From Kaistia soli DSM 19436 (GTDB lineage: Bacteria > Pseudomonadota > Alphaproteobacteria > Rhizobiales > Kaistiaceae), in NCBI RefSeq assembly GCF_900129325.1, contig NZ_FQUP01000002.1, positions 512,668-576,667 of the forward strand: DNA of 64,000 nt, written 5' to 3'. The position numbers were made by a program, and so were the translations under genes. Position 1 is the first letter of the stretch. Each line of letters begins with the position of its first letter. The notes beneath the pieces are model-generated. The model made no database searches. It was not told the DNA's origin and saw only the letters and a list, made by a program, of their open reading frames with translations. This document shows, piece after piece, positions 1 to 64,000 of the stretch.

Positions 1-754
1 CATCGATCTGGCCCTTATGGCCGCGCAGCGCATGGATGTCGGGATGGAAGGGCGCAGACGACCCCATGGCGGCATCGGTGGAAAGCGCCCCGGTGATCAG
101 TGCTGCCTGTGCGGCCCTGTGGGCGCGGAAGAGGCCGGCCAGCGCCAGCGCCGTCGATGTCTGGGTGCCGTTGATGAGCGCGAGCCCTTCCTTGGCGGCG
201 AACTCGATCGGCTTCAACCCCGCGCGCTCCAGCGCGGCGGCGCCGCTCATGCGCTCGCCGCCGAGGAAGGCCTCGCCCTGGCCCATCATGACGGCGGCCA
301 TATGCGCCAGCGGCGCGAGATCGCCGGACGCTCCGACCGAGCCTTTCTCGGGGATCAGCGGGACCACGCCGCTCTCCAGCATGTCCTCGATCAGCCTGAC
401 AACCGCGAGCCGCACGCCCGAGGCGGCGCGGCCGAGCGAGATCAGCTTCAGCGACAGGATCAGGCGAACGATATTCTCCGGCAGCGGCGCGCCGACGCCG
501 CAGCAATGCGACAGGATGAGGTTGCGCTGCAGCGTGGCGACATCGGCCGCATCGATCTTGATCGAGGCCAGTTTTCCAAAGCCGGTATTGATGCCGTAGA
601 CAGGTTCGTTGCCGGCAGCGATCTCCGCGATGCGCGCAGCAGCCCGCTCGATGGCGGCATCGCATGACGGCTCGATCCGGACGGGCTCGCCGGTCCAGTA
701 GATCATCTCCAGTTGCTGGAGCGTGACATGACCGGGTTTCAGAACGATGGTCAT
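1..754 (-). CDS. hutH: Histidine ammonia-lyase HutH (C-terminus beyond window edge)
   Basis: Deaminates L-histidine to trans-urocanate, the first Hut step, in the cytoplasm. I translated this from the strand because the gene runs off the left edge; 251 codons are visible of the roughly 510 usual for the family. YGINTGFG lies at residues 53-60. [11 protein letters not shown] contains the Ala142-Ser143-Gly144 triad that cyclises to the MIO electrophile. The ATG overlaps the stop of hutI as ATGA, so the two genes are translationally coupled and hutH is downstream in a hutI-hutH operon. hutU and hutG are not in the window and may lie to the left. Confidence 0.97.
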
Positions 755-1986
755 CTTGGGATCCATTCCCCCTTGAAAATCCGTGCATGCAGCGGGTTAA
801 AGCCGATGCGGTAGACAAGCTCCGCGAGGCTCTCGATGTCCCAAACGGCGAGGTCGGCCGACTGGCCAGAGACGATCGTTCCCGTGCGGGCGCCCAGCCC
901 GAGGGCCCGTGCCGCTTCCGACGTGACGCCCGCGATGCATTCGTCGACCGTCAGCCCGAACAAGGTTGCCGACATGTTCATGGCCAACAGCAGCGAGGTC
1001 AGCGGCGAGGTGCCGGGGTTGCAGTCCGTCGCGATGGCGATCGGCACGCCGGCCTGGCGAAGCAGGTGGACCGGCGGCGTCTGCTTTTCATTCAGCGTGT
1101 AGAAGGAGCCGGGAAGGAGGACTGCCACCGTCCCCGACCTTGCCATGGCATCGACGCCGCCCTGATCCAGATATTCGAGATGGTCGGCGGAAAGTGCCTG
1201 ATAGGATGCCGCGAGCTCGGCGCCGCCCAGATTGGAAAGCTGCTCGGCGTGGAGCTTAACCGGAAGGCCAAGCGACCGCGCGCGGTCGAAGACGCGGGCG
1301 ATCTGCTGCGGCGAGAAGGCGATGCCTTCGCAGAAGCCATCGACGGCATCGACCAATCCCTCCGCATGGGCTTGGTCGAGCCCGGGCAGGACCACCTCGG
1401 AAATGTAGTCGTCGCTGCGGCCGGAATAGTCGGCCGGCGTGGCATGGGCCCCGAGATATGTCGTCACCACGCGGACGGGACGGATGCGTTCCAGCGCGCG
1501 GGCGGCGCGCAGCATGTCGCATTCAGCCTCGATCGAAAGGCCGTAGCCCGACTTGATCTCGATCGTAGAAACGCCTTCGGCGAGGAGATGATCAAGTCTT
1601 GGCAAAGCGGTCTCGACCAGCGCGTCGACGCTCATTGCGCGGGTGGCATTAACCGTTGAGACAATGCCGCCGCCCGACCGCGCGATCTCTTCATAGCTCG
1701 CGCCTGCAAGGCGCAATTCGAATTCTCGTGCGCGATTGCCGCCGAAGACGAGATGCGTGTGACAGTCGATCAGCGACGGCGTGACGAAGCGGCCGTCCAG
1801 CTTGACCGTGTCGGCGCCGCGCGCCATGTCCGCTGGCAGATCGCTTTCTTTGCCGGCGAACAGGATGGCCCCGCCTTCCGTCAGGATTGCTCCCCTCTCG
1901 ACAAGGGCAAGCCCAGAGGTGCCGGCACGTGCCGTGGCGTAGCGGAGGTCGCGATAGAGGTGTCGTCGCTTCACAGTCTCGGTCAC
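751..1986 (-). CDS. hutI: Imidazolonepropionase HutI
   Basis: Hydrolyses 4-imidazolone-5-propionate to N-formimino-L-glutamate, the third Hut step. The 411-residue length is normal for the family. It is an amidohydrolase-superfamily protein: [12 protein letters not shown] supplies the metal ligands His76 and His78, KSGYGL is a substrate-binding motif, KLHAEQLSN and SADHLEYL supply further histidines, and [10 protein letters not shown] supplies the distal Asp. It is the first gene of the minus-strand hutI-hutH operon. Its start lies about 54 bp from a palindromic HutC box shared with divergent hutF. Confidence 0.97.
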
Positions 1987-2039
1987 GATGGATGAACTCC
2001 GCCGGAAAAGGGAGCGCTACCCTTTCAATCTCAGAAATA

Positions 2040-2051
2040 ATGTATATACAT
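2040..2051. promoter_or_regulatory. HutC operator between hutI and hutF
   Basis: ATGTATATACAT is a perfect 12-bp palindrome in the 120-bp divergent gap. It matches the GT-N-TA-N-AC signature known for HutC-subfamily GntR regulators. It lies about midway between the two starts, so one bound HutC could repress both hutI-hutH and hutF-hutC, with urocanate as the usual inducer of the family. The sequence match is direct; binding is inferred. Confidence 0.8.
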
Positions 2052-2106
2052 AGAGTGGTGCCTGCAAGCCGTTTCTCTGGGCTGTGGCCGACACGAGAGG
2101 GCGTGG

Positions 2107-3456
2107 ATGAGTGCGATCTTTGCGGAACTGGCCCTCGTCGACGGTGCCTGGCGACGGGATGTGCTGCTCTCGATCGAAGGCGGCGTGATCACCGCTATCG
2201 AGGAAGGCGGCTCCCCAGCCGATGCGTCCGATAATGCGGCGATCCTCGTTCCGGGCATGCCGAACCTGCACAGCCACGCCTTCCAGCGCGCGATGGCGGG
2301 ACTTGCAGAAGTGCGGGGGCCGGCTGCCGACAGCTTCTGGAGCTGGCGGACCGTGATGTACCGTTTCGCGCTCGCCATGGAGCCCGAAGATGTCGAGGCC
2401 GTTGCCGCCGCGCTCTACATGGACATGCTCGAGGCCGGCTTCACCCGCGTCGGTGAGTTCCACTATCTCCATCACGGCCGCGATGGCGCACCCTATGCCG
2501 ATATCGCAGAACTCGCCGCGCGCATCGTCGCCGCGAGCCGGACGAGCGGCATCGGGCTCACGCTCCTCCCGGTGTTCTATGCCTATGGCGGCTTCGGCAA
2601 GGCCGGCCCTCAACCCGGCCAGCGGCGCTTCATCAACACGCTCGACAGCTTCGCCGATCTGATGGCGGCGTGCCGAAAGCTGGTTGGCGGCGAACCCGGC
2701 GCCACGCTCGGCGTCGCGCCGCATAGCCTCCGCGCCATCAGCCCTGACGAATTGCCGGCGTTGATCGCACTTGGCGAGCGCGGACCTGTTCATATGCATA
2801 TCGCCGAGCAGATGCGGGAGGTCGAGGACTGCCTCGCTTGGTCGGGTGCGCGGCCGGTGGAGTGGCTGCTCGCGCATACTCCCGTCGACGCGCGCTGGTG
2901 CCTGATCCATGCGACCCATATGACCGAGGCCGAGACAATCGCCATGGCTCGCTCGGGCGCGACGGCTGGCCTTTGCCCCATCACGGAAGCCAATCTCGGC
3001 GACGGCGTCTTTTCGGCACCCAGCTTTCTGCGGGAAGGCGGGTGCTTCGGCATCGGCTCGGATTCGAATGTCTCGATCTCTGTTGCTCATGAACTCCGTC
3101 AGCTCGAATATTCCCAGCGCCTGTTCCATCAGGCGCGCAACGTGATCGCAGAGCCCGGCGGCTCCACTGGACGCCGGCTGTTCGATGGGGCGATCGCGGG
3201 CGGAGCCGCCGCACTTGGCGTCCGCGCGGGGCTTTCAACCGGGGCCGACGCCGATATGGTATCGCTGGATGCCGGTCGCCTCGCCGGGGCGACTCCGGAC
3301 CAAATCCTCGATCGCTGGATCTTCGGCGACGGGGTCGCTGTGGATGGCGTCTGGACGCGGGGCAAGAGGCTGGTATCCGGCGGAAGACATTGCAATCATG
3401 ACGCAATACGCCGTGAATTCCGTTCAGCCATGGCAAGGCTTGTGGAGTGCGCCTGA
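2107..3456 (+). CDS. hutF: Formimidoylglutamate deiminase HutF
   Basis: Converts N-formimino-L-glutamate to N-formyl-L-glutamate plus ammonia, the deiminase branch of histidine degradation, in which HutG then releases formate and glutamate. The 449 residues fit HutF. NLHSHAFQRAM carries metal ligands His55 and His57. HMHIAEQMREVEDC near residue 231 and LIHATHMT supply further ligand and catalytic histidines. GSDSNVS near residue 318 supplies the catalytic Asp. It is first in a hutF-hutC operon, with hutC starting 23 bp after the hutF stop. Confidence 0.96.
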   Translation: MSAIFAELALVDGAWRRDVLLSIEGGVITAIEEGGSPADASDNAAILVPGMPNLHSHAFQRAMAGLAEVRGPAADSFWSWRTVMYRFALAMEPEDVEAVAAALYMDMLEAGFTRVGEFHYLHHGRDGAPYADIAELAARIVAASRTSGIGLTLLPVFYAYGGFGKAGPQPGQRRFINTLDSFADLMAACRKLVGGEPGATLGVAPHSLRAISPDELPALIALGERGPVHMHIAEQMREVEDCLAWSGARPVEWLLAHTPVDARWCLIHATHMTEAETIAMARSGATAGLCPITEANLGDGVFSAPSFLREGGCFGIGSDSNVSISVAHELRQLEYSQRLFHQARNVIAEPGGSTGRRLFDGAIAGGAAALGVRAGLSTGADADMVSLDAGRLAGATPDQILDRWIFGDGVAVDGVWTRGKRLVSGGRHCNHDAIRREFRSAMARLVECA

Positions 3457-3479
3457 TTAGTCAGCCTGCTGGAAGCCCG

Positions 3480-4223
3480 ATGGACGCCAAAGACACACCA
3501 AGCCTGACCCTGCATCAGAAGATCCTCGGAGACATCGAGCGCAAGATCGTATCGGGCGAATGGCCGCCCGGTCATCGGCTGCCATTCGAGGTCGATCTGG
3601 CGAAGTCCTATGATGTCTCGCGCATGACCGTGAACAAGGTCATGACGCAGCTCGCGCGGTCCGGGCTCATCGAGCGTCGCAAGCGTTCGGGATCGTTCGT
3701 TTCCCTGCCGCGTGTACAGGCAGCCATCCTGGAGATCAGCGACATCGAGGCCGAGGTCCGTTCTCTGGGGCGGCCTTACTCCTATGCGATCCTCTCCTCT
3801 TCGGTCCGCCGCATGGAAGATACCGACGTCGCGGACTGCGATATTCCCGAGACTTCGGAGGTGCTCGACGTGACCTGCGTCCACTATGCCGGCGGCGTGC
3901 CCTTTTGCATCGAGGAGCGGCTGATCAATCTTTCCGTCGTTCCCGAGGCGCGGGCGGGCACGTTCGAGACCAGTCCGCCCGGCGCATGGCTGCTCAAGCA
4001 GGCGCCGTGGAGCACGGCCGAGCACCGGATCTTCGCAGTCAATGCGGTGGGAGGCCTGCCGAAGCTGCTGAACATTCCCAAGAACGCGGCCTGCCTCGTC
4101 GTGCAGCGCCGCACATGGAGTGAACTCGGCCCCGTCACCCATGTCCGCCTGACCTATCCGGGCGAACAACACTCGATCGTCGCGCGTTTCGCGCCGGCCG
4201 GGCCCTCGTCGGATCGCTCCTGA
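3480..4223 (+). CDS. hutC: GntR/HutC-family repressor of histidine utilisation
   Basis: Transcriptional repressor with an N-terminal GntR winged helix (about residues 10-76, including SYDVSRMTVNKVM as the recognition helix) and a C-terminal UTRA ligand domain that in HutC senses urocanate. I chose the ATG at 3480, giving 247 residues, because GGAAG precedes it. A GTG at 3447 inside hutF would add 11 residues. It lies directly downstream of hutF and so is probably autoregulated through the 2040 box. Two further boxes suggest that it also controls the neighbouring transporter and catabolic operons. A hairpin separates it from the convergent ABC genes. Confidence 0.93.
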   Translation: MDAKDTPSLTLHQKILGDIERKIVSGEWPPGHRLPFEVDLAKSYDVSRMTVNKVMTQLARSGLIERRKRSGSFVSLPRVQAAILEISDIEAEVRSLGRPYSYAILSSSVRRMEDTDVADCDIPETSEVLDVTCVHYAGGVPFCIEERLINLSVVPEARAGTFETSPPGAWLLKQAPWSTAEHRIFAVNAVGGLPKLLNIPKNAACLVVQRRTWSELGPVTHVRLTYPGEQHSIVARFAPAGPSSDRS

Positions 4224-4244
4224 GGCCGGCTTGACAGTTGGAAA

Positions 4245-4268
4245 GGATCCCGCCCGATGGGCAGGATC
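4245..4268. terminator. Bidirectional hairpin between hutC and the ABC ATPase gene
   Basis: GATCC-C-GCCC and GGGC-A-GGATC form a stem with one mismatch and a GAT loop in the 43-bp convergent gap. There is no long T tract. It probably terminates both operons. Confidence 0.5.
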
Positions 4269-5046
4269 AGAGTTTCTCGTCCTTCGAGCCTGCTCGGATG
4301 GCTGCGAGCACGTCCTTCTGCAAGGCAATAAACGCGCTGCTGGCGATCATGTCCTGGTTACGCGGGCGGGAAAGACCGACATGGAACTCGGCGTGGATCC
4401 GGCCGGGGCCGATCGCCATCGCAATGATCCTGTCCGAGAGGTAGACCGCTTCCTCAACGTCATGCGTCACGAACAGCACCGTCAGCCGATGCTCCTCCCA
4501 GATCTGGGTGAGCAGTTCCTGCATCTCGTGCCGCGTCAGGGCGTCGAGCGCGCCGAACGGCTCGTCCATCAGCAGCATTTTCGGCCGATAGGAGAGCGCA
4601 CGGGCGATTGCCACCCGTTGCTTCATGCCGCCCGACAGCTGAGACGGATAGGCGTCGGCGAAGCGCGTGAGCTTCACGAGCTCGATATGGGCCCGCGCAA
4701 TGTCGCGGCATTCACCAGCCGACATCCCGGCGGCCTTCAGCGCAAACTCGACATTTTCCTGCGCCGTCAACCAGGGCAGCAGCGTGTAGGACTGAAAGAC
4801 GACACCGCGGTCGAGGCCCGGCCCGACGATCGGCGCCCCGTCAGTCAGCAGCACCCCCTTATCGAAGCCCTGCAGCCCGGCGACGATCGACAGCAGCGTG
4901 CTCTTGCCACAGCCCGATGCACCGACGAGCGAGACGAATTCGTTGTCGGCCAGCTTCAAATCGATATCGGCAAGCGCGTGCATGGGGCCGCGCTTGCCCG
5001 GATACCATTTGTTGAGACCCGCGATCTCGAGCTTCGGCACGCTCAT
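4267..5046 (-). CDS. ABC transporter ATP-binding protein, NitT/TauT (SsuB-like) family
   Basis: Cytoplasmic ATPase subunit of an importer. GASGCGKST near residue 45 is the Walker A motif, LSGGMKQRVAIARA the signature, LLMDEP the Walker B and VTHDVEEA the switch His. The 259 residues are typical of SsuB/TauB/NrtD proteins. It is the last gene of the operon, one base after the permease stop. Substrate cannot be read from the ATPase. Its place between hutC and a HutC-boxed catabolic operon suggests histidine, urocanate or a related imidazole compound, in place of the better-known HutXWV transporter. Confidence 0.9.
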   Translation of the reverse strand: MSVPKLEIAGLNKWYPGKRGPMHALADIDLKLADNEFVSLVGASGCGKSTLLSIVAGLQGFDKGVLLTDGAPIVGPGLDRGVVFQSYTLLPWLTAQENVEFALKAAGMSAGECRDIARAHIELVKLTRFADAYPSQLSGGMKQRVAIARALSYRPKMLLMDEPFGALDALTRHEMQELLTQIWEEHRLTVLFVTHDVEEAVYLSDRIIAMAIGPGRIHAEFHVGLSRPRNQDMIASSAFIALQKDVLAAIRAGSKDEKL

Positions 5047-5047
5047 C

Positions 5048-5908
5048 TCACTGCCTCGACTGATAGCGGAACAGGACGCGCTCGAGCGCCTTCATCGACT
5101 GGTCGGTGATGAGGCCGAGAATGCCGAGGAACAGGATGTAGCCGATGATGGTCTGGGTCTGGAAATAGCGCTGCGAGACTGTGATCCGATATCCGAGCCC
5201 CGAAGTCGCGGCGACGAGCTCGGCCAGAACGAGCCAGGTCCAGGCCCAGCCGAGGCTGATCCTGAGCGTGTCCCAGATTCCCGGCAGCGCTGATGGCAGG
5301 ACGATCCGGGCCAGGATCTTCGATTCGGACAGTCCCAGTGTCCGGCCAAGCCCGACAAAGTCTGGCGGGACGCGCTTGACGTTGTCCATCACCATCAGGA
5401 CCTGCTGGAAGAAGGTGCCGATCCAGATGATGACGAATTTCTGCCCGTCGCCGGTGCCCGCCCAAAGGATGGACAGCGGCACGAAGGCGACGACCGGCAT
5501 GTAGCGCACGAAGTCGACGAAGGGCTCGATCGCCGCTTCCCAGACACGGAAGCAGCCGATGAGAATACCGATCGGGATCGCCATCAAGGAGGCGAGGGCG
5601 AACCCGATCAGCATGCGATAGACGCTGATGCTGGCGTCCTTCCAGAGCGTCCCGTCCGCCGACAGCTCCAGCATCCGCGACCAGACGGTGCCGGGCGAGG
5701 GGAGGAAGATCGGCTTGACCAGACCCGAGGTCGTGGCCGCCCACCAGACAACCAGGAGGCCGGCGAATACGGCGATGGCGATCGCCAGAAAGGTCCTGCC
5801 ATCAAGGCCCGACCCGATCCGGAACGCGCCGGGCGGCCGGCCGACGCCTGCCCGCGTATGCGGAAGGGCGTTGCGGCCGGAGGTGCTGGTTTCAACGGGC
5901 GAGGACAT
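5048..5908 (-). CDS. ABC transporter permease, NitT/TauT (SsuC-like) family
   Basis: Inner-membrane permease with about six predicted membrane segments, beginning with FLAIAIAVFAGLLVVWWAA after a short Ser/Thr-rich cytoplasmic tail. The SAGLGYRI-like region near the C-terminus and the EAA-type loop with LGLSESKILARIVLPSALP are characteristic of SsuC/TauC proteins and contact the ATPase. It lies between the binding-protein gene (28 bp upstream) and the ATPase gene, forming one three-gene operon. Confidence 0.9.
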   Translation of the reverse strand: MSSPVETSTSGRNALPHTRAGVGRPPGAFRIGSGLDGRTFLAIAIAVFAGLLVVWWAATTSGLVKPIFLPSPGTVWSRMLELSADGTLWKDASISVYRMLIGFALASLMAIPIGILIGCFRVWEAAIEPFVDFVRYMPVVAFVPLSILWAGTGDGQKFVIIWIGTFFQQVLMVMDNVKRVPPDFVGLGRTLGLSESKILARIVLPSALPGIWDTLRISLGWAWTWLVLAELVAATSGLGYRITVSQRYFQTQTIIGYILFLGILGLITDQSMKALERVLFRYQSRQ

Positions 5909-5936
5909 CTCTGGACTTTCGCCGCTTCACCATCCC

Positions 5937-6950
5937 TTACTTGGCTGCGGCGGCTGCGAAGGACGGATCGATGATCGCCTCGGGTGCGATATCTTTCGTC
6001 ACCAGCTTGGCCTGCTTCGCGGCCTTCAGCACGTCGGCGAAGGTCTTGGAAGAGAAGCTGCCGGTAAGGGCATCATTGGCTTCCTTGACCGAATAATAGG
6101 TGACGCCGTCGAACGCCGTCGTCAGCTCGTCCGGCGAAGCGCCGACCGCTTCGGCGATGATCTTGCGATCCTCGTCGGTGTTCACGCGGTAGTCCGCGAG
6201 CGCCGCGTCCCAGGCCTTGAGCATGGCGACGACCTGGCCGGGCTTCGACTTCAGCACCTCGTCGCGCACGACGAAGACGTCCGAGATGAGGCCCGGATCC
6301 TCGCCAGCGGTGTAGAGAAGCTTCACGGCCTTGTCCTGGGCGCGGGCGGCCGAGATGTAGGGCTCGTAGGTGACGGCAACCGGGACCCGGCCGGCGATCA
6401 GCGCGCTGCCGGCATCGGAAGCGGGCATCGGCACGCGCGTGATGTCGTCCATCGTCATCCCGTTATTGGCGAGCGCGTAGTTGAGGAGGATGTCGCTGGT
6501 GGTGCCTTCCTCGAAGGCGACTTGCTTGCCCTTCAGATCGGCGATCGAATTGATGCCTTCACCGGCGACGATGGCGTCGGCGGTCAGGCTGAAGTCGAGC
6601 AGCATGACGATCTTCACCGGCAGGCCGGCCTCGACCATCCCGATCGCGGTATGGGTCGCGATATTGGCGGCGTCGAGCTGGCCACTGGCGAGGGCAGCGT
6701 TGATATCCTTGTCCTCGCTGAAATTCACGATCTCGACGTCGTTGAGGCCCTGCTTCGCGAAAAGGCCCTTCTTGGCCGCGACGTGCCACTGCCCATAGCC
6801 AAGCCACGGTTCGATGCCGAGCTTGAAGGAGCCCGGTTCCGGCGTCGTCGGCAGGGGCTCGGCCGCATGGGCAGCGCTGAGGCTACCGATCAGCGCCGCG
6901 GCCATGGCGATGGCACGGGTCGAGCGGGCGACGGTGTTGAGGTTGAGCAT
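5937..6950 (-). CDS. ABC transporter substrate-binding protein (SsuA/THI5-like)
   Basis: Periplasmic binding protein of the NMT1/THI5-like family. The ATG at 6950 is chosen because it begins a clear Sec signal (MLNLNTVARSTRAIAMAAA, ending near SAAHA) and is preceded by AGAGGG. An upstream in-frame Met at 7034 would precede this signal and lacks support. Mature motifs include IEPWLGYGQWHVAAKKG and LKGKQVAFEEG. It is the first gene of the importer operon, with a degenerate HutC-like box about 107 bp upstream. The ligand is unknown; histidine-related compounds are the contextual guess. Confidence 0.9.
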   Translation of the reverse strand: MLNLNTVARSTRAIAMAAALIGSLSAAHAAEPLPTTPEPGSFKLGIEPWLGYGQWHVAAKKGLFAKQGLNDVEIVNFSEDKDINAALASGQLDAANIATHTAIGMVEAGLPVKIVMLLDFSLTADAIVAGEGINSIADLKGKQVAFEEGTTSDILLNYALANNGMTMDDITRVPMPASDAGSALIAGRVPVAVTYEPYISAARAQDKAVKLLYTAGEDPGLISDVFVVRDEVLKSKPGQVVAMLKAWDAALADYRVNTDEDRKIIAEAVGASPDELTTAFDGVTYYSVKEANDALTGSFSSKTFADVLKAAKQAKLVTKDIAPEAIIDPSFAAAAAK

Positions 6951-7056
6951 CCAAACAATCCCTCTGGTTCGGCGGAGTCGAAGTTCTCCGGTTCCATCCG
7001 CCTTTGTTGTCGTTTTCTGGTGGCTTGCGCGCAAGTTTGTTCTTGTTGTCCGATTA

Positions 7057-7070
7057 TAAGTATAGATTTA
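7057..7070. promoter_or_regulatory. Candidate degenerate HutC operator upstream of the ABC importer
   Basis: TAAGTATAGATTTA is an imperfect palindrome with 10 of 14 positions symmetric. Its core GTATAGAT differs by one base from GT-N-TA-N-AC. It lies between the FMN oxidase stop and the importer start, in a locally AT-rich stretch. Weaker than the boxes at 2040 and 12843. Confidence 0.45.
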
Positions 7071-7124
7071 TTGCGCGTGTCGTTTCAAGCAGACTGATGG
7101 CTGGCGAGGCCGGGAAGCGCCATT

Positions 7125-8282
7125 TCAGGCCCTGGGCGCATCGAGGAAACGGACCGCCGAACGCCCGTTTCGCCGCAACGCGTCGACGGAATCGAGACCC
7201 ATCAGGGCAAGGTTTATTGTCAGCTCCGTCCTGAAGATGTTGAGCAGCTTTGCGACGCCGGCCTCACCGCCAGCCGCCAGCGCGAAGGCATAGGAGCGGC
7301 CGAGCATGACGCCGGACGCGCCGAGTGCCAGCGCCTTGATGACATCAGAGCCACGCCGAAAGGCGCCGTCGATCAGGATGTCGATCTCGCCGCCGAGTTG
7401 TTCGGCGATCTCGGGCAGCGCCGATATCGTGGAGGGCGCGGCGTCGAGCTGGCGGCCGCCATGGTTGGAAATCACGATGGCGTCGGCGCCGGTTGACCTG
7501 GCCAGTTGCGCATCGGCTGCCGTCAGGATGCCCTTGATGACGAGCTTGCCATTCCATCGCTCACGCAGCCATGCGACGTCGGCCCAGCTGAGCGTCTTGT
7601 CGATCCGCCGCGACAGGTTCGCCGCCTGCTCAAGAGCGCCGCGGCCGAATTCGGCGCGGTGATCGACAGCTTCGACCGAGGGCGTTCCCTTGCCGAGAAC
7701 GTCGAGGCACCAAGCCGGTCGCGTCGCCATGTTCATCAGCATGGCCGGGGTCAGACGCGTTGCGGCGCGAAAGCCGTTGCGCACATCCTTTTCCCTTATG
7801 CCGGTGATCGCCGTGTCGACGGTCACAAAGAGGGCGCCAGCACCGGCGCGCTCGGCACCGGCCAGCAGCTCCTCGGTGAGCCCGCGGTCGTCCAGGATAT
7901 AGAGTTGGAAATAGCCTTCGCCGCCAGCCGCTCGCGCCACCGACCCGATTGAGCGGATCGAGAATGTCGAGAGGCACCAGGGGATGCCCGCGGTCGCCGC
8001 CGCACGGGCGGCTGCGATCTCACCGTCGCGCCGATAGAGGCCGAGAAATCCGACCGGCCCCAGCATCAGCGGGAGGGCCGCGCGATGACCGAGGATATCG
8101 GCGCAAAGATCCTGCTGCATCGACCCGCGCAGGACGCATTGCTCGAGCGCCCAGCGGTCGAAATCGTCGCGGTTGCGGCGGAGCGTGGTCTCGCCGAAGC
8201 TGCCGCCATCGATATAGTCGAAGAAGATCTTCGGCAGCCGTCGCCGCGCGGCGTCCCTGAAGTCATCGGCATTGACGATCAT
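7125..8282 (-). CDS. FMN-dependent alpha-hydroxyacid oxidase/dehydrogenase (LldD/glycolate oxidase family)
   Basis: Oxidises an L-2-hydroxy acid to the 2-keto acid with FMN. The 385 residues are family length. An N-terminal FDYIDGGSFGETTLRRN segment resembles the family start, YFQLY and VTVDTAI line the flavin site, and SNHGGRQLD near residue 269 carries the catalytic His and substrate-binding Arg. DILIDGAFRRGSDVIKALALGA is the FMN phosphate site. It is the last gene of a five-gene operon starting at 12777, 18 bp after the kinase gene. An imidazole-lactate type substrate would fit the locus but is speculation. Confidence 0.9.
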   Translation of the reverse strand: MIVNADDFRDAARRRLPKIFFDYIDGGSFGETTLRRNRDDFDRWALEQCVLRGSMQQDLCADILGHRAALPLMLGPVGFLGLYRRDGEIAAARAAATAGIPWCLSTFSIRSIGSVARAAGGEGYFQLYILDDRGLTEELLAGAERAGAGALFVTVDTAITGIREKDVRNGFRAATRLTPAMLMNMATRPAWCLDVLGKGTPSVEAVDHRAEFGRGALEQAANLSRRIDKTLSWADVAWLRERWNGKLVIKGILTAADAQLARSTGADAIVISNHGGRQLDAAPSTISALPEIAEQLGGEIDILIDGAFRRGSDVIKALALGASGVMLGRSYAFALAAGGEAGVAKLLNIFRTELTINLALMGLDSVDALRRNGRSAVRFLDAPRA

Positions 8283-8300
8283 CGTGCTGCCTCGCGCGAG

Positions 8301-9614
8301 TCAGGCTGGGTCAATGGAGTCGAAGAACGCCGTCATCAGATCGCTGCCTCTATCCGGCTCAGACCCCACCATGACCGCAACACCGAAGGCGATCGCCGAG
8401 GACGACGGATTGTGAGTGGCCGCGCCGGCCCGGAGGTTCATCACCAGCGTCGGGCACAGGAAGAGGGCGTTGCGGATCACCTGCCGCCAGTCGCCCGGCA
8501 GTAGCCCGCGCGTTCGCAGCAAGGCAAGCAGCGGCCGCCAAACCTCCGCCGCCTTGGCATGCAGCAGCCGCTTGCGCACCGCCGAGAGATCCCAGTCTGT
8601 CTCGATGGACAGGATACCATCCCGATAATTGGCGCGCGTCTGGTAGCGGCGCTCCGCCTCAGCCGGCTCATAGAGCCAGAACGGATGGGCAAGGCAATTG
8701 TGAAACGTGGCCTTCACCTCCGCCAGGAGGGCGGGGACGTTCTCCCCTGCGAAAGCCGGGTCGAAATACATGAGCCGCGGCTGCAAAGCGTCATCGAGGT
8801 ACCAGACATTGGCATTGTGGGCGTCGCCATGGGCGATCACGCCGCCCGCATCGGCGAGGTGGCGCGGATCAAGGCGGTGAAGCGCATCTTCGAACAACGC
8901 TCCCACCGACCGGCGATAGGTCGTCCCGTTGAAGCAGATCCTTGCACTGGAGAACTCGTCCCATGAGAGGTCTGCGCCGGGAAAGCGGAAGCGCTGGCCG
9001 ATATAGAACTGCCGGTACCGCCCGCCTGGAGCCAGTCCCGTGGAGGGATCGATCATGCGTTGGTGAAACAGCCGGTGGACCGGTTCGGCCTCGGATTCTG
9101 CCGCGGTGATCGGATGAAGGCTCCGTTCGAAGACCCTGAAGATCTCGCCGTTGAGAGCCGTTTCGGCCGCGATTGCGCGATCCTCGGCCGCATCGTCCAG
9201 TCCTATATCAAGACGGCGCAGGACATCTGAAAAGCGTGGGTCGGTCCGGCGGCGATAGATCAGGATTTGCTCGCCGGCCATCACCGACTTGTAGACGGGC
9301 AGATCGATCGGCAGCCCCGCTTCGGCAAGAATGTCGGCGCGATAATATTCGCCCGCCATCGCCTCTTCACCTTCCTCTTGGTGAAACTTGAAGAAGTAGT
9401 CGGCACCGGCGGAGGTCAGGAAGCCGTTGAGCGAGTTGAGGCTGTACTGGTCGCGATTGATGATGACATCGGTGATGGGAATCTTGAAGAGATCGGCAAT
9501 CAAGGCGGCGATCAGCCGCCGTGCCTCGCCGTCGTCTTCGCGGGCCATGGCCCTGATCGCGGCCGTGCGGCTGTCGGCTTTGGCTGTGTTCATCAACTGG
9601 GGCTGATCTGTCAT
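8301..9614 (-). CDS. APH/choline-kinase-fold phosphotransferase, substrate unknown
   Basis: The 437-residue protein has the aminoglycoside-phosphotransferase/kinase fold signature. VIAHGDAHNANVWYLDD near residue 260 holds the catalytic Asp and Mg-binding Asn, and LMYFDPAFAG supplies the second metal Asp. The N-terminal half contains YFFKFHQEEGEEAMAGEY, a plausible ATP-lysine and helix-C Glu region. The operon context (dehydrogenases on both sides) suggests a small alcohol or amino alcohol as substrate rather than an antibiotic. It lies 10 bp after the alcohol dehydrogenase gene. No specific function can be named. Confidence 0.75.
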   Translation of the reverse strand: MTDQPQLMNTAKADSRTAAIRAMAREDDGEARRLIAALIADLFKIPITDVIINRDQYSLNSLNGFLTSAGADYFFKFHQEEGEEAMAGEYYRADILAEAGLPIDLPVYKSVMAGEQILIYRRRTDPRFSDVLRRLDIGLDDAAEDRAIAAETALNGEIFRVFERSLHPITAAESEAEPVHRLFHQRMIDPSTGLAPGGRYRQFYIGQRFRFPGADLSWDEFSSARICFNGTTYRRSVGALFEDALHRLDPRHLADAGGVIAHGDAHNANVWYLDDALQPRLMYFDPAFAGENVPALLAEVKATFHNCLAHPFWLYEPAEAERRYQTRANYRDGILSIETDWDLSAVRKRLLHAKAAEVWRPLLALLRTRGLLPGDWRQVIRNALFLCPTLVMNLRAGAATHNPSSSAIAFGVAVMVGSEPDRGSDLMTAFFDSIDPA

Positions 9615-9624
9615 CGTGATAGCG

Positions 9625-10626
9625 TCACCGGTGTGGCAGGACGATTGACTTCAGGCCCGTCGCGGCGCCGGCAATGATCCGCTCATAGGCGCGTGGAACA
9701 TCGTCGAGCGCATATTCCGCATCGATCCACCGAAGCAGAATGTCGGCATGCCGGCCGGCCAGTACGGAGGCTTCGATGAGATCGTCGGTGGTGAAGGCGT
9801 GGCATCCGTAAAGCGTCGTCTCCTTCTCGACGAGGAGGTTGGGGTCGAGCGCGACGGTGCCATGCGAAATGCCGACCAGCGCCAGCCCGCCACCCGAACG
9901 CATGCCCCGAATGACGGTCTCGATCACAGCCACATTGCCACTGGCGTCGAAGACATGTCCGATCGTGGCAAGCAGCTCCTCCGTCAACTCGACGACGCGC
10001 GCGCCGATGCTGTCGGCGACCAGCGCGGCGCGAGCCGCGTTGCGGTCTGTGATCAGGATCGGCCCGTCATGGGCAGTGGAGAGAATCAGCGCAATCAGGC
10101 CGCCGATCGTGCCGCATCCGACGACCAGGACGGGCTCGCCTTGCGGAGGGGCGAGCCGCCTGACGGCATGGAGTGCGACGGCCAGCGGTTCGGTCATGGC
10201 CGCGGCGCGCGCATCAATGGACGGATCGATCCTGTGCAGCAGGGATGCGGGCAGCACGACCTCTTCGGCGAAGCCGCCGTCGCAGGCCTCGCCGACGAAG
10301 CCGAGCGACCGGCAGATATTGTTGCGCCCGGCTCGGCAATGATCGCATGTGCCGCAATAAAAGCGGGAATCGACAGCGACGCGATCGCCGATCGCGAGGG
10401 TCGCGACCCCCTCACCGAGAGCCAGCACTTCGCCGGTGAGTTCGTGCCCGGCGATGTGAGGCGGGCCGCTCAGCCAGCGTCCCGTGAGATAGTTATGGAT
10501 ATCGGAACCGCAGATTCCGGCGGCCAGCACCTTGAGATGGGCCTCCCCGGCTCGTGGCGGGGGCGGGGGGCCGACCGCCTCCACCGAGAGCGTGCGAATG
10601 CTATGCAGCCTGACTGCCTTCATCAC
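9625..10626 (-). CDS. Zinc-dependent medium-chain alcohol dehydrogenase
   Basis: MDR-superfamily dehydrogenase of 333 residues, close to the sorbitol/L-idonate/threonine dehydrogenase group. CGSDIHNY begins the catalytic zinc site and GHELTGEV continues it. The structural zinc loop is present as CGTCDHCRAGRNNIC. VVGCGTIGG is the NAD(P) Rossmann glycine motif. It starts 2 bp from the HisD-paralogue stop, so it is in the same operon. Together with the SDR it could oxidise or epimerise a hydroxyl group of the unknown substrate. Confidence 0.9.
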   Translation of the reverse strand: MMKAVRLHSIRTLSVEAVGPPPPPRAGEAHLKVLAAGICGSDIHNYLTGRWLSGPPHIAGHELTGEVLALGEGVATLAIGDRVAVDSRFYCGTCDHCRAGRNNICRSLGFVGEACDGGFAEEVVLPASLLHRIDPSIDARAAAMTEPLAVALHAVRRLAPPQGEPVLVVGCGTIGGLIALILSTAHDGPILITDRNAARAALVADSIGARVVELTEELLATIGHVFDASGNVAVIETVIRGMRSGGGLALVGISHGTVALDPNLLVEKETTLYGCHAFTTDDLIEASVLAGRHADILLRWIDAEYALDDVPRAYERIIAGAATGLKSIVLPHR

Positions 10627-10628
10627 GA

Positions 10629-11951
10629 TCAGCGCTTCAGATAGGCGTCGCGCATCTCGGACACCGCGTTGTAATGCGACGAGAAGCCTTCATAGCGGGC
10701 AAGCGTTCGCGCGTGGCGGGCGAAGAGCGGATAGGCGTCGGCCGTCACATAGCCGATCGATGAGCGCTTGACGAAGTCGTGGACCGAGAGCGGACCCCAA
10801 GTGCGTGCCCAGCGGCTCGTCGGAAGGACCGCGTTCGGCCCGAGGCCGAAATTGGCGATGGTGACGGGCGTGTGCGGCCCCATCAGGATTTCTGCTGCCT
10901 CCGTGATCCGGCCGAGATAGGCGAAAGGGTCGGTCGAGAGGATCTCGAGATGCTCCGGCGCATAGTTGTTCACAAAAGCGATGCTCTCCTCGGCGCTCGC
11001 GGTCAGCACGATGCCGCCATAGCGTCCGGTCAGCACCGCCTTCGAGAACGCGACGCGCTGCTCGGTCATCCGCGCCCAATGATCGGGAAGCGCGGCGAGA
11101 GCCTCCTCCGCGACCCTTCGGCTATGCGTGACCAAAAACGCTGACGAATCCGGCCCATGCTCCGCTTCGACCAGGAGATCGAGGGCCGCGAGGCCGCCAT
11201 GGACGGTGTCATCGGCCAGGATCACCGCCTCGGAGGGCCCGGCCGGCAGCCCCGCATCGATGACCCCGGCCAGCACGCGCTTGGCGGCGACCACCCAGGG
11301 ACTGCCGGGGCCGACGATCTTGAGCGCTTTCCGCACGGTCTCGGTGCCATAGGCCACCGCAGCCACCGCCTGCGCGCCGCCGCATTTGTAGACCGTGTCG
11401 ACGCCCGCGATGCGCGCGGCCACCAGCGTCGCCGCATCGACAGAGCCATCCGCCGTTGGCGGTGTGATGATGGAGATCTCGGGCACGCCAGCGACAACTG
11501 CCGGCACCGCTGTCATCATCGTCACCGAGGGAAAGGCGCCCTTGCCGCGCGGAATATATAGGGCAACCGACCGGATGGGCGTGTAGCGATCGCCGGCAAA
11601 GCCGCCCGGCCGGATCTCCTTCAGCCACATCGCCTCCGGCTTCTGCTCCTCGTGAAAGAGGCGGATGTTCTCGACGCCGAAACTGATCGCCTCGATGACC
11701 TCGGGATCGACGGTCTTGAAGGCACGATCGAACTCTTCCTCGGTCGCTTTCAGCCGGCCCGACTCCACGGACGCCTTGTCGAGTTCCCGCGCGAAGCGCA
11801 CCAGCGCCGCGTCGCCCTCGACCCGAACGGCCTCGATGATCGGTTTGACCTTCTCGACGAAGACGGAAAGGTCGGATTCCGATCGCTTCAGAAGCGCCTC
11901 ACGGGCTGCTCCATCAAGGTGTGCCAACTCGTGGAAGGAGACATTGGACAT
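10629..11951 (-). CDS. Histidinol-dehydrogenase-family enzyme (HisD paralogue, catabolic context)
   Basis: NAD-dependent HisD-fold protein that would oxidise a primary alcohol to the acid. The ATG at 11951 (440 residues) is used; the reading frame continues upstream without homology. It keeps GPSEAV, the AEHGPDS histidine, the catalytic pair in YAPEHLE and the C-terminal EGFSSH. Compared from memory with E. coli HisD, the zinc-ligand Gln259 position is Glu, Asp360 (GDY) is Asn (ANF) and the substrate His367 is Ala. That argues against simple biosynthetic HisD and towards another substrate, as in HpsN-type relatives. Setting in a hut regulon supports a catabolic role. Confidence 0.87.
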   Translation of the reverse strand: MSNVSFHELAHLDGAAREALLKRSESDLSVFVEKVKPIIEAVRVEGDAALVRFARELDKASVESGRLKATEEEFDRAFKTVDPEVIEAISFGVENIRLFHEEQKPEAMWLKEIRPGGFAGDRYTPIRSVALYIPRGKGAFPSVTMMTAVPAVVAGVPEISIITPPTADGSVDAATLVAARIAGVDTVYKCGGAQAVAAVAYGTETVRKALKIVGPGSPWVVAAKRVLAGVIDAGLPAGPSEAVILADDTVHGGLAALDLLVEAEHGPDSSAFLVTHSRRVAEEALAALPDHWARMTEQRVAFSKAVLTGRYGGIVLTASAEESIAFVNNYAPEHLEILSTDPFAYLGRITEAAEILMGPHTPVTIANFGLGPNAVLPTSRWARTWGPLSVHDFVKRSSIGYVTADAYPLFARHARTLARYEGFSSHYNAVSEMRDAYLKR

Positions 11952-12012
11952 CGTGTTCTTCTCTGGACTGTGCTTGGGGCGCCGACCGCTGATGCCAAAG
12001 CCCGATTCAGGT

Positions 12013-12777
12013 TCAGATGCTGGCGAGATAGCCGCCGTCGACGGGCAGGCACTGGCCGGTGATATAGGCGGAAGCCTCGCTCGCGAGAAAGACGGCGACG
12101 CCCGCCAGGTCTTCAAGCTTGCCGAAGCGCCGCAGCGGAATCTTGGCGATCATTGTCTCTCGCCAGCTCTCGGAGGCGTAGAAGCCGTCGGTCATCGCCG
12201 TATGGAAATAGCCGGGCGCAATCGCGTTGACACGGATATCGAGCGATGCCCATTCCGCAGCCAGGGCGCGTGTCATGCCGAGCAGGCCCGATTTGGACGA
12301 CGTGTAGGGCGCGGCGGTGGGAATGCCGACATAGGAGGTGAGCGAGCAGAGATTGATGATCGAGCCGCCGCCGCCCGTCTTCATCTCCCTGGCCGCCGCC
12401 TGAGCGGCGAAGAACGCGCCTTTGAGATTGGTATCGACGATAGCGTCCCACTGCGCTTCTTCGATATCAAGCGAAGGACAGACCTCTTCGTAGCCGGCAT
12501 TGTTCACGAGAATGTCCAGCTTGCCGAATTTGACGGCAGCATGGTGCACGGCCGCCCGACAGGCGCCCGTATCGCGCACGTCGAGCGCAATGGCGAGTGC
12601 ATTGCGGCCTGTCGCCTCGATGGCGGTTCGGGTTGCGTCGAGATCCGCGATGTTCCGCGCAGAGATGGCGATGTCGGCGCCTGCCCCGGCCAGCGCCTCG
12701 GCGATTTCCCGACCGATGCCCCGGCTTGCGCCGGTGACGAAGGCGTATTTCCCCATCAAGGCGAAACTGACAGTCAA
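12013..12777 (-). CDS. Short-chain dehydrogenase/reductase, probable TTG start
   Basis: Classical SDR: TGASRGIG is the NAD(P) site, NNAG follows, the catalytic Ser is in NLCSLTS, YTSSK carries Tyr-x-x-x-Lys, and the C-terminus ends DGGYLASI. A TTG at 12777 preceded by GGGAG gives the usual SDR N-terminus (TVSFALMGKYAFVTG). An ATG at 12756 lacks a ribosome site and would give 247 residues. It is the promoter-proximal gene of the five-gene operon, 66 bp downstream of a HutC box. The reaction is unknown; reversible oxidation of a secondary alcohol is likely. Confidence 0.88.
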   Translation of the reverse strand: MTVSFALMGKYAFVTGASRGIGREIAEALAGAGADIAISARNIADLDATRTAIEATGRNALAIALDVRDTGACRAAVHHAAVKFGKLDILVNNAGYEEVCPSLDIEEAQWDAIVDTNLKGAFFAAQAAAREMKTGGGGSIINLCSLTSYVGIPTAAPYTSSKSGLLGMTRALAAEWASLDIRVNAIAPGYFHTAMTDGFYASESWRETMIAKIPLRRFGKLEDLAGVAVFLASEASAYITGQCLPVDGGYLASI

Positions 12778-12842
12778 GCTCTGTCTCCCTCGTTGGCAAT
12801 CACCGAATCCCCTCGGGGGACTTGCTCGACATCCCGTCGAAT

Positions 12843-12858
12843 ATGTATAGACATACAT
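12843..12858. promoter_or_regulatory. HutC operator between SDR operon and aminotransferase gene
   Basis: ATGTATAGACATACAT holds the core TGTATAGACA, which fits GT-N-TA-N-AC exactly, and an outer inverted repeat ATGTAT/ATACAT. It lies in the 147-bp divergent gap, 66 bp from the SDR start and 67 bp from the aminotransferase start, the same geometry as the hutI/hutF box. This is the main sequence evidence that the flanking enzymes belong to the hut regulon. Confidence 0.72.
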
Positions 12859-12924
12859 CCATAGGCGTCTGGGCCTGTCAACTGCGAATTTTCGGCTGCG
12901 GCGCTCGGAACGGGAAGCATATCG

Positions 12925-14019
12925 ATGCATAAACTCATTCGAAGCGAAGTGCGCGAATTGTCCCCCTACAATGCGGGACTGACCATCGACGAGGTGCAGG
13001 CGCGCTATCATCCGCCGCGGATCGCGAAGCTCGGATCCAATGAAAATCCGCTCGGCGCGTCGCCTCATGTGACAACCGCGCTGGCATCGCTGGCGAAGGC
13101 AGTTGCCCTTTATCCGGACCCATCCGCTCGAACGGTTCGTGTCGCCTTGGCCAAATCGCTCGACATCGATGCAGAGGCGATCATTCTCGGCAACGGTTCC
13201 GAGGAACTGATTGCCGCGGCATGCCGCGCCGTCCTCGATCCTGGTGACAGGATGGTGACGTTCTATCCCTCGTTCCCCCTGCATGAGGACTATGCCACGA
13301 CGATGGGCGCGAATGTCGAGCGCGTCAGCGTCGAGGCCGATTTCTCCGTGCCGCTCGACCGGCTGATCGCGGCGGGTCGCGGTGCCAAGATGATGATGTT
13401 CTCCAATCCAATGAACCCAGTCGGCACTTGGCTGGAGACCGGAGCGTTTCGCAAACTGGTCACGACTCTCTCGCCGGAGACGCTGCTTGTGGTCGACGAG
13501 GCCTATTTCGAATATGCAGCAGGCGAGGTTGATTTCCCTTCTGCCATCGACATGCTTCGCGGTTCGGACCTCAATTGGCTGGTGCTGCGGACTCTCTCGA
13601 AAGCCTACGGCCTCGCCGGCCTGCGCGTTGGCTACGGCGTATGCAGCAGTCCGGAACTGAGATCTTTCCTTGATCGCGTGCGGACACCGTTCAACAGCAA
13701 TGCGGCAGCCCAGATGGCGGCGCTCGCGGCGCTTGCCGACCTGGATCATCTCGAGCGGGGCGTTGTGCATAATCGAAGCGAGCGTGTGCGGATCCGGTCT
13801 CTCCTCGCCGACAATGGATTTCGCGTCGCCCCATCCAAGGGCAATTTCCTGTTTGTCGACGTGCGCCAGCCGGCGAGCGTGGTCGCGGAGGCCTTGCTCA
13901 CGCGGGGTGTCATCATCAAGCCGTGGCGACAGGCCGGCTTCGATCATTTCATCCGGGTGAGTATCGGATCGTCCGACGACAACGACTTCTTCGTCCGGTC
14001 GCTATTGGAGGTCGTTTGA
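12925..14019 (+). CDS. HisC-like aminotransferase (class I/II, PLP-dependent)
   Basis: Fold-type I aminotransferase of 364 residues resembling histidinol-phosphate aminotransferase. SNENPLGAS is the HisC N-terminal substrate motif, SNPMNPVG and DEAYFEY bind the cofactor, TLSKAYGLAGLRVGY carries the PLP lysine, and IRVSIGS holds the C-terminal Arg. HisC enzymes can also use aromatic 2-keto acids. In this locus it could turn imidazole-pyruvate or imidazole-acetol compounds into histidine or histidinol derivatives. It diverges from the SDR operon over a shared HutC box. It is unlikely to be the biosynthetic hisC because no his genes surround it. Confidence 0.88.
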   Translation: MHKLIRSEVRELSPYNAGLTIDEVQARYHPPRIAKLGSNENPLGASPHVTTALASLAKAVALYPDPSARTVRVALAKSLDIDAEAIILGNGSEELIAAACRAVLDPGDRMVTFYPSFPLHEDYATTMGANVERVSVEADFSVPLDRLIAAGRGAKMMMFSNPMNPVGTWLETGAFRKLVTTLSPETLLVVDEAYFEYAAGEVDFPSAIDMLRGSDLNWLVLRTLSKAYGLAGLRVGYGVCSSPELRSFLDRVRTPFNSNAAAQMAALAALADLDHLERGVVHNRSERVRIRSLLADNGFRVAPSKGNFLFVDVRQPASVVAEALLTRGVIIKPWRQAGFDHFIRVSIGSSDDNDFFVRSLLEVV

Positions 14020-14167
14020 GCCGAGTTGGCCGCCGCGATCGATCATGGCATCAGTATCGATGACGACTTCAATGATCACACCGAGCTATGTCCCGACATC
14101 ATCTGTGGATTCCCGCGCCAATGCCTGATCGAGCGAGCTGATGCGCTACCGCGTCGAGCACCGGGCC

Positions 14168-16141
14168 ATGCCCATCGTCGGCTATGTCGAGCCGTGGACA
14201 GGGCCTCCGGGAACACGCTCGCTCAGCGCTTCGTCCGATCGCCCTATCGACGCCGTGAGAATCCGGCGGCTGGACCGTGACGACATGCCGGCGATCGATT
14301 GGCCGGTGCGGACGGCCAGAGCCGCAGAGCATCAAGTGTTTGCGCGCGGCGCCTGGGCCTCCATCGAACGCTACGAACACCTTGGCGCGATTGCCAATCT
14401 CAGTTTCGAGATTCTCCTGACCCGCAATGTGGGCCGCAAGGTTCTCTTGGACGGGGGCACCTTCCAGCTCGTCATCAAGGGCGGGGCGCTGGAGCTCGAG
14501 GTGGGCGGCCACAAGACCCAGTTGGTTGAATTGCCTTCGCGCGAATGGTTGCGTCTTGAGCTGAACTGGCACGAGGGGAGATTGACGGCGAGCAGCCTGA
14601 ATGCCTTCAAGCCTCATCTCTCGAGCGCAGCATTCGATGCGCCGCGACCCATGATCATCGCCTTGTTTTCCGATGTGAAAGAGTCCGTCGCTACCCTCAA
14701 CGCGCGACTGGGAAGGATCCAGCTTTCAGGCGCAGACGGCGTCGCCGACTGGGTGTTTCCAACTCTGTTCACTGAGGCGCCGATGATCGCTGCCGGAGCG
14801 GCGCTCCGCCTTCGTGGAGGCCCAACCTTCTGCGTCTGCTCGGCGCGCTGGGATGGCAGCGTGCTCGATCCGCGTCTTGCTCCGGACCATTACGACGCCT
14901 TACATTTCCACGAAACGGATATGGAGGGGTTGGATTGGCCGGTAAACTATACAGTCGAGATTCCGGATGGCGCTGAAAGCGGCGTCTACGCATTCGAACT
15001 GATTTCGGCAGACATCAGCGAGCGCATTCCATTCTTCGTTGCCACAAGCCATCCCGCCGCCGCGCTGTTGTTCGTGGTCCCGACCTCGACCTATCTCGCT
15101 TATGCCGACGAATACCTTCCTCCCCATCTCTATGAGTGGATAGGAACGGACGGGGGTCATGTCTTCGCGCGGGACAATGAGCTTCGGTCGCTCTACGACT
15201 TTCACGCCGACGGCAGTGGCGTGTCGCTGGTGTCGACGCGAAAGCCCAAGGCGACCCTGCGTGATGATTATAAATACCCGCTTTGCGGTGATCCGCACAA
15301 TCTCCCGGTCGATCTGCATTTCCTGAAGTTCTGCGCGCGTCATGGCATTGCTGTCGATGTCGCGACCGATGCCGATCTTCATCGCGAGGGCGCCGCGCTC
15401 CTCGGCCGCTATCGTGGCGTGATCACAGGCAGCCACCCTGAATACCTTTCGGTCCGAATGGAGCAGGCCTATCGCGGCTATGTGGCGGGCGGCGGACGGC
15501 TCGCCTATCTCGGCGGCAATGGTTTCGCGGCCGTGGTGGCTTACCGTGATGAATGGATGGAACTCCGCCGCGGTCCCACACAAGCCGGCCGCACCTGGGA
15601 CGGACCCTTGGCCGAGATGAGCCTCGCCCTGACCAACGAGCCAGGCGGATATCTCAGAGACCGCGGCAAAGGCGAACATCGCCTTGTGGGGGTTGGCATC
15701 TCCCTGATGGGGTTCTCGTCGGCCTTGCCGTTTCAACGCAGGGAAGCCAGCTTTGCGAAAGGCTTCGAATGGTTGTTCGCGGGCGTCGCAGATTGTTTCG
15801 GCGATTCCGGGATCGTGCTGGGCGGTGCCGCGGGCTACGAGGTCGATTCGGTCAACTACCCCTTGGGCAGTCCGCTCGATATCGTCATTCTGGCTACGGC
15901 GACGGGCTTTCCGGACGACTATGTCGATGATCCTGGCAGGTGGTTTGAGGCAGGGAACGAAGACCGGCGATCGCAACGGCGCGCCGATATGACGTTCTGG
16001 AAGCATCCGTCCGGCGGCATCATATTTTCCGCCAGTTCCGTGTCCTTTCTCGGCGCGCTTCCCGGCCAGGGCGAGAACAATGACGTGGGCACGCTGACGA
16101 TCAATTTGCTTCGAGGACTTGAGCAACGGGACGTCTTATGA
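14168..16141 (+). CDS. N,N-dimethylformamidase beta-subunit-like amidohydrolase
   Basis: Large protein (657 residues from the ATG at 14168, which gives the family-like start MPIVGYVEPW; an ATG at 14141 adds nine residues). A LamG/concanavalin-like stretch spans about residues 40-190. The C-terminal DMFase domain shows VVPTSTYLAYADEYL, GSHPEYLSVRMEQAYRGYVAGGG and YLGGNGF, typical of the dimethylformamidase large subunit, whose iron site uses two Tyr and one Glu. No small-subunit gene is adjacent, so it may act alone. It probably hydrolyses an amide or C-N bond of the locus substrate. It lies 148 bp after the aminotransferase stop, likely cotranscribed. Confidence 0.82.
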   Translation: MPIVGYVEPWTGPPGTRSLSASSDRPIDAVRIRRLDRDDMPAIDWPVRTARAAEHQVFARGAWASIERYEHLGAIANLSFEILLTRNVGRKVLLDGGTFQLVIKGGALELEVGGHKTQLVELPSREWLRLELNWHEGRLTASSLNAFKPHLSSAAFDAPRPMIIALFSDVKESVATLNARLGRIQLSGADGVADWVFPTLFTEAPMIAAGAALRLRGGPTFCVCSARWDGSVLDPRLAPDHYDALHFHETDMEGLDWPVNYTVEIPDGAESGVYAFELISADISERIPFFVATSHPAAALLFVVPTSTYLAYADEYLPPHLYEWIGTDGGHVFARDNELRSLYDFHADGSGVSLVSTRKPKATLRDDYKYPLCGDPHNLPVDLHFLKFCARHGIAVDVATDADLHREGAALLGRYRGVITGSHPEYLSVRMEQAYRGYVAGGGRLAYLGGNGFAAVVAYRDEWMELRRGPTQAGRTWDGPLAEMSLALTNEPGGYLRDRGKGEHRLVGVGISLMGFSSALPFQRREASFAKGFEWLFAGVADCFGDSGIVLGGAAGYEVDSVNYPLGSPLDIVILATATGFPDDYVDDPGRWFEAGNEDRRSQRRADMTFWKHPSGGIIFSASSVSFLGALPGQGENNDVGTLTINLLRGLEQRDVL

Positions 16142-16238
16142 TTGCGAGAGGCCGAAGTGTCGAAGGTCACCCAATGAAAGCTTTCATGGCTCATGACTAA
16201 GGCCAACCGGAAAATATCTCGCGGCCATCTAGTCGTGT

Positions 16239-16994
16239 TTACTGTCGGTTAATAAATTCGTCGATCAGGGCGAATGTCGCCTCCGGTTGTTCAATATGCG
16301 GGAGGTGACCGGCTCTATCCACCAAAGCGAACCGCGCATTCCCGAATGCCTGGGCCATCGCGCGCCCATAGGCTGGCGTTGCTATGCGATCACTTTCCCC
16401 CCAAATCACCAGAGCCGGGACCATGACGGCGCTTAGGCGCCCGAGCAGATCTGGATCGGCCATACGAGTCCCAGCCAACACTCGTAGCGTCGCGATATTA
16501 CCTTGCGTCGAGGCTCGCCGCTCGGGCGGCAAAGACAGCGGATCGACAAAGAACCGATCAGGGTCGTGATACGAATGCTCAGCGATCTGACGAGGCGTCA
16601 GGCTGAAAAAGTTCACAACCGGCTGTCCCGGAACTTCCACCCCGACACTATTGATGAGCACCACCCGATCAATTCGTCGTTGAGCATCGCGGAGAGCCAT
16701 TTCGGCCGCAATCCAACCGCCCATCGACGAGCCAATCACCTTGACGTTGCTCAAGTCCCGCTGTTCCAGCTCCCGCAGATATAGGTCCGCCAGATCAACC
16801 ACGCTGGAAATCGAGGTGGGCCGCGATGTGCCGTTCCAACCAGGATGAGTCGGCGTCAGCACCAAGCCCGTCGAAGACAGATGCGTTGCCAAGCCAGCCA
16901 CGGTCGACGGTCCTCCACCGCCATGCAGCACGAGGACAGGCGCGCCATGACCCTGTTCGATCATCGTGATCTCCATTTTCGGCGTGGTCATCAT
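16239..16994 (-). CDS. Alpha/beta hydrolase
   Basis: Serine hydrolase of about 251 residues. LHGGGGP is the oxyanion-hole loop, GSSMGGW the nucleophile elbow, GESDRIATP carries the acid residue, and DRAGHLPHIEQP carries the catalytic His. The start at 16994 (MMTTPKM) is preferred to 17018 because the longer version would run into an inverted-repeat operator at 17004. Substrate unknown; the sequence resembles C-C bond or lactone hydrolases only in general. It diverges from a MarR gene that probably regulates it. Confidence 0.85.
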   Translation of the reverse strand: MMTTPKMEITMIEQGHGAPVLVLHGGGGPSTVAGLATHLSSTGLVLTPTHPGWNGTSRPTSISSVVDLADLYLRELEQRDLSNVKVIGSSMGGWIAAEMALRDAQRRIDRVVLINSVGVEVPGQPVVNFFSLTPRQIAEHSYHDPDRFFVDPLSLPPERRASTQGNIATLRVLAGTRMADPDLLGRLSAVMVPALVIWGESDRIATPAYGRAMAQAFGNARFALVDRAGHLPHIEQPEATFALIDEFINRQ

Positions 16995-17003
16995 CCACTC
17001 ATT

Positions 17004-17045
17004 GCTTGATATCAACATATTTATATAACTACTCTTATATCAAGC
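17004..17045. promoter_or_regulatory. Inverted-repeat operator in the hydrolase/MarR divergent promoter
   Basis: A perfect 9-bp inverted repeat, GCTTGATAT at 17004-17012 and ATATCAAGC at 17037-17045, has half-site centres 33 bp apart (about three helical turns). The AT-rich DNA between the arms is a likely promoter for both genes. It is the obvious target of the adjacent MarR protein. Confidence 0.6.
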
Positions 17046-17070
17046 GGATGGCAAGTGTGGAGAACGCGAT

Positions 17071-17526
17071 ATGTCGATGGACCTCGAAAGGTTGGGTCGA
17101 AAAATCAAAGCCGCACAGCACCGGCAGCACCGCACGCTGGATGCCGCGTTGGCACCCCTCGGAACAACCATCGTGCAGTGGGACGCACTCCGCGCAATTG
17201 GCGCGAGACCCGCTGCATCGGGCCATGAACTGGCGCTTGCGACATTTCAGACGGATCAGGCGTTTGGCACGCTGGCCACCAGGCTCGAAGCACAAGGGCT
17301 CATTGAGCGCCGCGCCGGGGAAGGCCGCCGTATTGACCACCGGCTGACGTCGGCAGGAGCCAGAATGCTCGATGCCGCTAACAAGGTCGCCAGCGATATC
17401 CGCGTTCAAATGTTTGCATCGCTCACGGATACGGAACGAGCAACGCTCGGGGCATTGTTGGACAAGCTCTTGGCGATGGCTGAGCCCGGACAGCTTCATC
17501 CCGCCAAACGGCCATCACCGCGATGA
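17071..17526 (+). CDS. MarR-family transcriptional regulator
   Basis: 151-residue winged-helix regulator. The DNA-binding core runs from about residue 35 to 100 and includes TFQTDQAFGTLATRLEAQG as the recognition helix and ERRAGEGRRIDHRLT as the wing. The start ATG is preceded by GGAG. It diverges from the alpha/beta hydrolase, with an inverted repeat in the 76-bp gap, so it most likely represses the hydrolase gene and itself in response to a small, probably aromatic, ligand. Confidence 0.88.
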   Translation: MSMDLERLGRKIKAAQHRQHRTLDAALAPLGTTIVQWDALRAIGARPAASGHELALATFQTDQAFGTLATRLEAQGLIERRAGEGRRIDHRLTSAGARMLDAANKVASDIRVQMFASLTDTERATLGALLDKLLAMAEPGQLHPAKRPSPR

Positions 17527-17751
17527 TAGACGGGCTGACCATCGCCGCACTGCTCACGAGCGCTGTCTGGCGCCCGTAGACTTGATGGCTGAGAGCTGGG
17601 CCTAAACCCTCGTATAGGCCGGCCAACCGAACAGCCGATTTCGGCGGATCGCCGAGGCTTCTATTGCTGAAGCCGTGATGACAGCGCGTTTTGTGGCGAG
17701 CCCCGCCGGATGTCGCTGCCGCGCTCAGCCCCTGCTCAAGGAGAGAGTTCC

Positions 17752-18270
17752 ATGACCACCCTCACGGCGAAGACGCGGCAGATCGCCCCGCTCCGCACGC
17801 CCACAGACCTCGGCGAAGAGGCGACGCGCGACATTGCCGCCGCCCTCACGACCTTGCTCGCCGACGTCTTCGCGCTCTATCTGAAGACCAAGAATTTCCA
17901 CTGGCACATGTCGGGCCCGCATTTCCGCGATTATCACCTGATGCTCGACGATCAGGGTGACCAGCTCTTCGCGATGACCGACGACATCGCCGAACGGGCG
18001 CGCAAGGTTGGCGGCACGACGCTGCGATCGATCGGCCATATCCAGAGGCTTCAGCGGATCGCCGACAACGATGCCGCCTATGTGACCGCACAGGACATGC
18101 TCGCCGAACTCGCCAGCGACAATTTGCAGATCACGGGATACCTCCGCGCGACCCATGCGGTCTGCGACGAGTACAACGACGTCGCCACCGCCAGTGTCAT
18201 CGAGAACTGGATCGACGAGAGCGAACGCCGCACCTGGTTCCTGTTCGAGGCGACGCGCTCACAGCATTGA
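17752..18270 (+). CDS. dps: Dps/ferritin-like DNA-protection protein
   Basis: 172-residue Dps-family protein that forms a dodecamer, stores iron and protects DNA from peroxide. FHWHMSGPHFRDYHLMLDDQGDQLF carries the inter-subunit ferroxidase His, Asp and Glu residues. The ATG at 17752 follows AAGGAGAGA; an earlier in-frame Met at 17710 has no such site. The lysine-containing N-terminal tail TTLTAKTRQ could contact DNA. It stands alone between the MarR gene and a convergent kinase gene. Confidence 0.93.
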   Translation: MTTLTAKTRQIAPLRTPTDLGEEATRDIAAALTTLLADVFALYLKTKNFHWHMSGPHFRDYHLMLDDQGDQLFAMTDDIAERARKVGGTTLRSIGHIQRLQRIADNDAAYVTAQDMLAELASDNLQITGYLRATHAVCDEYNDVATASVIENWIDESERRTWFLFEATRSQH

Positions 18271-18393
18271 AGTCGCCAACAGCGCGCTCGATGTGGATGA
18301 GCGGGACCTTTCGCGCGTTCCGCTCGCCGCTTCGCGCCGTCGATCTGATCGGCGTGATCGCAACGCTGGGCAATCCGGCTGCCGCAGGAGTGA

Positions 18394-21300
18394 TCAGGAT
18401 CCCATCTGGTGCGGCTCAGGCATCAGGCCGAGGGTGAAGGAGAAGGCGGTTCCCTCGCCGCGCCTCGATCGCACCTCCAGCGCGCCGCCATGAGCCTCGA
18501 TGATCGAGCGACAGATCGCGAGGCCGACGCCCATGCCAGAATTCTTTGTCGTGAAGAAAGGCTCGAAGATGCGCTGGAGCATGTCGTCCGCGATGCCGGA
18601 CCCCGTATCGCTGATGGCGAGGCAGATCGACCCCTCCTGATGCGTCGTCTCGACGACGAGGCGCTTCTCGCCGAGCGGCGTCGCCTCCATCGCGTGGATG
18701 GCGTTGGTGATGAGGTTAAAGATGACCTGCTGCAACTGGACCGGATCGGCGAGTACGACCCCGCGCGATGCGCCCATGCGACGGACGACCGTAACCTGAT
18801 GCGTCTCCAATTCATTCGACGTCAGGCGCAGCACGTCCTCGGCCACGGCTTCGAGCCTGACGGGCGAGAAGGCTGCGGGCGCACGCTTGGCTAGTGATCG
18901 CAGTGATTTCACGATGCCGGCCGCGCGCAGCCCCGCAGCGCGGATGCTTTCCAACCCGCTCATCGCCTCGCCAAGATCCGGCTCCGCCCGGTTCAGCCAA
19001 CGGATGGCGGCATCGGCATTGGCCACGACGGTCGCAAGAGGTTGGTTGATCTCATGCGCGATCGAAGCTGCAAAGCTGCCCATCGCCGTCATCTGCGATG
19101 TGCGCGCCAGTTCTGATCGCGCTTCGCGAAGCGAAATCTCGGCCTGCGCGCGAAGGGTGTTCTCGTCGACCAGATCTCGGTAGAGCCTGGCCGTGTCCAG
19201 CGAAATCGCGGCTTGCGGCGCCAGCACTTCCAGCATCGCCGTCCGGTCGGGCGTGAAGACGTTCGCCGCAAGGCTGTTCTCGAGATGGAGGACACCGACG
19301 AGGACGCCGCGCTTGATCAGCGGCAGGCAGAGCAACGAGCGCATGCCCCGCTCGTCCGATCCGGCCTTGCGCAGATGCGGGAGCTCGGCAAGGGCATCGC
19401 CAAAGACAACGGCCTTCCGCGTGCGCATCACAGTGTTCAGAACTGCCAGCGGAAGATCTCGGTCGGTAGGCGGAGACGTCCGGATATCAACCTTGACGTC
19501 CCGATGCTCGACGCGCGCCGTCGCCTCGATGAGTGGCTCGTCGTCGTGGATGAGCAGGAGCAGGCCGGTCTGCGCGCCGGCATGGATGATCATTTCCCGC
19601 ATCAGTGTGCGGATGACCGGTTCGAGCCCCACTTCCTCGGCCAGCACCTGGGCGGATTTCGTCATGGCGGCGAGGTCGAGTGCGCTCTGTCCCTCATTTT
19701 GCTGCGAAGGCGGCTCGATCTCATCTCTCAGCCAGGGAAAGTCGCTGTGCAGATGCGCGACCTTTCCATCGGCGCCCCACTGGCGATAGAGCCTTATGGC
19801 GGCAAGGGCGTAGCCTTGCGCAGCAATGTCCAATCCCTCTTCTGACAAGTGGCGTGCCGCGAGTTCATGGGCGAGAGCCTGCTCGTGGATGAAGCCCGAT
19901 GCCAGCGCGGCCTCGGCGGCCTGCGCGTAGAGCTTCTGCGCCGCTAGGCCGTGGCCGGCGAGCCGCGTCGCCTCCGCCTCGAGCAGCAGGGACTTGCTCG
20001 CGAAGGTCGCCGGATTGAGCGTTCGCCAGGCCGCGAAGCGGGCGCGGGCGCCGGCCATACGCGCGATGGCGTCCTTTGGATCGGTTCTGGCGCGTGGTGA
20101 CCGCGCGATCGCCAATGCGAGGAACAGGCGGCAGCCGGCACCGTCGATATGGGCGGGAACAGCGCCGATCAGGCTTTCGGACGCTTCGAGATCGAGGATT
20201 GCGCGGTCGATATCGCCGAAGAAGAACGCCGTGATGCCGGCATAGAGGTGCACCCAGAACTGTGTCGGGATGGAGACGATCGGATCGGGCGGCACCAGCG
20301 CGCCGGCGTCATAGTCTCCGGAGACGAGCGTATCGACCAGGCGCAGTTGGGCGCCGAGGATGAGTTCGATGTCCCTGTAGTTGATCTGACGCGTCCAGAT
20401 CAGTCCCTCCTCGATCTCGGCGCGGGTGGAACGCAGCGGTTCGCCCAGGATCAGTAGGTCGGAGGCGACGTGGTTGCGCGCATAGCAGGCCATGCCGAGA
20501 TCGCCGGCCGCCTGACCGGCTGCTGCCGCCTCGCGGGCGCGGGCAAGGGCGAAGCCGAGAGGCTTCGTCCAGACCGCGACCTGATCGAGGGCAATGAGCG
20601 CTGCCGTGCGCTGCGCCTCATAGCCATCGCGCCGGGCGATCGCCACGGCCGCGGCGGCATAGGCCGCGCCGTCCTCATAGGCCTCGTAGTGATGAGCGCT
20701 GAAGACACCGAACCAGGCCAGTCCGTAGGCCGATTCAGGCGTCATGCCATGATCGAGCGTCAGTTCGACAATCTTGATCACGTGCAGAAATCGCAGTTCC
20801 CCGTCGACGAAGGCCGAAGCGATCAGCGTGGAGAGGAGAGAGAGTGCCGAGCGCCGCGTGGCATCCTGCATCTCTGGCAGGGCCGCGATCTCCGCCATCG
20901 TGTGGCGATCGAGCTTCGCGCGGCAGGCAAGGTAGGCCTGCCTCAGATGTTCCGGATCCGGCGAGCGATCGAGATCGATGCCAAGCAGTTCCAGTCCGGC
21001 GAGCGCAGCGTCGATGGCACGGCGATAGTCGGATTGGATGGTATGGGCGATGGCCTTCAGGCGGAAGGCCTCGGCCCGGTCGAGCGGCTGACTGGTATCC
21101 TCCAGCAACCCGTCGATTGCCCGCAGCGCTTCATCTGCGGCCGAGAGGGCGAGCAGGCAGTCGCAATGCAGCAGCTCGACATCGAAGAAGAGGCGCTGAT
21201 GGCTCCCGCGCCACTCCGGCGGCATCATCCCCCTCGCCGTCAGCAAATAGCTCGCGGCCCGGGGAATCGCGCCGGCTCTGCGCGCACGTCGGCCCGCCGC

Positions 21301-23589
21301 CGACAGGATGCGGACGAAGGACAGCCTTTCCGCCTCGCTGAGCATGGTCCGTTCGCCGCGCTCGATCTGGCTGGCGATGTCGAAGGCGAGTTCGGCGTGA
21401 TCATCCCCATAGAGCGCGATCAGTTGCCGGGCGATCGCGGTATGTGCCGCCGGCCGGTCCTCCTCGGGGGTCAGCGCATAGGCCGCCTCCAGAACGCGGT
21501 CATGCGCCGCAGCATAGTCGGCGCCTTGATGGACGAGGAGGCCGCTTTCGGTCAGCAGCCCGGCGATCTCATCCAATTCGGCCCGGCGCCGACCGAGCAG
21601 GCGCTCCAGCAGCGCTGGGGAGCAGCGACCCCCGGCGCAGGCGAGCAGGCGCAGAAACTCCCGCTGGCCTTCAGGCAGGCCGTCGAGCCGGTGAAGCATG
21701 AATTCGCCGATCGAGCGCTGCTGCCCGAGCCGGCTTTGATCCCATGCCCATCGCTGTCGCTCGGTATCGAAGGACAAGATCTTCTCGTCGACGAGCTTTC
21801 GCAGCAGCTGTCCGACATAGAAGGCGTTGCCATGGGTCTTGCGATGGATGATGTCGGCAAGGGGCGCGACATCGGCCGAGGCGCTGTCGAGCGCGCTGGC
21901 GAGAAGCTCGCCCATATCGGCGGACGAGAGCGGCCGCAGGGTGAGTTCCAGCGCTGGAACCGATCCGGACCGCGCACTTGCGAGGAGGGCGACCAGATCA
22001 GGGCGATCAGCAAGTTCCTCGGTCCTGTAGCTGCCCATCAGCAGCACATGCGGGGGCGCCTCGCTCAGGAAGGACTTGACGACGGCGAGGCTTGCGTCGT
22101 CGGCCCATTGCAGGTCGTCGAGGAAAAGGACGAGCGGGGCCTCAGGCCGTGCGATCGCGGCAACTGCTTGAAGGATCACGCGGCCGATCCGCAGTTGTGT
22201 GAGGGTCGCCGACGCGTCGGGCAAGGGGGCGCTGTCGCCGAGTACGAACGCGGCCTCGGGCACCATGTCGACCAAGAGACGGCCATAGCCGGCCAGGTCG
22301 GCGATGAGCCGCGCGCGAATCGATTGGAGGACCGCGGCGTTCTCGCTGAGAATTCGTCCGATCAGGGAGCCGAGCGCCTGCGTGAACGGCGCATAGGGAA
22401 TGTCCTTCTGCAGAAGGTCGCTCTTGCCGATCGCGAACTGAAAGTCAGCCGGCAGGATCTTCGACAGTTGCTCGACCAGCGCCGACTTTCCCATGCCGGC
22501 CTCGCCGGAAATGAACACGACCTCCATCCGGCCCAACTGGCGGACGCGCCCGACTGCGGCGACGAGATCGGCGCGTTCGCGTTCGCGGCCGAACAGGCGC
22601 TTCGACAGCGAGGTCCTCGGCGAAAGGTCGCCGCGACCTACGGCGAACACGTCGACGGTTCCCGTCCCCGACAGCAATGCGCGCGCATGCTGCAGGTCCG
22701 CGAGCAGCGTATCGGCGCTCTGGTAGCGGTCGTCCGGGTCCTTGGCGATCAGCTTCAGCAGGATGGCGTCGATCCCGGGCGGGGTGTCGGTACGCACGAG
22801 ACTCGGCGGCGGCACGGCGATCGCGACATGGGCGTGCAGCCACGCGGCAATGCTGTTCGCCTGCAGCGGCAGGCTTCCGGTCAGGACTTCGTACAGTATC
22901 ACGCCGAGCGCATAGAGATCACTGCGGGCATCGCAATGCGGATCCTGTCGCCGCGCCCGCTCCGGCGCGGCATAGCCGATGTCCGGAACCGACAAAGCCT
23001 CATCGCCGGTGATGGGGGGAAGCGCGGCAGCGAGGGAACGGCCGAACCCGGCGAAGCGCAGGCTGCCATCGTTGTCGACCAGCACGCGTGCCGGATGCAG
23101 GCTGCCATGTACGATACCGAGCGCGTGCAGCTTTGTGAGCGATCGGGCTGCCGCCAGAGCGAGATCGATGAACCGCTCGAGCGGAAGCGTGCCGGCGGCG
23201 ATATCGGCAAGGGTCGCTGCGTCACGGGCCGGATAGACGAGGATGACCCGCTCGCGATGGCCGATCTTCTGCGGCAACTCCGCGATGGTGATGTCGAGCA
23301 GGCTGACCAGCGCCGCCTCGTGCTCGAGTCGCGCGGCGGCGGGCGTGCCATGGGCCGTGCTCAGAATGCGCCAAGATTGGCCGTCCGGCTCGCGCCCAAG
23401 ATGGATGTCGACCCCGTCCTCGGTCCCTTCCGGCGAGACAGCGAGACGGCTCCACCATATGCCGTCGATGCGGTCGAGCCCCGGGCCCGGCGCAGCGACA
23501 TTGTCCACGTCGCAAGATGCGCCTGGAAGGTCATCGCCTGGCCGCGTCGTCCCACGACCTGGCTGACCGAGCTCTTCCTCGATGCGCAT
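18394..23589 (-). CDS. Pseudokinase/STAND-ATPase/GAF/sensor histidine kinase fusion
   Basis: Giant 1731-residue signalling protein (ATG at 23589 preceded by GGGAG). Residues about 30-330 form a Ser/Thr-kinase fold. A predicted ATPase domain follows, with Walker A GEAGMGKSA near 363 and Walker B LVLFLDDLQWAD near 488, then a long helical TPR-like region, a GAF domain at about 1320-1475, a HisKA H-box IAHEINQPLA near 1511 and an HATPase domain with NLITNAIHAM, SDTGSGI and GVGLAICRSI. In the kinase part the HRD-type motif reads HGSLHP and DFG reads GFG, so both catalytic Asp residues are gone. No response-regulator gene lies next to it. Confidence 0.9.
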   Translation of the reverse strand: MRIEEELGQPGRGTTRPGDDLPGASCDVDNVAAPGPGLDRIDGIWWSRLAVSPEGTEDGVDIHLGREPDGQSWRILSTAHGTPAAARLEHEAALVSLLDITIAELPQKIGHRERVILVYPARDAATLADIAAGTLPLERFIDLALAAARSLTKLHALGIVHGSLHPARVLVDNDGSLRFAGFGRSLAAALPPITGDEALSVPDIGYAAPERARRQDPHCDARSDLYALGVILYEVLTGSLPLQANSIAAWLHAHVAIAVPPPSLVRTDTPPGIDAILLKLIAKDPDDRYQSADTLLADLQHARALLSGTGTVDVFAVGRGDLSPRTSLSKRLFGRERERADLVAAVGRVRQLGRMEVVFISGEAGMGKSALVEQLSKILPADFQFAIGKSDLLQKDIPYAPFTQALGSLIGRILSENAAVLQSIRARLIADLAGYGRLLVDMVPEAAFVLGDSAPLPDASATLTQLRIGRVILQAVAAIARPEAPLVLFLDDLQWADDASLAVVKSFLSEAPPHVLLMGSYRTEELADRPDLVALLASARSGSVPALELTLRPLSSADMGELLASALDSASADVAPLADIIHRKTHGNAFYVGQLLRKLVDEKILSFDTERQRWAWDQSRLGQQRSIGEFMLHRLDGLPEGQREFLRLLACAGGRCSPALLERLLGRRRAELDEIAGLLTESGLLVHQGADYAAAHDRVLEAAYALTPEEDRPAAHTAIARQLIALYGDDHAELAFDIASQIERGERTMLSEAERLSFVRILSAAGRRARRAGAIPRAASYLLTARGMMPPEWRGSHQRLFFDVELLHCDCLLALSAADEALRAIDGLLEDTSQPLDRAEAFRLKAIAHTIQSDYRRAIDAALAGLELLGIDLDRSPDPEHLRQAYLACRAKLDRHTMAEIAALPEMQDATRRSALSLLSTLIASAFVDGELRFLHVIKIVELTLDHGMTPESAYGLAWFGVFSAHHYEAYEDGAAYAAAAVAIARRDGYEAQRTAALIALDQVAVWTKPLGFALARAREAAAAGQAAGDLGMACYARNHVASDLLILGEPLRSTRAEIEEGLIWTRQINYRDIELILGAQLRLVDTLVSGDYDAGALVPPDPIVSIPTQFWVHLYAGITAFFFGDIDRAILDLEASESLIGAVPAHIDGAGCRLFLALAIARSPRARTDPKDAIARMAGARARFAAWRTLNPATFASKSLLLEAEATRLAGHGLAAQKLYAQAAEAALASGFIHEQALAHELAARHLSEEGLDIAAQGYALAAIRLYRQWGADGKVAHLHSDFPWLRDEIEPPSQQNEGQSALDLAAMTKSAQVLAEEVGLEPVIRTLMREMIIHAGAQTGLLLLIHDDEPLIEATARVEHRDVKVDIRTSPPTDRDLPLAVLNTVMRTRKAVVFGDALAELPHLRKAGSDERGMRSLLCLPLIKRGVLVGVLHLENSLAANVFTPDRTAMLEVLAPQAAISLDTARLYRDLVDENTLRAQAEISLREARSELARTSQMTAMGSFAASIAHEINQPLATVVANADAAIRWLNRAEPDLGEAMSGLESIRAAGLRAAGIVKSLRSLAKRAPAAFSPVRLEAVAEDVLRLTSNELETHQVTVVRRMGASRGVVLADPVQLQQVIFNLITNAIHAMEATPLGEKRLVVETTHQEGSICLAISDTGSGIADDMLQRIFEPFFTTKNSGMGVGLAICRSIIEAHGGALEVRSRRGEGTAFSFTLGLMPEPHQMGS

Positions 23590-23804
23590 GCGTCCGTCTC
23601 CCAGGGGATCTCGATATGGGCGGCGACGTGATTCAGTTTGGCGGCCTGGCCGCGTGTCAGCACTCCCTATTGCAAACAAGACGGGCAGGAAAGAGCAAGG
23701 CCCGCGAGACAGGCAGCTATCCCTGAATGGTAGTGGACGCCGATGGCGAGCGCGGCGGGCGTTTGCGGCCTCGGCTCTCGGCACGCGGCTCTCGGCCGCA
23801 GGTT

Positions 23805-26099
23805 TCAGCCGGCGGTCCTTGACGGAGCGACGCGCACGAGCCGCACCGGGATTCCTTTCGACGCCGGCGTGAAACTCTCGGGATCATGGGCATAGAGCGG
23901 GATCAGCGGATTGGTCTCGGGATAATAGGCGGCGCAGCCGCCATCGGGAAACGCATAGGGCACCACTAGAAATCCGCGGACCGCGCGCTCGATGCCGTCA
24001 TTAGAAAGAGTGATGATGTCCACCCGGTCATCGGCCTCGAGGCCGCGCTTCGCCATCTCGCCGGCATTGAGGAAGATAACGTCGCGCTGGCCGTAGACGC
24101 CGCGATACCGGTCGGAAAGCGAATAGAGCGTCGTGTTGTACTGGTCGTGGCTGCGGACCGTCGTCAGCCACAACATCGCGTCGTCCGCCTCGGCGTCGTC
24201 CTCGCAAAGCCCGGCACAGACCAGGAAATTGGCCTTCCCCGTCGGCGTCGCCCAGATTCGCTCGCGCGCCAGCGAGTTGAGGTGGAAGCCGCCCGGCTGC
24301 CGGATGCGCTCGTTGAAGCCCTGGAAGATCGGAAAGACGGCCTCGATGTCGTCGCGGATGAGCGCGTAATCGGCGATCCGGGCCTCCCAGTCGACCTTCG
24401 ATGAGGCTCCAAGAGTTGCGCGTGCCATGCCGGCAATGATGGCCGGCTCGCTCCTGAGGTCGGACGATGCTGGTGCATTATGTCCGCGGGAGGCATGCAC
24501 CATCGACATCGTATCCTCTACCGTCACCGCTTGCAGGCCGGTCGCCTGAAGGTCGCGTTCCGTCCGTCCGAGACAGGGTAGGATCAGCGCGTCGCGGCCA
24601 TGGACGAGATGGCTGCGGTTCAGCTTCGTCGCAATATGGACCGTGAGGTCCAGCTTGCGCATCGCGGCCTGGGTCTGCGTCCAGTCGGGAATGGCGGCGG
24701 CGAAGTTGCCACCGAGGCCGATGAAGACCCTGACATCGCCGCGCAGCATCGCCTGGAGGGCGGCGACGACATTATGGCCGAAGGCGCGCGGCGGCTCGAA
24801 TCCGAACCGGGCCTTGAGCCCGTCGAGCAGCGCGTCGGAGGGGATTTCGGTGATACCGACCGTGCGGTCGCCCTGCACGTTCGAATGGCCGCGCACGGGG
24901 CAGATACCGGCGCCCTCGCGACCGACATTGCCGCGCAGCAGAGCAAGGTTGGCGAGTTGCTGGACATTCTTCGTGCCGTGGCGGTGCTGGGTGATGCCCA
25001 TGCCATAGACGAGGATCGCCCGATCGGCTTTGGCATAGACTGCCGCCGCCGCCGCGATGTCGGCGCGGGCGATGCCGGACCGGCGCTCGATGGCGTCCCA
25101 GCTGGTTGCTTCGAGATCGGCCAGCAACGCGTGGAGGCCGGCGGTGTGGCCGCGGATGAAGTTCCAGTCGAGCACCGGTTGCCGATGTTCGCGCCGTGCC
25201 GCCGCATCCGCCTCGACGAGGCACTTCATCAGACCCTTGATGAGCGCGACATCGCCGCCGATCTTGACCTGATAGAGGCGTGAGGAGATCGGCGTCGAGC
25301 TCAGTGTCGCCATCTCGACGACGCTCTGCGGTGACTGGAAGCGTTCCAGCGCGCGCTCCCGGAATGGATTGAACGACAGGATGGCGGCGCCGCGGCGCGA
25401 GGCGTTGCGGAGCTCGGTCATCATGCGCGGAGAATTGGTGCCCGGATTCTGGCCGAAGATAAGGATGCAATCGGCCCGGTCGAAATCTTCGATGACGACG
25501 GTTCCCTTTCCGACGCCTATCGAGGGCGGGAGGCCGACGCTCGTCGCCTCGTGGCACATGTTCGAGCAGTCGGGGAAGTTGTTTGTGCCGAACTCGCGGG
25601 CGAACAGCTGGTAGAGGAAGGCTGCTTCGTTCGATGCGCGGCCGGACGTGTAGAACTCCGCCATGTCGGGGTCGGGCAGGGCCTTGAGGTGCTGCGCCAC
25701 GAGGGCGAAGGCGTCGTCCCAGCTCACCGGCTGATAGCGATCGCTGGCAGCGTCATAGCGCAAGGGATGGGTGAGCCGTCCCTCCATCTCGAGCTCATAG
25801 TCGGAGAGACGGGCCAGGTCGCTCACCGTATGGGCGGAGAAGAACGCCGGCGTGCAGCGTTTGGTCGTCGCCTCCCAGGCGACGGCCTTGCCGCCATTCT
25901 CGCAATATTCGAACCGCGAGGTGTGCTTCGGCTCGCCCCAGCCGCAGCCGGGGCAATCGAAGCCGTCCGGCTGGTTCATGCGCGCCAGCGTGGCCATGCC
26001 GGAAACGGCGATGTGCTGCTCGACGAGCGCCGTACCCATGGACTTGAGCGCGCCCCAGCCACCGGCCGGCTGGTGATAGGGACGGATGGACTTGGCCAT
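23805..26099 (-). CDS. YdeP-like molybdopterin oxidoreductase (formate-dehydrogenase-related)
   Basis: 764-residue member of the FdhF/YdeP branch of the Mo-bisMGD oxidoreductases. The ATG at 26099 follows AAGGAG. DCPGCGWGEP near residue 40 replaces the usual N-terminal iron-sulfur cluster motif. SNMCHE aligns with the metal-ligand Cys/Sec-His of FdhF. GQNPGTNSPRM and GMGITQHRHGT bind the cofactor. The C-terminal ATPTGKANFL and RSHDQYNTT segments are molybdopterin-dinucleotide binding. Formate is a plausible but unproven substrate; an oxalate decarboxylase that would make formate is encoded upstream on the same strand. Confidence 0.88.
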   Translation of the reverse strand: MAKSIRPYHQPAGGWGALKSMGTALVEQHIAVSGMATLARMNQPDGFDCPGCGWGEPKHTSRFEYCENGGKAVAWEATTKRCTPAFFSAHTVSDLARLSDYELEMEGRLTHPLRYDAASDRYQPVSWDDAFALVAQHLKALPDPDMAEFYTSGRASNEAAFLYQLFAREFGTNNFPDCSNMCHEATSVGLPPSIGVGKGTVVIEDFDRADCILIFGQNPGTNSPRMMTELRNASRRGAAILSFNPFRERALERFQSPQSVVEMATLSSTPISSRLYQVKIGGDVALIKGLMKCLVEADAAARREHRQPVLDWNFIRGHTAGLHALLADLEATSWDAIERRSGIARADIAAAAAVYAKADRAILVYGMGITQHRHGTKNVQQLANLALLRGNVGREGAGICPVRGHSNVQGDRTVGITEIPSDALLDGLKARFGFEPPRAFGHNVVAALQAMLRGDVRVFIGLGGNFAAAIPDWTQTQAAMRKLDLTVHIATKLNRSHLVHGRDALILPCLGRTERDLQATGLQAVTVEDTMSMVHASRGHNAPASSDLRSEPAIIAGMARATLGASSKVDWEARIADYALIRDDIEAVFPIFQGFNERIRQPGGFHLNSLARERIWATPTGKANFLVCAGLCEDDAEADDAMLWLTTVRSHDQYNTTLYSLSDRYRGVYGQRDVIFLNAGEMAKRGLEADDRVDIITLSNDGIERAVRGFLVVPYAFPDGGCAAYYPETNPLIPLYAHDPESFTPASKGIPVRLVRVAPSRTAG

Positions 26100-26275
26100 G
26101 GCGGGCTCCTTCATTGCACAGGACAGCGCGGGGATGGGCGACTGCCCGCCACCTTTGCTCTGCGGCCCATTATGGCGAGGATCTGCAGCGGAGACATGAT
26201 CCGCTGATCTGGCCTTGGCAAACCAAGGTATGAGTGCCGCGAACCGGAGTGACCGACCGAGCGTCGAGGGCGGTG

Positions 26276-27463
26276 CTAGCGTCTCCGCCAGGCGAGCACC
26301 TGCATCCCGGCGGCGACAGCCGAGAACGCCGTGCCGAGCGCACTGACCCAAAGCCAGCCGCCCACGGTCCAGGCCAGCGTTGCGCTCGCGGAGCCGACGG
26401 CCCCGCCGAGAAACATCGTGCCCATGAGGACGGTGTTCAGTCGCGCCCGCGCCGCTGGATCCAGCGAGAACACGATATGCTGGTTGGAGACGAGGGCGCT
26501 CTGGATGCCGAAGTCGAGCAGGATCACGCCGAGAACGAGACCGGGCATCGTGGTCCAGACGCCGAATACCAGCCAGGCGACGAGCGTCACGATCGCTCCG
26601 AGCACGACGACGTCGTCGGGGCCCTTTCTGTCGGCGAAGCGGCCTGCAATCGGGGCGGCGAGGATGCCGACGGCGCCGACAAGGCCAAACAGTCCGGCAA
26701 TCCCGGCGCCGAGGCCGAAGCGGGGCTCGGCGAGGTGAAAGGCGAGAATGGTCCAGAACGCCGTGAAAGCCGCGAACAGCGCCGATTGCGTCAGCGCCGC
26801 CAGGCGGAGCGGCGGGTATTGCCGCCACAAATGCCAGATCGAGCGCAGCAGCTGCGGATAGGTCAGCGTCGATTGCGCCCGGCTCTTCGGCAGGACGACA
26901 ATCATCAGGACGCCCCCGGCGACGGAGAGCGGCACGGCGAGCCAGAACATCTCGCGCCAGCCTGTCCCCGCGGCGACAAGGCCGGCAAGGGTCCGGCTGA
27001 GCAGGATGCCGGTCAGGAGACCCGCCATCACCGTGCCGACCGTGCCTCCCCGCTGCTCCGGACGGGCGAGATGGGCGGCGAAGGGCACGATCTGCTGCGC
27101 GACGGTGGAGCAGAGCCCGACCGCCAGCGACGCCAGAACCAGGAGCATGGCATTGGGCGCCAGCGCCGCAAGGGCCAGCGCAGCGGCGAGGAGCAGGAAC
27201 TGCACGACGATCAGGCGCCGGCGTTCGACGAGGTCGCCGAGCGGAACGAGCAGGAAAAGCCCCGCAGCATAGCCGAACTGCGTGGCGGTGGGGATGGCAC
27301 CGGTGAGTCTCCCGGGCAGATCCTGCTCGATCAGTGCCAGCATCGGCTGGTTGTAATAGATGTTGGCGACGGCGAGACCGGCAGCCGTCGCCATCGCGTA
27401 GGTTGCTCCGACATGGAGTTTCGATCTTGCGTTGGGATCGTCGGTGGCGCGAACAGTGGTCAT
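26276..27463 (-). CDS. MFS transporter (YnfM/drug-efflux type)
   Basis: 395-residue major facilitator with about 12 membrane helices. YYNQPMLALIEQDL in the first helix region and GDLVERRRL in the loop between helices 2 and 3 are typical of the arabinose-efflux/YnfM-like group. The ATG at 27463 follows GGAGAGG. It is an inner-membrane proton-driven exporter of unknown substrate. It lies between a FAD monooxygenase and the YdeP-like gene, all on the minus strand with gaps of 150-180 bp, so joint transcription is possible but not evident. Confidence 0.88.
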   Translation of the reverse strand: MTTVRATDDPNARSKLHVGATYAMATAAGLAVANIYYNQPMLALIEQDLPGRLTGAIPTATQFGYAAGLFLLVPLGDLVERRRLIVVQFLLLAAALALAALAPNAMLLVLASLAVGLCSTVAQQIVPFAAHLARPEQRGGTVGTVMAGLLTGILLSRTLAGLVAAGTGWREMFWLAVPLSVAGGVLMIVVLPKSRAQSTLTYPQLLRSIWHLWRQYPPLRLAALTQSALFAAFTAFWTILAFHLAEPRFGLGAGIAGLFGLVGAVGILAAPIAGRFADRKGPDDVVVLGAIVTLVAWLVFGVWTTMPGLVLGVILLDFGIQSALVSNQHIVFSLDPAARARLNTVLMGTMFLGGAVGSASATLAWTVGGWLWVSALGTAFSAVAAGMQVLAWRRR

Positions 27464-27610
27464 GGATTTTACCTCTCCAGGGAAGTCGACCGTTCGAGGT
27501 CGCTTTGCTGCGTTGATGACCACAGTGGGCCGGCGGTGCATCTCGCGACATCGGTCCTTGATTTCGCCGGGCCATACGATGGTTTGCAGGATGATCTGGC
27601 GACGCCGCCG

Positions 27611-28726
27611 CTAGCCGAGTGCGGCGCCGAGCCGCACGCCATAGGCCACGACGGCGCGGTCGATATCGAGGCGCGAGCGCTCATAGGCTGCGAGTGCCTC
27701 CGGAAGATCCGGATAGCGAACGAGCGCATCGCGAAGCGCGAAGGCATCGCCCGCGGCCTTGGCGACGCCCATCGCCGTATGCGGCCGCGCGACGAAGGCG
27801 GCGTCCCCGAGCAACGCGACGCCGTCTTCGACCATTCGTGGCGCGTTGTAATCGAAGATCGCGTGCACGAAGGGGCGCGGCTCGGCTAGGACCGCCGCGG
27901 CGAAGGCCGGCGGCAGGAGGTCAGCCGCGTCTGCATGCAGTCTTTCGACCGCCGAGCGCGGAACCTGCGGCGGCGCCAGCGAGAACGGGTGCACCTTCCC
28001 GTCAGCGTCCGTGAGAACCGACGAGAGTTCCGTCTCGGAATAGCGCCGATACCAGACCCAGTTGTAGCGGCGGCGTCCGGGCTCGACAGAGCCGTCGGCA
28101 CCTGGCACGAGATAGCCGAGGATGTGCGAGCCGGGCATTTCATAGAAGGCGAACCGTTCGAACAGCGTCTCGGCAGCCGCCGCCGGCATCGCCGCTTCAG
28201 GCACCAGGCCGCGCCAGGTGGCATAGCCGACATAGCGCGGGCGGGATTCATCGCCCGCCACAGCGGCGCGGATCCGCGAGCCGATGCCGTCCGCGCCGAT
28301 GACGAGGTCGGCGCGCTCGCCGGTGCCATCGGCATGGCGCAGGATCAGCCCGGCGCCATCGCGTTCGACCCGCTCGATGCCGACACCGCCTTGGTAACGC
28401 TCGCTCGGGATCATCGCCCTGAAGGTCCGGAACAGCGTGTCCCAAGACAGCTGCGTCTGTGGCATGCTCTGGCGCGAGAGGATTGCGCCGGTCCGATCGA
28501 GATAGATCCGCTCTTTCGCCGTTACGCCGAAACGGGCGAGATCGACCCGCCCGATCTCACGCAGCATGTCGAAGACTTCGCGCTGGGCGACGAGGCCGGC
28601 GCCTCGTCCATCGAGACCGTGGATCGATCGTTCGCGGATGGAGATGTCGAACCCTTCGCGCTGCAGGAGCGTCGTGACGAAGAGGCCGCCAATCGAACCG
28701 CCGACGACCAGAATATGGGGGGACAT
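27611..28726 (-). CDS. FAD-dependent monooxygenase (PHBH/UbiH-like)
   Basis: 371-residue flavoprotein aromatic hydroxylase family member. VVGGSIGGL at residues 7-15 is the FAD/ADP motif, GADGIGSRIR the mid-domain DG motif, and LLGDAAFVARPHTAMGVAKAAGDA the GD motif that binds the flavin ribitol. The start at 28726 begins the beta strand directly; the longer frame upstream is not homologous. It would use NAD(P)H and oxygen to hydroxylate an aromatic or similar compound. No ring-cleavage genes are nearby to name a substrate. Confidence 0.88.
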   Translation of the reverse strand: MSPHILVVGGSIGGLFVTTLLQREGFDISIRERSIHGLDGRGAGLVAQREVFDMLREIGRVDLARFGVTAKERIYLDRTGAILSRQSMPQTQLSWDTLFRTFRAMIPSERYQGGVGIERVERDGAGLILRHADGTGERADLVIGADGIGSRIRAAVAGDESRPRYVGYATWRGLVPEAAMPAAAAETLFERFAFYEMPGSHILGYLVPGADGSVEPGRRRYNWVWYRRYSETELSSVLTDADGKVHPFSLAPPQVPRSAVERLHADAADLLPPAFAAAVLAEPRPFVHAIFDYNAPRMVEDGVALLGDAAFVARPHTAMGVAKAAGDAFALRDALVRYPDLPEALAAYERSRLDIDRAVVAYGVRLGAALG

Positions 28727-28919
28727 GATTGTCTTCCGATTCAAGAATGGCGCGCGAGCGCGGCCGGGCCAGCATGGGTGTCGGTAGCGCGCGTTGGCAC
28801 GGCCGCACCGGTTAAGGGGTCGGTGAGCGATCGGCATGCCGATCGGGTATGGATGAATGGGCGATGACGGCCGCAGGCGATCGGTGCCTGCGCCCCGTCA
28901 GGGCTGGCTCGGCGATAAG

Positions 28920-30113
28920 TCAGCGCAGCAACGTCGTGTCGCCGGTTGGAATCGTTTCGATCTCGGTGCCGGAGAGCCCGGTATGGGCGGCGACCGCCTG
29001 TTCCGGGAGCGCCCGCAGCCACTTGTTCAGGGAGATTTCCTGGAAGCTCGGCGCGACGAACATCTCCAGGAAGACGAGGTCTTCATCGCCGGTATTCTCG
29101 ATGTAGTGGCCGGCCATCTTGGAGACGAAGCCAACGTCATTGGCGTTGAAATCCATCGTCCGCGCGGCTTCCTGGCCCGGAAAGACGGTCATCCTGCCTC
29201 TGCCCTTCAGCCAGTACTGCCATTCGCTGCCATTGGGATGCCAGTGCATTTCGCGGATGCAGCCCGGCCGCACTGTCACGATGGCGGCGGCGATCTTCTG
29301 CGACGCCGGGAAATTCCGAGAGTCAATGATTTTGACGCTGCCCGCTTCGCTTTGCTTGGTCGGCGTCATGGAGCCAGCCTTGAATGTGTAGCTAAGCTCC
29401 GGAGCCGGCGCGAAGCGCCTGACATCGGCGAGCTCATCGGCAAGCGACTTTGCCGGCTCCTCGCTGGCGAAGATATAGAGCGGCTCGCCCTTCGGCAGCT
29501 TCGCGATCGCTTCGGGCGGGAGACGGAAATTCCGCTCGAGGATCTCAGGCGGTGTGTGCTTCAGCCAGTCCGAGAGGAGCAGCGTGCTCTCCTCCGAGAA
29601 GTTGCCCTGGTTGAAGACGAGCAGGAATTCGCAGCCGTCGTCGCCAAGTGCCTGGATCGAATGCGGCGCGCCGGCCGGGAACAGCCAGAGGTCGCCCTCG
29701 GAAACATCGTCGATGAACATGGCGCCATCAGGTGTGAAGACGGTCACGCGGGCACGGCCGGAGAGCATGATCGCCCACTCGTCGGCAAGATGCCAATGCA
29801 ACTCGCGGAAGCTGCCCTTGGTCAATCGCATGTTGACCCCGGCCATGTCCGTGGAGATCGGCAGCTCGCGTGCGGTGACCTGATGTGTCCAGCCGCCTTC
29901 CTGAATGCGGCGATGCGTCAGATCGAAGGAATACCAGAACGGCTCGACGACACCGTGGTCGGTCGGAGGGGGGATGTCGGAATTCGGATTGAGCTGGACA
30001 AGGCGGGTGTTTCGCGGACCCGGATTGCTGGCGGAGATACCGTGTTCAGCCTTGTCGGTTTCGAGCGAGAGGGTGCCATAGAGTGAGCGCTGATCATCGG
30101 GGGATGTAGACAT
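28920..30113 (-). CDS. oxdC: Oxalate decarboxylase (bicupin)
   Basis: Mn-dependent bicupin converting oxalate to formate and CO2. The 397 residues fit the family. Cupin 1 has ELHWHLADEW (His106, His108, Glu112) and His151; cupin 2 has EMHWHPNGSEW. The active-site lid reads SEEST at 173-177, close to the SENST lid of characterised decarboxylases and unlike the lid reported for oxalate-oxidase activity, so decarboxylation is favoured. No signal peptide is seen, so it is cytoplasmic. It is the first of four minus-strand genes that end with the YdeP-like, formate-dehydrogenase-related gene. Confidence 0.92.
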   Translation of the reverse strand: MSTSPDDQRSLYGTLSLETDKAEHGISASNPGPRNTRLVQLNPNSDIPPPTDHGVVEPFWYSFDLTHRRIQEGGWTHQVTARELPISTDMAGVNMRLTKGSFRELHWHLADEWAIMLSGRARVTVFTPDGAMFIDDVSEGDLWLFPAGAPHSIQALGDDGCEFLLVFNQGNFSEESTLLLSDWLKHTPPEILERNFRLPPEAIAKLPKGEPLYIFASEEPAKSLADELADVRRFAPAPELSYTFKAGSMTPTKQSEAGSVKIIDSRNFPASQKIAAAIVTVRPGCIREMHWHPNGSEWQYWLKGRGRMTVFPGQEAARTMDFNANDVGFVSKMAGHYIENTGDEDLVFLEMFVAPSFQEISLNKWLRALPEQAVAAHTGLSGTEIETIPTGDTTLLR

Positions 30114-30566
30114 CGCTTGGTTCCGTCCTAATCGAGGTGCCAGGGTTCCTCCGGAAACCTTCGCCTGTAACGGATCAACTGAAAATAATACGGGGCCGCC
30201 ATACCGTCATGTCTTGGGATTGGCGACCCGATACCTTCGTATGAAGGCCTCGCTCTGAGGACGACGAGACTGTGCTCTTCGTTCCGCCTAATGATATCCG
30301 ACCTGTCGGCCCCGCCACTGCGCCAGGCGGTATGAACGCTCGTTGGTCGGCTCATCCGGCGCGTCAAGGCTGCCAATCATATCAAGGTATGAGGAGGTAA
30401 TCGACAGTCACTATCCGAGAGATCGTTCGGATCAATTGCAGCAAGGGCTCAAATCCTGAAGATTAGCTGGCATGGAAGCGGACGACGACCGACCGAAGAA
30501 TTCGCAAAGCCATCGGTCTCCATTCCAAATGATAGTAGTTAGCCTCTCGCAAAATGGAAAACGATC
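30114..30566. other. Intergenic region, divergent oxdC and hydrolase genes
   Basis: About 450 bases with no credible gene. It is locally less GC-rich than its flanks and must hold promoters for the oxalate decarboxylase and the plus-strand hydrolase. I see no clear operator palindrome. Confidence 0.6.
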
Positions 30567-31403
30567 ATGCCTTTCGTCACGACCAAAGACGGTGTTGAGA
30601 TTTTCTACAAGGACTGGGGTTCCAAGTCGGCGCAGCCGATCGTCTTTCATCATGGCTGGCCGCTGTCGTCCGACGACTGGGATGCGCAGATGCTGTTCTT
30701 CCTCTCAAAGGGCTACCGCGTCGTGGCGCATGACCGGCGTGGCCATGGCCGTTCCGAACAGGTGTCGGATGGTCACGACATGGACCACTACGCCGCGGAT
30801 GCCAGCGCCGTCGCAGAGCATCTCGACCTCCGCAATGCCGTGCATATCGGTCATTCGACGGGCGGGGGCGAAGTGGCCCGCTATGTCGCCCAGTATGGCG
30901 AACCGCAGGGCCGCGTCGCCAAGGCCGTCCTGGTCTCGTCTGTGCCGCCGATCATGGTGAAGACCGAGAGCAATCCGGACGGCACGCCGATCGAAGTCTT
31001 CGACGGCTTCCGCAGCGCGCTTGCTGCCAACCGCGCCCAATTCTTCCTCGACGTCGCGGCCGGCCCGTTCTACGGCTTCAACCGCCCTGGCGCCAAGGTA
31101 TCCGAGGGCGTTATCCGCAACTGGTGGCGGCAGGGCATGACCGGCTCCGCCAAGGCGCACTACGAGGGCATCAAGGCGTTCTCGGAAACCGACCAGACCG
31201 AGGATCTCAAGGCGATCAGCGTGCCGACGCTTGTCCTGCAGGGCGATGACGACCAGGTGGTGCCCTACAAGGATGCCTCGCGGCTGCAGGCGAAGCTCCT
31301 GCAGAACGCCACGCTCAAGGTCTATCCGGGTTTCCCGCACGGCATGCTGACCACGCATGGCGATGTCATCAACCCCGACCTCCTGGCCTTCATCGAGGCC
31401 TGA
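30567..31403 (+). CDS. Cofactor-free haloperoxidase-like alpha/beta hydrolase
   Basis: 278-residue member of the non-heme chloroperoxidase/arylesterase group. The oxyanion loop is HHGWPLSSDDW, the nucleophile elbow GHSTGGGE contains Ser97, the acid lies in GDDDQVVP and the His in FPHGM. HDRRGHGRS is the conserved loop after strand 4. Members act as esterases and can perhydrolyse carboxylic acids. No signal peptide. It is monocistronic, ending before a strong hairpin. Confidence 0.93.
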   Translation: MPFVTTKDGVEIFYKDWGSKSAQPIVFHHGWPLSSDDWDAQMLFFLSKGYRVVAHDRRGHGRSEQVSDGHDMDHYAADASAVAEHLDLRNAVHIGHSTGGGEVARYVAQYGEPQGRVAKAVLVSSVPPIMVKTESNPDGTPIEVFDGFRSALAANRAQFFLDVAAGPFYGFNRPGAKVSEGVIRNWWRQGMTGSAKAHYEGIKAFSETDQTEDLKAISVPTLVLQGDDDQVVPYKDASRLQAKLLQNATLKVYPGFPHGMLTTHGDVINPDLLAFIEA

Positions 31404-31439
31404 GGGCGATGGGCGCGAGATTGCGCGCCCGACACCGCT

Positions 31440-31482
31440 CCGGCCCCCGTCCCCTGCCAATCGGCAGGCGGACGGGGGCCGG
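31440..31482 (+). terminator. Two-part GC hairpin after the haloperoxidase-like gene
   Basis: CCGGCCCCCGTC at 31440-31451 pairs perfectly with GACGGGGGCCGG at 31471-31482, and an inner CCTGCC pairs with GGCAGG. There is no T tract, so termination may need Rho or the hairpin may stabilise the mRNA end. Confidence 0.6.
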
Positions 31483-31519
31483 CGCAGATCGCGGAGACGG
31501 GGGACCTTGCGGCATACCT

Positions 31520-31529
31520 ACGTATACGT
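31520..31529. promoter_or_regulatory. Palindrome upstream of the FixL-like kinase gene
   Basis: ACGTATACGT is a perfect 10-bp palindrome 31 bp before the kinase ATG, within CTACGTATACGT. It may be an operator for the LuxR-type response regulator encoded downstream, or part of the promoter. No known consensus is matched with confidence. Confidence 0.35.
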
Positions 31530-31560
31530 CCCCGCAACGCAGGCGTTTGCTAGGGTGGGC

Positions 31561-33051
31561 ATGTCATTGGCTGCGGAGGCGATCGGAACCGACGTGCGTG
31601 AACCTGTCGCCCAGCAACGATGGGTCGCCATCCCGACCACAATGGTGCTCGCCATCGCCGCCGGCTTGGCGATCTTCATTGTCGATACGTTCACGCCGCT
31701 CGATACGGCGATCGCGGCGCTCTACGGCGCGATCGTGATGCTTCTCGCCGATCGCCTGCCGAGACGGGGCATCATCCTTGCTGGCGTTCTCTGCATCGCG
31801 CTCACTTTGCTCAGCTTCTTGGCCACGCATGGCGCGAGCCTCGAGCCTTCGGCGCTAATGCGCTGCGCCGTGAGTGTCAGCGTGATCGCCGTGGTGACGC
31901 TGCTCGCGGCGCGCACCGTCGCCGCCCGCCAGTCGATGCGCGATCAGGCGGAACTGCTGGATTTGACCCACGATGCCATCGTGGTCCGCACTCTTTCAGA
32001 CGAAATCCTCTACTGGAATCGCGGCGCTGAGGACCTCTATGGATGGAGCCGGCACGAGGCGGTCGGCCAGGGGACCGACCGCGTCTTGAAGACGGATCCT
32101 CGAAGCGCGCCCGCGGACGCCGTGGAGCAACTGCTCCGCGCCGGCCGCTGGGAAGGCGAATTGCGCCGTGTGCGCCGCGATGGCAGCGAGATCATGGTCG
32201 CGGTCCGATGGGGTCTTCAGACAGACGGGAGCGGAAAGCCTGTCACCGTGATCGAGACCAGCAACGACGTCACCGGGCGGCTGGAGGCGCAGGCGGCGCT
32301 CAGAGCCGCACAGGCCGAGCTGGCCAACGTCAGCCGGGCCGTGATCGTTGGACAGTTCACGGCCGCGCTGGCGCATGAGATCAACCAGCCGCTCGCAGCC
32401 GTGCTCACCAATGGGGCAGCCGGCCTCCGCTGGCTCGATCGGCCCGAGCCCGATGTTGCCGAGGCACTCCAGACGGTGCGGCGGATCGTCGAGAACGGCC
32501 GCCGCGCAGGTGATGTCGTAGCCCGGCTGCGGGCATTGGCGCGCGGCGAAGAGCGGACGACGGCGCCGCTTGATCTCGGGGCAGTGGTCACCGATGGTCT
32601 CGCCGTCATGGAATGGGATCTTGACCAATGCGGTGTCGTTCTCGACACGCGGGTTGATCCGGCGATGCCCAAGATCTGGGGCGATCGGGAGGCGCTGCTG
32701 CAAGTGGTCATCAACCTCATCACCAATGCGGCGCAGGCCATGCAGGACATAGCGCCGCCCCGCCTCGTGACGGTCATTGGATATCCAGAATCCGTCCCTG
32801 GCGGCGCGGCCGCATGCATCGAGGTGCGCGACCGGGGGATCGGTATCGATCCGGCGCGCCTTGCCAGCATCTTCGAGCCATTCAACAATGCCCAGCCCGG
32901 CCGTCTTGGGCTGGGGCTCTCCATCTGCCGGACTATCGTCGAGGCCCATGGAGGACAGATCGATGCATCGATCAATGGTGAAGGCGGCATGACTTTCCGT
33001 TTCGTGCTGCCCGCCAGATCGGCAATCCAGCCAGAGGAGGCGCAGTCGTGA
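31561..33051 (+). CDS. PAS-containing membrane sensor histidine kinase (FixL-like)
   Basis: 496-residue kinase using the ATG at 31561. Three membrane segments occupy about residues 20-120, then a PAS domain (LDLTHDAIVVRTLSDEI to the ETSNDVTGR end), the HisKA H-box LAHEINQPLAAV near 271, the N-box NLITNAAQAM, the G1 box VRDRGIGID and LGLGLSICRTIVEAHGG. No haem-binding His region is obvious in PAS, so it is not called an oxygen sensor. It overlaps the next gene by GTGA and so is coupled to its cognate regulator. Confidence 0.9.
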   Translation: MSLAAEAIGTDVREPVAQQRWVAIPTTMVLAIAAGLAIFIVDTFTPLDTAIAALYGAIVMLLADRLPRRGIILAGVLCIALTLLSFLATHGASLEPSALMRCAVSVSVIAVVTLLAARTVAARQSMRDQAELLDLTHDAIVVRTLSDEILYWNRGAEDLYGWSRHEAVGQGTDRVLKTDPRSAPADAVEQLLRAGRWEGELRRVRRDGSEIMVAVRWGLQTDGSGKPVTVIETSNDVTGRLEAQAALRAAQAELANVSRAVIVGQFTAALAHEINQPLAAVLTNGAAGLRWLDRPEPDVAEALQTVRRIVENGRRAGDVVARLRALARGEERTTAPLDLGAVVTDGLAVMEWDLDQCGVVLDTRVDPAMPKIWGDREALLQVVINLITNAAQAMQDIAPPRLVTVIGYPESVPGGAAACIEVRDRGIGIDPARLASIFEPFNNAQPGRLGLGLSICRTIVEAHGGQIDASINGEGGMTFRFVLPARSAIQPEEAQS

Positions 33052-33704
33052 ATTCGCCTGCAAGTCGGTCCGGGGTTCCTCAGGCCGCCGCCCCGCTCGT
33101 CATCGTGGTCGATGACGATCTCGGTGTCCGGGAAGCCTTGTCGAGCCTGTTCCGTTCGGTCGGGCTTGAGGTAGCTCTGTTTGGATCCGCCGCCGAACTG
33201 CTGGCGGCCAAGCTTCCGGACAGGCCGCGTTGCTTGGTGCTGGATATCCGGCTGCCTGGAGTGAGCGGGCTCGACTTCCAGGCTCAGCTTGCAAATTCTG
33301 CGCTCGATATGCCCATCATCTTCATGACTGGCTATGGCGACATCCCGATGTCCGTCCGCGCCATGAAGGCAGGTGCAGTCGACTTCCTCACCAAGCCGTT
33401 TCGGGAGCAGGACATGCTCGATGCCGTATCGAGCGCTGTCGAAAAGGATCGGGAGGCTCGTGCCTCGGCGAAGGCTCTGGCAGGTGTCCAGACACTCTAT
33501 CAGGGACTCACGGCGCGCGAGCGGGAGATCATGGCTCTCGTGACCGCGGGATTGATGAACAAGCAGGTCGCCGGGCAAGTGGGGCTGTCGGAAATCACGG
33601 TGAAGATCCATCGCGGCAACGTCATGCGGAAGATGGGCGCTCGTTCGCTCGCCGATCTTGTCCGGATGGCCGAAGCGCTGGGGCTCGACAACGCGCGACC
33701 CTGA
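33048..33704 (+). CDS. FixJ/LuxR-type response regulator
   Basis: 218 residues with a GTG start overlapping the kinase stop, preceded by AGAGGAGG. The receiver domain holds acidic residues Asp22-Asp24, phospho-acceptor Asp66 in LVLDIRLPG and the TKPF lysine. A LuxR/GerE helix-turn-helix follows (LTAREREIMALVTAGLMNKQ, then LSEITVKIHRGNVMRKM). It would act as the transcriptional output of the adjacent kinase. A third gene with a lone receiver follows 144 bp downstream, a common arrangement in this FixL/FixJ-like group. Confidence 0.93.
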   Translation: MNSPASRSGVPQAAAPLVIVVDDDLGVREALSSLFRSVGLEVALFGSAAELLAAKLPDRPRCLVLDIRLPGVSGLDFQAQLANSALDMPIIFMTGYGDIPMSVRAMKAGAVDFLTKPFREQDMLDAVSSAVEKDREARASAKALAGVQTLYQGLTAREREIMALVTAGLMNKQVAGQVGLSEITVKIHRGNVMRKMGARSLADLVRMAEALGLDNARP

Positions 33705-33848
33705 TCGTTTTCGCCGCCCGCAAGGCGGATGAACCGATGAGCCCGGCAAACGTTGACGGAATTCAGGACTGCAGACTTCAGGCGATCATACACGAAGAAC
33801 AGAACACGGTGCTGCTCTCGGTAGTCAGCGGCGCGGAAGGATGCGGAC

Positions 33849-34238
33849 ATGACCCCGATGGAGACCCGCCGGCCAGCGTTGGTCGCGATCATCGATGATG
33901 ACGAAGCCGTGCGCGTGGGGACCGCCAGCCTCATTCGTTCGGTCGGGCTGAAGACGGCGACATTTTCCTCCGCTGAAGACTATCTGCAGTCCCCACTCCG
34001 GCCGGCCAGCGATTGCGTGATCACCGATGTCCAGATGCCGGGCATGGGCGGACTCGGCCTTCAGACCGCACTCCGGGCTCTCGGGAGTACGGTGCCCTTC
34101 ATCTTCATCACAGCCTTTCCGGAGGAGAATATCCGCCGACAGGTGGAGGAGGGCGGCGCGGTAGGGTTTTTCGCCAAGCCCTTCGACGGCGAAGCCATGA
34201 TCTCGTGCCTAAAGGCGGCCCTCGGAGGCACCGCCTGA
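33849..34238 (+). CDS. Single-domain response regulator (receiver only)
   Basis: 129-residue stand-alone receiver domain: acidic residues IIDDDE at 14-19, phospho-acceptor Asp60 in VITDVQMPGMGG, and conserved KPFDG near the C-terminus. It has no output domain, so it may compete for phosphate from the upstream kinase or relay it. Located 144 bp after the FixJ-like gene; the same kinase probably phosphorylates both. Confidence 0.9.
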   Translation: MTPMETRRPALVAIIDDDEAVRVGTASLIRSVGLKTATFSSAEDYLQSPLRPASDCVITDVQMPGMGGLGLQTALRALGSTVPFIFITAFPEENIRRQVEEGGAVGFFAKPFDGEAMISCLKAALGGTA

Positions 34239-35095
34239 TCCGAAGAGCCGGCCAGGCGCCACAAAGGCGCAGGCGGGTAGCTTGGCCGAGGTCGGCGAGG
34301 CCCCTCGGGTCGTCGCGGTTCATTGTAATTACGTCGAACTCTCGATCGATCGGTCAGCGTTGCTGCAGAGGCAAGATTTCTGATCGATGAAGGTTTCGAG
34401 TGGGGTCGACCACCTCAATCCGGGTGATCTCACAACCGAAAGCGATGCGCTCTCACTCGTTGCAACGCCATCGCCATCAACTGAGACATGCTTTGACCCG
34501 AGCGAGCAGAGCATCGTAAAGCCGTCGTTCCAATCGTCGCAAAGGGGCCGGCCTTGAATTGCGGTTGGTCGTGCCAAGGACGGCAACGGCGTCTTCGCCC
34601 GTCAGAATCTCGTCCGCGTTCTCCCCCAGTCACCTCGGATACTCGATCGTGTTGTTGCTAATCCCGACATGACGATATCGACGCTCTGGGATTGCGAGCA
34701 GATGACGTCTTGGCGCGTCACCCACCGTTCTGATTGGCCTCCTCGCCTGACATGGGGTGCGCAATACTTAAGGGTCGCCAGCAACCCCTTTATCCGCTCC
34801 TCCGGGCTGGATGTTTGACGGCCACGGAGCTTGCGTGCGCGCAGCCCTCAGCGCTGATGTACCTTTCGCCGGAGTGTGAACTCGAGTGCCAGCTTGCGCT
34901 CGCGGAGTTGGGCCGCTACCGGCGGATCGGAACGCCCCCGCCAAAGAAGCCGAAGATGTCGAGACTAATCATTCCCTCTCGCAAGCCGCCTGAAGCGAAA
35001 TGTGTAGCGATTTGAGGAACGGCGGGCCAGCCAATGTCAGAAATCGGAAAATGCCGACACATTCAGCCAGTTGCCGGCGGCGCGGAGACGTTCAG
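34239..35095. other. Gene-poor region before tRNA-Ser
   Basis: About 860 bases with only short reading frames that lack recognisable proteins or good ribosome sites. It has a less GC-rich, less coding-like texture than the surroundings. It may be decayed DNA, and its position beside a tRNA gene would fit a remnant of an integrated element, but I see no integrase, att repeat or transposase. Confidence 0.5.
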
Positions 35096-35185
35096 TGGCG
35101 GAGGGAGCGGGATTCGAACCCGCGATACGGTTTCCCGTATACACACTTTCCAGGCGTGCGCCTTCAACCACTCGGCCACCCCTCC
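35096..35185 (-). tRNA. tRNA-Ser (anticodon GGA)
   Basis: The 90-nt minus-strand sequence folds as a class II tRNA. The acceptor GGAGGGG pairs with TCCCTCC (one G-U), the D arm is TGGCCGAGTGG, the anticodon loop CTGGAAA has anticodon GGA (bases 35149-35151), a long variable arm contains ACGGGAAACCGT, and the T arm has GGTTCGAATCC. The CCA end is encoded at 35096-35098. It reads UCC and UCU serine codons. Confidence 0.97.
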
Positions 35186-35662
35186 GTCGCGCCCACGGCG
35201 CTGCCGTTGGCGTCACGCTGCGGCAAAGCCGGCTGGACGCCGTGCGGGCTGTGGAACAGCCGGCCGGACGAGCGGTGCGGTATCACGAAGCGCGGCGGCG
35301 GCGCAAGGGCGGTCGTTGCTCTGGGAGGCGGGTCTAGGGCCCAATTGGGCGGGACATCCCCCGTCCGGACTCTGTTTCCCCTCGGAGCATGCGGTGTGGG
35401 CAGCCCGCGCCACGTCTCCGACTTGCCGGAATGCGGCCACCATCCCACATATCGGCTCGTTCCTCTGGTACGACTGCACTGACGGAAGGCGGGCGATCGG
35501 CGGCACAGCTGCGCTTGAGTTCGTCGTCTCCCGACTGCCGCTGTGTTGCTGTCTCTCAAGCGTTGGCTGTGCAACTGGCGGGGCCGTTGCTTGGCCTTGT
35601 CCCGTCGATGCGGCATGATCTGCAGCGTGCGGCACATGTTGAGTGGTTCTGGAGATGTCCGG
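35186..35662. other. Intergenic region after tRNA-Ser
   Basis: About 480 bases holding the tRNA promoter side and the upstream region of a small membrane-protein gene. Open frames here show no recognisable protein or ribosome site. Confidence 0.5.
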
Positions 35663-35974
35663 ATGCTTCGTCTTTTCGTGCGTCTTGGGGGCTTGTTCGC
35701 GCTGGCGGGTGCAGTGATCGCTCTGGTCGTCGACGGCACGAAGTCGATTGCGGCATCGGCACTCGTCCTGACGCCGCTCAGCGAGGCCTGGCTTGCGGTC
35801 AATTCGGTAAGCCTTGGCCGTGCCGAGTCGTTTATCGAGGGTCATCTCGGCCGGTTTGCGTGGGAGCCGCTTGCGACCGCTCTGCTGGGGTTGCCGGTAT
35901 GGCTCGTGTTTGGCGCGATTGGCGCTCTGCTTCTTCTGGCCGTCCGGCCGGCGCGGCTTCGCGTCGCAGCCTGA
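35663..35974 (+). CDS. Small two-helix membrane protein, unknown function
   Basis: 103 residues from the ATG at 35663. Two hydrophobic helices are clear: [16 protein letters not shown] near the N-terminus and [18 protein letters not shown] near the C-terminus, with a polar middle containing [10 protein letters not shown] and an Arg-rich cytoplasmic end. Similar small proteins are common in Hyphomicrobiales as conserved hypotheticals. It lies 31 bp before msrA and may be cotranscribed with it. Confidence 0.65.
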
Positions 35975-36005
35975 CGGCGCTTCAACCCGAACTGGGAGAC
36001 CGACC

Positions 36006-36671
36006 ATGAATCTCCTCGACCTCTTTGCGCGACGCGCCAGTATGCCTGGGTCCGGACGTGCGCTGCCCGGCCGCGCCGAGCCCATCACGACACCCGGTGC
36101 GCATTTCGTCAATGGCCGTCCGATCGCAGGACCATATCCTGACGGCATCCGCACGGCCGTGTTCGGCCTCGGCTGCTTCTGGGGTGCCGAGCGGGCGTTT
36201 TGGAAGGCGCCGGGGGTCTATGTCACGGCCGTTGGCTATGCGGGCGGAGAGACACCAAACCCGACCTATGACGAGGTCTGTTCCGGCCAGACCGGCCAGA
36301 ACGAGGTCGTGCTCGTCGCCTATGATCCGAAGGTCACCTCCTACGAGGCGCTGGTGAAGCTCTTCTTCGAAAGCCACGATCCGACGCAGGGGATGCGTCA
36401 GGGCAATGACGTGGGCACGCAATACCGCTCGGGCATCTATGTCGCCGATGCGGACGAGCGCGCGACGGCCGTTCACGTTCGGGATGCCTATGCCGCCGAA
36501 CTAGCGAAGCGCGGCTATGGCGACATTACGACCGAGATCGCCGACCGGGGTCCGTTCTATTTCGCCGAAGACTATCACCAGCAGTATCTTGCCAAGAATC
36601 CGGGCGGCTATTGCGGCCTTGGCGGCACCGGCGTTGCGTGCCCGGTTGGCGTCGGCGTGGCCGCAGCTTGA
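36006..36671 (+). CDS. msrA: Peptide methionine sulfoxide reductase MsrA
   Basis: Reduces the S-epimer of methionine sulfoxide in proteins. 221 residues. GCFWG with nucleophile Cys57 is diagnostic, followed by [23 protein letters not shown] and RSGIY. The C-terminal [14 protein letters not shown] provides the resolving cysteines. The N-terminal 45 residues lack a cleavable signal, so it is cytoplasmic. The next gene starts inside the stop (TTGA), forming a likely msrA-oxygenase operon. Confidence 0.96.
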
Positions 36672-37303
36672 GCGACGCGGCCGCTTCCGCAGATCCGCCG
36701 CCAGCGCTCGATGCGCTGATGGAACAACTCGCGGCGGCGGGCTATGCCGTCGCCGATGACATCCTGCCGATCGGGCTCGCTGCAAGTTTGCGGACGGAGC
36801 TGCTGGCACTCGAGGCTGCGGGGGCGCTCAGCGTCGCCGGAATTGGGCGCGAAACCGCCTATCGACGCGACGGCGATGTCCGCCGCGCCGCCATCCGCTG
36901 GCTTGACGGCGGCACAGCCGCTGAACGCGAACTGCTGAGTCTCGCCGAGACCCTCAGACGGGTCATCAACGCCCGCCTCTTTCTTGGCCTGTTCGATTTC
37001 GAGTGCAACTACATCGCCTATCCCATCGGGGGCTTCTATGGTCGCCACCTCGACCGGCTGCAGGGTGAGCGCAATCGCGTGGTGTCCTTCATTGCCTATC
37101 TCGATCCCGATTGGACCGAAGTGGATGGCGGGGCGCTGCGGCTCTGGCGCGATCCCGACGACGCTGGCGAACCGGTCCTAACCGTGCTGCCGCGTGCCGG
37201 TCGCGTCGTGTTGATGCTCTCGGAAGAGATTCCGCATGAGGTTCTGCCGGCCAATCGGCCACGTCATGCGATCGCCGGCTGGTGGCGCATCAACCGAGCG
37301 TGA
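36668..37303 (+). CDS. 2-oxoglutarate/Fe(II)-dependent oxygenase (PKHD-like)
   Basis: About 211 residues if the TTG overlapping the msrA stop is used; an ATG at 36719 is the alternative. The facial triad is seen as [10 protein letters not shown] (His-x-Asp) and [20 protein letters not shown] (distal His and the 2OG-binding Arg). [17 protein letters not shown] is the core jelly-roll stretch typical of prolyl-hydroxylase-like proteins. The substrate is unknown; coupling to msrA hints at oxidative-stress or protein-modification roles. Confidence 0.85.
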
Positions 37304-37395
37304 TCAATCTGCGTCGTCGCCTGGTCTTCCGCTTGCAAGGCAGGCGGCCTATCTCCGGCCATCGCCGATCTTTTCCTCCCATGTCTGGACGCCTT

Positions 37396-38520
37396 ATGAC
37401 CTCTGCCCTGTTCTCCCAGCTGACGCTTGGACCGCGCACCCTTTCCAACCGCATCGCCATCGCGCCGATGTGCATGTATTCGGCCGATGATGGTTCGGCG
37501 ACCGACTGGCATCTCCATCATTGGACCTCACTCGGCATTTCCGGAGCGGCGATGGTCACCATTGAGGCGACAGGGGTCGAGCGCCGCGGCCGCATTTCGC
37601 ATGGCTGTCTCGGTCTCTATTCCGATGCCAACGAGGCCAGCGCGCGCCGGGCGCTCGAGGCTGCGCGCCGCTACGCGCCGACGAGCACCGTCTGGGGCAT
37701 CCAGCTCGGCCATGCGGGACGCAAGGCGTCGACCCGGATTCCGTTCGATGGCCAGGGCGGTCTCGGACCGGACGAGGATCCCTGGCAGACGGTGGCGCCG
37801 TCGGCGATCGCGTTCTCGCCTGACTATCCGATGCCCGAGGCGCTGGACGAGGCGGGCATTGCGCGCGTCATCGCCGCCTTCGTTCAGGCGGCGCTGCGGG
37901 CCGAGCGCGCGGGCTTCGATTTTGTCGAGCTGCATGGCGCGCATGGCTATCTCCTGCACGAATTCCTGTCGCCGATCTCTAATCAGCGCACCGATCGCTG
38001 GGGCGGCAGCCTTGAGAATCGCATGCGGCTCATCGTGACGATTGCGCGCGAAGTGCGCGCTGCTTTGCCGGCACATATGTTCGTCGGTGCCCGCCTTTCG
38101 GCGAGCGACTGGGTCGAAGGTGGCTTTCAGGTCGAGGATGCCATCGAGGTGGCAAAGGCGCTGAAGGCTGAGGGCGTCGTCTATATCTGCGCTTCGTCCG
38201 GCGGCAATGTCCTCGACGCGAAGATCCCTGTCGGCCCGCTCTATCAGGCGCATTTCGCCGAGGCGATCCAGCGCGAGGCCGGGATCCCGACCCGGGCCGT
38301 GGGCCTGATCACGACACCGGCCGAGGCCGAGGAGATCGTCGCCTCTGGCCGGGCCGACATGGTGGCGCTGGCCCGCGCCGTCCTTGCCGATCCGCGCTGG
38401 CCCTGGCGGGCTGCTGCCGAGCTTGGCGCGAAGCTCGACGTCGTCGATCAATATGCCCGCAGCCAGGCGACAATCCGCCACTGGATCACGCCACCGGCGC
38501 CGGCGCGCACGGCAGCCTGA
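37396..38520 (+). CDS. Old yellow enzyme family NADH:flavin oxidoreductase
   Basis: FMN ene-reductase of the YqjM/NamA/XenA class, 374 residues from the ATG at 37396 (an ATG at 37381 adds five). PMCMYSA near the N-terminus carries the FMN-tuning Cys of this class, QLGHAGRK the FMN and substrate loop, HGAHGYLLHEFLSP the substrate His pair region, and NQRTDRWGGSLENRMRL is diagnostic. It reduces electrophilic alkenes or xenobiotics with NAD(P)H. It follows the oxygenase gene by 92 bp on the same strand. Confidence 0.94.
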   Translation: MTSALFSQLTLGPRTLSNRIAIAPMCMYSADDGSATDWHLHHWTSLGISGAAMVTIEATGVERRGRISHGCLGLYSDANEASARRALEAARRYAPTSTVWGIQLGHAGRKASTRIPFDGQGGLGPDEDPWQTVAPSAIAFSPDYPMPEALDEAGIARVIAAFVQAALRAERAGFDFVELHGAHGYLLHEFLSPISNQRTDRWGGSLENRMRLIVTIAREVRAALPAHMFVGARLSASDWVEGGFQVEDAIEVAKALKAEGVVYICASSGGNVLDAKIPVGPLYQAHFAEAIQREAGIPTRAVGLITTPAEAEEIVASGRADMVALARAVLADPRWPWRAAAELGAKLDVVDQYARSQATIRHWITPPAPARTAA

Positions 38521-38566
38521 TCCTCCGACTGCCGACGCTCAGCAGGCGGCGGCAGTCTGAATGCGC

Positions 38567-39622
38567 CTAGTGCAAAGATCCGGTCGACAGTGTGTCGGCC
38601 GGATTTTCCACGTCGACGCCGGGCGGGCTGTCTTCGGCAGGCAACGCGGAGGCCGCCCGGCCAGCGCCGACGATATGCTGTGGTGCCAAGCCGGGCGGCG
38701 CGCCGAGCAGCACCTCGCGGCAGGCCGGCGGCAGGTCGGAGAGCATGATCTGGCGCGGCGGCGCTGGCGGCTTGACCGGCTTGGTCGGCGGCTTGACCGG
38801 CTTCGGCGGCTGCAGCCAGGCATCGAGCTCCGGTCCGCAGCCATCGCCTGGCGGCGGTGCCTTCTGCGGAACGCAGCTCGACATGCCGGCGGGGCAGTCG
38901 AGGCGGACATGGAAATGATAGGTGTGGCCCCACCACGGCCGCACCTTGTTCAGCCAGCCGCGATCGGCACCGGCGCTGACGCAAAGCTGCTTCTTGATCG
39001 CCGGGTTGACGAAGATGCGGGCGACTTCCGGATCGAGCGCGGCACGGCGGATCAGCTTGAACTGACCGCTCGTCCAGGCCGACGGATCGATCCGGCGCGC
39101 TTTCACGTCGACCATCGACTTCGGCGCCATGGTCTCGCGCTCGTCGAGCGAAAGAGTCCGCTTCGGCATCGGCGTCAGCCACAGGTCGACATCGAGTCCG
39201 ATCTGGTGGCTGGCGTGACCGGTGAGGGCCGGGCCGCCACGCGGCTGGCCCATGTCCCCGACAAGCAGTCCTGGCCATTTGTCGAGCGTCTTGGCGCTGT
39301 CGGCCAGGCGCTCCGTGAAGGCGATGAGCTCGGGCGTACCCCAGTTGCGATTGCGCGAAAGGCGCATGGCCTGCCAGTCGGGACCATCGACCGGCAACGC
39401 GACGGCGCCGGCAAGGCAGCCCTTGGCATAGGAGCCGATCGAGCGCGCCTCCAAAGGCAGTGGCGTGTTCATGCGGCTGAAGAGGACTTTCGCAGGCGTC
39501 GTCTGCAGGGAATCGCTGGCGAGCGCTGGAAGCGCGCCGCTCAGCAGCAGGGTCAGCGTTGCCCCAAGCAGCCGCGCATTGCGGCCAAGGTTCGATCGGG
39601 CAGCGCGCGATAATTCCGCCAT
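38567..39622 (-). CDS. mepA: Penicillin-insensitive murein endopeptidase MepA
   Basis: Periplasmic LAS-family metallo-endopeptidase that cuts D-Ala-mDAP cross-links in peptidoglycan. 351 residues from the ATG at 39622. The signal peptide is LLGATLTLLLSGALPALA. Zinc ligands appear in GHASHQIGLDVDLW and WWGHTYHFHVRLDC, and HAS-HQ-GLDVD is diagnostic. A C-terminal extension of about 75 residues after residue 275 contains the repeat PPKPVKPPTKPVKPP, perhaps a cell-wall linker. Confidence 0.94.
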   Translation of the reverse strand: MAELSRAARSNLGRNARLLGATLTLLLSGALPALASDSLQTTPAKVLFSRMNTPLPLEARSIGSYAKGCLAGAVALPVDGPDWQAMRLSRNRNWGTPELIAFTERLADSAKTLDKWPGLLVGDMGQPRGGPALTGHASHQIGLDVDLWLTPMPKRTLSLDERETMAPKSMVDVKARRIDPSAWTSGQFKLIRRAALDPEVARIFVNPAIKKQLCVSAGADRGWLNKVRPWWGHTYHFHVRLDCPAGMSSCVPQKAPPPGDGCGPELDAWLQPPKPVKPPTKPVKPPAPPRQIMLSDLPPACREVLLGAPPGLAPQHIVGAGRAASALPAEDSPPGVDVENPADTLSTGSLH

Positions 39623-39912
39623 CGAAGTCGTCCTCGTTCCCTTCAAAGCCCTGCCCACTGCAGCAGTTTGACGTGATTTCGTTAAGGATTCATCAGCCAT
39701 CCCGCCTCGCGGGCTTAGGATGAATTTTTCGTCACATATGCCCCGAAGGCGCAAATTCGGAATGAAATGGCGGAGAGGGAGGTCAAACGGCGGTTTCATA
39801 CTCCAAAGCAGCGGAATTGCGCGATTGACCCGGCGGTTCGTCCTGCGATAATCGCCGCTTGAAATAGAGTGACGGCGCGTGATGCGCCGCTTGAGGACGA
39901 GGGCATCTCGAC

Positions 39913-40560
39913 ATGGCACTGAATCTCGGCGATGTGGTTCCCGATTTCGAGGCCGATACCACGGAAGGCCGAATCTCCTTTCACAAGTGGCTCGGCGACG
40001 GCTGGGGCGTGTTGTTTTCGCACCCGAAGAACTTTACCCCTGTTTGCACCACCGAGCTCGGCGCCGCGGCGAAGCTCAAGCCGGAATTCGACAAGCGCAA
40101 CGTCAAGCTGATCGGGCTTTCGGTTGATCTCCTGTCGAATCATGACCAGTGGACGCAGGACATCAAGGATGCGACCGGCGCGACGCTGAATTTCCCGCTC
40201 ATCGCCGATCACGACAAGACTGTGGCCAATCTCTACGGCATGATCCATCCGAACGCCTCTGACACGACGACGGTGCGCTCGGTCTTCGTTGTCGGACCGG
40301 ACAAGAAGCTGAAGCTCTCCCTGACCTATCCGGCCTCGACGGGCCGCAACTTCGACGAGATCCTCCGTGTCATCGACAGCCTGCAGCTGACGGCCAAATT
40401 CTCGGTCGCGACGCCGGCTGATTGGAAAAATGGCGACGAGGTCATCATCGTCCCCTCGGTTTCCGACGATGCCGCCAAGGAGAAATTCCCGGCCGGCTGG
40501 AAGGCTGTGAAGCCGTATCTCCGCTATGTCGCGCAGCCGACGGCCGGCAAGCCGAGCTGA
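39913..40560 (+). CDS. 1-Cys peroxiredoxin (Prx6 class)
   Basis: Thiol peroxidase, 215 residues. PVCTTE with peroxidatic Cys45 marks the Prx6/1-Cys class, and no resolving Cys is present elsewhere. The long C-terminal domain (SLQLTAKFSVATPADW, then the KPYLRYV end) is typical. It reduces peroxides in the cytoplasm. It diverges from mepA over 290 bp and ends at a classic terminator. Confidence 0.95.
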   Translation: MALNLGDVVPDFEADTTEGRISFHKWLGDGWGVLFSHPKNFTPVCTTELGAAAKLKPEFDKRNVKLIGLSVDLLSNHDQWTQDIKDATGATLNFPLIADHDKTVANLYGMIHPNASDTTTVRSVFVVGPDKKLKLSLTYPASTGRNFDEILRVIDSLQLTAKFSVATPADWKNGDEVIIVPSVSDDAAKEKFPAGWKAVKPYLRYVAQPTAGKPS

Positions 40561-40909
40561 AGACTTCGAGAATTCCCAGAAACGGAAGGCGTCGGCTCTG
40601 GCCGGCGCCTTTTTCGTTTTGCAGAGGCCCACACACGCGCCGCACAATCAATGCAACCATAGCGCGATCCGCCCTCAAAATCATTCGAAAGTTGAAGTCG
40701 GCGCTCTGCCCACCCATATCAAGTGCACGGTCGAAGGTGCGATCGCCGCGCCGCCGGGGTCGCCGGTTGCAGGGCGCGACCGCAGCGGCCCCTGATCATC
40801 TTACGATGGCAACCAGCGCAATGGACTGACCGCGACGCCTAAAGGCGCCGTGACGCGGGCCGGCATCATGCAGGCGCCGTTTTCGTCGACGAGCAGCAGG
40901 AGAGCCGCC
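40561..40909. other. Intergenic region after the peroxiredoxin gene
   Basis: About 350 bases. It contains the peroxiredoxin terminator at its left end and the ribosome site of the next small gene at its right end. Nothing else is recognised. Confidence 0.55.
40586..40620 (+). terminator. Rho-independent terminator of the peroxiredoxin gene
   Basis: AAGGCGTCGGC pairs with GCCGGCGCCTT (one T-G wobble) around a TCTG loop, followed by TTTTTCGTTTT. This is the clearest intrinsic terminator in the window. Confidence 0.9.
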
Positions 40910-41206
40910 ATGAACAGCCGCAACAGCTACCAGACATACGCCAATGGCGCCGTCGTCAGTGTCGACCGCGAAACGCTGCAGGGGCCGCGTTCCGAAGGCC
41001 CGTTCCGCGTTCTCCGCCGCTATCTCGTCGAGAACATGCAGGCCATCTATCGCATCACCAGCCTCCTCGGCACAGGCGAGCGCATGGTGTTCGAATCCGA
41101 GCTGATCCCGGTTCGCGTCACCGTCGCCGGCAGCACGATGCGCGGCGGCAACGCCGTCTCGCGAAATGTCGACGTGTCCGGCTTCACCTATGGGCCGGCG
41201 CGATGA
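40910..41206 (+). CDS. Small protein of unknown function (first of a coupled pair)
   Basis: 98 residues from the ATG at 40910, preceded by AGGAG. It is soluble, with no signal or membrane segment, and is not recognised. The sequence starts MNSRNSYQTYANGAVVS and contains the basic-hydrophobic FRVLRRYLVENMQAIYRI; MVFESELIPVRVTVAG suggests beta strands. Its stop overlaps the start of the next gene (ATGA), so the two are translated together and probably act together. Confidence 0.6.
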   Translation: MNSRNSYQTYANGAVVSVDRETLQGPRSEGPFRVLRRYLVENMQAIYRITSLLGTGERMVFESELIPVRVTVAGSTMRGGNAVSRNVDVSGFTYGPAR

Positions 41207-41457
41207 GCATCCGGACCGCCGTCTCCAATGTGACGTTCCAGCGGCCGTTCCGGCTCCCCAATATGGATCGCGCCTATCCCGCCGGGCGCTATGCCATTGA
41301 AACAGAGCAGGAGACCCTGGATCAGGTCTCGCTGCTTGCCTATCGCCGCATCGCGACCCGCATCCATCTCGTCAGGCCGGGCTTGACCGAAGTTCTCACC
41401 ATCGACCCGGCGCATCTGCAGGACGCGCTTTCAGCGGATCTCGCCGAGGCCGGCTGA
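41203..41457 (+). CDS. Small protein of unknown function (second of a coupled pair)
   Basis: 84 residues starting in an ATGA overlap with the previous gene. It has an N-terminal beta-like stretch with FQRPFRLPNMDRAYPAGRY, a central EQETLDQVSLLAYRRIATRI and a C-terminal acidic helix. PAGRY followed by E-E-x-L is a pattern seen in small hypothetical proteins of Hyphomicrobiales. No function can be given. Confidence 0.6.
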   Translation: MSIRTAVSNVTFQRPFRLPNMDRAYPAGRYAIETEQETLDQVSLLAYRRIATRIHLVRPGLTEVLTIDPAHLQDALSADLAEAG

Positions 41458-41492
41458 GGTGTCGGCCGGCGCGTTTGCGCGCGCCAGCCACC

Positions 41493-43349
41493 CTAGATCC
41501 GCCCCTGGACGCGGTGCAGTCCCGCATAAACCCCATCCCGTGCCATCAGTGCGTCATGCGTGCCTTCTTCCACGATGCCGTCCTCCGTGAGCACCAGGAT
41601 GCGATCGGCATGGCGCACCGTCGAGAGCCGATGCGCGATCACCAGCGTCGTCCGCCCGCGCGTCAGCGCCAGCAGGGCTTGCTGCACGGCACGTTCGCTC
41701 GCCGTGTCGAGGGCGCTGGTCGCCTCGTCGAAGATCAGGATCGCCGGATCCTTGACGAAGGCGCGGGCGATGGTCAGCCGCTGCTTCTGCCCGCCTGAAA
41801 GCTTGACGCCGCGCTGGCCGATATCGCTGTCATAGCCTTGCGGCAGGCCGAGGATGAAGTCATGCGCATGCGCCGCCTTCGCCGCGGCGATGACTTCGGC
41901 GTCAGACGCCTCGGGCCGGCCGTAGCGAAGGTTCTCGGCGACGCTGCCGGCGAAGAGATAGACATCCTGCTGCACCACGCCGACCGCGCGCCGGAGCGAG
42001 GCGAGCGTCACGTCGCGGACGTCGACGTCGTCGATGAGCACGCGCCCGCTTGTCGCCTCATAGAAGCGCGGGATCAGCGCCGCGAGCGTGCTCTTGCCGA
42101 CCCCTGACGGCCCGACCAGCGCCACGAACTCGCCCGGCGCGATGCTGAGCGAAAGCGCGCTGAGCACCGGCGGCCCGTCCGGCCCGTAGCGGAACGACAC
42201 ACGCTCGAAGCGGATCGCGCCGCGCGGGCTCCCGAGATCGCGCGCGCCCGGCCGGTCGACGATATCGGGCGCGACGTCGAGCAGCTCCATCGCCCTGACA
42301 AAGCCGCTATAACCCTCCTGCCAGAGCCGCACGAAATTGGCCAGCCGGTTGACTGGATCGACCAGCACGGCGACGCAGAGCAGGAACGTCAGCATGTCGG
42401 CGACCGTGAGGTCCGCCGTCACCACGCGCACCGCGCCGAGCACGATCACCAGCACGGTGACGAGTTCGGCAAACGTCGTCGTGCCGACCGAGAACCACGC
42501 CTCGCTGCGATAGCCGTCGCGGCGACTGTCCAGGAAGCGGGCATTCTCGACGTCAAAGCGTCGCGTCTCCAGCGCCTCGTTGGCGAAGCTCTGCACCACG
42601 CGGATGCCGGCCAGCGAATCCTCGACCCGCTCGTTGACGGCGGCGATCCGCTCCCGGCTCGCCTGCATGGCCTTGCTCATATGCGCGTTGAAAGTGAGCG
42701 CATAGGCCGTGGCGAACGGCACCAGCACCGCGATCGCCAGCGTCAGCACCGGATCGATGAAGGCGAGGATCGTCAGCGCGCCAAGAAATTTCAACAGCGC
42801 GATCGCGAGGTCCTCGGGCCCGTGGTGATAGAGCTCGCCGAGCCAGAAACTGTCATTGGTGATCCGGCTCATCAACTGGCCGGTGCGCTCCTTGTCGTAG
42901 AAGCCGAAGGACAATCGGGCGCAGTGCTCGAACAATTGCTTGCGGATGCGCGCCTCGATCTTGGCGCCCATCACATGGCCTTGATAATCGACGAAGAACA
43001 CGCAAACGACCTGCAGCGCCAGCAGGCCGAGCATGGCCGCGCCGATCATGAGGATCGGCCGCAGCGGATCGGGCCCGGCCGCGAGATCGCCGAGCCGTCG
43101 CGTCACCAGATTGGCGGCAAGCGGCAGCAGCAGCGCCGTCGCCGAGACCAGCACGGCCGAGGCGATATCGGCCGCGAGCAGCCATTTATGCGGCGCGTAA
43201 TAGGACAGGAACCGCCGCGCGTGATCGAACGGGCGGCGATGGTTCAAAGGCTTCTCCGCCGGCGCGGCGGCGCGGCGGAAGGGGTTCAGGCGAAGGCGTC
43301 TAGGGCGCGCATCGGCATCGCGAAGCGCTGGATCGGCGGAGGAAGGCAT
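41493..43349 (-). CDS. ABC exporter, fused permease and ATPase (MsbA-like)
   Basis: 618-residue half-transporter that works as a homodimer in the inner membrane. Six helices lie within about residues 55-330, starting at WLLAADIASAVLVSATALLL. The nucleotide-binding domain has Walker A GPSGVGKST, Q-loop VVQQDVYLF, signature KLSGGQKQRLTIARA, Walker B ILIFDEATSALD and switch IAHRLSTV. Family members export lipids, drugs or peptides; the substrate here is unknown. Confidence 0.94.
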   Translation of the reverse strand: MPSSADPALRDADARPRRLRLNPFRRAAAPAEKPLNHRRPFDHARRFLSYYAPHKWLLAADIASAVLVSATALLLPLAANLVTRRLGDLAAGPDPLRPILMIGAAMLGLLALQVVCVFFVDYQGHVMGAKIEARIRKQLFEHCARLSFGFYDKERTGQLMSRITNDSFWLGELYHHGPEDLAIALLKFLGALTILAFIDPVLTLAIAVLVPFATAYALTFNAHMSKAMQASRERIAAVNERVEDSLAGIRVVQSFANEALETRRFDVENARFLDSRRDGYRSEAWFSVGTTTFAELVTVLVIVLGAVRVVTADLTVADMLTFLLCVAVLVDPVNRLANFVRLWQEGYSGFVRAMELLDVAPDIVDRPGARDLGSPRGAIRFERVSFRYGPDGPPVLSALSLSIAPGEFVALVGPSGVGKSTLAALIPRFYEATSGRVLIDDVDVRDVTLASLRRAVGVVQQDVYLFAGSVAENLRYGRPEASDAEVIAAAKAAHAHDFILGLPQGYDSDIGQRGVKLSGGQKQRLTIARAFVKDPAILIFDEATSALDTASERAVQQALLALTRGRTTLVIAHRLSTVRHADRILVLTEDGIVEEGTHDALMARDGVYAGLHRVQGRI

Positions 43350-43531
43350 CGAGGCTCATGTCCCGGTGAACAGAAAATTCCGTCGTCTTGGACATGAACG
43401 CTCTCATCGGGATCTCCTCGCGCAGCTCTCAGTAGACACCCCGATTATGGCGCCATCGCCGCCGCCGCGACAACCCGCCCGGCCAAAATGGCGGGACGCT
43501 GTGACCGATCGGGCACAAGGCGCCCCTTCGG

Positions 43532-44011
43532 TCAGCCGCGCCGGGCGGCCTCGATGGCGGCGACGTCGATCTTCGTCATCTCCATCATCGCCTCGAACGC
43601 GCGCTTCGCCTCGTCGCCGCCGGCCGCCAGGGCGTCGGTCAGCGCGCGCGGCGTGATCTGCCAGGAAATGCCCCAGCGGTCCTTGCACCAGCCGCAGGCG
43701 CTCGGTTTGCCGCCATTGCCGATAATGGCGTCCCAATAGCGGTCGGTCTCTGCCTGGTCGTCCGTGGCGATCTGGAACGAAAACGCCTCGCTGTGCTGGA
43801 ACATCGGCCCGCCATTGAGGCCGAGGCACGGGATGCCGAAGACGGTGAACGTGACAGTGAGCACATCGCCCGCCTTGCCCATCGGATAATCGGAGGGCGC
43901 GCGATGAACGCCCGTGACGGCGCTGTCCGGAAAGAGGCCGGCATAGAAGTGGGCCGCCGCCTCGGCGTCCTTGTCATACCAGATGCAGATCGTGTTCTTG
44001 GCCGTTGCCAT
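43532..44011 (-). CDS. VOC/PhnB-like glyoxalase-fold protein
   Basis: 159-residue vicinal-oxygen-chelate protein of the 3-demethylubiquinone-methyltransferase-like (PhnB) group. Two beta-alpha-beta-beta-beta modules are seen: IWYDKDAEAAAHFYAGLFPDS, and GNGGKPSACGWCKDRWGISWQI. The ATG at 44011 follows GGAGGAGA. The enzymatic role of this group is generally undefined. It is monocistronic. Confidence 0.92.
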   Translation of the reverse strand: MATAKNTICIWYDKDAEAAAHFYAGLFPDSAVTGVHRAPSDYPMGKAGDVLTVTFTVFGIPCLGLNGGPMFQHSEAFSFQIATDDQAETDRYWDAIIGNGGKPSACGWCKDRWGISWQITPRALTDALAAGGDEAKRAFEAMMEMTKIDVAAIEAARRG

Positions 44012-44963
44012 GGTGCGTTCTCCTCCACAAAGGCGCTGTTCGCCGTCGCCCGAAGCGGGCAGGCTCGACCAAGGACGGATGGCAAACCGGCCTTCCGACA
44101 GCATGGCGGAAAAGCCGGGCAGAGGCGCGAAGTTCCAGCCAGCCGCATCACGCCATGCCGCGCGCCGCCGGGCAAGCCCCGAGGCCATGGCGAAGCGCCC
44201 GCGCGCCGAAGCGCGGGTGGCGCCGATCGGTCGATCGGCCGGACGAGGGGCATTTGAGCCGCGAAGAGGAGCGCGGGGCGCACGGTTCGTCGGCGCCCAG
44301 GCGGCGCGCCGGCGAAAAGAGGGGGATGGGGTTTGCCTGGACCGCTTGGGAAGCGGACGTTCCGGCGCCCCGCGCGCGAAGGTTCGGCCCGGACGCCTTG
44401 AAACCCGGGTGGTCGGGTTCGCCCCACGAAGATGAGCCGCGCGGTCCGCCCCAGCAAAGGAGCCGCCCGGCGCAGCGCGTCGCCGCTGCCCCGCATACGG
44501 GGCTGGCATCGAGACACCTGCCGACCTCTCCCGCCGGGATCGTGACCCCCGCCGGCAAAAGGCCTCCGCACCCCACCCGCAAACGGAACGACCGGTTCGC
44601 CCTCTTCATGGACGGGGATGAACGGAGTGTAAGCCCGGTCAGTGGGGGCGGGGATTGTTATTTTTGGTGGGGGGGAAGTAAAACGAGCGGCAGAAGCACA
44701 CGTGGCTAGGTGAGTGTGTGAATGGCTGTTATGGGGCCGGGAGCGGACTGTCCGCTATTGGGTGCTTCAAGCGAGAAGCGGACATATCGCCGATGAAAGT
44801 CGAGGGCAGGAACTGGCCCAAAGCGGTCGTTGGCGCTTCAGAGCACGGACCCGATGGGAACAACCAACGATCGTATGCGCCTAAGTCATTGTATAATAAA
44901 GGACATCATCACGAATTGAACCATTTGTGAATCGGTCAGTGCTAAGCGCCGGCTGGCTTCAGA
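44012..44963. other. Gene-poor region between VOC and AraC genes
   Basis: About 950 bases without a convincing gene. The left part is very GC-rich with overlapping six-frame openings that look like composition artefacts; the right part has G-runs around 44650-44680 and lower GC after 44870. Bases 44747-44790 contain inverted CGGAC and GTCCG elements spaced around TGGGTGCTTCAAGCG, which may be part of a dispersed repeat. Confidence 0.45.
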
Positions 44964-45935
44964 TTAAGTCCAGCCGAGACCAGCTTCGGCGGCGGAATGA
45001 TCGAGCGGCGACGAAGGGGCCGGCTGGTCCGATCGCCGGCACGTCTTTGGCGACCTCCCCGTGACGCGCTTGAAGGCGTTGCTGAATGCACTCTCCGACG
45101 CGTAACCCAGCCTCTGCGCTATGCTGGCCATTGGGGTGGCCGTCTCTCGCAGGGCCTGCTCGGCCAGACGCATACGCCAGTCAGTAAGATAGGCTAGGGG
45201 CGGAACGCCGGCGGATTCCCTGAAATGCGAGGCGAACGTTGTTCTGGACATGCCGCAGGCACGGGCGAGCTCCTCGAGACCCAAGGATCGGTCGGGCGAC
45301 CCGTGCATTAGTCGAAGGGCAGGAGCTATCCTCGCGTCAGCCAGGGCGCGCAGCCAGCCGGCGGCCATTGGGCTTCCCGATTTCAGGTGCGCCCGCAGGA
45401 TATGGATGAACAGCAGCTGGGTGAGCTGCGTCGAAGCAAGCTGTCCGCCTGGCCGAGCGTCGGCGCGCTCGATAACCAGCTGCGAGAACAATGCCCGGAA
45501 AGCAACGGCCTCGGGGGATGCCGCCCGGATGTGAATCCAAGCTGGAAGAACACTCCTCACGACCGATGCTTGCGCGGGATCAAAAAGCACGTGCCCGCCG
45601 AAATGCTCAAACGCGCTGCCGTCGCCAATCACGGCCGTGGTGCGCCCGGCACCCGAGAAGAGTGTCACCGCGTCCACAGGTGTCACGCTCGGTGCGCTGC
45701 TCAGGACGAAGGGGCGCTGCTCGGAAAGCAGTCCCACGTCGCCGGTCTCGAATTTGACCGCCTCGCCTCCGTCGTCGAAGCGAGCCCAGCACTCCCCTCT
45801 AACGACACCGAAGAACTTGACCTTGTCGCGCGCCGGAAAGCGGATTGCCCAAGGACCTCCCGCAGTGAAGCCCCCGGTCACTGTGGGCTCCGCCTTGACC
45901 AGCCGCAAGACGTCGGAAAGCGGATCAATCTCCAT
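44964..45935 (-). CDS. AraC-family regulator with cupin_6-like sensor domain
   Basis: About 323 residues from the ATG at 45935; in-frame Mets at 45953 and 45974 would place repeated operator sequence inside the gene. An N-terminal cupin-like domain (residues about 1-180) is of the AraC_binding_2/cupin_6 type. It is followed by two helix-turn-helices, ELARACGMSRTTFASHFRESAG and SIAQRLGYASESAFSNAFKRVTG. It diverges from an NAD-dependent reductase that it most likely controls through repeats at 45936-45984. Confidence 0.92.
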   Translation of the reverse strand: MEIDPLSDVLRLVKAEPTVTGGFTAGGPWAIRFPARDKVKFFGVVRGECWARFDDGGEAVKFETGDVGLLSEQRPFVLSSAPSVTPVDAVTLFSGAGRTTAVIGDGSAFEHFGGHVLFDPAQASVVRSVLPAWIHIRAASPEAVAFRALFSQLVIERADARPGGQLASTQLTQLLFIHILRAHLKSGSPMAAGWLRALADARIAPALRLMHGSPDRSLGLEELARACGMSRTTFASHFRESAGVPPLAYLTDWRMRLAEQALRETATPMASIAQRLGYASESAFSNAFKRVTGRSPKTCRRSDQPAPSSPLDHSAAEAGLGWT

Positions 45936-45984
45936 TTCCGTACTTTCGCGCATGAATTCCGCACTTTCAAGCATTCAAAGTGCG
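45936..45984. promoter_or_regulatory. AraC-type direct-repeat operators
   Basis: TTCCGTACTTTC (45936-45947) and TTCCGCACTTTC (45957-45968) are direct repeats differing at one base, with starts 21 bp apart (two helical turns), as AraC regulators prefer. CAAAGTGCG at 45976-45984 is a partial copy in the opposite orientation. They abut the regulator start and face the divergent reductase. Confidence 0.6.
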
Positions 45985-46029
45985 ACGTCGCACGATTATT
46001 TTGCCCTCATGGAAAAACGGAGCTGACAG

Positions 46030-47052
46030 ATGAACGAACTCGTTCTGGTCACCGGCGGCACTGGCTTCATTGCGCAGCACTGCATGCTGTCCCTCCTGGC
46101 GGCCGGCTACCGCATCAAGACCACGGTGCGAGACCTCGCGCGGGAAGAAGAAGTCCGCCGCAACCTGAAGACCGGCGGTGCCGAACCCGGCGAGCGGCTC
46201 TCGTTTGTGCGCGCCGATCTCGGCTCCGATGAGGGCTGGAGCGAGGCGGCCCGCGATTGCGCCTATGTATTGCACGGCGCCTCCCCGACCCCTTCGGGCA
46301 ATCACCAAACGGAAGAGGACTGGGTGCGCCCGGCCGTTGACGGCAATCTGCGGGTGCTTCGCGCAGCGCGCGCCGCCAGCGTGAAGCGTGTGGTTCTTAC
46401 CTCTGCGTTCGGTGCGATCGGCGTCGGTCATAAAACCCTCGACCGGCCCTTCATCGAAACCGACTGGAGCGATCTCAGCGGCAATGTCGCCCCTTACCAA
46501 AAGTCAAAGACGCTCGCAGAGCGCGCCGCATGGCATTTCATCGCAGAGGAAGGGCAAGGCATGCAACTCGCGGCGGTGAACCCCACCATGGTGCTGGGGC
46601 CGGCGCTGGGCCCCGACTATTCGCATTCGATCCGGACCATCAAGGAGATGCTGGACGGACAGCCGGGCTATCCCAGGATCAAGAGCTGTGTCGTCGATGT
46701 GCGTGACGTGGCCGACCTGCATCTCCGCGCCATGACCGATCCCGCGGCGAACGGCGAGCGCTTCCTGGCAACCTCCGGGGACAGCCTATTTCTGGCCGAG
46801 ATCGCCAAGATCTTGAAAGAGAACATGGGGCCGGCGGGCGCCGAAATTTCCACAAACCAGATCCCCGACGTGGTCATCAAGACCATGGCCCTGACCAACT
46901 CAGCAATGAGGGGCCTGGTGCCACTCCTCGGCGTCAAACTGGATGCGAGCGGGGAAAAGGCGCAGCGCGTTTTGGGTTGGAAACCGCGTGCGCCGAAAGA
47001 AGCCATCCTGGCGACCGGCGAGAGTCTCGTCAGGCTGGGCCTTGTCGGATGA
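46030..47052 (+). CDS. NAD(P)-dependent aldehyde/dihydroflavonol-reductase-like epimerase-family protein
   Basis: 340-residue extended SDR. VTGGTGFIAQH near the N-terminus binds NAD(P), LTSAFGAIG includes the catalytic Ser region, YQKSKTLAE contains Tyr-x-x-x-Lys, and NPTMVLGPALG follows. These are hallmarks of dihydroflavonol-4-reductase-like aldehyde reductases. No flavonoid genes are near, so reductive aldehyde detoxification is a better guess. It diverges from and is probably controlled by the AraC regulator. Confidence 0.92.
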   Translation: MNELVLVTGGTGFIAQHCMLSLLAAGYRIKTTVRDLAREEEVRRNLKTGGAEPGERLSFVRADLGSDEGWSEAARDCAYVLHGASPTPSGNHQTEEDWVRPAVDGNLRVLRAARAASVKRVVLTSAFGAIGVGHKTLDRPFIETDWSDLSGNVAPYQKSKTLAERAAWHFIAEEGQGMQLAAVNPTMVLGPALGPDYSHSIRTIKEMLDGQPGYPRIKSCVVDVRDVADLHLRAMTDPAANGERFLATSGDSLFLAEIAKILKENMGPAGAEISTNQIPDVVIKTMALTNSAMRGLVPLLGVKLDASGEKAQRVLGWKPRAPKEAILATGESLVRLGLVG

Positions 47053-47449
47053 CAACACAGCCGTGGTACCGGGGTCGCAGAAGAATGTTAGCGTCATTGA
47101 GCCGGTGAGGGCCGGCCGGCTCTGGCAGCTCTGCGAGCGCCGCACCGGCGTGCGGATCGACTAACTTCGAAAGAGCAGACGGCCTCCCCTTTTCGAACGG
47201 GCGGCCGTCTGCACTGCTCGCCAGGGGCTTGCCTTAGGTGGGCGCGACGGCAGGATGTGAACTCGTCGCCTCGATGGCCGCTTCTGGCGCAAAGGTGCCA
47301 ATGCGCCCTCCCTCGCTCATGTCGGCTTCTGGGCCGCGGCCGCTACTAGGGGCGATGACCAAGATGAGGGCGCAAAGCGGATTTTCGCAACGGCGTGTCG
47401 GGAAGACCGCTTTGGGTCAACCGCGAACCATGAAGAGGGTGCCCGTCCC
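47053..47449. other. Intergenic region, reductase to lepA
   Basis: About 400 bases between convergent genes. Apart from a strong hairpin near its left end I see no gene; the short frames lack ribosome sites and homology. Confidence 0.55.
47175..47212. terminator. Hairpin between convergent reductase and lepA genes
   Basis: GCAGACGGCC at 47175-47184 pairs perfectly with GGCCGTCTGC at 47203-47212, with an 18-base loop containing TTTTCGAA. There is no long T tract; likely a bidirectional terminator. Confidence 0.55.
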
Positions 47450-49255
47450 CTACTCGTCCATCTTCAGCGCCGCGATAAACGCTTCCTGCGGGATATCCAC
47501 CTTGCCGAACTGCCGCATCTTGCGCTTGCCCTCTTTCTGCTTGTCGAGGAGCTTGCGCTTGCGGGTGATGTCGCCGCCATAGCATTTGGCGGTCACGTCC
47601 TTGCGCATCGCCTTCACGGTTTCGCGCGCGATGATCTTGCCGCCGATCGCGGCCTGGATCGGGATGACGAAGAGATGCTGCGGGATGAGGTCCTTCAGCT
47701 TCTCGCACATCGCGCGGCCGCGCCGATCGGCCTGCGTGCGGTGGACGAGCATCGAGAGCGCGTCGACCGGCTCGGCATTGACGAGGATCTGCAGCTTGAC
47801 GAGATCGCCGGCCTTGTAGTCGGAGAGGTGATAGTCGAACGAGGCATAGCCCTTCGAGACCGATTTCAGGCGGTCATAGAAATCGAACACCACTTCGTTG
47901 AGCGGCAGGTCATAGGTGACCATGGCGCGCGAGCCGACATAGGAGAGGTCGGCCTGCACGCCGCGCCGATCCTGGCAGAGCTTCAGGATCGCGCCGAGAT
48001 ATTCGTCCGGCGTCAGGATCGTGGCGCGGATCCACGGCTCGCGGATCTCCTCGATCTTCATCGGATCGGGCATGTCGGCCGGGTTGTGCAGCTCCATCTC
48101 GGAGCCGTCGGTGAGCAGCAGCTTGTAGACGACCGAAGGCGCGGTCGCGATCAGGTCGAGATTGAACTCGCGCTCCAGCCGCTCCTGGATGATCTCGAGA
48201 TGCAAGAGGCCGAGGAAGCCGCAGCGGAAGCCGAAGCCGAGCGCGGCCGAGGTTTCCATCTCGAACGAGAACGAGGCGTCGTTGAGGCGCAGCTTGCCCA
48301 TCGCGGCGCGCAATTCCTCGAACTGCGCCGCATCGGCCGGGAAGAGGCCGCAGAAGACGACCGGCTGCGCCGGACGGAAGCCCGGCAGCGCCTCGGCGGT
48401 CGGCTTGCGGGCGTCGGTGATCGTGTCGCCGACGCGCGTATCGGCGACTTCCTTGATCGAGCCGGTGAAGAAGCCGATCTCGCCCGGGCCGAGACTGTCG
48501 ACCACGACCATCTTCGGCGTGAAGAAGCCGACGCGCTCGACGTCATAGGCGGCGTCGGCGCGCATCATGCGGATATGCGCGCCCTTGGTGAGCCGCCCGT
48601 CGATGACGCGCACCAGCACGACGACGCCGAGATAGGTGTCGTACCAGCTATCGACGAGCAGCGCCTTCAGCGGCGCGTCGGGATCGCCCTTCGGGGCGGG
48701 GAGGTCGGTGACGATCGCCTCCAACACGTTCTCGACGCCAAGGCCGGTCTTGGCCGAGATCAGCACGGCGCGCGAGGCGTCGATGCCGATGACTTCCTCG
48801 ACCTGCGCGCGGATGCGCTCGGGCTCTGCGGCCGGCAGGTCGACCTTGTTGAGGACGGTGACGATCTCGAGATTGTTGTCGATCGCCTGATAGACATTGG
48901 CGAGGGTCTGCGCCTCGACGCCCTGCGAGGCGTCGACGACGAGCAGCGCGCCTTCGCAGGCCGCGAGCGAGCGCGAGACCTCATAGGCGAAGTCGACATG
49001 GCCGGGCGTGTCCATGAGGTTCAGGACATAGGTCTTGCCGTCCTTGGCCTTGTATTCGAGGCGGACCGTCTGGGCCTTGATCGTGATGCCGCGCTCGCGC
49101 TCGATCTCCATCGAATCGAGCACCTGATTGGTCATCTCGCGGTCGGTCAGCCCGCCGGTGAGCTGAATCAGCCGGTCGGCAAGCGTCGACTTGCCATGAT
49201 CGATATGGGCGACGATCGAGAAATTGCGGATATTGTCGAAGGGCACGGTGCTCAT
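47450..49255 (-). CDS. lepA: Elongation factor 4 (LepA) GTPase
   Basis: Ribosome-associated translational GTPase that back-translocates or aids initiation under stress. 601 residues from the ATG at 49255, exactly family length. G1 AHIDHGKST at 16-24, G2 RGITI, G3 DTPGH, G4 NKVD and G5 SAKTG are all present. The LepA-specific C-terminal domain ends with [14 protein letters not shown] and the [12 protein letters not shown]-type basic tail. A 56-bp gap separates it from the upstream LysR gene on the same strand. Confidence 0.98.
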
Positions 49256-49311
49256 GGCGCGCTGCATAGCATCAAGCCCCGGCCCGGCAAAGCGCCGAAA
49301 CAGCGCGTTTT

Positions 49312-50220
49312 TCAGCGGCGATCGGCCTCGAGGATATGAAGCGCCTCCGCGCGGGCGACGAGGCGGGCGGCAAGGTCGGCGACGAGCGGGCGCTCCGCCG
49401 CCCCGGCAAAGCCCGCGACGAGGGCCGAGCGGCGCGTCATCGGCGGCATGTCGACGGGCTCGATCTCGGCGAGCCGGCCGCTCGCGATGTCCGCGTCGAC
49501 CTGGGGCGCGAGCAGATGGCCGACTGCCGCGCCGGCGTCGATCAGCGCCCGGCTCGGCTCCAGCGGCATCAGCGAGGTCGTGCGGGCGCGGCGGTTCATG
49601 GCGAGGATCGCTTCCGGCGTCACCTGCCACCACAGATGCGTGACGAAGCGCGGCGCGATCTCGAACACGCGGTCAAGCGTCGGCGCCGGGCCGATCGCGG
49701 CGGCGAGCGCGGGCGCTGCCACCAGCCGCGCCTTTTCGCTGAACAGCGCCAACGGCTGCAGCGGATCGAGCAGCGGATCGACATTCGGCCAGGCGATGAT
49801 GGCGAGCTCGACGCGCCGGTCATGCAGCCATTCGGCGATGTCGCGGTGGCGACCTTCTTCGACATCCAGCGCGACCTGCGGATGCGCGGCGAGGAAATCG
49901 CTGACCGGCGGCGTCACCAGCGTCGGCACGACGCTGCGCAGCGTCGCGAGCGTCAGATGGCCGCGATCCATGCTGCGCATCGCCTCCTCGCTCTCGACCA
50001 GCGTCGACAGGATGCGGCGGGCATAGGGCAGGAAAGCCGCGCCGCGCTCGGTCAGGGCGACCTGGCGGCCGCGCGCGAAGAGCGGCCCGCCGGCGGCGTT
50101 TTCGAGCGCCTTGATGCGCATCGAGATCGTCGCCTGCGTCACATTGAGCCGCGCCGCCGCCTTGGTGAAGCTGCCGTCCCGCACGATGCGGTCGAAGCTG
50201 CGCAACTGATCGACATCCAT
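49312..50220 (-). CDS. LysR-family transcriptional regulator
   Basis: 302 residues from the ATG at 50220. The N-terminal winged helix [18 protein letters not shown] with [19 protein letters not shown] as recognition helix, and a periplasmic-binding-like effector domain ([21 protein letters not shown] onwards) are typical. It diverges from two acetyltransferase genes starting at 50336; LysR regulators usually control the divergent gene, so these are the likely targets. Confidence 0.93.
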
Positions 50221-50335
50221 CGAAAAATCCAATGCCACACTTTGGAAAAGCTTATGAAGCCAGAGGCTTAGATTGACACGCGCGATGGATCGGCGCGATA
50301 GGGAAAGCAAGTTCCCGAGCTGAAGGCGCCCGCCG

Positions 50336-50902
50336 ATGCCCCATCCCGATGCTGTCGCTCTTGCCCGTCACGTAGATGCGATCACCGTGCGCGCGCTCAC
50401 GGCCACGGAGGCCGAGGCGGCGCTGCCCGGCCTCGGCGCACTGCTCGCCGATGTCGTCGCGCATGGCGCCTCGGTCAATTTCATGCACGGCTTCAGCGCG
50501 GTGGATGGCGAGCGCTTCTGGCGCGGCCAGCTCGCGCTGATCGCCGAGGGGCAGCGCATCCTGATCGTCGCCGAGAATGGCGCCGACATCGTCGGCACGG
50601 TGATCGTCACCTTCGCGCCGCAGCCGAACCAGCCGCACCGCGCGGATATCGGCAAGATGCTGGTGCATTCGGCGATGCGCCGGCGCGGGCTCGGCCGCCG
50701 TTTGCTCGCGGCAGCCGAAGCCGCTGCTGGTGCCAATGGCCGGACGCTGCTGGTGCTCGACACCGAGACGCAGAGCGCCGGCCACGCGCTCTATGCCGCC
50801 TGCGGCTGGACCGAGGTCGGCACCATCCCGGGCTACGCGCTGACACCGGACGGACGGCCCTCGGGCGCCACCATCTTCTACAAAGAGATCGCAGGGGTTT
50901 GA
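50336..50902 (+). CDS. GNAT N-acetyltransferase
   Basis: 188-residue acetyl-CoA-dependent N-acetyltransferase. IGKMLVHSAMRRRGLGRRLLAAAE contains the R-R-x-G-L-G acetyl-CoA pyrophosphate loop. DTETQSAGHALYAACGWTEVG is the C-terminal GNAT motif, and FYKEI the last strand. It diverges from the LysR gene and is followed 3 bp later by a second acetyltransferase. The substrate is not known. Confidence 0.9.
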   Translation: MPHPDAVALARHVDAITVRALTATEAEAALPGLGALLADVVAHGASVNFMHGFSAVDGERFWRGQLALIAEGQRILIVAENGADIVGTVIVTFAPQPNQPHRADIGKMLVHSAMRRRGLGRRLLAAAEAAAGANGRTLLVLDTETQSAGHALYAACGWTEVGTIPGYALTPDGRPSGATIFYKEIAGV

Positions 50903-50905
50903 CGC

Positions 50906-51418
50906 ATGGATATCCGCATGGCCGGAGAGGCGGATCTTCCGGCGATCCTCGGGATCTACAACGATGCCGTGGTCAACACGACGGCGATCTGGAATGACGA
51001 TACGGTCGATCTTGAAAACCGACGGGCGTGGTTCACGGCGCGCCGGGGACAGGGCTATCCCGTCTTCGTGGCGATCGAGGGCGACGCGGTGCTCGGCTAT
51101 GCCTCCTATGGCGATTTCAGGCCCTTCCAGGGCTATCGCTTCACCGTCGAGAATTCGGTCTATGTGGCGAGCGAGGCGCGCGGCAAGGGCGCTGGTGCAG
51201 CGCTTCTCGCGGCGCTCGTGACGCATGCCGCGGCCGCGGACAAGCATGTGATGATCGCGGCGATCACGGCCGGCAACGAGGCGTCGATCCGCTTGCATGC
51301 GCGGCAAGGCTTCGTGGCGACCGGCCGCCTCAGTGAGGTCGGGTACAAGTTCGGCGCCTATCTCGATCTCATCCTCATGGAAAAGCGACTCGCGGGATCG
51401 TCATCGCCGGCGCCTTGA
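50906..51418 (+). CDS. GNAT acetyltransferase, phosphinothricin/methionine-sulfoximine (PAT/MddA) type
   Basis: 170 residues. IYNDAVVNTTAIWND, YASYGDFRPFQGYRFTVENSVYV and ARGKGAGAALL are characteristic of the PAT/YncA/MddA group, which acetylates phosphinothricin, methionine sulfoximine or methionine sulfone. NEASIRLHARQGF and VGYKFGAYLDLILME end the fold. It is encoded 3 bp after the first GNAT gene in one operon, downstream of a divergent LysR regulator. Confidence 0.93.
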   Translation: MDIRMAGEADLPAILGIYNDAVVNTTAIWNDDTVDLENRRAWFTARRGQGYPVFVAIEGDAVLGYASYGDFRPFQGYRFTVENSVYVASEARGKGAGAALLAALVTHAAAADKHVMIAAITAGNEASIRLHARQGFVATGRLSEVGYKFGAYLDLILMEKRLAGSSSPAP

Positions 51419-51449
51419 CGGGAGGGTGGTCGCGGACCAGCATCGGCGC

Positions 51450-51791
51450 ATGCGTCGCGCCATAGGCATCGCCCTCGTCCTGCTCGCCCTCGCCGGTATG
51501 CTGCTCGCCAGCATCGCCGAGGCGGGCATGCTGCCGGGCGCCGCAATGACGGAGATGGCGGCCACCGACTGCCCGCATCATCAGGCCGAACCGGTCGTTG
51601 ACCATTCGACCGTTAGCGGCGGGAAGGCGCTGGCCTTCATGCTCTGCTGCTTCGGCGTCGGCTCCGGCGTCCTTGCGGAGGCGACGGAAAGCCGGCCTGT
51701 GCGGCTCGCCGCGCTCTGGCTGCGGCCGGCGTCCGACATCGTTCCCCATGCCGGCATCCCCTCGCCGGAACCGCCGCCGCCCCGCGCCTGA
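51450..51791 (+). CDS. Small secreted or membrane protein with Cys/His motifs, unknown
   Basis: 113 residues from the ATG at 51450. An N-terminal signal or anchor helix (IGIALVLLALAGMLLASIAEA) precedes CPHHQAEPVVDHS, a second hydrophobic stretch ALAFMLCCFGVGSGVLA and a proline-rich end. The size and Cys/His content resemble DUF2946-type proteins near copper genes, but this is only a resemblance. The next gene encodes a Met/His-rich DUF305 protein, so a metal-handling pair is plausible. Confidence 0.6.
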   Translation: MRRAIGIALVLLALAGMLLASIAEAGMLPGAAMTEMAATDCPHHQAEPVVDHSTVSGGKALAFMLCCFGVGSGVLAEATESRPVRLAALWLRPASDIVPHAGIPSPEPPPPRA

Positions 51792-51874
51792 TCGATCGTC
51801 CCATACCCGATCGCTGCTCGCCCCGTTCGCGGCGATCGATGTCGGCTGTCTTTATCGATCAGGATTGGAACATC

Positions 51875-52312
51875 ATGAAGATCAACACCCTCGCTCTCGC
51901 CCTCGTTCTGCTCGCGGCGCCTTTCGCTGTGTCAGCCGAGGAGGCGACGCACCCGATGAACCATGACGACATGCAGATGGAAGGCATGCCGATGGAAGGC
52001 ATGGCCAAGCATGGCGCGGAGGACGCCACGCCCGCCACCAAGGCCTTCAAGGCGGCTGACGCCGCGATGATGAAGGACATGGCAATCGACTACAGCGGCA
52101 ATGTCGATGTCGATTTCGTGCGCGGGATGATTCCGCATCATCAGGGCGCCATCGCCATGGCGAAGATCGAACTCCAATATGGCAAGGACCCGGAAATCCG
52201 GAAGCTCGCCGAGGGCATCATCAAGGCCCAGGACGACGAGATCGCCTTCATGAAGGCCTGGCTCGCCAAGAACGGCGGCGCAGCCAGCAAGAATGGTGGC
52301 GCCGCCAAGTAG
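51875..52312 (+). CDS. DUF305-family periplasmic protein (CopM-like)
   Basis: 145 residues from the ATG at 51875. Signal peptide LALALVLLAAPFAVSAEE, then a Met/His-rich segment (HDDMQMEGMPMEGMAKHG) and the DUF305 four-helix core with FVRGMIPHHQGAIAMAKIEL near residues 85-104. DUF305 proteins include periplasmic copper binders. A C-terminal repeat NGGAASKNGGAAK follows. It acts in the periplasm; copper or silver binding is inferred from the motif. Confidence 0.88.
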   Translation: MKINTLALALVLLAAPFAVSAEEATHPMNHDDMQMEGMPMEGMAKHGAEDATPATKAFKAADAAMMKDMAIDYSGNVDVDFVRGMIPHHQGAIAMAKIELQYGKDPEIRKLAEGIIKAQDDEIAFMKAWLAKNGGAASKNGGAAK

Positions 52313-52328
52313 ACCTTTCACCTCCAAA

Positions 52329-52359
52329 CTGGCGCGTCGGCTGTACAGCCGCGCGCCAG
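52329..52359 (+). terminator. Hairpin downstream of the DUF305 gene
   Basis: CTGGCGCG and CGCGCCAG flank CGGCTG-TA-CAGCCG with one bulged T at 52337, giving 14 paired bases. It lacks a T tract. Confidence 0.65.
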
Positions 52360-52494
52360 GACCATCATCACTCGGCGGGCGGCACCCGTCCTGGTGGTGC
52401 AGATCGTTGACAGCCGCGATGCCTGGATGTTCCCTCAGCGGGACGACGGCATCGCGCCATATCGGCGCATGCCTTGGGGGGAGGACATCGCATC

Positions 52495-53247
52495 ATGAGG
52501 TTCGCAGTCCGACTGGCCGCAATGACGGCCGGATTGACGCTCTGCATTATGGCAGGCGCGGCGGTTGCAGCGACGAAATCGCCGGCCATGCAGGCCTGCT
52601 CGGACCAGTGGTCGCAGCTCAAGGCCGACGACAAGGTGCCGGCCGGCCAGACCTGGCCAAAGTTCTGGAGCCAGTGTGCCAAGGACTACGCGGCGGCCCA
52701 TCCAGCGGATGCCGCTGCGGCAGCTGAGACGACGGCCGCCGCGCCGGCAGAGCCGCCGCCGGCCAAGAAGGCCAAGGCCGTCGCCCCAGCCGCGACACCG
52801 CCGCCGGCCGAGGACGCTGCAGTCGGCAAAGGCAAGTCACCGGCCATGCAGGCCTGTTCCGATCAGTGGGCGAAGCTGAAGGCGGACGACAAGGTTCCGG
52901 CGGGCCAGACCTGGCCAAAGTTCTGGAGTCAGTGCTCGAAGGACTATGCCGCGGCTCATCCCGAGACGGCTGCGCCGGCCAAGCCTGCCGCCAAGGCTGC
53001 CAAGGCGGACGACGAGGAGCTCGGCGCGCCGCTGCCTGATCCCGAGGCTGCCGCCAAGATCGACCCGGCCAAGCCGCTCGCCGGCAAGAAGGAACCGACC
53101 CCCGGCCAGAAGGCGGCGTGGGCTCGCATGCGTGCCTGCGGCTCCGACTGGCAGGCGCAGAAGGCGGCCGGAAAGCTCGCCGTCGGCGCCAAGTGGCCGC
53201 AATTCTGGAGCGACTGCAACAAGCGCCTGAAGGCCAAGGGCCAGTAG
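52495..53247 (+). CDS. Secreted protein with three PsiF-like repeats
   Basis: 250 residues from the ATG at 52495, with a Sec signal ending near AGAAVAA. Three copies of a Cys-Trp module follow: ACSDQWSQLKADDKVPAG, ACSDQWAKLKADDKVPAG and ACGSDWQAQKAAGK, each ending in W-x-x-FW-x-x-C. They are separated by Ala/Pro/Lys-rich linkers. The paired cysteines likely form one disulfide per module. The first two modules are almost identical at DNA level, suggesting recent duplication. It resembles PsiF-repeat proteins; function unknown. Confidence 0.75.
   Translation: MRFAVRLAAMTAGLTLCIMAGAAVAATKSPAMQACSDQWSQLKADDKVPAGQTWPKFWSQCAKDYAAAHPADAAAAAETTAAAPAEPPPAKKAKAVAPAATPPPAEDAAVGKGKSPAMQACSDQWAKLKADDKVPAGQTWPKFWSQCSKDYAAAHPETAAPAKPAAKAAKADDEELGAPLPDPEAAAKIDPAKPLAGKKEPTPGQKAAWARMRACGSDWQAQKAAGKLAVGAKWPQFWSDCNKRLKAKGQ
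52585..52960 (+). repeat. Internal tandem module duplication in the secreted protein gene
   Basis: The module at about 52585-52700 recurs at about 52845-52960 with near-identical bases (for example CCGGCCATGCAGGCCTG and GGCCAGACCTGGCCAAAGTT in both). A third, diverged copy encodes residues near 53130-53220. Confidence 0.75.
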
Positions 53248-53300
53248 GGCGTCAAAGCGCGGAGCGCGGGAACCGCGCCTCGCCCATCGGGATGGCCACG

Positions 53301-53330
53301 GCCCCGACGCGCCTGTCGCGCCGGGGCTTT
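53301..53330 (+). terminator. Hairpin terminator after the triple-repeat gene
   Basis: GCCCCG-A-CGCG pairs with CGCG-C-CGGGGC around a five-base loop, followed by a short TTT. Confidence 0.6.
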
Positions 53331-53379
53331 GCGTTGCCGTTACCCGGAAGCACACATTGATCTTGAGGATGGGACGCCC

Positions 53380-54600
53380 ATGGGATTGCTGTTCGAAGAC
53401 CACCTTCATGACGAATTCGCCAGCTGGCTGTTCGCCTATATCCCCTCTGGCGGGCCGGATTTCGGCGAGATCGCCGCGATCGGTCAGGCGGTCGGCAAGG
53501 GCGACGACGCGGCCTTCCATGCAGCCTTCCTGGCGGCTGCGGATCGCAATATCGCCGAGGGCGAGGCAGCCGAGCGCGCCGGCCGACCGGACAGTGCGCG
53601 CGAACTCCATCTGCGCGCCAGTGCCATTCTCGACGCCTCCTATCACCCGCTCTATGGCGCCCCAACCGATCCGCGGCTGCTCGCGGCCTGGCGGCGCCAG
53701 ATCGAGATCATGGAGCGCGGCTTCGCCCTCTCCGACCCGCAGCCGCAGCGTCTGGCGATTCCCTTCGAAGGTGTCGTCATGCCGGCCTGGTTCGTCCCCG
53801 CGGCGGCCCATGCCGAGGCGGTGCGACCGCTGGTGATCTTCACCAACGGCTATGACGGAACGGTCACGGACCTCTTCTTCGCCTCGGCCGTCGCAGCCTC
53901 GCGGCGCGGCTATCACAGCCTCATTTTCGACGGGCCGGGACAGGGCGGCATGCTTTATGAGCATGGCCTGCCGCTCCGTCCGGATTGGGAAACGGTCATC
54001 GGTGCCGTTGTCGACGTGATGGTTGATCATCCACTCGTTGATCCGACCCGCATCGCGCTGAACGGCTGGAGCCTTGGCGGCTATCTCGCCCCGCGCGCCG
54101 CTGCCTGCGAGCCGCGCCTGGCGGCGCTCATCGCCGATCCGTTCCTGCCGAGCGTCGCCACCGGGGTCCGCGCCATGGCGATGAAGTTCGGCGCGACGGC
54201 CGAGGCGGCCTCCGATCTCCGCCATCTGGACCCCGCCATCATTGCTGCGATGGAAAGCACCATCGCGGCCGATCCCGGCCTCGACTGGAAGATCCGCAAG
54301 CGCGCCTTCTGGGTGCATGGCGTCTCGAGCCTCGCCGACTATTTCGCGGTCTCCGAGGCGTTCACGGTCGAGGACCGCCTGCATGACATCCGCTGCCCGA
54401 CGCTGATTACCGTCGCCGAGCAAGACGGGCTGGCGAAAGGCGGACCGGCGGCCTATGAGGCGCTCACCTGTCCGAAGACGCTGATCCGGTTCTCAAGCGT
54501 GGAAGGCGCCGGTGGTCATTGCGAGATGGGCAACCGTTCCCTGCTCAACCGGCGCACATTCGACTGGCTGGACGATGTATTCGCCGGGAAGGTGGGTTAG
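53380..54600 (+). CDS. FrsA-like alpha/beta hydrolase
   Basis: 406-residue two-domain hydrolase: a helical N-terminal cap of about 150 residues, then the alpha/beta core with NGYDG as oxyanion loop, FDGPGQGGMLYE, nucleophile elbow NGWSLGGYLAP, the acid region in AEQDGLAKG and the catalytic His in GAGGHCEMGNRS. This layout matches the FrsA/2,6-dihydropseudooxynicotine-hydrolase-like group. The ATG at 53380 matches the start of the cap. The substrate is unknown. Confidence 0.88.
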   Translation: MGLLFEDHLHDEFASWLFAYIPSGGPDFGEIAAIGQAVGKGDDAAFHAAFLAAADRNIAEGEAAERAGRPDSARELHLRASAILDASYHPLYGAPTDPRLLAAWRRQIEIMERGFALSDPQPQRLAIPFEGVVMPAWFVPAAAHAEAVRPLVIFTNGYDGTVTDLFFASAVAASRRGYHSLIFDGPGQGGMLYEHGLPLRPDWETVIGAVVDVMVDHPLVDPTRIALNGWSLGGYLAPRAAACEPRLAALIADPFLPSVATGVRAMAMKFGATAEAASDLRHLDPAIIAAMESTIAADPGLDWKIRKRAFWVHGVSSLADYFAVSEAFTVEDRLHDIRCPTLITVAEQDGLAKGGPAAYEALTCPKTLIRFSSVEGAGGHCEMGNRSLLNRRTFDWLDDVFAGKVG

Positions 54601-54652
54601 TAGGAGGCCAACGCCAGAATCCAGCCATCAGCACGAACCTGCGAGCCGAGAC

Positions 54653-55600
54653 GTGACCGAACAAAGCCCCGCTGCCGATCATCTTGTGACCCTGCGCGAC
54701 TTTCTGCGCTATGCCGTCAGCCGCTTCGGCGCCGCCGGGCTCGCCCATGGCCATGGCGCGTCGACGGCCTTCGACGAGGCTGCCTATCTGGTGCTCGAAG
54801 GCCTCAAGCTGCCGATCGACGAGCTCGAACCCTTTCTCGATGCCAGGCTGCTGCCGGAAGAACGCGCCCGTCTCGCCGATCTGATCGAGGCGCGTGTAAC
54901 GACGCGCAAGCCCACTGCCTATCTGCTCAACCGCGCCTATGCCCAGGGCATTCCGCTCTATGTCGACGAGCGCGTGATCGTGCCGCGGTCGTTCATCGGT
55001 GAATTGCTGTTCTCGGAGCTGTTCGGCGGTGATGAATTCACGATCGTCGAGGATACCGGTTCGATCGAGAGCGTGCTCGATCTCTGCACCGGCTCGGGCG
55101 CGATCGCCATCCTCGCCGCCGAGGTGTTCGAGAATGCCGATATCGACGCGGTCGATCTCTCGCCGGAGGCGCTGGAGGTGGCTGCGATCAACGTCGCCGC
55201 GCAGGGCCAGGGCGCGCGCATCTCGCTGATCGAGGGGGATCTGTTCGCCCCACTCGACGGCCGGACCTATGATCTGATCCTCACCAACCCGCCCTATGTC
55301 GACGAAATCGCGATGGAGGAATTGCCGGCCGAATATCGACACGAGCCGGTGATGGCGCTCGCCTCCGGCCTCGACGGGCTCGACATCGTTCGCCGCATCC
55401 TCGGCGAGGCTGGCGCCCATCTCAATCCGGGCGGCGGGCTGCTCTGCGAGATCGGCGCCGGTCGCGAGATCATCGAGGCGGAGTATCCGGACCTGCCCTT
55501 CCTCTGGCTCGATACCGAGGAAAGCGAAGGCGAGGTGTTCTGGCTTCCGGCCGAAGCGCTGGGCGTGCAGCCTTCGAGCACGATCGGCCCGGTCGAGTAG
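54653..55600 (+). CDS. prmB: Ribosomal protein L3 N5-glutamine methyltransferase PrmB
   Basis: SAM-dependent enzyme that methylates the glutamine side chain of ribosomal protein L3. 315 residues from the GTG at 54653. The helical N-terminal domain is followed by VPRSFIGELL, the SAM loop LDLCTGSGAIAI and the catalytic NPPYVDEIAMEELP, which distinguishes PrmB from PrmC. EYRHEPVMALASGLDGL is also PrmB-like. It starts 52 bp after the hydrolase gene. Confidence 0.95.
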   Translation: MTEQSPAADHLVTLRDFLRYAVSRFGAAGLAHGHGASTAFDEAAYLVLEGLKLPIDELEPFLDARLLPEERARLADLIEARVTTRKPTAYLLNRAYAQGIPLYVDERVIVPRSFIGELLFSELFGGDEFTIVEDTGSIESVLDLCTGSGAIAILAAEVFENADIDAVDLSPEALEVAAINVAAQGQGARISLIEGDLFAPLDGRTYDLILTNPPYVDEIAMEELPAEYRHEPVMALASGLDGLDIVRRILGEAGAHLNPGGGLLCEIGAGREIIEAEYPDLPFLWLDTEESEGEVFWLPAEALGVQPSSTIGPVE

Positions 55601-55627
55601 CGCCCCGGCTGCTGCCGGCCGGGGCGC
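55600..55627. terminator. Bidirectional terminator between prmB and MFS genes
   Basis: GCGCCCCGGC at 55600-55609 pairs perfectly with GCCGGGGCGC at 55618-55627 in the 35-bp gap of a convergent pair. Confidence 0.7.
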
Positions 55628-55635
55628 CCTGAGGT

Positions 55636-57159
55636 TCAGGCCTCGATTTCCAGCATCCGCTCGCGCCGGCGTGGGCCCGGCCGGAGGACGAGGGCGAGGA
55701 AGGTCACCAGCGCCGCGGCGAAGGTGATGCCGGCGGCGATCAGCATCGTTGCGCGGAAGGCGCTGCCATAGGCGGCGGCGAAGACCGCATGCGGCACGGC
55801 AGGGGCGAGCTGTGCCGCATCCTCAAAGGCGCCATTGGCGACGGCGAGCGCGAGGCCTTCGATGGCATCGCCTGTGCCGGGCAAGCCCGCGCCGACAAAG
55901 GCGGCGAGAACCGCGCCGATCACCGCGATCGCAACGGTCTCGCCGGCAACGCGCATGGTGCCGAAGATGCCGGTGGCCATGCCCGCGCGCTCGGTCGGCA
56001 CGACCGAGATGGCGAGATCGTCCATCAGGCCCCACGGCATGCCGGCGCCGATGCCGACAAGGAGCAGCGGCGGAATGAACGCCATCGGTGCGGCGCCGGG
56101 CGCGATTGCCGCCAACCACACGAGCCCGACCGCCGACAGCACCAGCCCACCCGAGGCCAGCACGCCTGCGGGAATGAAGCGTGCGAGATTGGCCGCGGTA
56201 AACGGCACGATGGCGATCGGCGCCGACAAAGGCAGCAGCATCAGGCCCGCCTGCAACTCGCTCATGCCCTCGACCCGCACGAAGCGGATTGGCAGCAGAA
56301 ACAGCGGCACGACGAAGGAATAGGCGACCGCGACAGGCAGCGCCTGGATGCCGACGAAGCGGCCATAGGTGAACAGCGCCAGGTCGAGCATTGGCCGCGT
56401 GGCCAGCTTCTCCACCGTGATGAAGGCGATCAGCAGGGCGCCTGCCAGCGCAAACAGGCCGATGACCAGGGGATGATCGAAGCCGAGCGCCGGGCCCTCC
56501 ATGATGGCGAAGATCAGCGCGACCAGCGTCGCCGTGAACGTCGCGGCGCCAAGGCTGTCGATGCGTGTCGCGCCGGGATCGCGGGTCTCGCGCAGCCGTG
56601 GCGCCCCGAGGGCGAGGATGAGCGCGCCGGCGGCGGCGGTGGCGAAGAAGATTGCGCGCCAGCCGAACGAGGCGATGAGGAGCCCGGCGATGATCGGCCC
56701 GAAGGCGATGCCAATACCGAAGCCCGAGCCGATCATGCCGAGCGCGCGGGTGCGTGCCGGACCTTCGAATTCCTGCGCCAACGCTGCAAAGCCGGCCGAT
56801 AGCGCGATGGCGCCGGCGACGCCTTGGACGCCGCGCATCAGGTCGAGCACGAGCACGTTCGGCGCGAAGCCGATGACGAAGGAGACGAGGGTGAAGGCCG
56901 CCATGCCGAGCGTGAACATGCGCTTGCGGCCATATTGGTCGGCCAGCGCGCCGCCCAGCATCACGGTCGAGCCGATCGCCAGCATGAAGCCGGAAACGAT
57001 CCAGTTGAGTGCCGTGACGCTGCCGCCGAGATCGTGACCGATGGCGGGAATGGCAACGGCCGGACCGGTGAAGGAGATCGGGATGGTGACGGCGACAAGG
57101 AAGATGGCGGCGAGAATGAACGCCTTCTTCCGCGCCGCATCGGGGGATGCGTCGGTCAT
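55636..57159 (-). CDS. MFS drug-efflux transporter (DHA2/EmrB-like)
   Basis: 507 residues with about 14 membrane helices, the DHA2 layout. GGALADQYGRKRMF is the loop 2-3 motif A, and FGIGIAFGPIIAGLL is motif C of antiporters. It sits in the inner membrane and exports drugs or metabolites with protons. It diverges from a TetR gene with a palindrome between them, so it is likely repressed by that protein and induced by its ligand. Confidence 0.93.
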   Translation of the reverse strand: MTDASPDAARKKAFILAAIFLVAVTIPISFTGPAVAIPAIGHDLGGSVTALNWIVSGFMLAIGSTVMLGGALADQYGRKRMFTLGMAAFTLVSFVIGFAPNVLVLDLMRGVQGVAGAIALSAGFAALAQEFEGPARTRALGMIGSGFGIGIAFGPIIAGLLIASFGWRAIFFATAAAGALILALGAPRLRETRDPGATRIDSLGAATFTATLVALIFAIMEGPALGFDHPLVIGLFALAGALLIAFITVEKLATRPMLDLALFTYGRFVGIQALPVAVAYSFVVPLFLLPIRFVRVEGMSELQAGLMLLPLSAPIAIVPFTAANLARFIPAGVLASGGLVLSAVGLVWLAAIAPGAAPMAFIPPLLLVGIGAGMPWGLMDDLAISVVPTERAGMATGIFGTMRVAGETVAIAVIGAVLAAFVGAGLPGTGDAIEGLALAVANGAFEDAAQLAPAVPHAVFAAAYGSAFRATMLIAAGITFAAALVTFLALVLRPGPRRRERMLEIEA

Positions 57160-57272
57160 GACTTGTCTCTTGCAGTTTGAAGCCGCCGGCGAAGATCGCT
57201 GCGGGGAATAGGGGCCTGGACTGCGCGGCGGGAGAGGCGCCGCGCAGCCCAGCGACGGTGAACCGCCGTCGG

Positions 57273-57295
57273 CGATCCCTCATCTGTAGGGATCG
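57273..57295. promoter_or_regulatory. TetR-type operator between MFS and TetR genes
   Basis: CGATCCCT at 57273-57280 and AGGGATCG at 57288-57295 form a perfect 8-bp inverted repeat with a 7-bp spacer, a size typical of TetR operators. A second imperfect repeat, CCTTGA-N9-TCAAGG, lies at 57313-57333. Confidence 0.6.
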
Positions 57296-57403
57296 TTACA
57301 CAAACAATAAGCCCTTGATTCTGGCCGTCAAGGCTTTTATTTAGTGATCATAACAGAAATGAGACCGGGCTCGCTGCAAGGGCCGGTTTCGAGGATGCGC
57401 AAG

Positions 57404-58015
57404 ATGGGTGCACGTGGCAGGCCGCGCGGTTTCGATCGCGACGCCGCCCTTGAACAGGCGATGGATGTCTTCTGGGCGCGCGGCTATGCCGGGGCGTCGA
57501 TCGCCGAACTGACCGAGGCGATGGGTATCAATCCGCCGAGCCTCTATGCCGCCTTTGGCTCCAAGGAACAACTCTTCAAGGAAGCCGTCCGCCTCTATGC
57601 CGAGACGGACGATGCCTGCACGCTGGAAATGCTGGAGGGCGATCTCTCGACGCGCGAGTCGATCGCCGCGATGCTGCAGGTGAGCGCGCGTTCCTGTGTC
57701 CGGCCGCACAAGCCGGCGGGCTGCTTCATGACGCTCGGCGCCACCAATGGCGGCCCGGAGACGGATGCTGCGCAGCAATATCTCTGCGACCAGCGCCGCG
57801 ACATGGCGAGCCGCATCCGCGCCCGTCTGGCGCGCGGCGTTGCCGATGGCGAACTGCCGGCGGGCCTCGATCTCGCCCGCGTCACGGCCTTCTTCGCGAC
57901 CGTCATCAAGGGCATGTCGATCGAGGCGCGGGACGGCGCCGATATCGAGACGCTCGCCGCCGTCGCCCGCAGCGCGATGCTCGGCTGGGACGCGATTACC
58001 TCGACGCAGGGGTAG
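57404..58015 (+). CDS. TetR/AcrR-family regulator
   Basis: 203 residues from the ATG at 57404, preceded by GAGGA; upstream GTG (57344) and ATG options lack family similarity. N-terminal GARGRPRGFDRDAALEQAMDVFWARG and ASIAELTEAMGINPPSLYAAFGSKEQLF form the DNA-binding helix-turn-helix of the AcrR group. The C-terminal ligand domain has TetR_C-type CFMTLGATNGG. It diverges from the MFS exporter it probably represses. Confidence 0.93.
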   Translation: MGARGRPRGFDRDAALEQAMDVFWARGYAGASIAELTEAMGINPPSLYAAFGSKEQLFKEAVRLYAETDDACTLEMLEGDLSTRESIAAMLQVSARSCVRPHKPAGCFMTLGATNGGPETDAAQQYLCDQRRDMASRIRARLARGVADGELPAGLDLARVTAFFATVIKGMSIEARDGADIETLAAVARSAMLGWDAITSTQG

Positions 58016-58023
58016 TTTTGCGG

Positions 58024-58057
58024 GACGGCGGGCCGCGCCTTGCGGCCGCCCGCCGTC
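58024..58057. terminator. Bidirectional terminator between TetR and Ntn-hydrolase genes
   Basis: GACGGCGGGC at 58024-58033 pairs perfectly with GCCCGCCGTC at 58048-58057, with further GC pairs inside, in a 47-bp convergent gap. Confidence 0.7.
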
Positions 58058-58062
58058 GATGA

Positions 58063-59154
58063 TCAGGGCGCCAGGGCTTCCGCGCCGACCGTGGCCGCCG
58101 GATAGGGCAGGTCCGTGACGAGCTTCGACATCGGCTGGCTGCTTGCGAAGATCGGCGCGAGGTCGATCGTCAGATAGCTGGTACGATGCGCATAGTCCGA
58201 AATGGTCAGGCGATTGTTGGTGAGGTCCTTGATCGACACCCACTGGGTGTAGTCCGAGACCACCGTGTCGCCGTCCTTCGATTCCGCGACGCCGATCGGG
58301 ATGTCGACCGTGTTCAGCACATGCGTCACGGCCTGGACGGCTTCGGCGGCATCCTTCGGCTCGGGCACGGAATGGCGCATGAAGGCGGCGCGCACGAAGC
58401 GCGACGGCGGCGTGAAGTCGCCCGGCAGGCCCATAGTGCCGCCGCCCTGGCCGATCGCCGTGACATTGGCGGTGCCATACTGGCGGCTTTGGGCGCCGAT
58501 GGCCGAGATGTTCACGTAGTTGCGCAGGTTGGTGAGATGCCAGTCATAGGTCGGCGCGTTGGTGAGCACATGCGCGGCGTTGTCGTGGATCTGGACCTCG
58601 CCGTCGACATATTCGACGACGATGCCGGCGCCGCTGCGATCCGTGAAGACGAAGTGGATATAGGGCGGGGTCGGCCCGGTCGGCAGGGCCGGATCGGTCC
58701 ACACCTTGGTCGTTTGCAGCGCCGCCTTGACGCTGGCGACATCCTTGAAGCTGCCGAGCGCCCATTTGCCGAAGGAGAGGATCTCGACAAAGTTCGCGTC
58801 GGCCGGAGTCACCTGCTGATAGGTGGTGAAGCCCGGCAGGAAGTTGCCGCTCATGCCGAGCCCGGCTTCGTTCTGCCCCTCGAGGATCGCGCCGCCCGGT
58901 ATGATGTTGGCGCTGATGCCGGCGAGCGCATAGCTCGTGGTCACCGTCTTCTCTGCCATGCCCTTGGGCGCCGGCAGCGTGAAGGTGGTGCCCTTCGGGA
59001 CGCTCTCCAGCGTCCACTTCATGTCGATCGCCCATTCCATCGTGCGCCCGGCCACGACCGACTTGTCGGCCGCGGTGATGTCCACCGCCGTGCAGGCCAG
59101 CGCGGCATGGGTCATGATGGCAAGCGAGAGTGCCGCGGCGAGTGTTCGAAGCAT
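58063..59154 (-). CDS. Secreted linear-amide C-N hydrolase (choloylglycine/penicillin V acylase family)
   Basis: Ntn-hydrolase of 363 residues. The signal peptide MLRTLAAALSLAIMTHAALA is cut directly before Cys21, which becomes the N-terminal nucleophile. GRTMEW holds the conserved Arg, and NAPTYDWHLTNLRNY carries the conserved Asn of bile-salt hydrolases and penicillin V acylases. GGTMGLPGDFTPPSRFVR follows. The secreted form in Gram-negatives often acts on N-acyl homoserine lactones or penicillin V; the substrate here is unproven. Confidence 0.9.
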   Translation of the reverse strand: MLRTLAAALSLAIMTHAALACTAVDITAADKSVVAGRTMEWAIDMKWTLESVPKGTTFTLPAPKGMAEKTVTTSYALAGISANIIPGGAILEGQNEAGLGMSGNFLPGFTTYQQVTPADANFVEILSFGKWALGSFKDVASVKAALQTTKVWTDPALPTGPTPPYIHFVFTDRSGAGIVVEYVDGEVQIHDNAAHVLTNAPTYDWHLTNLRNYVNISAIGAQSRQYGTANVTAIGQGGGTMGLPGDFTPPSRFVRAAFMRHSVPEPKDAAEAVQAVTHVLNTVDIPIGVAESKDGDTVVSDYTQWVSIKDLTNNRLTISDYAHRTSYLTIDLAPIFASSQPMSKLVTDLPYPAATVGAEALAP

Positions 59155-59464
59155 ATCGGGTTCCTCTTCGGGACATTGCAGGCCCCATCATACGGACCTA
59201 ACGACATGGACCTTTAAGGTCGTCTGAACGGCCCCAGGCCAAATATCAGAAGCCGAGACACGACATGGACTGCCCGACAGTCTCCGCGGCCGGCAAAGTA
59301 CCACTCAAATGCTATCCAATTGAAGTATTCATCAATTCGAAGTAGATAGTATTGTCCTGCTCTGCGGCAGGCAAGGAGTTTCGTTGCTGAATGAGGCTTC
59401 GCTCGGCTTTGATTAAATAGTAAAAATATAGAGCATCATATCTATTCGGGGGAAATATCAAGAT
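59155..59464. other. Intergenic region before the carbonic anhydrase gene
   Basis: About 310 bases of divergent promoter DNA, AT-rich towards the right. It contains the imperfect repeat CAATTGAAG-TATTCAT-CAATTCGAAG near 59310. No gene is seen. Confidence 0.5.
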
Positions 59465-60199
59465 ATGTGTGAGCATTCGTCGAATGGCCTGCATCGCCGC
59501 TCCCTTTTCAAGCGGGCGGCTGCAGCATCCGCGTTGGCGGCGACCAGTCTTGCGGGCATTGGCGTGCCGTCTCTTGCCTATGCTGCGGCGATGACCAGGG
59601 AGCAGCGGGACAAGATGTCTCCAGACGACATCATCGAGAGCTTCAAGGAAGGCAATCGGCGCTTCCGCGACGGCAAGATGATGCAGCATGACTATCGGGC
59701 GCAGAAACGCGCGACGGCCACGGGTCAGTTCCCGGCCGCTGTGATCCTCAGTTGCATCGATTCCCGCACGCCGGCGGAGATCCTGCTCGATGTCGGCATC
59801 GGCGAAACCTTCAATGCGCGCATCGCCCGGAACATCCAGAACGACGACATTCTCGGCAGCATGGAATTCGCCTGCGCCGTTGTCGGCGCCAAGGTGGTGC
59901 TCGTCATGGGCCACACCGCCTGCGGCGCCATTCGTGGTGCGATCGACGGCGCCGAACTGGGCAACCTCACCGGGCTGCTCGACAAGATCAAGCCGGCCAT
60001 CCCGCGGACGAAGTATGACGGCGACCGCTCGGGCAGCAATTACGACTTCGTCGACGCGGTGGCGCGGACCAATGTCGAAATGACGATGGAGCAGATCCGG
60101 TCGAACAGCCCGGTGCTCAAGAAGCTCGAGGACGACGGCGAGATCAAGATCGCCGGCAGCATGTACCATCTCGTGGGCGGCGAGGTGGAGTTCTACTGA
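59465..60199 (+). CDS. Exported beta-carbonic anhydrase (Tat signal)
   Basis: Interconverts CO2 and bicarbonate. 244 residues. The N-terminus HRRSLFKRAAAASALAATS with a following hydrophobic stretch ending at SLAYA looks like a twin-arginine signal, so the enzyme is probably periplasmic. The zinc ligands of beta-class enzymes are present: Cys97 and Asp99 in CIDSR, His150 and Cys153 in GHTACGA. Most beta-carbonic anhydrases are cytoplasmic. It stands alone between the Ntn-hydrolase gene and rlmN. Confidence 0.92.
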   Translation: MCEHSSNGLHRRSLFKRAAAASALAATSLAGIGVPSLAYAAAMTREQRDKMSPDDIIESFKEGNRRFRDGKMMQHDYRAQKRATATGQFPAAVILSCIDSRTPAEILLDVGIGETFNARIARNIQNDDILGSMEFACAVVGAKVVLVMGHTACGAIRGAIDGAELGNLTGLLDKIKPAIPRTKYDGDRSGSNYDFVDAVARTNVEMTMEQIRSNSPVLKKLEDDGEIKIAGSMYHLVGGEVEFY

Positions 60200-60348
60200 G
60201 CAGACCATGACGGCATGCGGCCGGGCAATTGCAGGGCACGGCCGCAAATCTCCTGATTCTCGGGCCGGGATGTGTTAAGAGGCGGCCAACATCATGCCGC
60301 CGGTCCCGATGCGCCTCAGCGCCGGGACGGCCCCGAGCCGGATTCGCC

Positions 60349-61575
60349 ATGACCGCATCAATCGCCGCCGCGCCCGAAGCCGCGGTTTCCAACATATCCC
60401 GCCGCACGCCGGTAGCCGAGACGCCGTCGCTTGTCGGCCTGTCGCGCGCCGGCATTGGTGCCGAGCTTGCCCGCATCGGCGTCGAGCAGAAGCAGATCCG
60501 CATGCGCACCGCGCAGATCTGGAACTGGGTCTATGCGCGCGGCGTCACCGATTTCGGTGACATGCTGAACGTCTCCAAGGACATGCGCCAGACACTGTCC
60601 TCGGCCTTCACATTGAAGCGCCCCGAGATCGTCACCGAGCAGGTCTCCGAGGACGGCACGCGCAAATGGCTGATGCGCTTTCCCGCTCGCGGCGCCGGTC
60701 GCCCGGTCGAGATCGAGACTGTCTATATCCCGGAAATCGGGCGCGGCACGCTCTGCGTCTCCAGCCAGGTCGGCTGCACGCTCACTTGCTCGTTCTGCCA
60801 CACCGGCACGCAGAAGCTGGTCCGCAATCTGACTGCGGAGGAGATCGTCGGCCAGATCCTGGTTGCACGCGATCGTCTCGGCGATTTCCCGGATAAGGCG
60901 ACGCCGGTCGGTGCCGCTGTTCCCACCGAAGGCCGCCTCGTTTCCAACATCGTCATGATGGGCATGGGCGAGCCGCTCTATAATTTCGACAACGTCAAGG
61001 AGGCGCTGCTGATCGCCTCCGATGGCGAAGGCCTGTCGCTCTCCAAGCGCCGCATCACGCTGTCGACCTCGGGCGTCGTGCCGGAGATTCCGCGCGCCGG
61101 CACAGAGATCGGCTCAATGCTGGCGATCTCGCTGCACGCTGTGCGTGATGATCTGCGCGACATGCTGGTGCCGCTCAACCGGAAATATCCGATCGCCGAG
61201 CTGCTCGAGGCCTGCCGCAACTATCCTGGCCTCTCGAACGCCCGTCGCATCACCTTCGAATATGTGATGCTGAAGGACGTCAATGACAGCCCGGCCGATG
61301 CGCGCGAACTGGTGCGGCTCCTGAAGGGTATCCCCGCCAAGATCAATCTGATCCCGTTCAATCCCTGGCCGGGCGTCAACTACCAGTGCTCGTCCTGGGA
61401 GACGATCGAGGCGTTCTCGGACATCGTCAACCGGGCTGGCTATGCCTCGCCGATCCGCACGCCGCGCGGCCGCGACATCCTCGCGGCCTGCGGCCAGTTG
61501 AAGAGCGAGAGCGAGCGGATGCGGGCGCGCGAGCGCCTGGCGCTCGAGGCGATGATCACCGACGACGGCGAGTAA
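60349..61575 (+). CDS. rlmN: Dual-specificity rRNA/tRNA adenine-C2 methyltransferase RlmN
   Basis: Radical-SAM enzyme methylating A2503 of 23S rRNA and A37 of some tRNAs. 408 residues from the ATG at 60349. The Fe-S triad Cys143, Cys147, Cys150 lies in [13 protein letters not shown], and [10 protein letters not shown] and [11 protein letters not shown] follow. The C-terminal [16 protein letters not shown] has the methyl-carrier Cys. Its extended N-terminus resembles alphaproteobacterial RlmN. It ends against actR with a shared hairpin. Confidence 0.97.
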
Positions 61576-61609
61576 AGCGCGGCGGCGCCCCCTAGCGGGG
61601 CGCGCGCTT
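61575..61609. terminator. Bidirectional hairpin at the rlmN/actR convergence
   Basis: AAGCGCG pairs with CGCGCTT (outer) and GCGCCCC with GGGGCGC (inner). The stem covers the actR stop, so the last codons of actR form part of the hairpin. Confidence 0.65.
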
Positions 61610-62149
61610 GGCAAGGATGCGCTGCAAGGTGCGGCGATGCATGTTGAGCCGGCGCGCCGTCTCGGAGACATTCCGCTCGCACAGCTCATAGACGCGCTGG
61701 ATATGCTCCCAGCGGACGCGATCAGCCGACATCGGATTGTCGGGCGGCACGGCCTTTTCCGTCGGATCGCGCGTCAGAGCCAGGAAGACCTCGTCGGCAT
61801 CGGCGGGCTTGGCGAGATAATCGACTGCGCCGAGCTTCACCGCCGTGACGGCGGTCGCGATATTGCCATAGCCGGTCAGCACCACCATTCGCGATTCCGG
61901 TCGCTTGCGGCGGATCAGCTCGATCACGTCGAGCCCGTTGCCGTCCTCGAGCCGCATGTCGACGACCGCATAGGCCGGCGGCCGCTGATCGACCTTGCGC
62001 ATGCCCTCGGCGACGGTGTCGGCGGTCTCGACCGCGAAGCCGCGCGTCTCCATGGCGCGGGCGAGCCGCTGGAGAAATGCCTTGTCGTCATCGACGATGA
62101 TGAGCGATGTGTCTGTGCCGGCCAGCCCGGCGCTGTCGATATCCGTCAT
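61592..62149 (-). CDS. actR: ActR/RegA-type redox response regulator
   Basis: About 185 residues from the ATG at 62149 (an ATG at 62176 with AGAGGA upstream gives 194). The receiver has LIIVDDDKAF, phospho-acceptor Asp in VVDMRLEDG and LAKPADADE. A proline-containing linker leads to a Fis-type helix-turn-helix, NVSETARRLNMHRRTLQRIL. Family members control photosynthesis, CO2 and N2 fixation or acid tolerance in response to redox. Its kinase ActS is encoded just upstream on the same strand. Confidence 0.94.
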   Translation of the reverse strand: MTDIDSAGLAGTDTSLIIVDDDKAFLQRLARAMETRGFAVETADTVAEGMRKVDQRPPAYAVVDMRLEDGNGLDVIELIRRKRPESRMVVLTGYGNIATAVTAVKLGAVDYLAKPADADEVFLALTRDPTEKAVPPDNPMSADRVRWEHIQRVYELCERNVSETARRLNMHRRTLQRILAKRAPR

Positions 62150-62287
62150 CGGATCCTGCCTCGGCCCCCCGTTCATTGTTTTCGTTCCTCTTGGCCGGGT
62201 TATAGGAAGCGGACGCGCTTCCGCCAACCCCGCGCGTTGTTTGCGATCATAGACGGCAAATCGCCGCAATGCGCGTTCTCTTGCAGA

Positions 62288-63670
62288 TCAGGTCGCGGCG
62301 AGGGGGCGCCGGCCCTTCTCGTCGCGCTCCCGCGCCTCGGTTCTGGCCGCATCCTTGACCAGTTCGCGGTCCATGGCATTGCGTGGCCAGTCGATGCGGA
62401 CGATCGCGCCATGGGCCGGCTGCAGGCGGTTGGAGAGTTCTACCTTGGCCTGAGAGCGCTCCAGCAGCGTCTTGGCGATGAAGAAGCCGAGCCCGAGTCC
62501 GCCGGCGCGCTCCTCGCCCTCGGCGCCCGAGGGCGCGCGCGTCGTGACATAGGGTTCACCGATATGGTCGATGACATCGGGCGCGAAGCCCGGCCCGTCA
62601 TCGGCGATCACCAGCGAGACGCTGTCCTCGGTCCAGATGGCCGAGACTTCGACGAGGCTTTCAGCAAAATCGACAGCATTCTCCAGAAGGTTGCCGACGC
62701 CATACATCACCGCCGGGTTGCGGCGGCCGACCGGCTCGGGGCCGGACTTCCCGACGAGGCGGACATCGATCCGCACGCCCGTTCCCTGATGGGGCTCTAC
62801 CACCTCGGCGATCAGATGGCTGATCGGCAGGCGATCAAGATGCTGGTCGGTCTGCGTCGACATCGAGGTGAGCTTGCCGAGAATGTCGCGGCAGCGGTCC
62901 GACTGGCTGCGCAGCAGCGCGACGTCCTCGGCATAGGGGCTTCCCTCAGGCAATTCGCGCTGCAGCTCCTTCGTCACGAGAGCGATGGTCGCGAGCGGCG
63001 TGCCGAGCTCATGCGCCGCCGCAGCCGCGAGGCCGTCGAGGGCCGAGAGATGTTGCTCGCGGGCAAGGACCAGCTCGGTCGCCGCCAGCGCTTCGGCGAG
63101 CTGGCGTGATTCTTCGGCGACGCGAAAGGCATAGTTGCCCATGAAGAAGACGCCGGAGACCAGCGCCACCCAGACGCCCGCGACATAGGTCAGCGGCAGG
63201 CTGATCGGCTCGCCGGTCCAGGGCAGCGGCAGATGGAAGACCGCGAGCACGCTGACGGCGCCGAGCACCAGCGCCCCGAGCGCGATCGTCAGCCGCGGGT
63301 CCAGCGTCGTCGCCGAGACCATCACCGGCACGATCAAAAGGATCGAGAACGGGTTCTGCAGCCCGCCCGTCAGATAGAGCAGCGCCGAGAGCTGCAACAC
63401 GTCATAGGCGAGCAGCAGCGCCGCGGTGCGGCCCTTGAGGCGTAGGCTCGATGGATAGCGGATCTTCAGGAAAAGGTTGAGCCAGGCCGACAGGGCGATC
63501 GCGCCCAGGCAGAAGCCGAGCGGCATCGGGAAGTCGAGCCAGAAGCGAACGATCACGACGGCCGCAGTCTGCCCGGCGACGGCGAGCCAGCGCAGGCGCA
63601 CAAGCGTATCGAGCTTGAGGCGCGGCCGGTTGGCGTTCTGCGAGGGCAGGCTTTCCTCAGCCATCGTCAT
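62288..63670 (-). CDS. actS: ActS/RegB/PrrB-type redox-sensing histidine kinase
   Basis: 460 residues with six membrane helices up to about residue 180. GGLQNPF at 102-108 is the quinone-binding motif of RegB. The H-box AAHELGTPLATIAL has His220. RCRDILGKL contains Cys260, equivalent to the redox-active Cys of RegB that forms disulfide or sulfenate. The ATPase domain has NLLENAVDFA, DDGPGF and GLGLGFFIAK. It reports electron-transport redox state to ActR, encoded 138 bp downstream. Confidence 0.95.
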   Translation of the reverse strand: MTMAEESLPSQNANRPRLKLDTLVRLRWLAVAGQTAAVVIVRFWLDFPMPLGFCLGAIALSAWLNLFLKIRYPSSLRLKGRTAALLLAYDVLQLSALLYLTGGLQNPFSILLIVPVMVSATTLDPRLTIALGALVLGAVSVLAVFHLPLPWTGEPISLPLTYVAGVWVALVSGVFFMGNYAFRVAEESRQLAEALAATELVLAREQHLSALDGLAAAAAHELGTPLATIALVTKELQRELPEGSPYAEDVALLRSQSDRCRDILGKLTSMSTQTDQHLDRLPISHLIAEVVEPHQGTGVRIDVRLVGKSGPEPVGRRNPAVMYGVGNLLENAVDFAESLVEVSAIWTEDSVSLVIADDGPGFAPDVIDHIGEPYVTTRAPSGAEGEERAGGLGLGFFIAKTLLERSQAKVELSNRLQPAHGAIVRIDWPRNAMDRELVKDAARTEARERDEKGRRPLAAT

Positions 63671-63870
63671 GATCAGGCGCTCCTATTCTCTGCCGGCTTT
63701 GCCCGCGAGCATAGCATGGCGCAAGACCGCTGCCCGTGCGCCGGGAGACATGACTTGCGCGGCGAAGAAATTCGTTCTTACATATTGCGGTGCAAAAAGA
63801 GCCGGCCCCGCCTCTGCCCGACGGTCATGGCCGACTTCCAGCTTCCGCCGAGCGGCAGACGGACTGTCGA

Positions 63871-64000
63871 ATGACGCCTTTTTCCTATTACCAGCTTTAT
63901 GAGTTGCACCACGCCGCGATGACGCCCCTGCGCGCGGCGGCTGATGTCATGAAGCTCGCTTTGCAGAATCCGCTCAATCCGTTCGCCCAGTCGCCGATTG
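63871..64000 (+). CDS. phaZ: Intracellular polyhydroxyalkanoate depolymerase PhaZ (N-terminal fragment)
   Basis: Only 43 codons before the right edge. SYYQLYELHHAAMTPLRAAADVM and QNPLNPFAQSP match the conserved start of PhaZ-type intracellular PHB depolymerases, which mobilise stored polymer. The catalytic lipase box lies beyond the window. It diverges from actS over 200 bp. Confidence 0.8.
   Translation, partial: MTPFSYYQLYELHHAAMTPLRAAADVMKLALQNPLNPFAQSPI

Follow-up and report, generated by a model that had tools for sequence, protein, structure and literature searches.

In the genome of Kaistia soli DSM 19436, a cluster of dehydrogenase, kinase and importer genes adjoins the hut genes of histidine degradation. 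With moderate confidence, we interpret it as a HutC-controlled peripheral pathway in which an imidazolyl alcohol, either histidinol or one of its hydroxy analogues, is oxidized and feeds into Hut, with substrate and reactions that we infer. Predicted HutC control of the cluster, through an operator common to the hut promoter and kept in relatives, is well supported by sequence. The same holds for the link to histidine degradation proposed in the first-pass annotation, to which a pair of operator boxes, their recurrence, the neighboring regulator and hut genes and the co-occurrence of a histidinol dehydrogenase paralogue (HisD2) with hutU all speak. No enzyme of the cluster is tied to a given substrate by its sequence.

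Gene cluster and putative HutC operator

The window, i.e., the whole stretch of 64,000 nucleotides analyzed, opens within hutH (histidine ammonia-lyase; 1 to 766, minus strand; 11887 to 13434 in locus L003); the rest of this gene, then hutG and hutU, lie just to its left, which adds detail to the hut adjacency reported earlier. Next come hutI (imidazolonepropionase; 751 to 1986, minus strand), which served as a tblastn query, hutF (formimidoylglutamate deiminase; 2107 to 3456, plus strand) and hutC, encoding a GntR/UTRA repressor (3447 to 4223, plus strand). hutI, hutH and hutG were identified by eye from translations and hutU by TIGR01228; an L089 orthologue of HutF (~50% identical) matched TIGR02022 with 658 bits. 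HutC scored 280.6 bits against TIGR02018 (cut-off, 220) and was the sole protein found over this cut-off in the genome, the runner-up reaching 141 bits.

Adjoining hutUGHI and hutFC, co-directional genes on the minus strand encode an SDR dehydrogenase (12013 to 12756; PF13561/PF00106), HisD2 (10629 to 11951), a Zn-dependent alcohol dehydrogenase (ADH; 9625 to 10626; closest NCBIfam models threonine 3-dehydrogenase, below cut-off), a small-molecule kinase (8301 to 9614), an FMN-dependent 2-hydroxy-acid oxidase/dehydrogenase (7125 to 8282; PF01070, 421 bits) and an ABC importer. The latter comprises an NMT1/SsuA-type binding protein (5937 to 7034; PF09084; TIGR01728, 154 bits, below the cut-off of 163.5), a SaoP/TauC/SsuC-like permease (5048 to 5908; profile matches) and the ATPase AbcA (4267 to 5046; PF00005). 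Divergent from this unit, the plus strand carries genes for a HisC-like aminotransferase of the HisC3 type (12925 to 14019; TIGR01141, 284 bits, cut-off 276.55; NF003496, 535.8, cut-off 540) and a dimethylformamidase (DMFase) large-subunit-like hydrolase (14141 to 16141; PF20254, 222 bits). All genes named in the first-pass annotation were present as open frames. It had separated a five-gene operon from the importer; the genes stand, but the short gaps from SDR to abcA (61, 2, 10, 18, 90, 28 and 1 bp) suggest that they probably form a single eight-gene unit.

The HutC-type boxes said to be shared by these units were found at both promoters, as two strong boxes in total and not one per unit: ATGTATATACAT between hutI and hutF (2040 to 2051) and ATGTATAGACAT between the SDR and hisC-like genes (12843 to 12854). 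No other match with at most one mismatch occurred within the window. Across the 5.23-Mb genome, a search with ATGTATANACAT (at most one mismatch) returned the hutI-hutF promoter, the SDR-hisC promoter and one weaker one-mismatch site, and the same pattern read backwards, used as a control, gave one match per strand. A pair of such boxes never arose when the window was dinucleotide-shuffled 100 times. In eight HutC genomes, including seven relatives, 18 of 21 distinct exact box sites fell at hutI-hutF (or hutI), SDR or potA promoters (11 placed by coordinates, 7 by spacing). Counting against our reading, the backwards control matched in two of these eight genomes, and the exact box was absent from one (G250). 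In 45 of 69 loci, TGTATAGACA was found on either strand close to the SDR start; in numerous loci of Mesorhizobium, a TTGTATATGC repeat takes its place.

Recurrence in relatives and linkage to hut

Of 234 kinase relatives, the best 80 supplied the related loci, a set therefore biased to close clusters. The first-pass annotation had proposed a genome search for co-occurrence of the gene set with hutC and had named its consistent occurrence elsewhere with non-hut regulators as a refuting result; such an occurrence was not borne out. Among the 63 loci of at least 17 kb (the 17 shorter ones were excluded), 48 carry a HutC-type gene and 57 a HutC-type gene and/or a hut enzyme; six have neither (L026, L030, L034, L055, L064 and L066), which counts against our reading. 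All eight regulators scanned from HisD2 clusters (L027, L065, L089, L105, L128, L130, L136 and L139) exceed the TIGR02018 cut-off, and a HutC paralogue does so even where the stretch examined holds no hut gene, e.g., on Paroceanicella and Pacificitalea plasmids. The regulator of the HpsN-type cluster L137 fails this cut-off.

A less biased count came from 297 evenly drawn genomes of the order, 50 of which encode HisD2 (21 of 122 by genus). hutU was found in 48 of these 50 genomes versus 107 of the 247 others (Fisher 2e-13, a value that ignores kinship), and HisD2 lies at most 25 kb from hutU in at least 12 of the 48, in eight genera. The two HisD2 genomes without a hutU match, G204 (74% complete) and G280, count against our reading. 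hut and pathway genes stand back to back in L128, L134 and L158, and HisD2 follows hutU in L155 to L157; since the far flank is the same in L164, where hut genes are missing, the latter adjacency may in part reflect position. Counting against our reading, 10 of 16 further HisD2 loci (L155 to L157, L159, L164, L165 and L167 to L170) have neither SDR nor importer among the genes searched for, which suggests that HisD2 can act, or have another role, alone; some genomes have HisD2 without other pathway genes.

HisD2 and the kinase were both absent from five sampled genomes of the same genus, which counts against our reading and points to local acquisition or a lineage remnant in K. soli. This patchiness would fit a chance neighborhood, in which an unrelated operator-like box and operon happen to lie beside hut, but the box statistics, the conservation and a linkage that recurs in eight genera already contradict that explanation, and we give it virtually no credence.

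Orthologous genes in the same order form the Sinorhizobium meliloti pSymA operon SMa0387-SMa0402 (L104; hisD2 is SMa0398), which makes the pathway reading testable. It differs from the window in its Pot-type importer, where the window has an SsuA type, and in a HutC paralogue inside the operon. In the part of PMC2912261 available, its genes are named hisC3, ABC, hisD2 and GntR, the transporter is termed "of unknown function", and the orthologues are down ~8- to 24-fold in a tolC mutant, as are ntrB, ntrC and genes of nitrogen assimilation, which fits a nitrogen-scavenging role. SMa0391 is listed as potA (PMC12542648). The SMa0392 binding protein has been grouped with possible polyamine importers (PMC3484140), which counts against our reading, and the portions of the S. 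meliloti growth literature covered named no pSymA-specific substrate.

Such data could also indicate an unrelated nitrogenous alcohol or polyamine-like pathway that recruited HutC and its paralogue, the neighborhood reflecting shared nitrogen regulation rather than chemistry. The S. meliloti nitrogen response, the polyamine guess for SMa0392, the six long loci lacking HutC and hut genes, a paralogue that may sense a different ligand and the altered zinc site and new motif of HisD2 described below would all agree with this. However, both units of K. soli seem to be under a single HutC, the boxes are common to relatives, and hutU accompanies HisD2 almost throughout; we consider this alternative unlikely.

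HisD2 and the accessory enzymes

HisD2 exceeds the HisD cut-offs (PF00815, 447.8 bits; TIGR00069, 423.5 bits), although another hisD in the same genome makes it a second copy, and HisD2-type genes are named hisD in annotated plasmid records. A hut-linked subfamily would thus be hidden under that name. The zinc ligands of HisD we take to be Gln259, His262, Asp360 and His419 in E. coli numbering. The zinc sphere of the HisD fold consists of two His, Asp and Gln (PMC11382572). HisD2 of the window instead has Glu, His, Asn and His, with E262 and N367 replacing Gln259 and Asp360 (numbering checked), and so lacks the true HisD ligand set. Both exchanges occur in all 80 sequences of a first alignment (the window, 77 loci and 2 plasmid records) and in all 25 of a second set; in the 80, His367 is changed as well, often to Ala. 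HisD2 further differs from biosynthetic HisD by a PRGKG[AS]F motif (PRGKGAF in the window) and by its linkage to hut rather than his genes. Like HisD, it has the catalytic Glu326/His327, both His ligands, Ser140 and Ser237. The pocket remains HisD-like too, position 138 being hydrophobic or aromatic and position 361 aromatic. Judged from these residues, HisD2 forms a subfamily of its own within the HisD fold, with exchanged zinc ligands and without the sulfonate residues of HpsN. Altered at two of four zinc ligands and at His367, it may bind no imidazole at all. The Arg and Lys within PRGKG may point to an anionic substrate. Glu414 was rejected as an imidazole marker, as an HpsN sequence also has it.

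HpsO belongs to the SDRs, and HpsP is a Zn-ADH. With its SDR, Zn-ADH and relative of HisD next to an SsuA/TauC-like importer, the cluster resembles the HpsN/HpsO/HpsP set combined with an ABC importer of the sulfonate type, as expected for breakdown of 2,3-dihydroxypropanesulfonate (DHPS) or a similar sulfonate. Like HpsN-HpsO-HpsP (PMC11382572), where a HisD-fold enzyme and two secondary-alcohol dehydrogenases act on a diol, with four-electron oxidation of CH2OH to COOH, the window combines these enzyme types, but it has swapped zinc ligands, HutC instead of HpsR, and an aminotransferase and a kinase. HisD2 reads G-K-G-A/S-F where HpsN has G-R-Y-A/S-H, and in 25 of 25 sequences the sulfonate-binding His126 and Lys353 are replaced by Phe and Phe/Tyr. 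In phmmer searches, HisD2 scored lower with HpsN chains (179 to 191 bits) than with HisD chains (211 to 253 bits), and general profile scans found no SuyAB-like gene among the window proteins scanned. We set a DHPS pathway aside on the residues at the sulfonate positions and, given the HutC link as well, regard it as very improbable. A hisD-SDR-ADH trio with the HpsN motif was seen in Paracoccus (L137).

Optional members of the gene set are the kinase, the ADH, the FMN oxidase, the aminotransferase and the DMFase-like enzyme. In the 80 related loci, the FMN oxidase was present in 14, the aminotransferase in 39 and the DMFase-like enzyme in 5, so that the earlier idea of a substrate "oxidised and transaminated" cannot describe the general core. 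The clusters of G247 and G087 hold, among the genes searched for, just importer, SDR and HisD2, plus a HutC paralogue in G087. Kinase-less clusters also led us to reject the kinase as a core enzyme. The kinase-type fold of the "APH-like kinase" was borne out, its APH family assignment was not: the window protein matched no Pfam or NCBIfam model, and two orthologues reached 21.3 and 16.8 bits with Pfam APH (PF01636; cut-off, 23.2). A structure predicted for the window protein (mean pLDDT, 90) adopts the choline and 5-methylthioribose (MTR) kinase fold (Foldseek), and the protein shows the catalytic HGDxHxxN (an invariant HGDAHNAN) and metal Asp (D285) of small-molecule kinases such as MTR kinase, PsiK and choline kinase. 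Kinase relatives occur in 18 of the 297 genomes drawn from the order, in 7 of 398 drawn from the phylum and in 107 plasmid records; no phage record matched. The isolated kinase loci L064 and L132, examined as a substrate clue, gave nothing clear; in L132, the kinase is divergent from a HutH-like (38%) protein.

A second hisC over the cut-off lies elsewhere in the genome. The DMFase-like enzyme has Tyr, Tyr and Glu aligned with the iron ligands of DMFase, presumably Tyr399, Tyr440 and Glu521. Its gene is peripheral to the pathway and was rejected as a marker, because DMFase-like proteins are common, with matches in 19 of 61 relatives (own genome included), the others listed at 34 to 39% identity. 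In L127, a DMFase-like gene adjoins hutU.

Several of these proteins would also suit a histidine-conjugate pathway, in which the cell imports and splits an Amadori- or opine-like compound that links a sugar, polyol or acyl group to an imidazole amine or histidine itself; histidine would enter Hut, and SDR, ADH, kinase, HisD2 and FMN oxidase would take the polyol part. Sugar and sugar-acid dehydrogenase models give the best scores for the SDR, threonine and polyol dehydrogenase models those for the ADH, the kinase fold is near MTR kinase, and the alternative Pot-type binding protein resembles agropine-binding protein (1.7e-8) and PotD (1.4e-8), with a weaker match to mannopine-binding protein (2.2e-5). 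A splitting enzyme could be sought in the DMFase-like gene of some clusters or a gamma-glutamyltransferase gene in one, but none is conserved, the former occurring in 5 of the 80 loci; the minimal G247 and G087 clusters and the HisD-like pocket positions likewise argue against a conjugate, which we judge quite doubtful. By family, neither an SsuA/NMT1 nor a Pot-type importer (binding protein at 3806 to 4918 of L027) points to an imidazole, which counts against our reading.

Proposed route and its significance

In the pathway that we favor, the importer would take up an imidazole-bearing alcohol, either L-histidinol or a 2-hydroxy analogue (imidazolyl-propanediol or imidazole-glycerol), the latter being a better match for the SDR/ADH/FMN set. 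The SDR, together with the Zn-ADH in clusters that have it, would oxidize or invert the secondary hydroxyl, and HisD2 would turn the terminal CH2OH into COOH in a four-electron oxidation. A histidine product would pass straight into Hut, and an imidazole-lactate product would be converted via imidazolepyruvate to histidine by FMN oxidase and HisC-like aminotransferase. The kinase may provide an optional side branch that admits a further hydroxylated substrate. HutC responds to urocanate. It would repress both units via the 2040 and 12843 boxes until urocanate formed from the product releases it. As a Pseudomonas HutC is reported, in the part of PMC12772324 (2025) available, to sense PCA, urocanate need not be the sole effector.

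A tentative and rather unlikely variant is a salvage-and-burn route for overflow of histidine biosynthesis (imidazole-glycerol, imidazole-acetol and histidinol), with kinase, HisC-like enzyme and HisD2 replaying the end of biosynthesis under HutC-controlled catabolism. Here, the ring-side hydroxyl would be phosphorylated, and the phosphate would leave after oxidation by HisD2 to yield imidazolepyruvate directly.

Leyn et al. (2016) described HutC in Proteobacteria as repressor of hut enzymes, HutH paralogues and transporters, and of a histidine biosynthesis operon in two species (PMC5343134, passages available). The window likewise appears to place a HutC-type repressor over hut enzymes and transporters; the SDR/HisD/ADH/kinase/FMN module is not described in those passages, and "hisD" appears nowhere in the main text. 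Within open-licence PubMed Central, which makes this weak evidence of absence, we found no paper on histidinol catabolism and, in the text portions available, no description of an SDR/HisD2/importer-HutC pathway. If the proposal is true, a class of imidazole alcohols is taken up under the control of HutC, it becomes testable where these compounds originate in nature, and the unassigned S. meliloti pSymA operon gains a function. HisD2 itself is a natural experiment in a metal site, with a Gln/Asp pair turned into Glu/Asn.

Gene layout of the window and HutC-type boxes

ORF listing and HMM scans confirmed that all genes named in the first-pass annotation are present in the window, which lies within contig 5 of the 5.23-Mb genome. 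Genes for an SDR, a HisD paralog (here named HisD2; 10629 to 11951), a zinc-dependent alcohol dehydrogenase (ADH), a small-molecule kinase (8301 to 9614), an FMN oxidase, and three ABC importer components occupy the minus strand between 12756 and 4267, with intergenic gaps of 61, 2, 10, 18, 90, 28, and 1 bp from the SDR gene to the last importer gene. The genes for a HisC-like aminotransferase and a dimethylformamidase (DMFase)-like protein are on the plus strand. The hut genes comprise hutI (751 to 1986), hutF (2107 to 3456), and hutC (3447 to 4223), with hutH, hutG, and hutU (the latter supported also by the HutU model TIGR01228) continuing leftward of hutI. Another HisD and another over-cutoff HisC are encoded elsewhere in the same genome, and the hisD and hisC copies of the cluster are therefore extra. 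Right of the DMFase-like gene, at 16239 to 17526, an alpha/beta-hydrolase-like ORF (minus strand) and a MarR-like ORF (plus strand) were recognized by eye; used as a tblastn query, the former was absent from the genes assigned in the related loci, among those listed. Also by eye, a 1,796-amino-acid ORF at 18394 to 23784 (minus strand) combines regions resembling a Ser/Thr kinase and an ATPase with an end resembling a histidine kinase.

Two boxes, ATGTATATACAT in the hutI-hutF intergenic region (2040 to 2051) and ATGTATAGACAT between the SDR and hisC genes (12843 to 12854), were the sole matches in the window with up to one mismatch allowed, and two boxes were reached in none of 100 shuffles of the window. 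Genome-wide, ATGTATANACAT with at most one mismatch matched both of them and one further place, and the pattern read backwards, as a control, matched once per strand. This supports the earlier proposal that the hut and pathway units share predicted HutC-type boxes. Exact matches were found in seven of eight HutC genomes (five genera), at 21 distinct sites: 18 at hutI-hutF (or hutI), SDR, or potA promoters (11 placed by local coordinates and 7 by spacing to mapped genes) and 3 elsewhere; the eighth genome, G250, had no exact box. Here, the backwards control gave one match per strand in G080 and G115 and none in the other six. Furthermore, TGTATAGACA or its complement occurs near the SDR frame (350 bases upstream plus its first 90 bases) in 45 of the 69 loci having this frame, and a different repeat, TTGTATATGC, is present in many Mesorhizobium loci.

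Active-site residues of HisD2

According to the alignment (E. coli HisD numbering, checked against an E. coli hisD record), HisD2 of the window retains Glu326, His327, His262, His419, Ser140, Ser237, and Glu414 but has Glu in place of Gln259, Asn in place of Asp360, and Ala in place of His367. The Glu/Asn pair at 259/360 is present in all 80 sequences of a first alignment and in 25/25 of a second set (the window, 23 loci, and Shinella sp. PSBB067), where it is always accompanied by a PRGKG[AS]FP motif (25/25). At position 367, most cluster members of the second set have Ala, the ten lone HisD2 proteins have His, and one sequence has Cys. A functional zinc site in HisD2 is plausible, since the swap retains one carboxylate and one amide ligand. 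In HpsN, the 2,3-dihydroxypropanesulfonate (DHPS)-3-dehydrogenase of the HisD fold, the zinc ligands are described as His, His, Asp, and Gln, and the sulfonate is contacted by His126 and Lys353 (PMC11382572). In contrast, HisD2 has Phe and Phe/Tyr at the latter two sites, where HisD likewise has hydrophobic or aromatic residues. With its zinc-site swap and no sulfonate residues, HisD2 is therefore not HisD by its metal site and not HpsN by its substrate site.

Conservation and association with hut genes

A scan with the kinase yielded 234 relatives. In the best 80 of these 234 loci, with gene presence called by identity thresholds, we found HisD2 (77), ADH (73), SDR (70), a HutC-type regulator (59), a Pot-type (41) or SsuA-type (30) importer, the HisC-like aminotransferase (39), hut enzymes (16), the FMN oxidase (14), and the DMFase-like protein (5). 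Among loci of at least 17 kb, a HutC-type gene is present in 48/63, in line with the expected co-occurrence with hutC, and hut enzymes in 13/63; 57 have either and 6 neither. The window has the full gene set without a second HutC. The in-cluster HutC paralogs are 64 to 84% identical to that of L027, except the one of Aureimonas (L089; 48%). All eight regulators scanned from HisD2 clusters (L027, L065, L089, L105, L128, L130, L136, and L139) passed the cutoff of the HutC model TIGR02018, and the GntR gene of an HpsN-type Paracoccus cluster (L137) fell below it. As 21 kinase-bearing genomes have only 1 to 4 over-cutoff HutC genes each among 13 to 44 family matches, the HutC label is specific.

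The constant parts of the cluster are the importer, HisD2, usually the SDR, and usually a HutC-type regulator; the kinase, ADH, FMN oxidase, aminotransferase, and DMFase-like hydrolase are optional. A kinase-less cluster, SDR-HisD2-ADH-HutC2-abcSPA (HutC2 being the in-cluster paralog), is found in G229, G105, and, with the FMN oxidase, G050; SDR-HisD2 plus importer occurs in G087 (with a HutC paralog) and G247. G085 has HisD2, importer, and HutC paralog together (L147) and the kinase at a separate place. Evidence against a fixed core comes from 10 of 16 further HisD2 loci, in which the gene search revealed no SDR and no importer.

Several variants were also observed. The isolated kinase ortholog of G085 (L132, 7333 to 10307) is divergent from a gene for a HutH-family protein (38% to HutH). 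On the Shinella sp. PSBB067 plasmid (L136, 3591 to 13335), a second kind of cluster comprises a DMFase-like hydrolase, an ABC importer, a HutC-type regulator (232 bits, over the cutoff), a gamma-glutamyltransferase, a DadA-like FAD oxidoreductase, and HisD2 (55%); hut genes are absent from the stretch fetched. Plasmids of Klebsiella michiganensis and K. variicola (L103 and L138) carry the variant FMN oxidase-abcSPA-HisD2-kinase-ADH-SDR, with neighbors annotated as N-formylglutamate amidohydrolase, isochorismatase-family hydrolase, and glutamine synthetase family protein.

Of 297 genomes drawn evenly from the order, 50 carry HisD2 (E ≤ 1e-110) and 155 carry hutU. Matching the two lists by eye, hutU is present in 48/50 HisD2 genomes versus 107/247 others (Fisher 2e-13, kinship ignored), the exceptions being G204 (74% complete) and G280, and in all 18 kinase genomes of the sample. 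In at least 12 genomes of 8 genera (among those listed, G000, G010, G013, G040, G080, G098, G115, G145, G155, G181, G203, and G250), HisD2 and hutU are no more than 25 kb apart, with about 0.5 expected under random placement. Pathway and hut genes are back to back in L128, L134, and L158, and hutU adjoins the DMFase-like gene in L127. The order hutU then HisD2 in L155 to L157 is a weaker case, because L164 has the same far flank without hut genes. G187, G243, and G567 have a second HutU-like gene (685 to 697 bits with TIGR01228) besides the main hutU. The hut operon of Aureimonas (L089, 13381 to 16277) encodes a divergent HutH (39% to that of the window, below the TIGR01225 cutoff) and a HutF 50% identical to the window's, with the HutC paralog alongside.

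Sinorhizobium meliloti ortholog and putative pathway

In S. meliloti 1021, the kinase ortholog is located at 218661 to 219926 of pSymA, with the cluster around it (L104). The pSymA record used is unannotated; gene order and the names in PMC2912261 point to SMa0387 (hisC3), SMa0391 to SMa0396 (ABC transporter), SMa0398 (hisD2), and SMa0402 (GntR), and the numbering would make the kinase SMa0403, as a guess. A tolC mutant is reported there to show decreases of about 8- to 24-fold in these named genes, together with ntrB and ntrC; the same paper calls the transporter "of unknown function" (PMC2912261). SMa0392 appears as an AbcR1/2 sRNA target in an excerpt of PMC8844928, and an excerpt of PMC3484140 groups it with proteins possibly importing polyamines, a guess that competes with an imidazolyl alcohol as substrate. 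The excerpted text of a HutC regulon survey (PMC5343134) contains no mention of hisD. It predicts an ABC importer for Rhizobiales, HisXYZ, and the importer of the window could correspond to this one.

We consider an imidazolyl alcohol feeding into Hut the somewhat more probable substrate; all reaction steps are inferred from family chemistry. If HisD2 acts like HisD or HpsN, it would convert R-CH(X)-CH2OH to R-CH(X)-COOH. If X is OH, this would give a 2-hydroxy acid, the type of compound on which the FMN oxidase acts, and the resulting keto acid would suit the aminotransferase. With R = imidazolylmethyl, imidazolyl-propanediol would thus pass via imidazole-lactate and imidazolepyruvate to histidine and Hut; with X = NH2, histidinol would yield histidine in a single step. 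The SDR and ADH may oxidize or invert the secondary alcohol, a role that the DHPS-2-oxidoreductases HpsO/HpsP may also have. One repressor, HutC, could control both units, because the pathway product would yield urocanate, which acts as effector of HutC in the bacteria studied.

The evidence says that these genes form a conserved pathway linked to histidine degradation, predicted to be under HutC-type regulation and putatively centered on a distinct HisD subfamily. Ordinary annotation would label them stray histidine biosynthesis genes.
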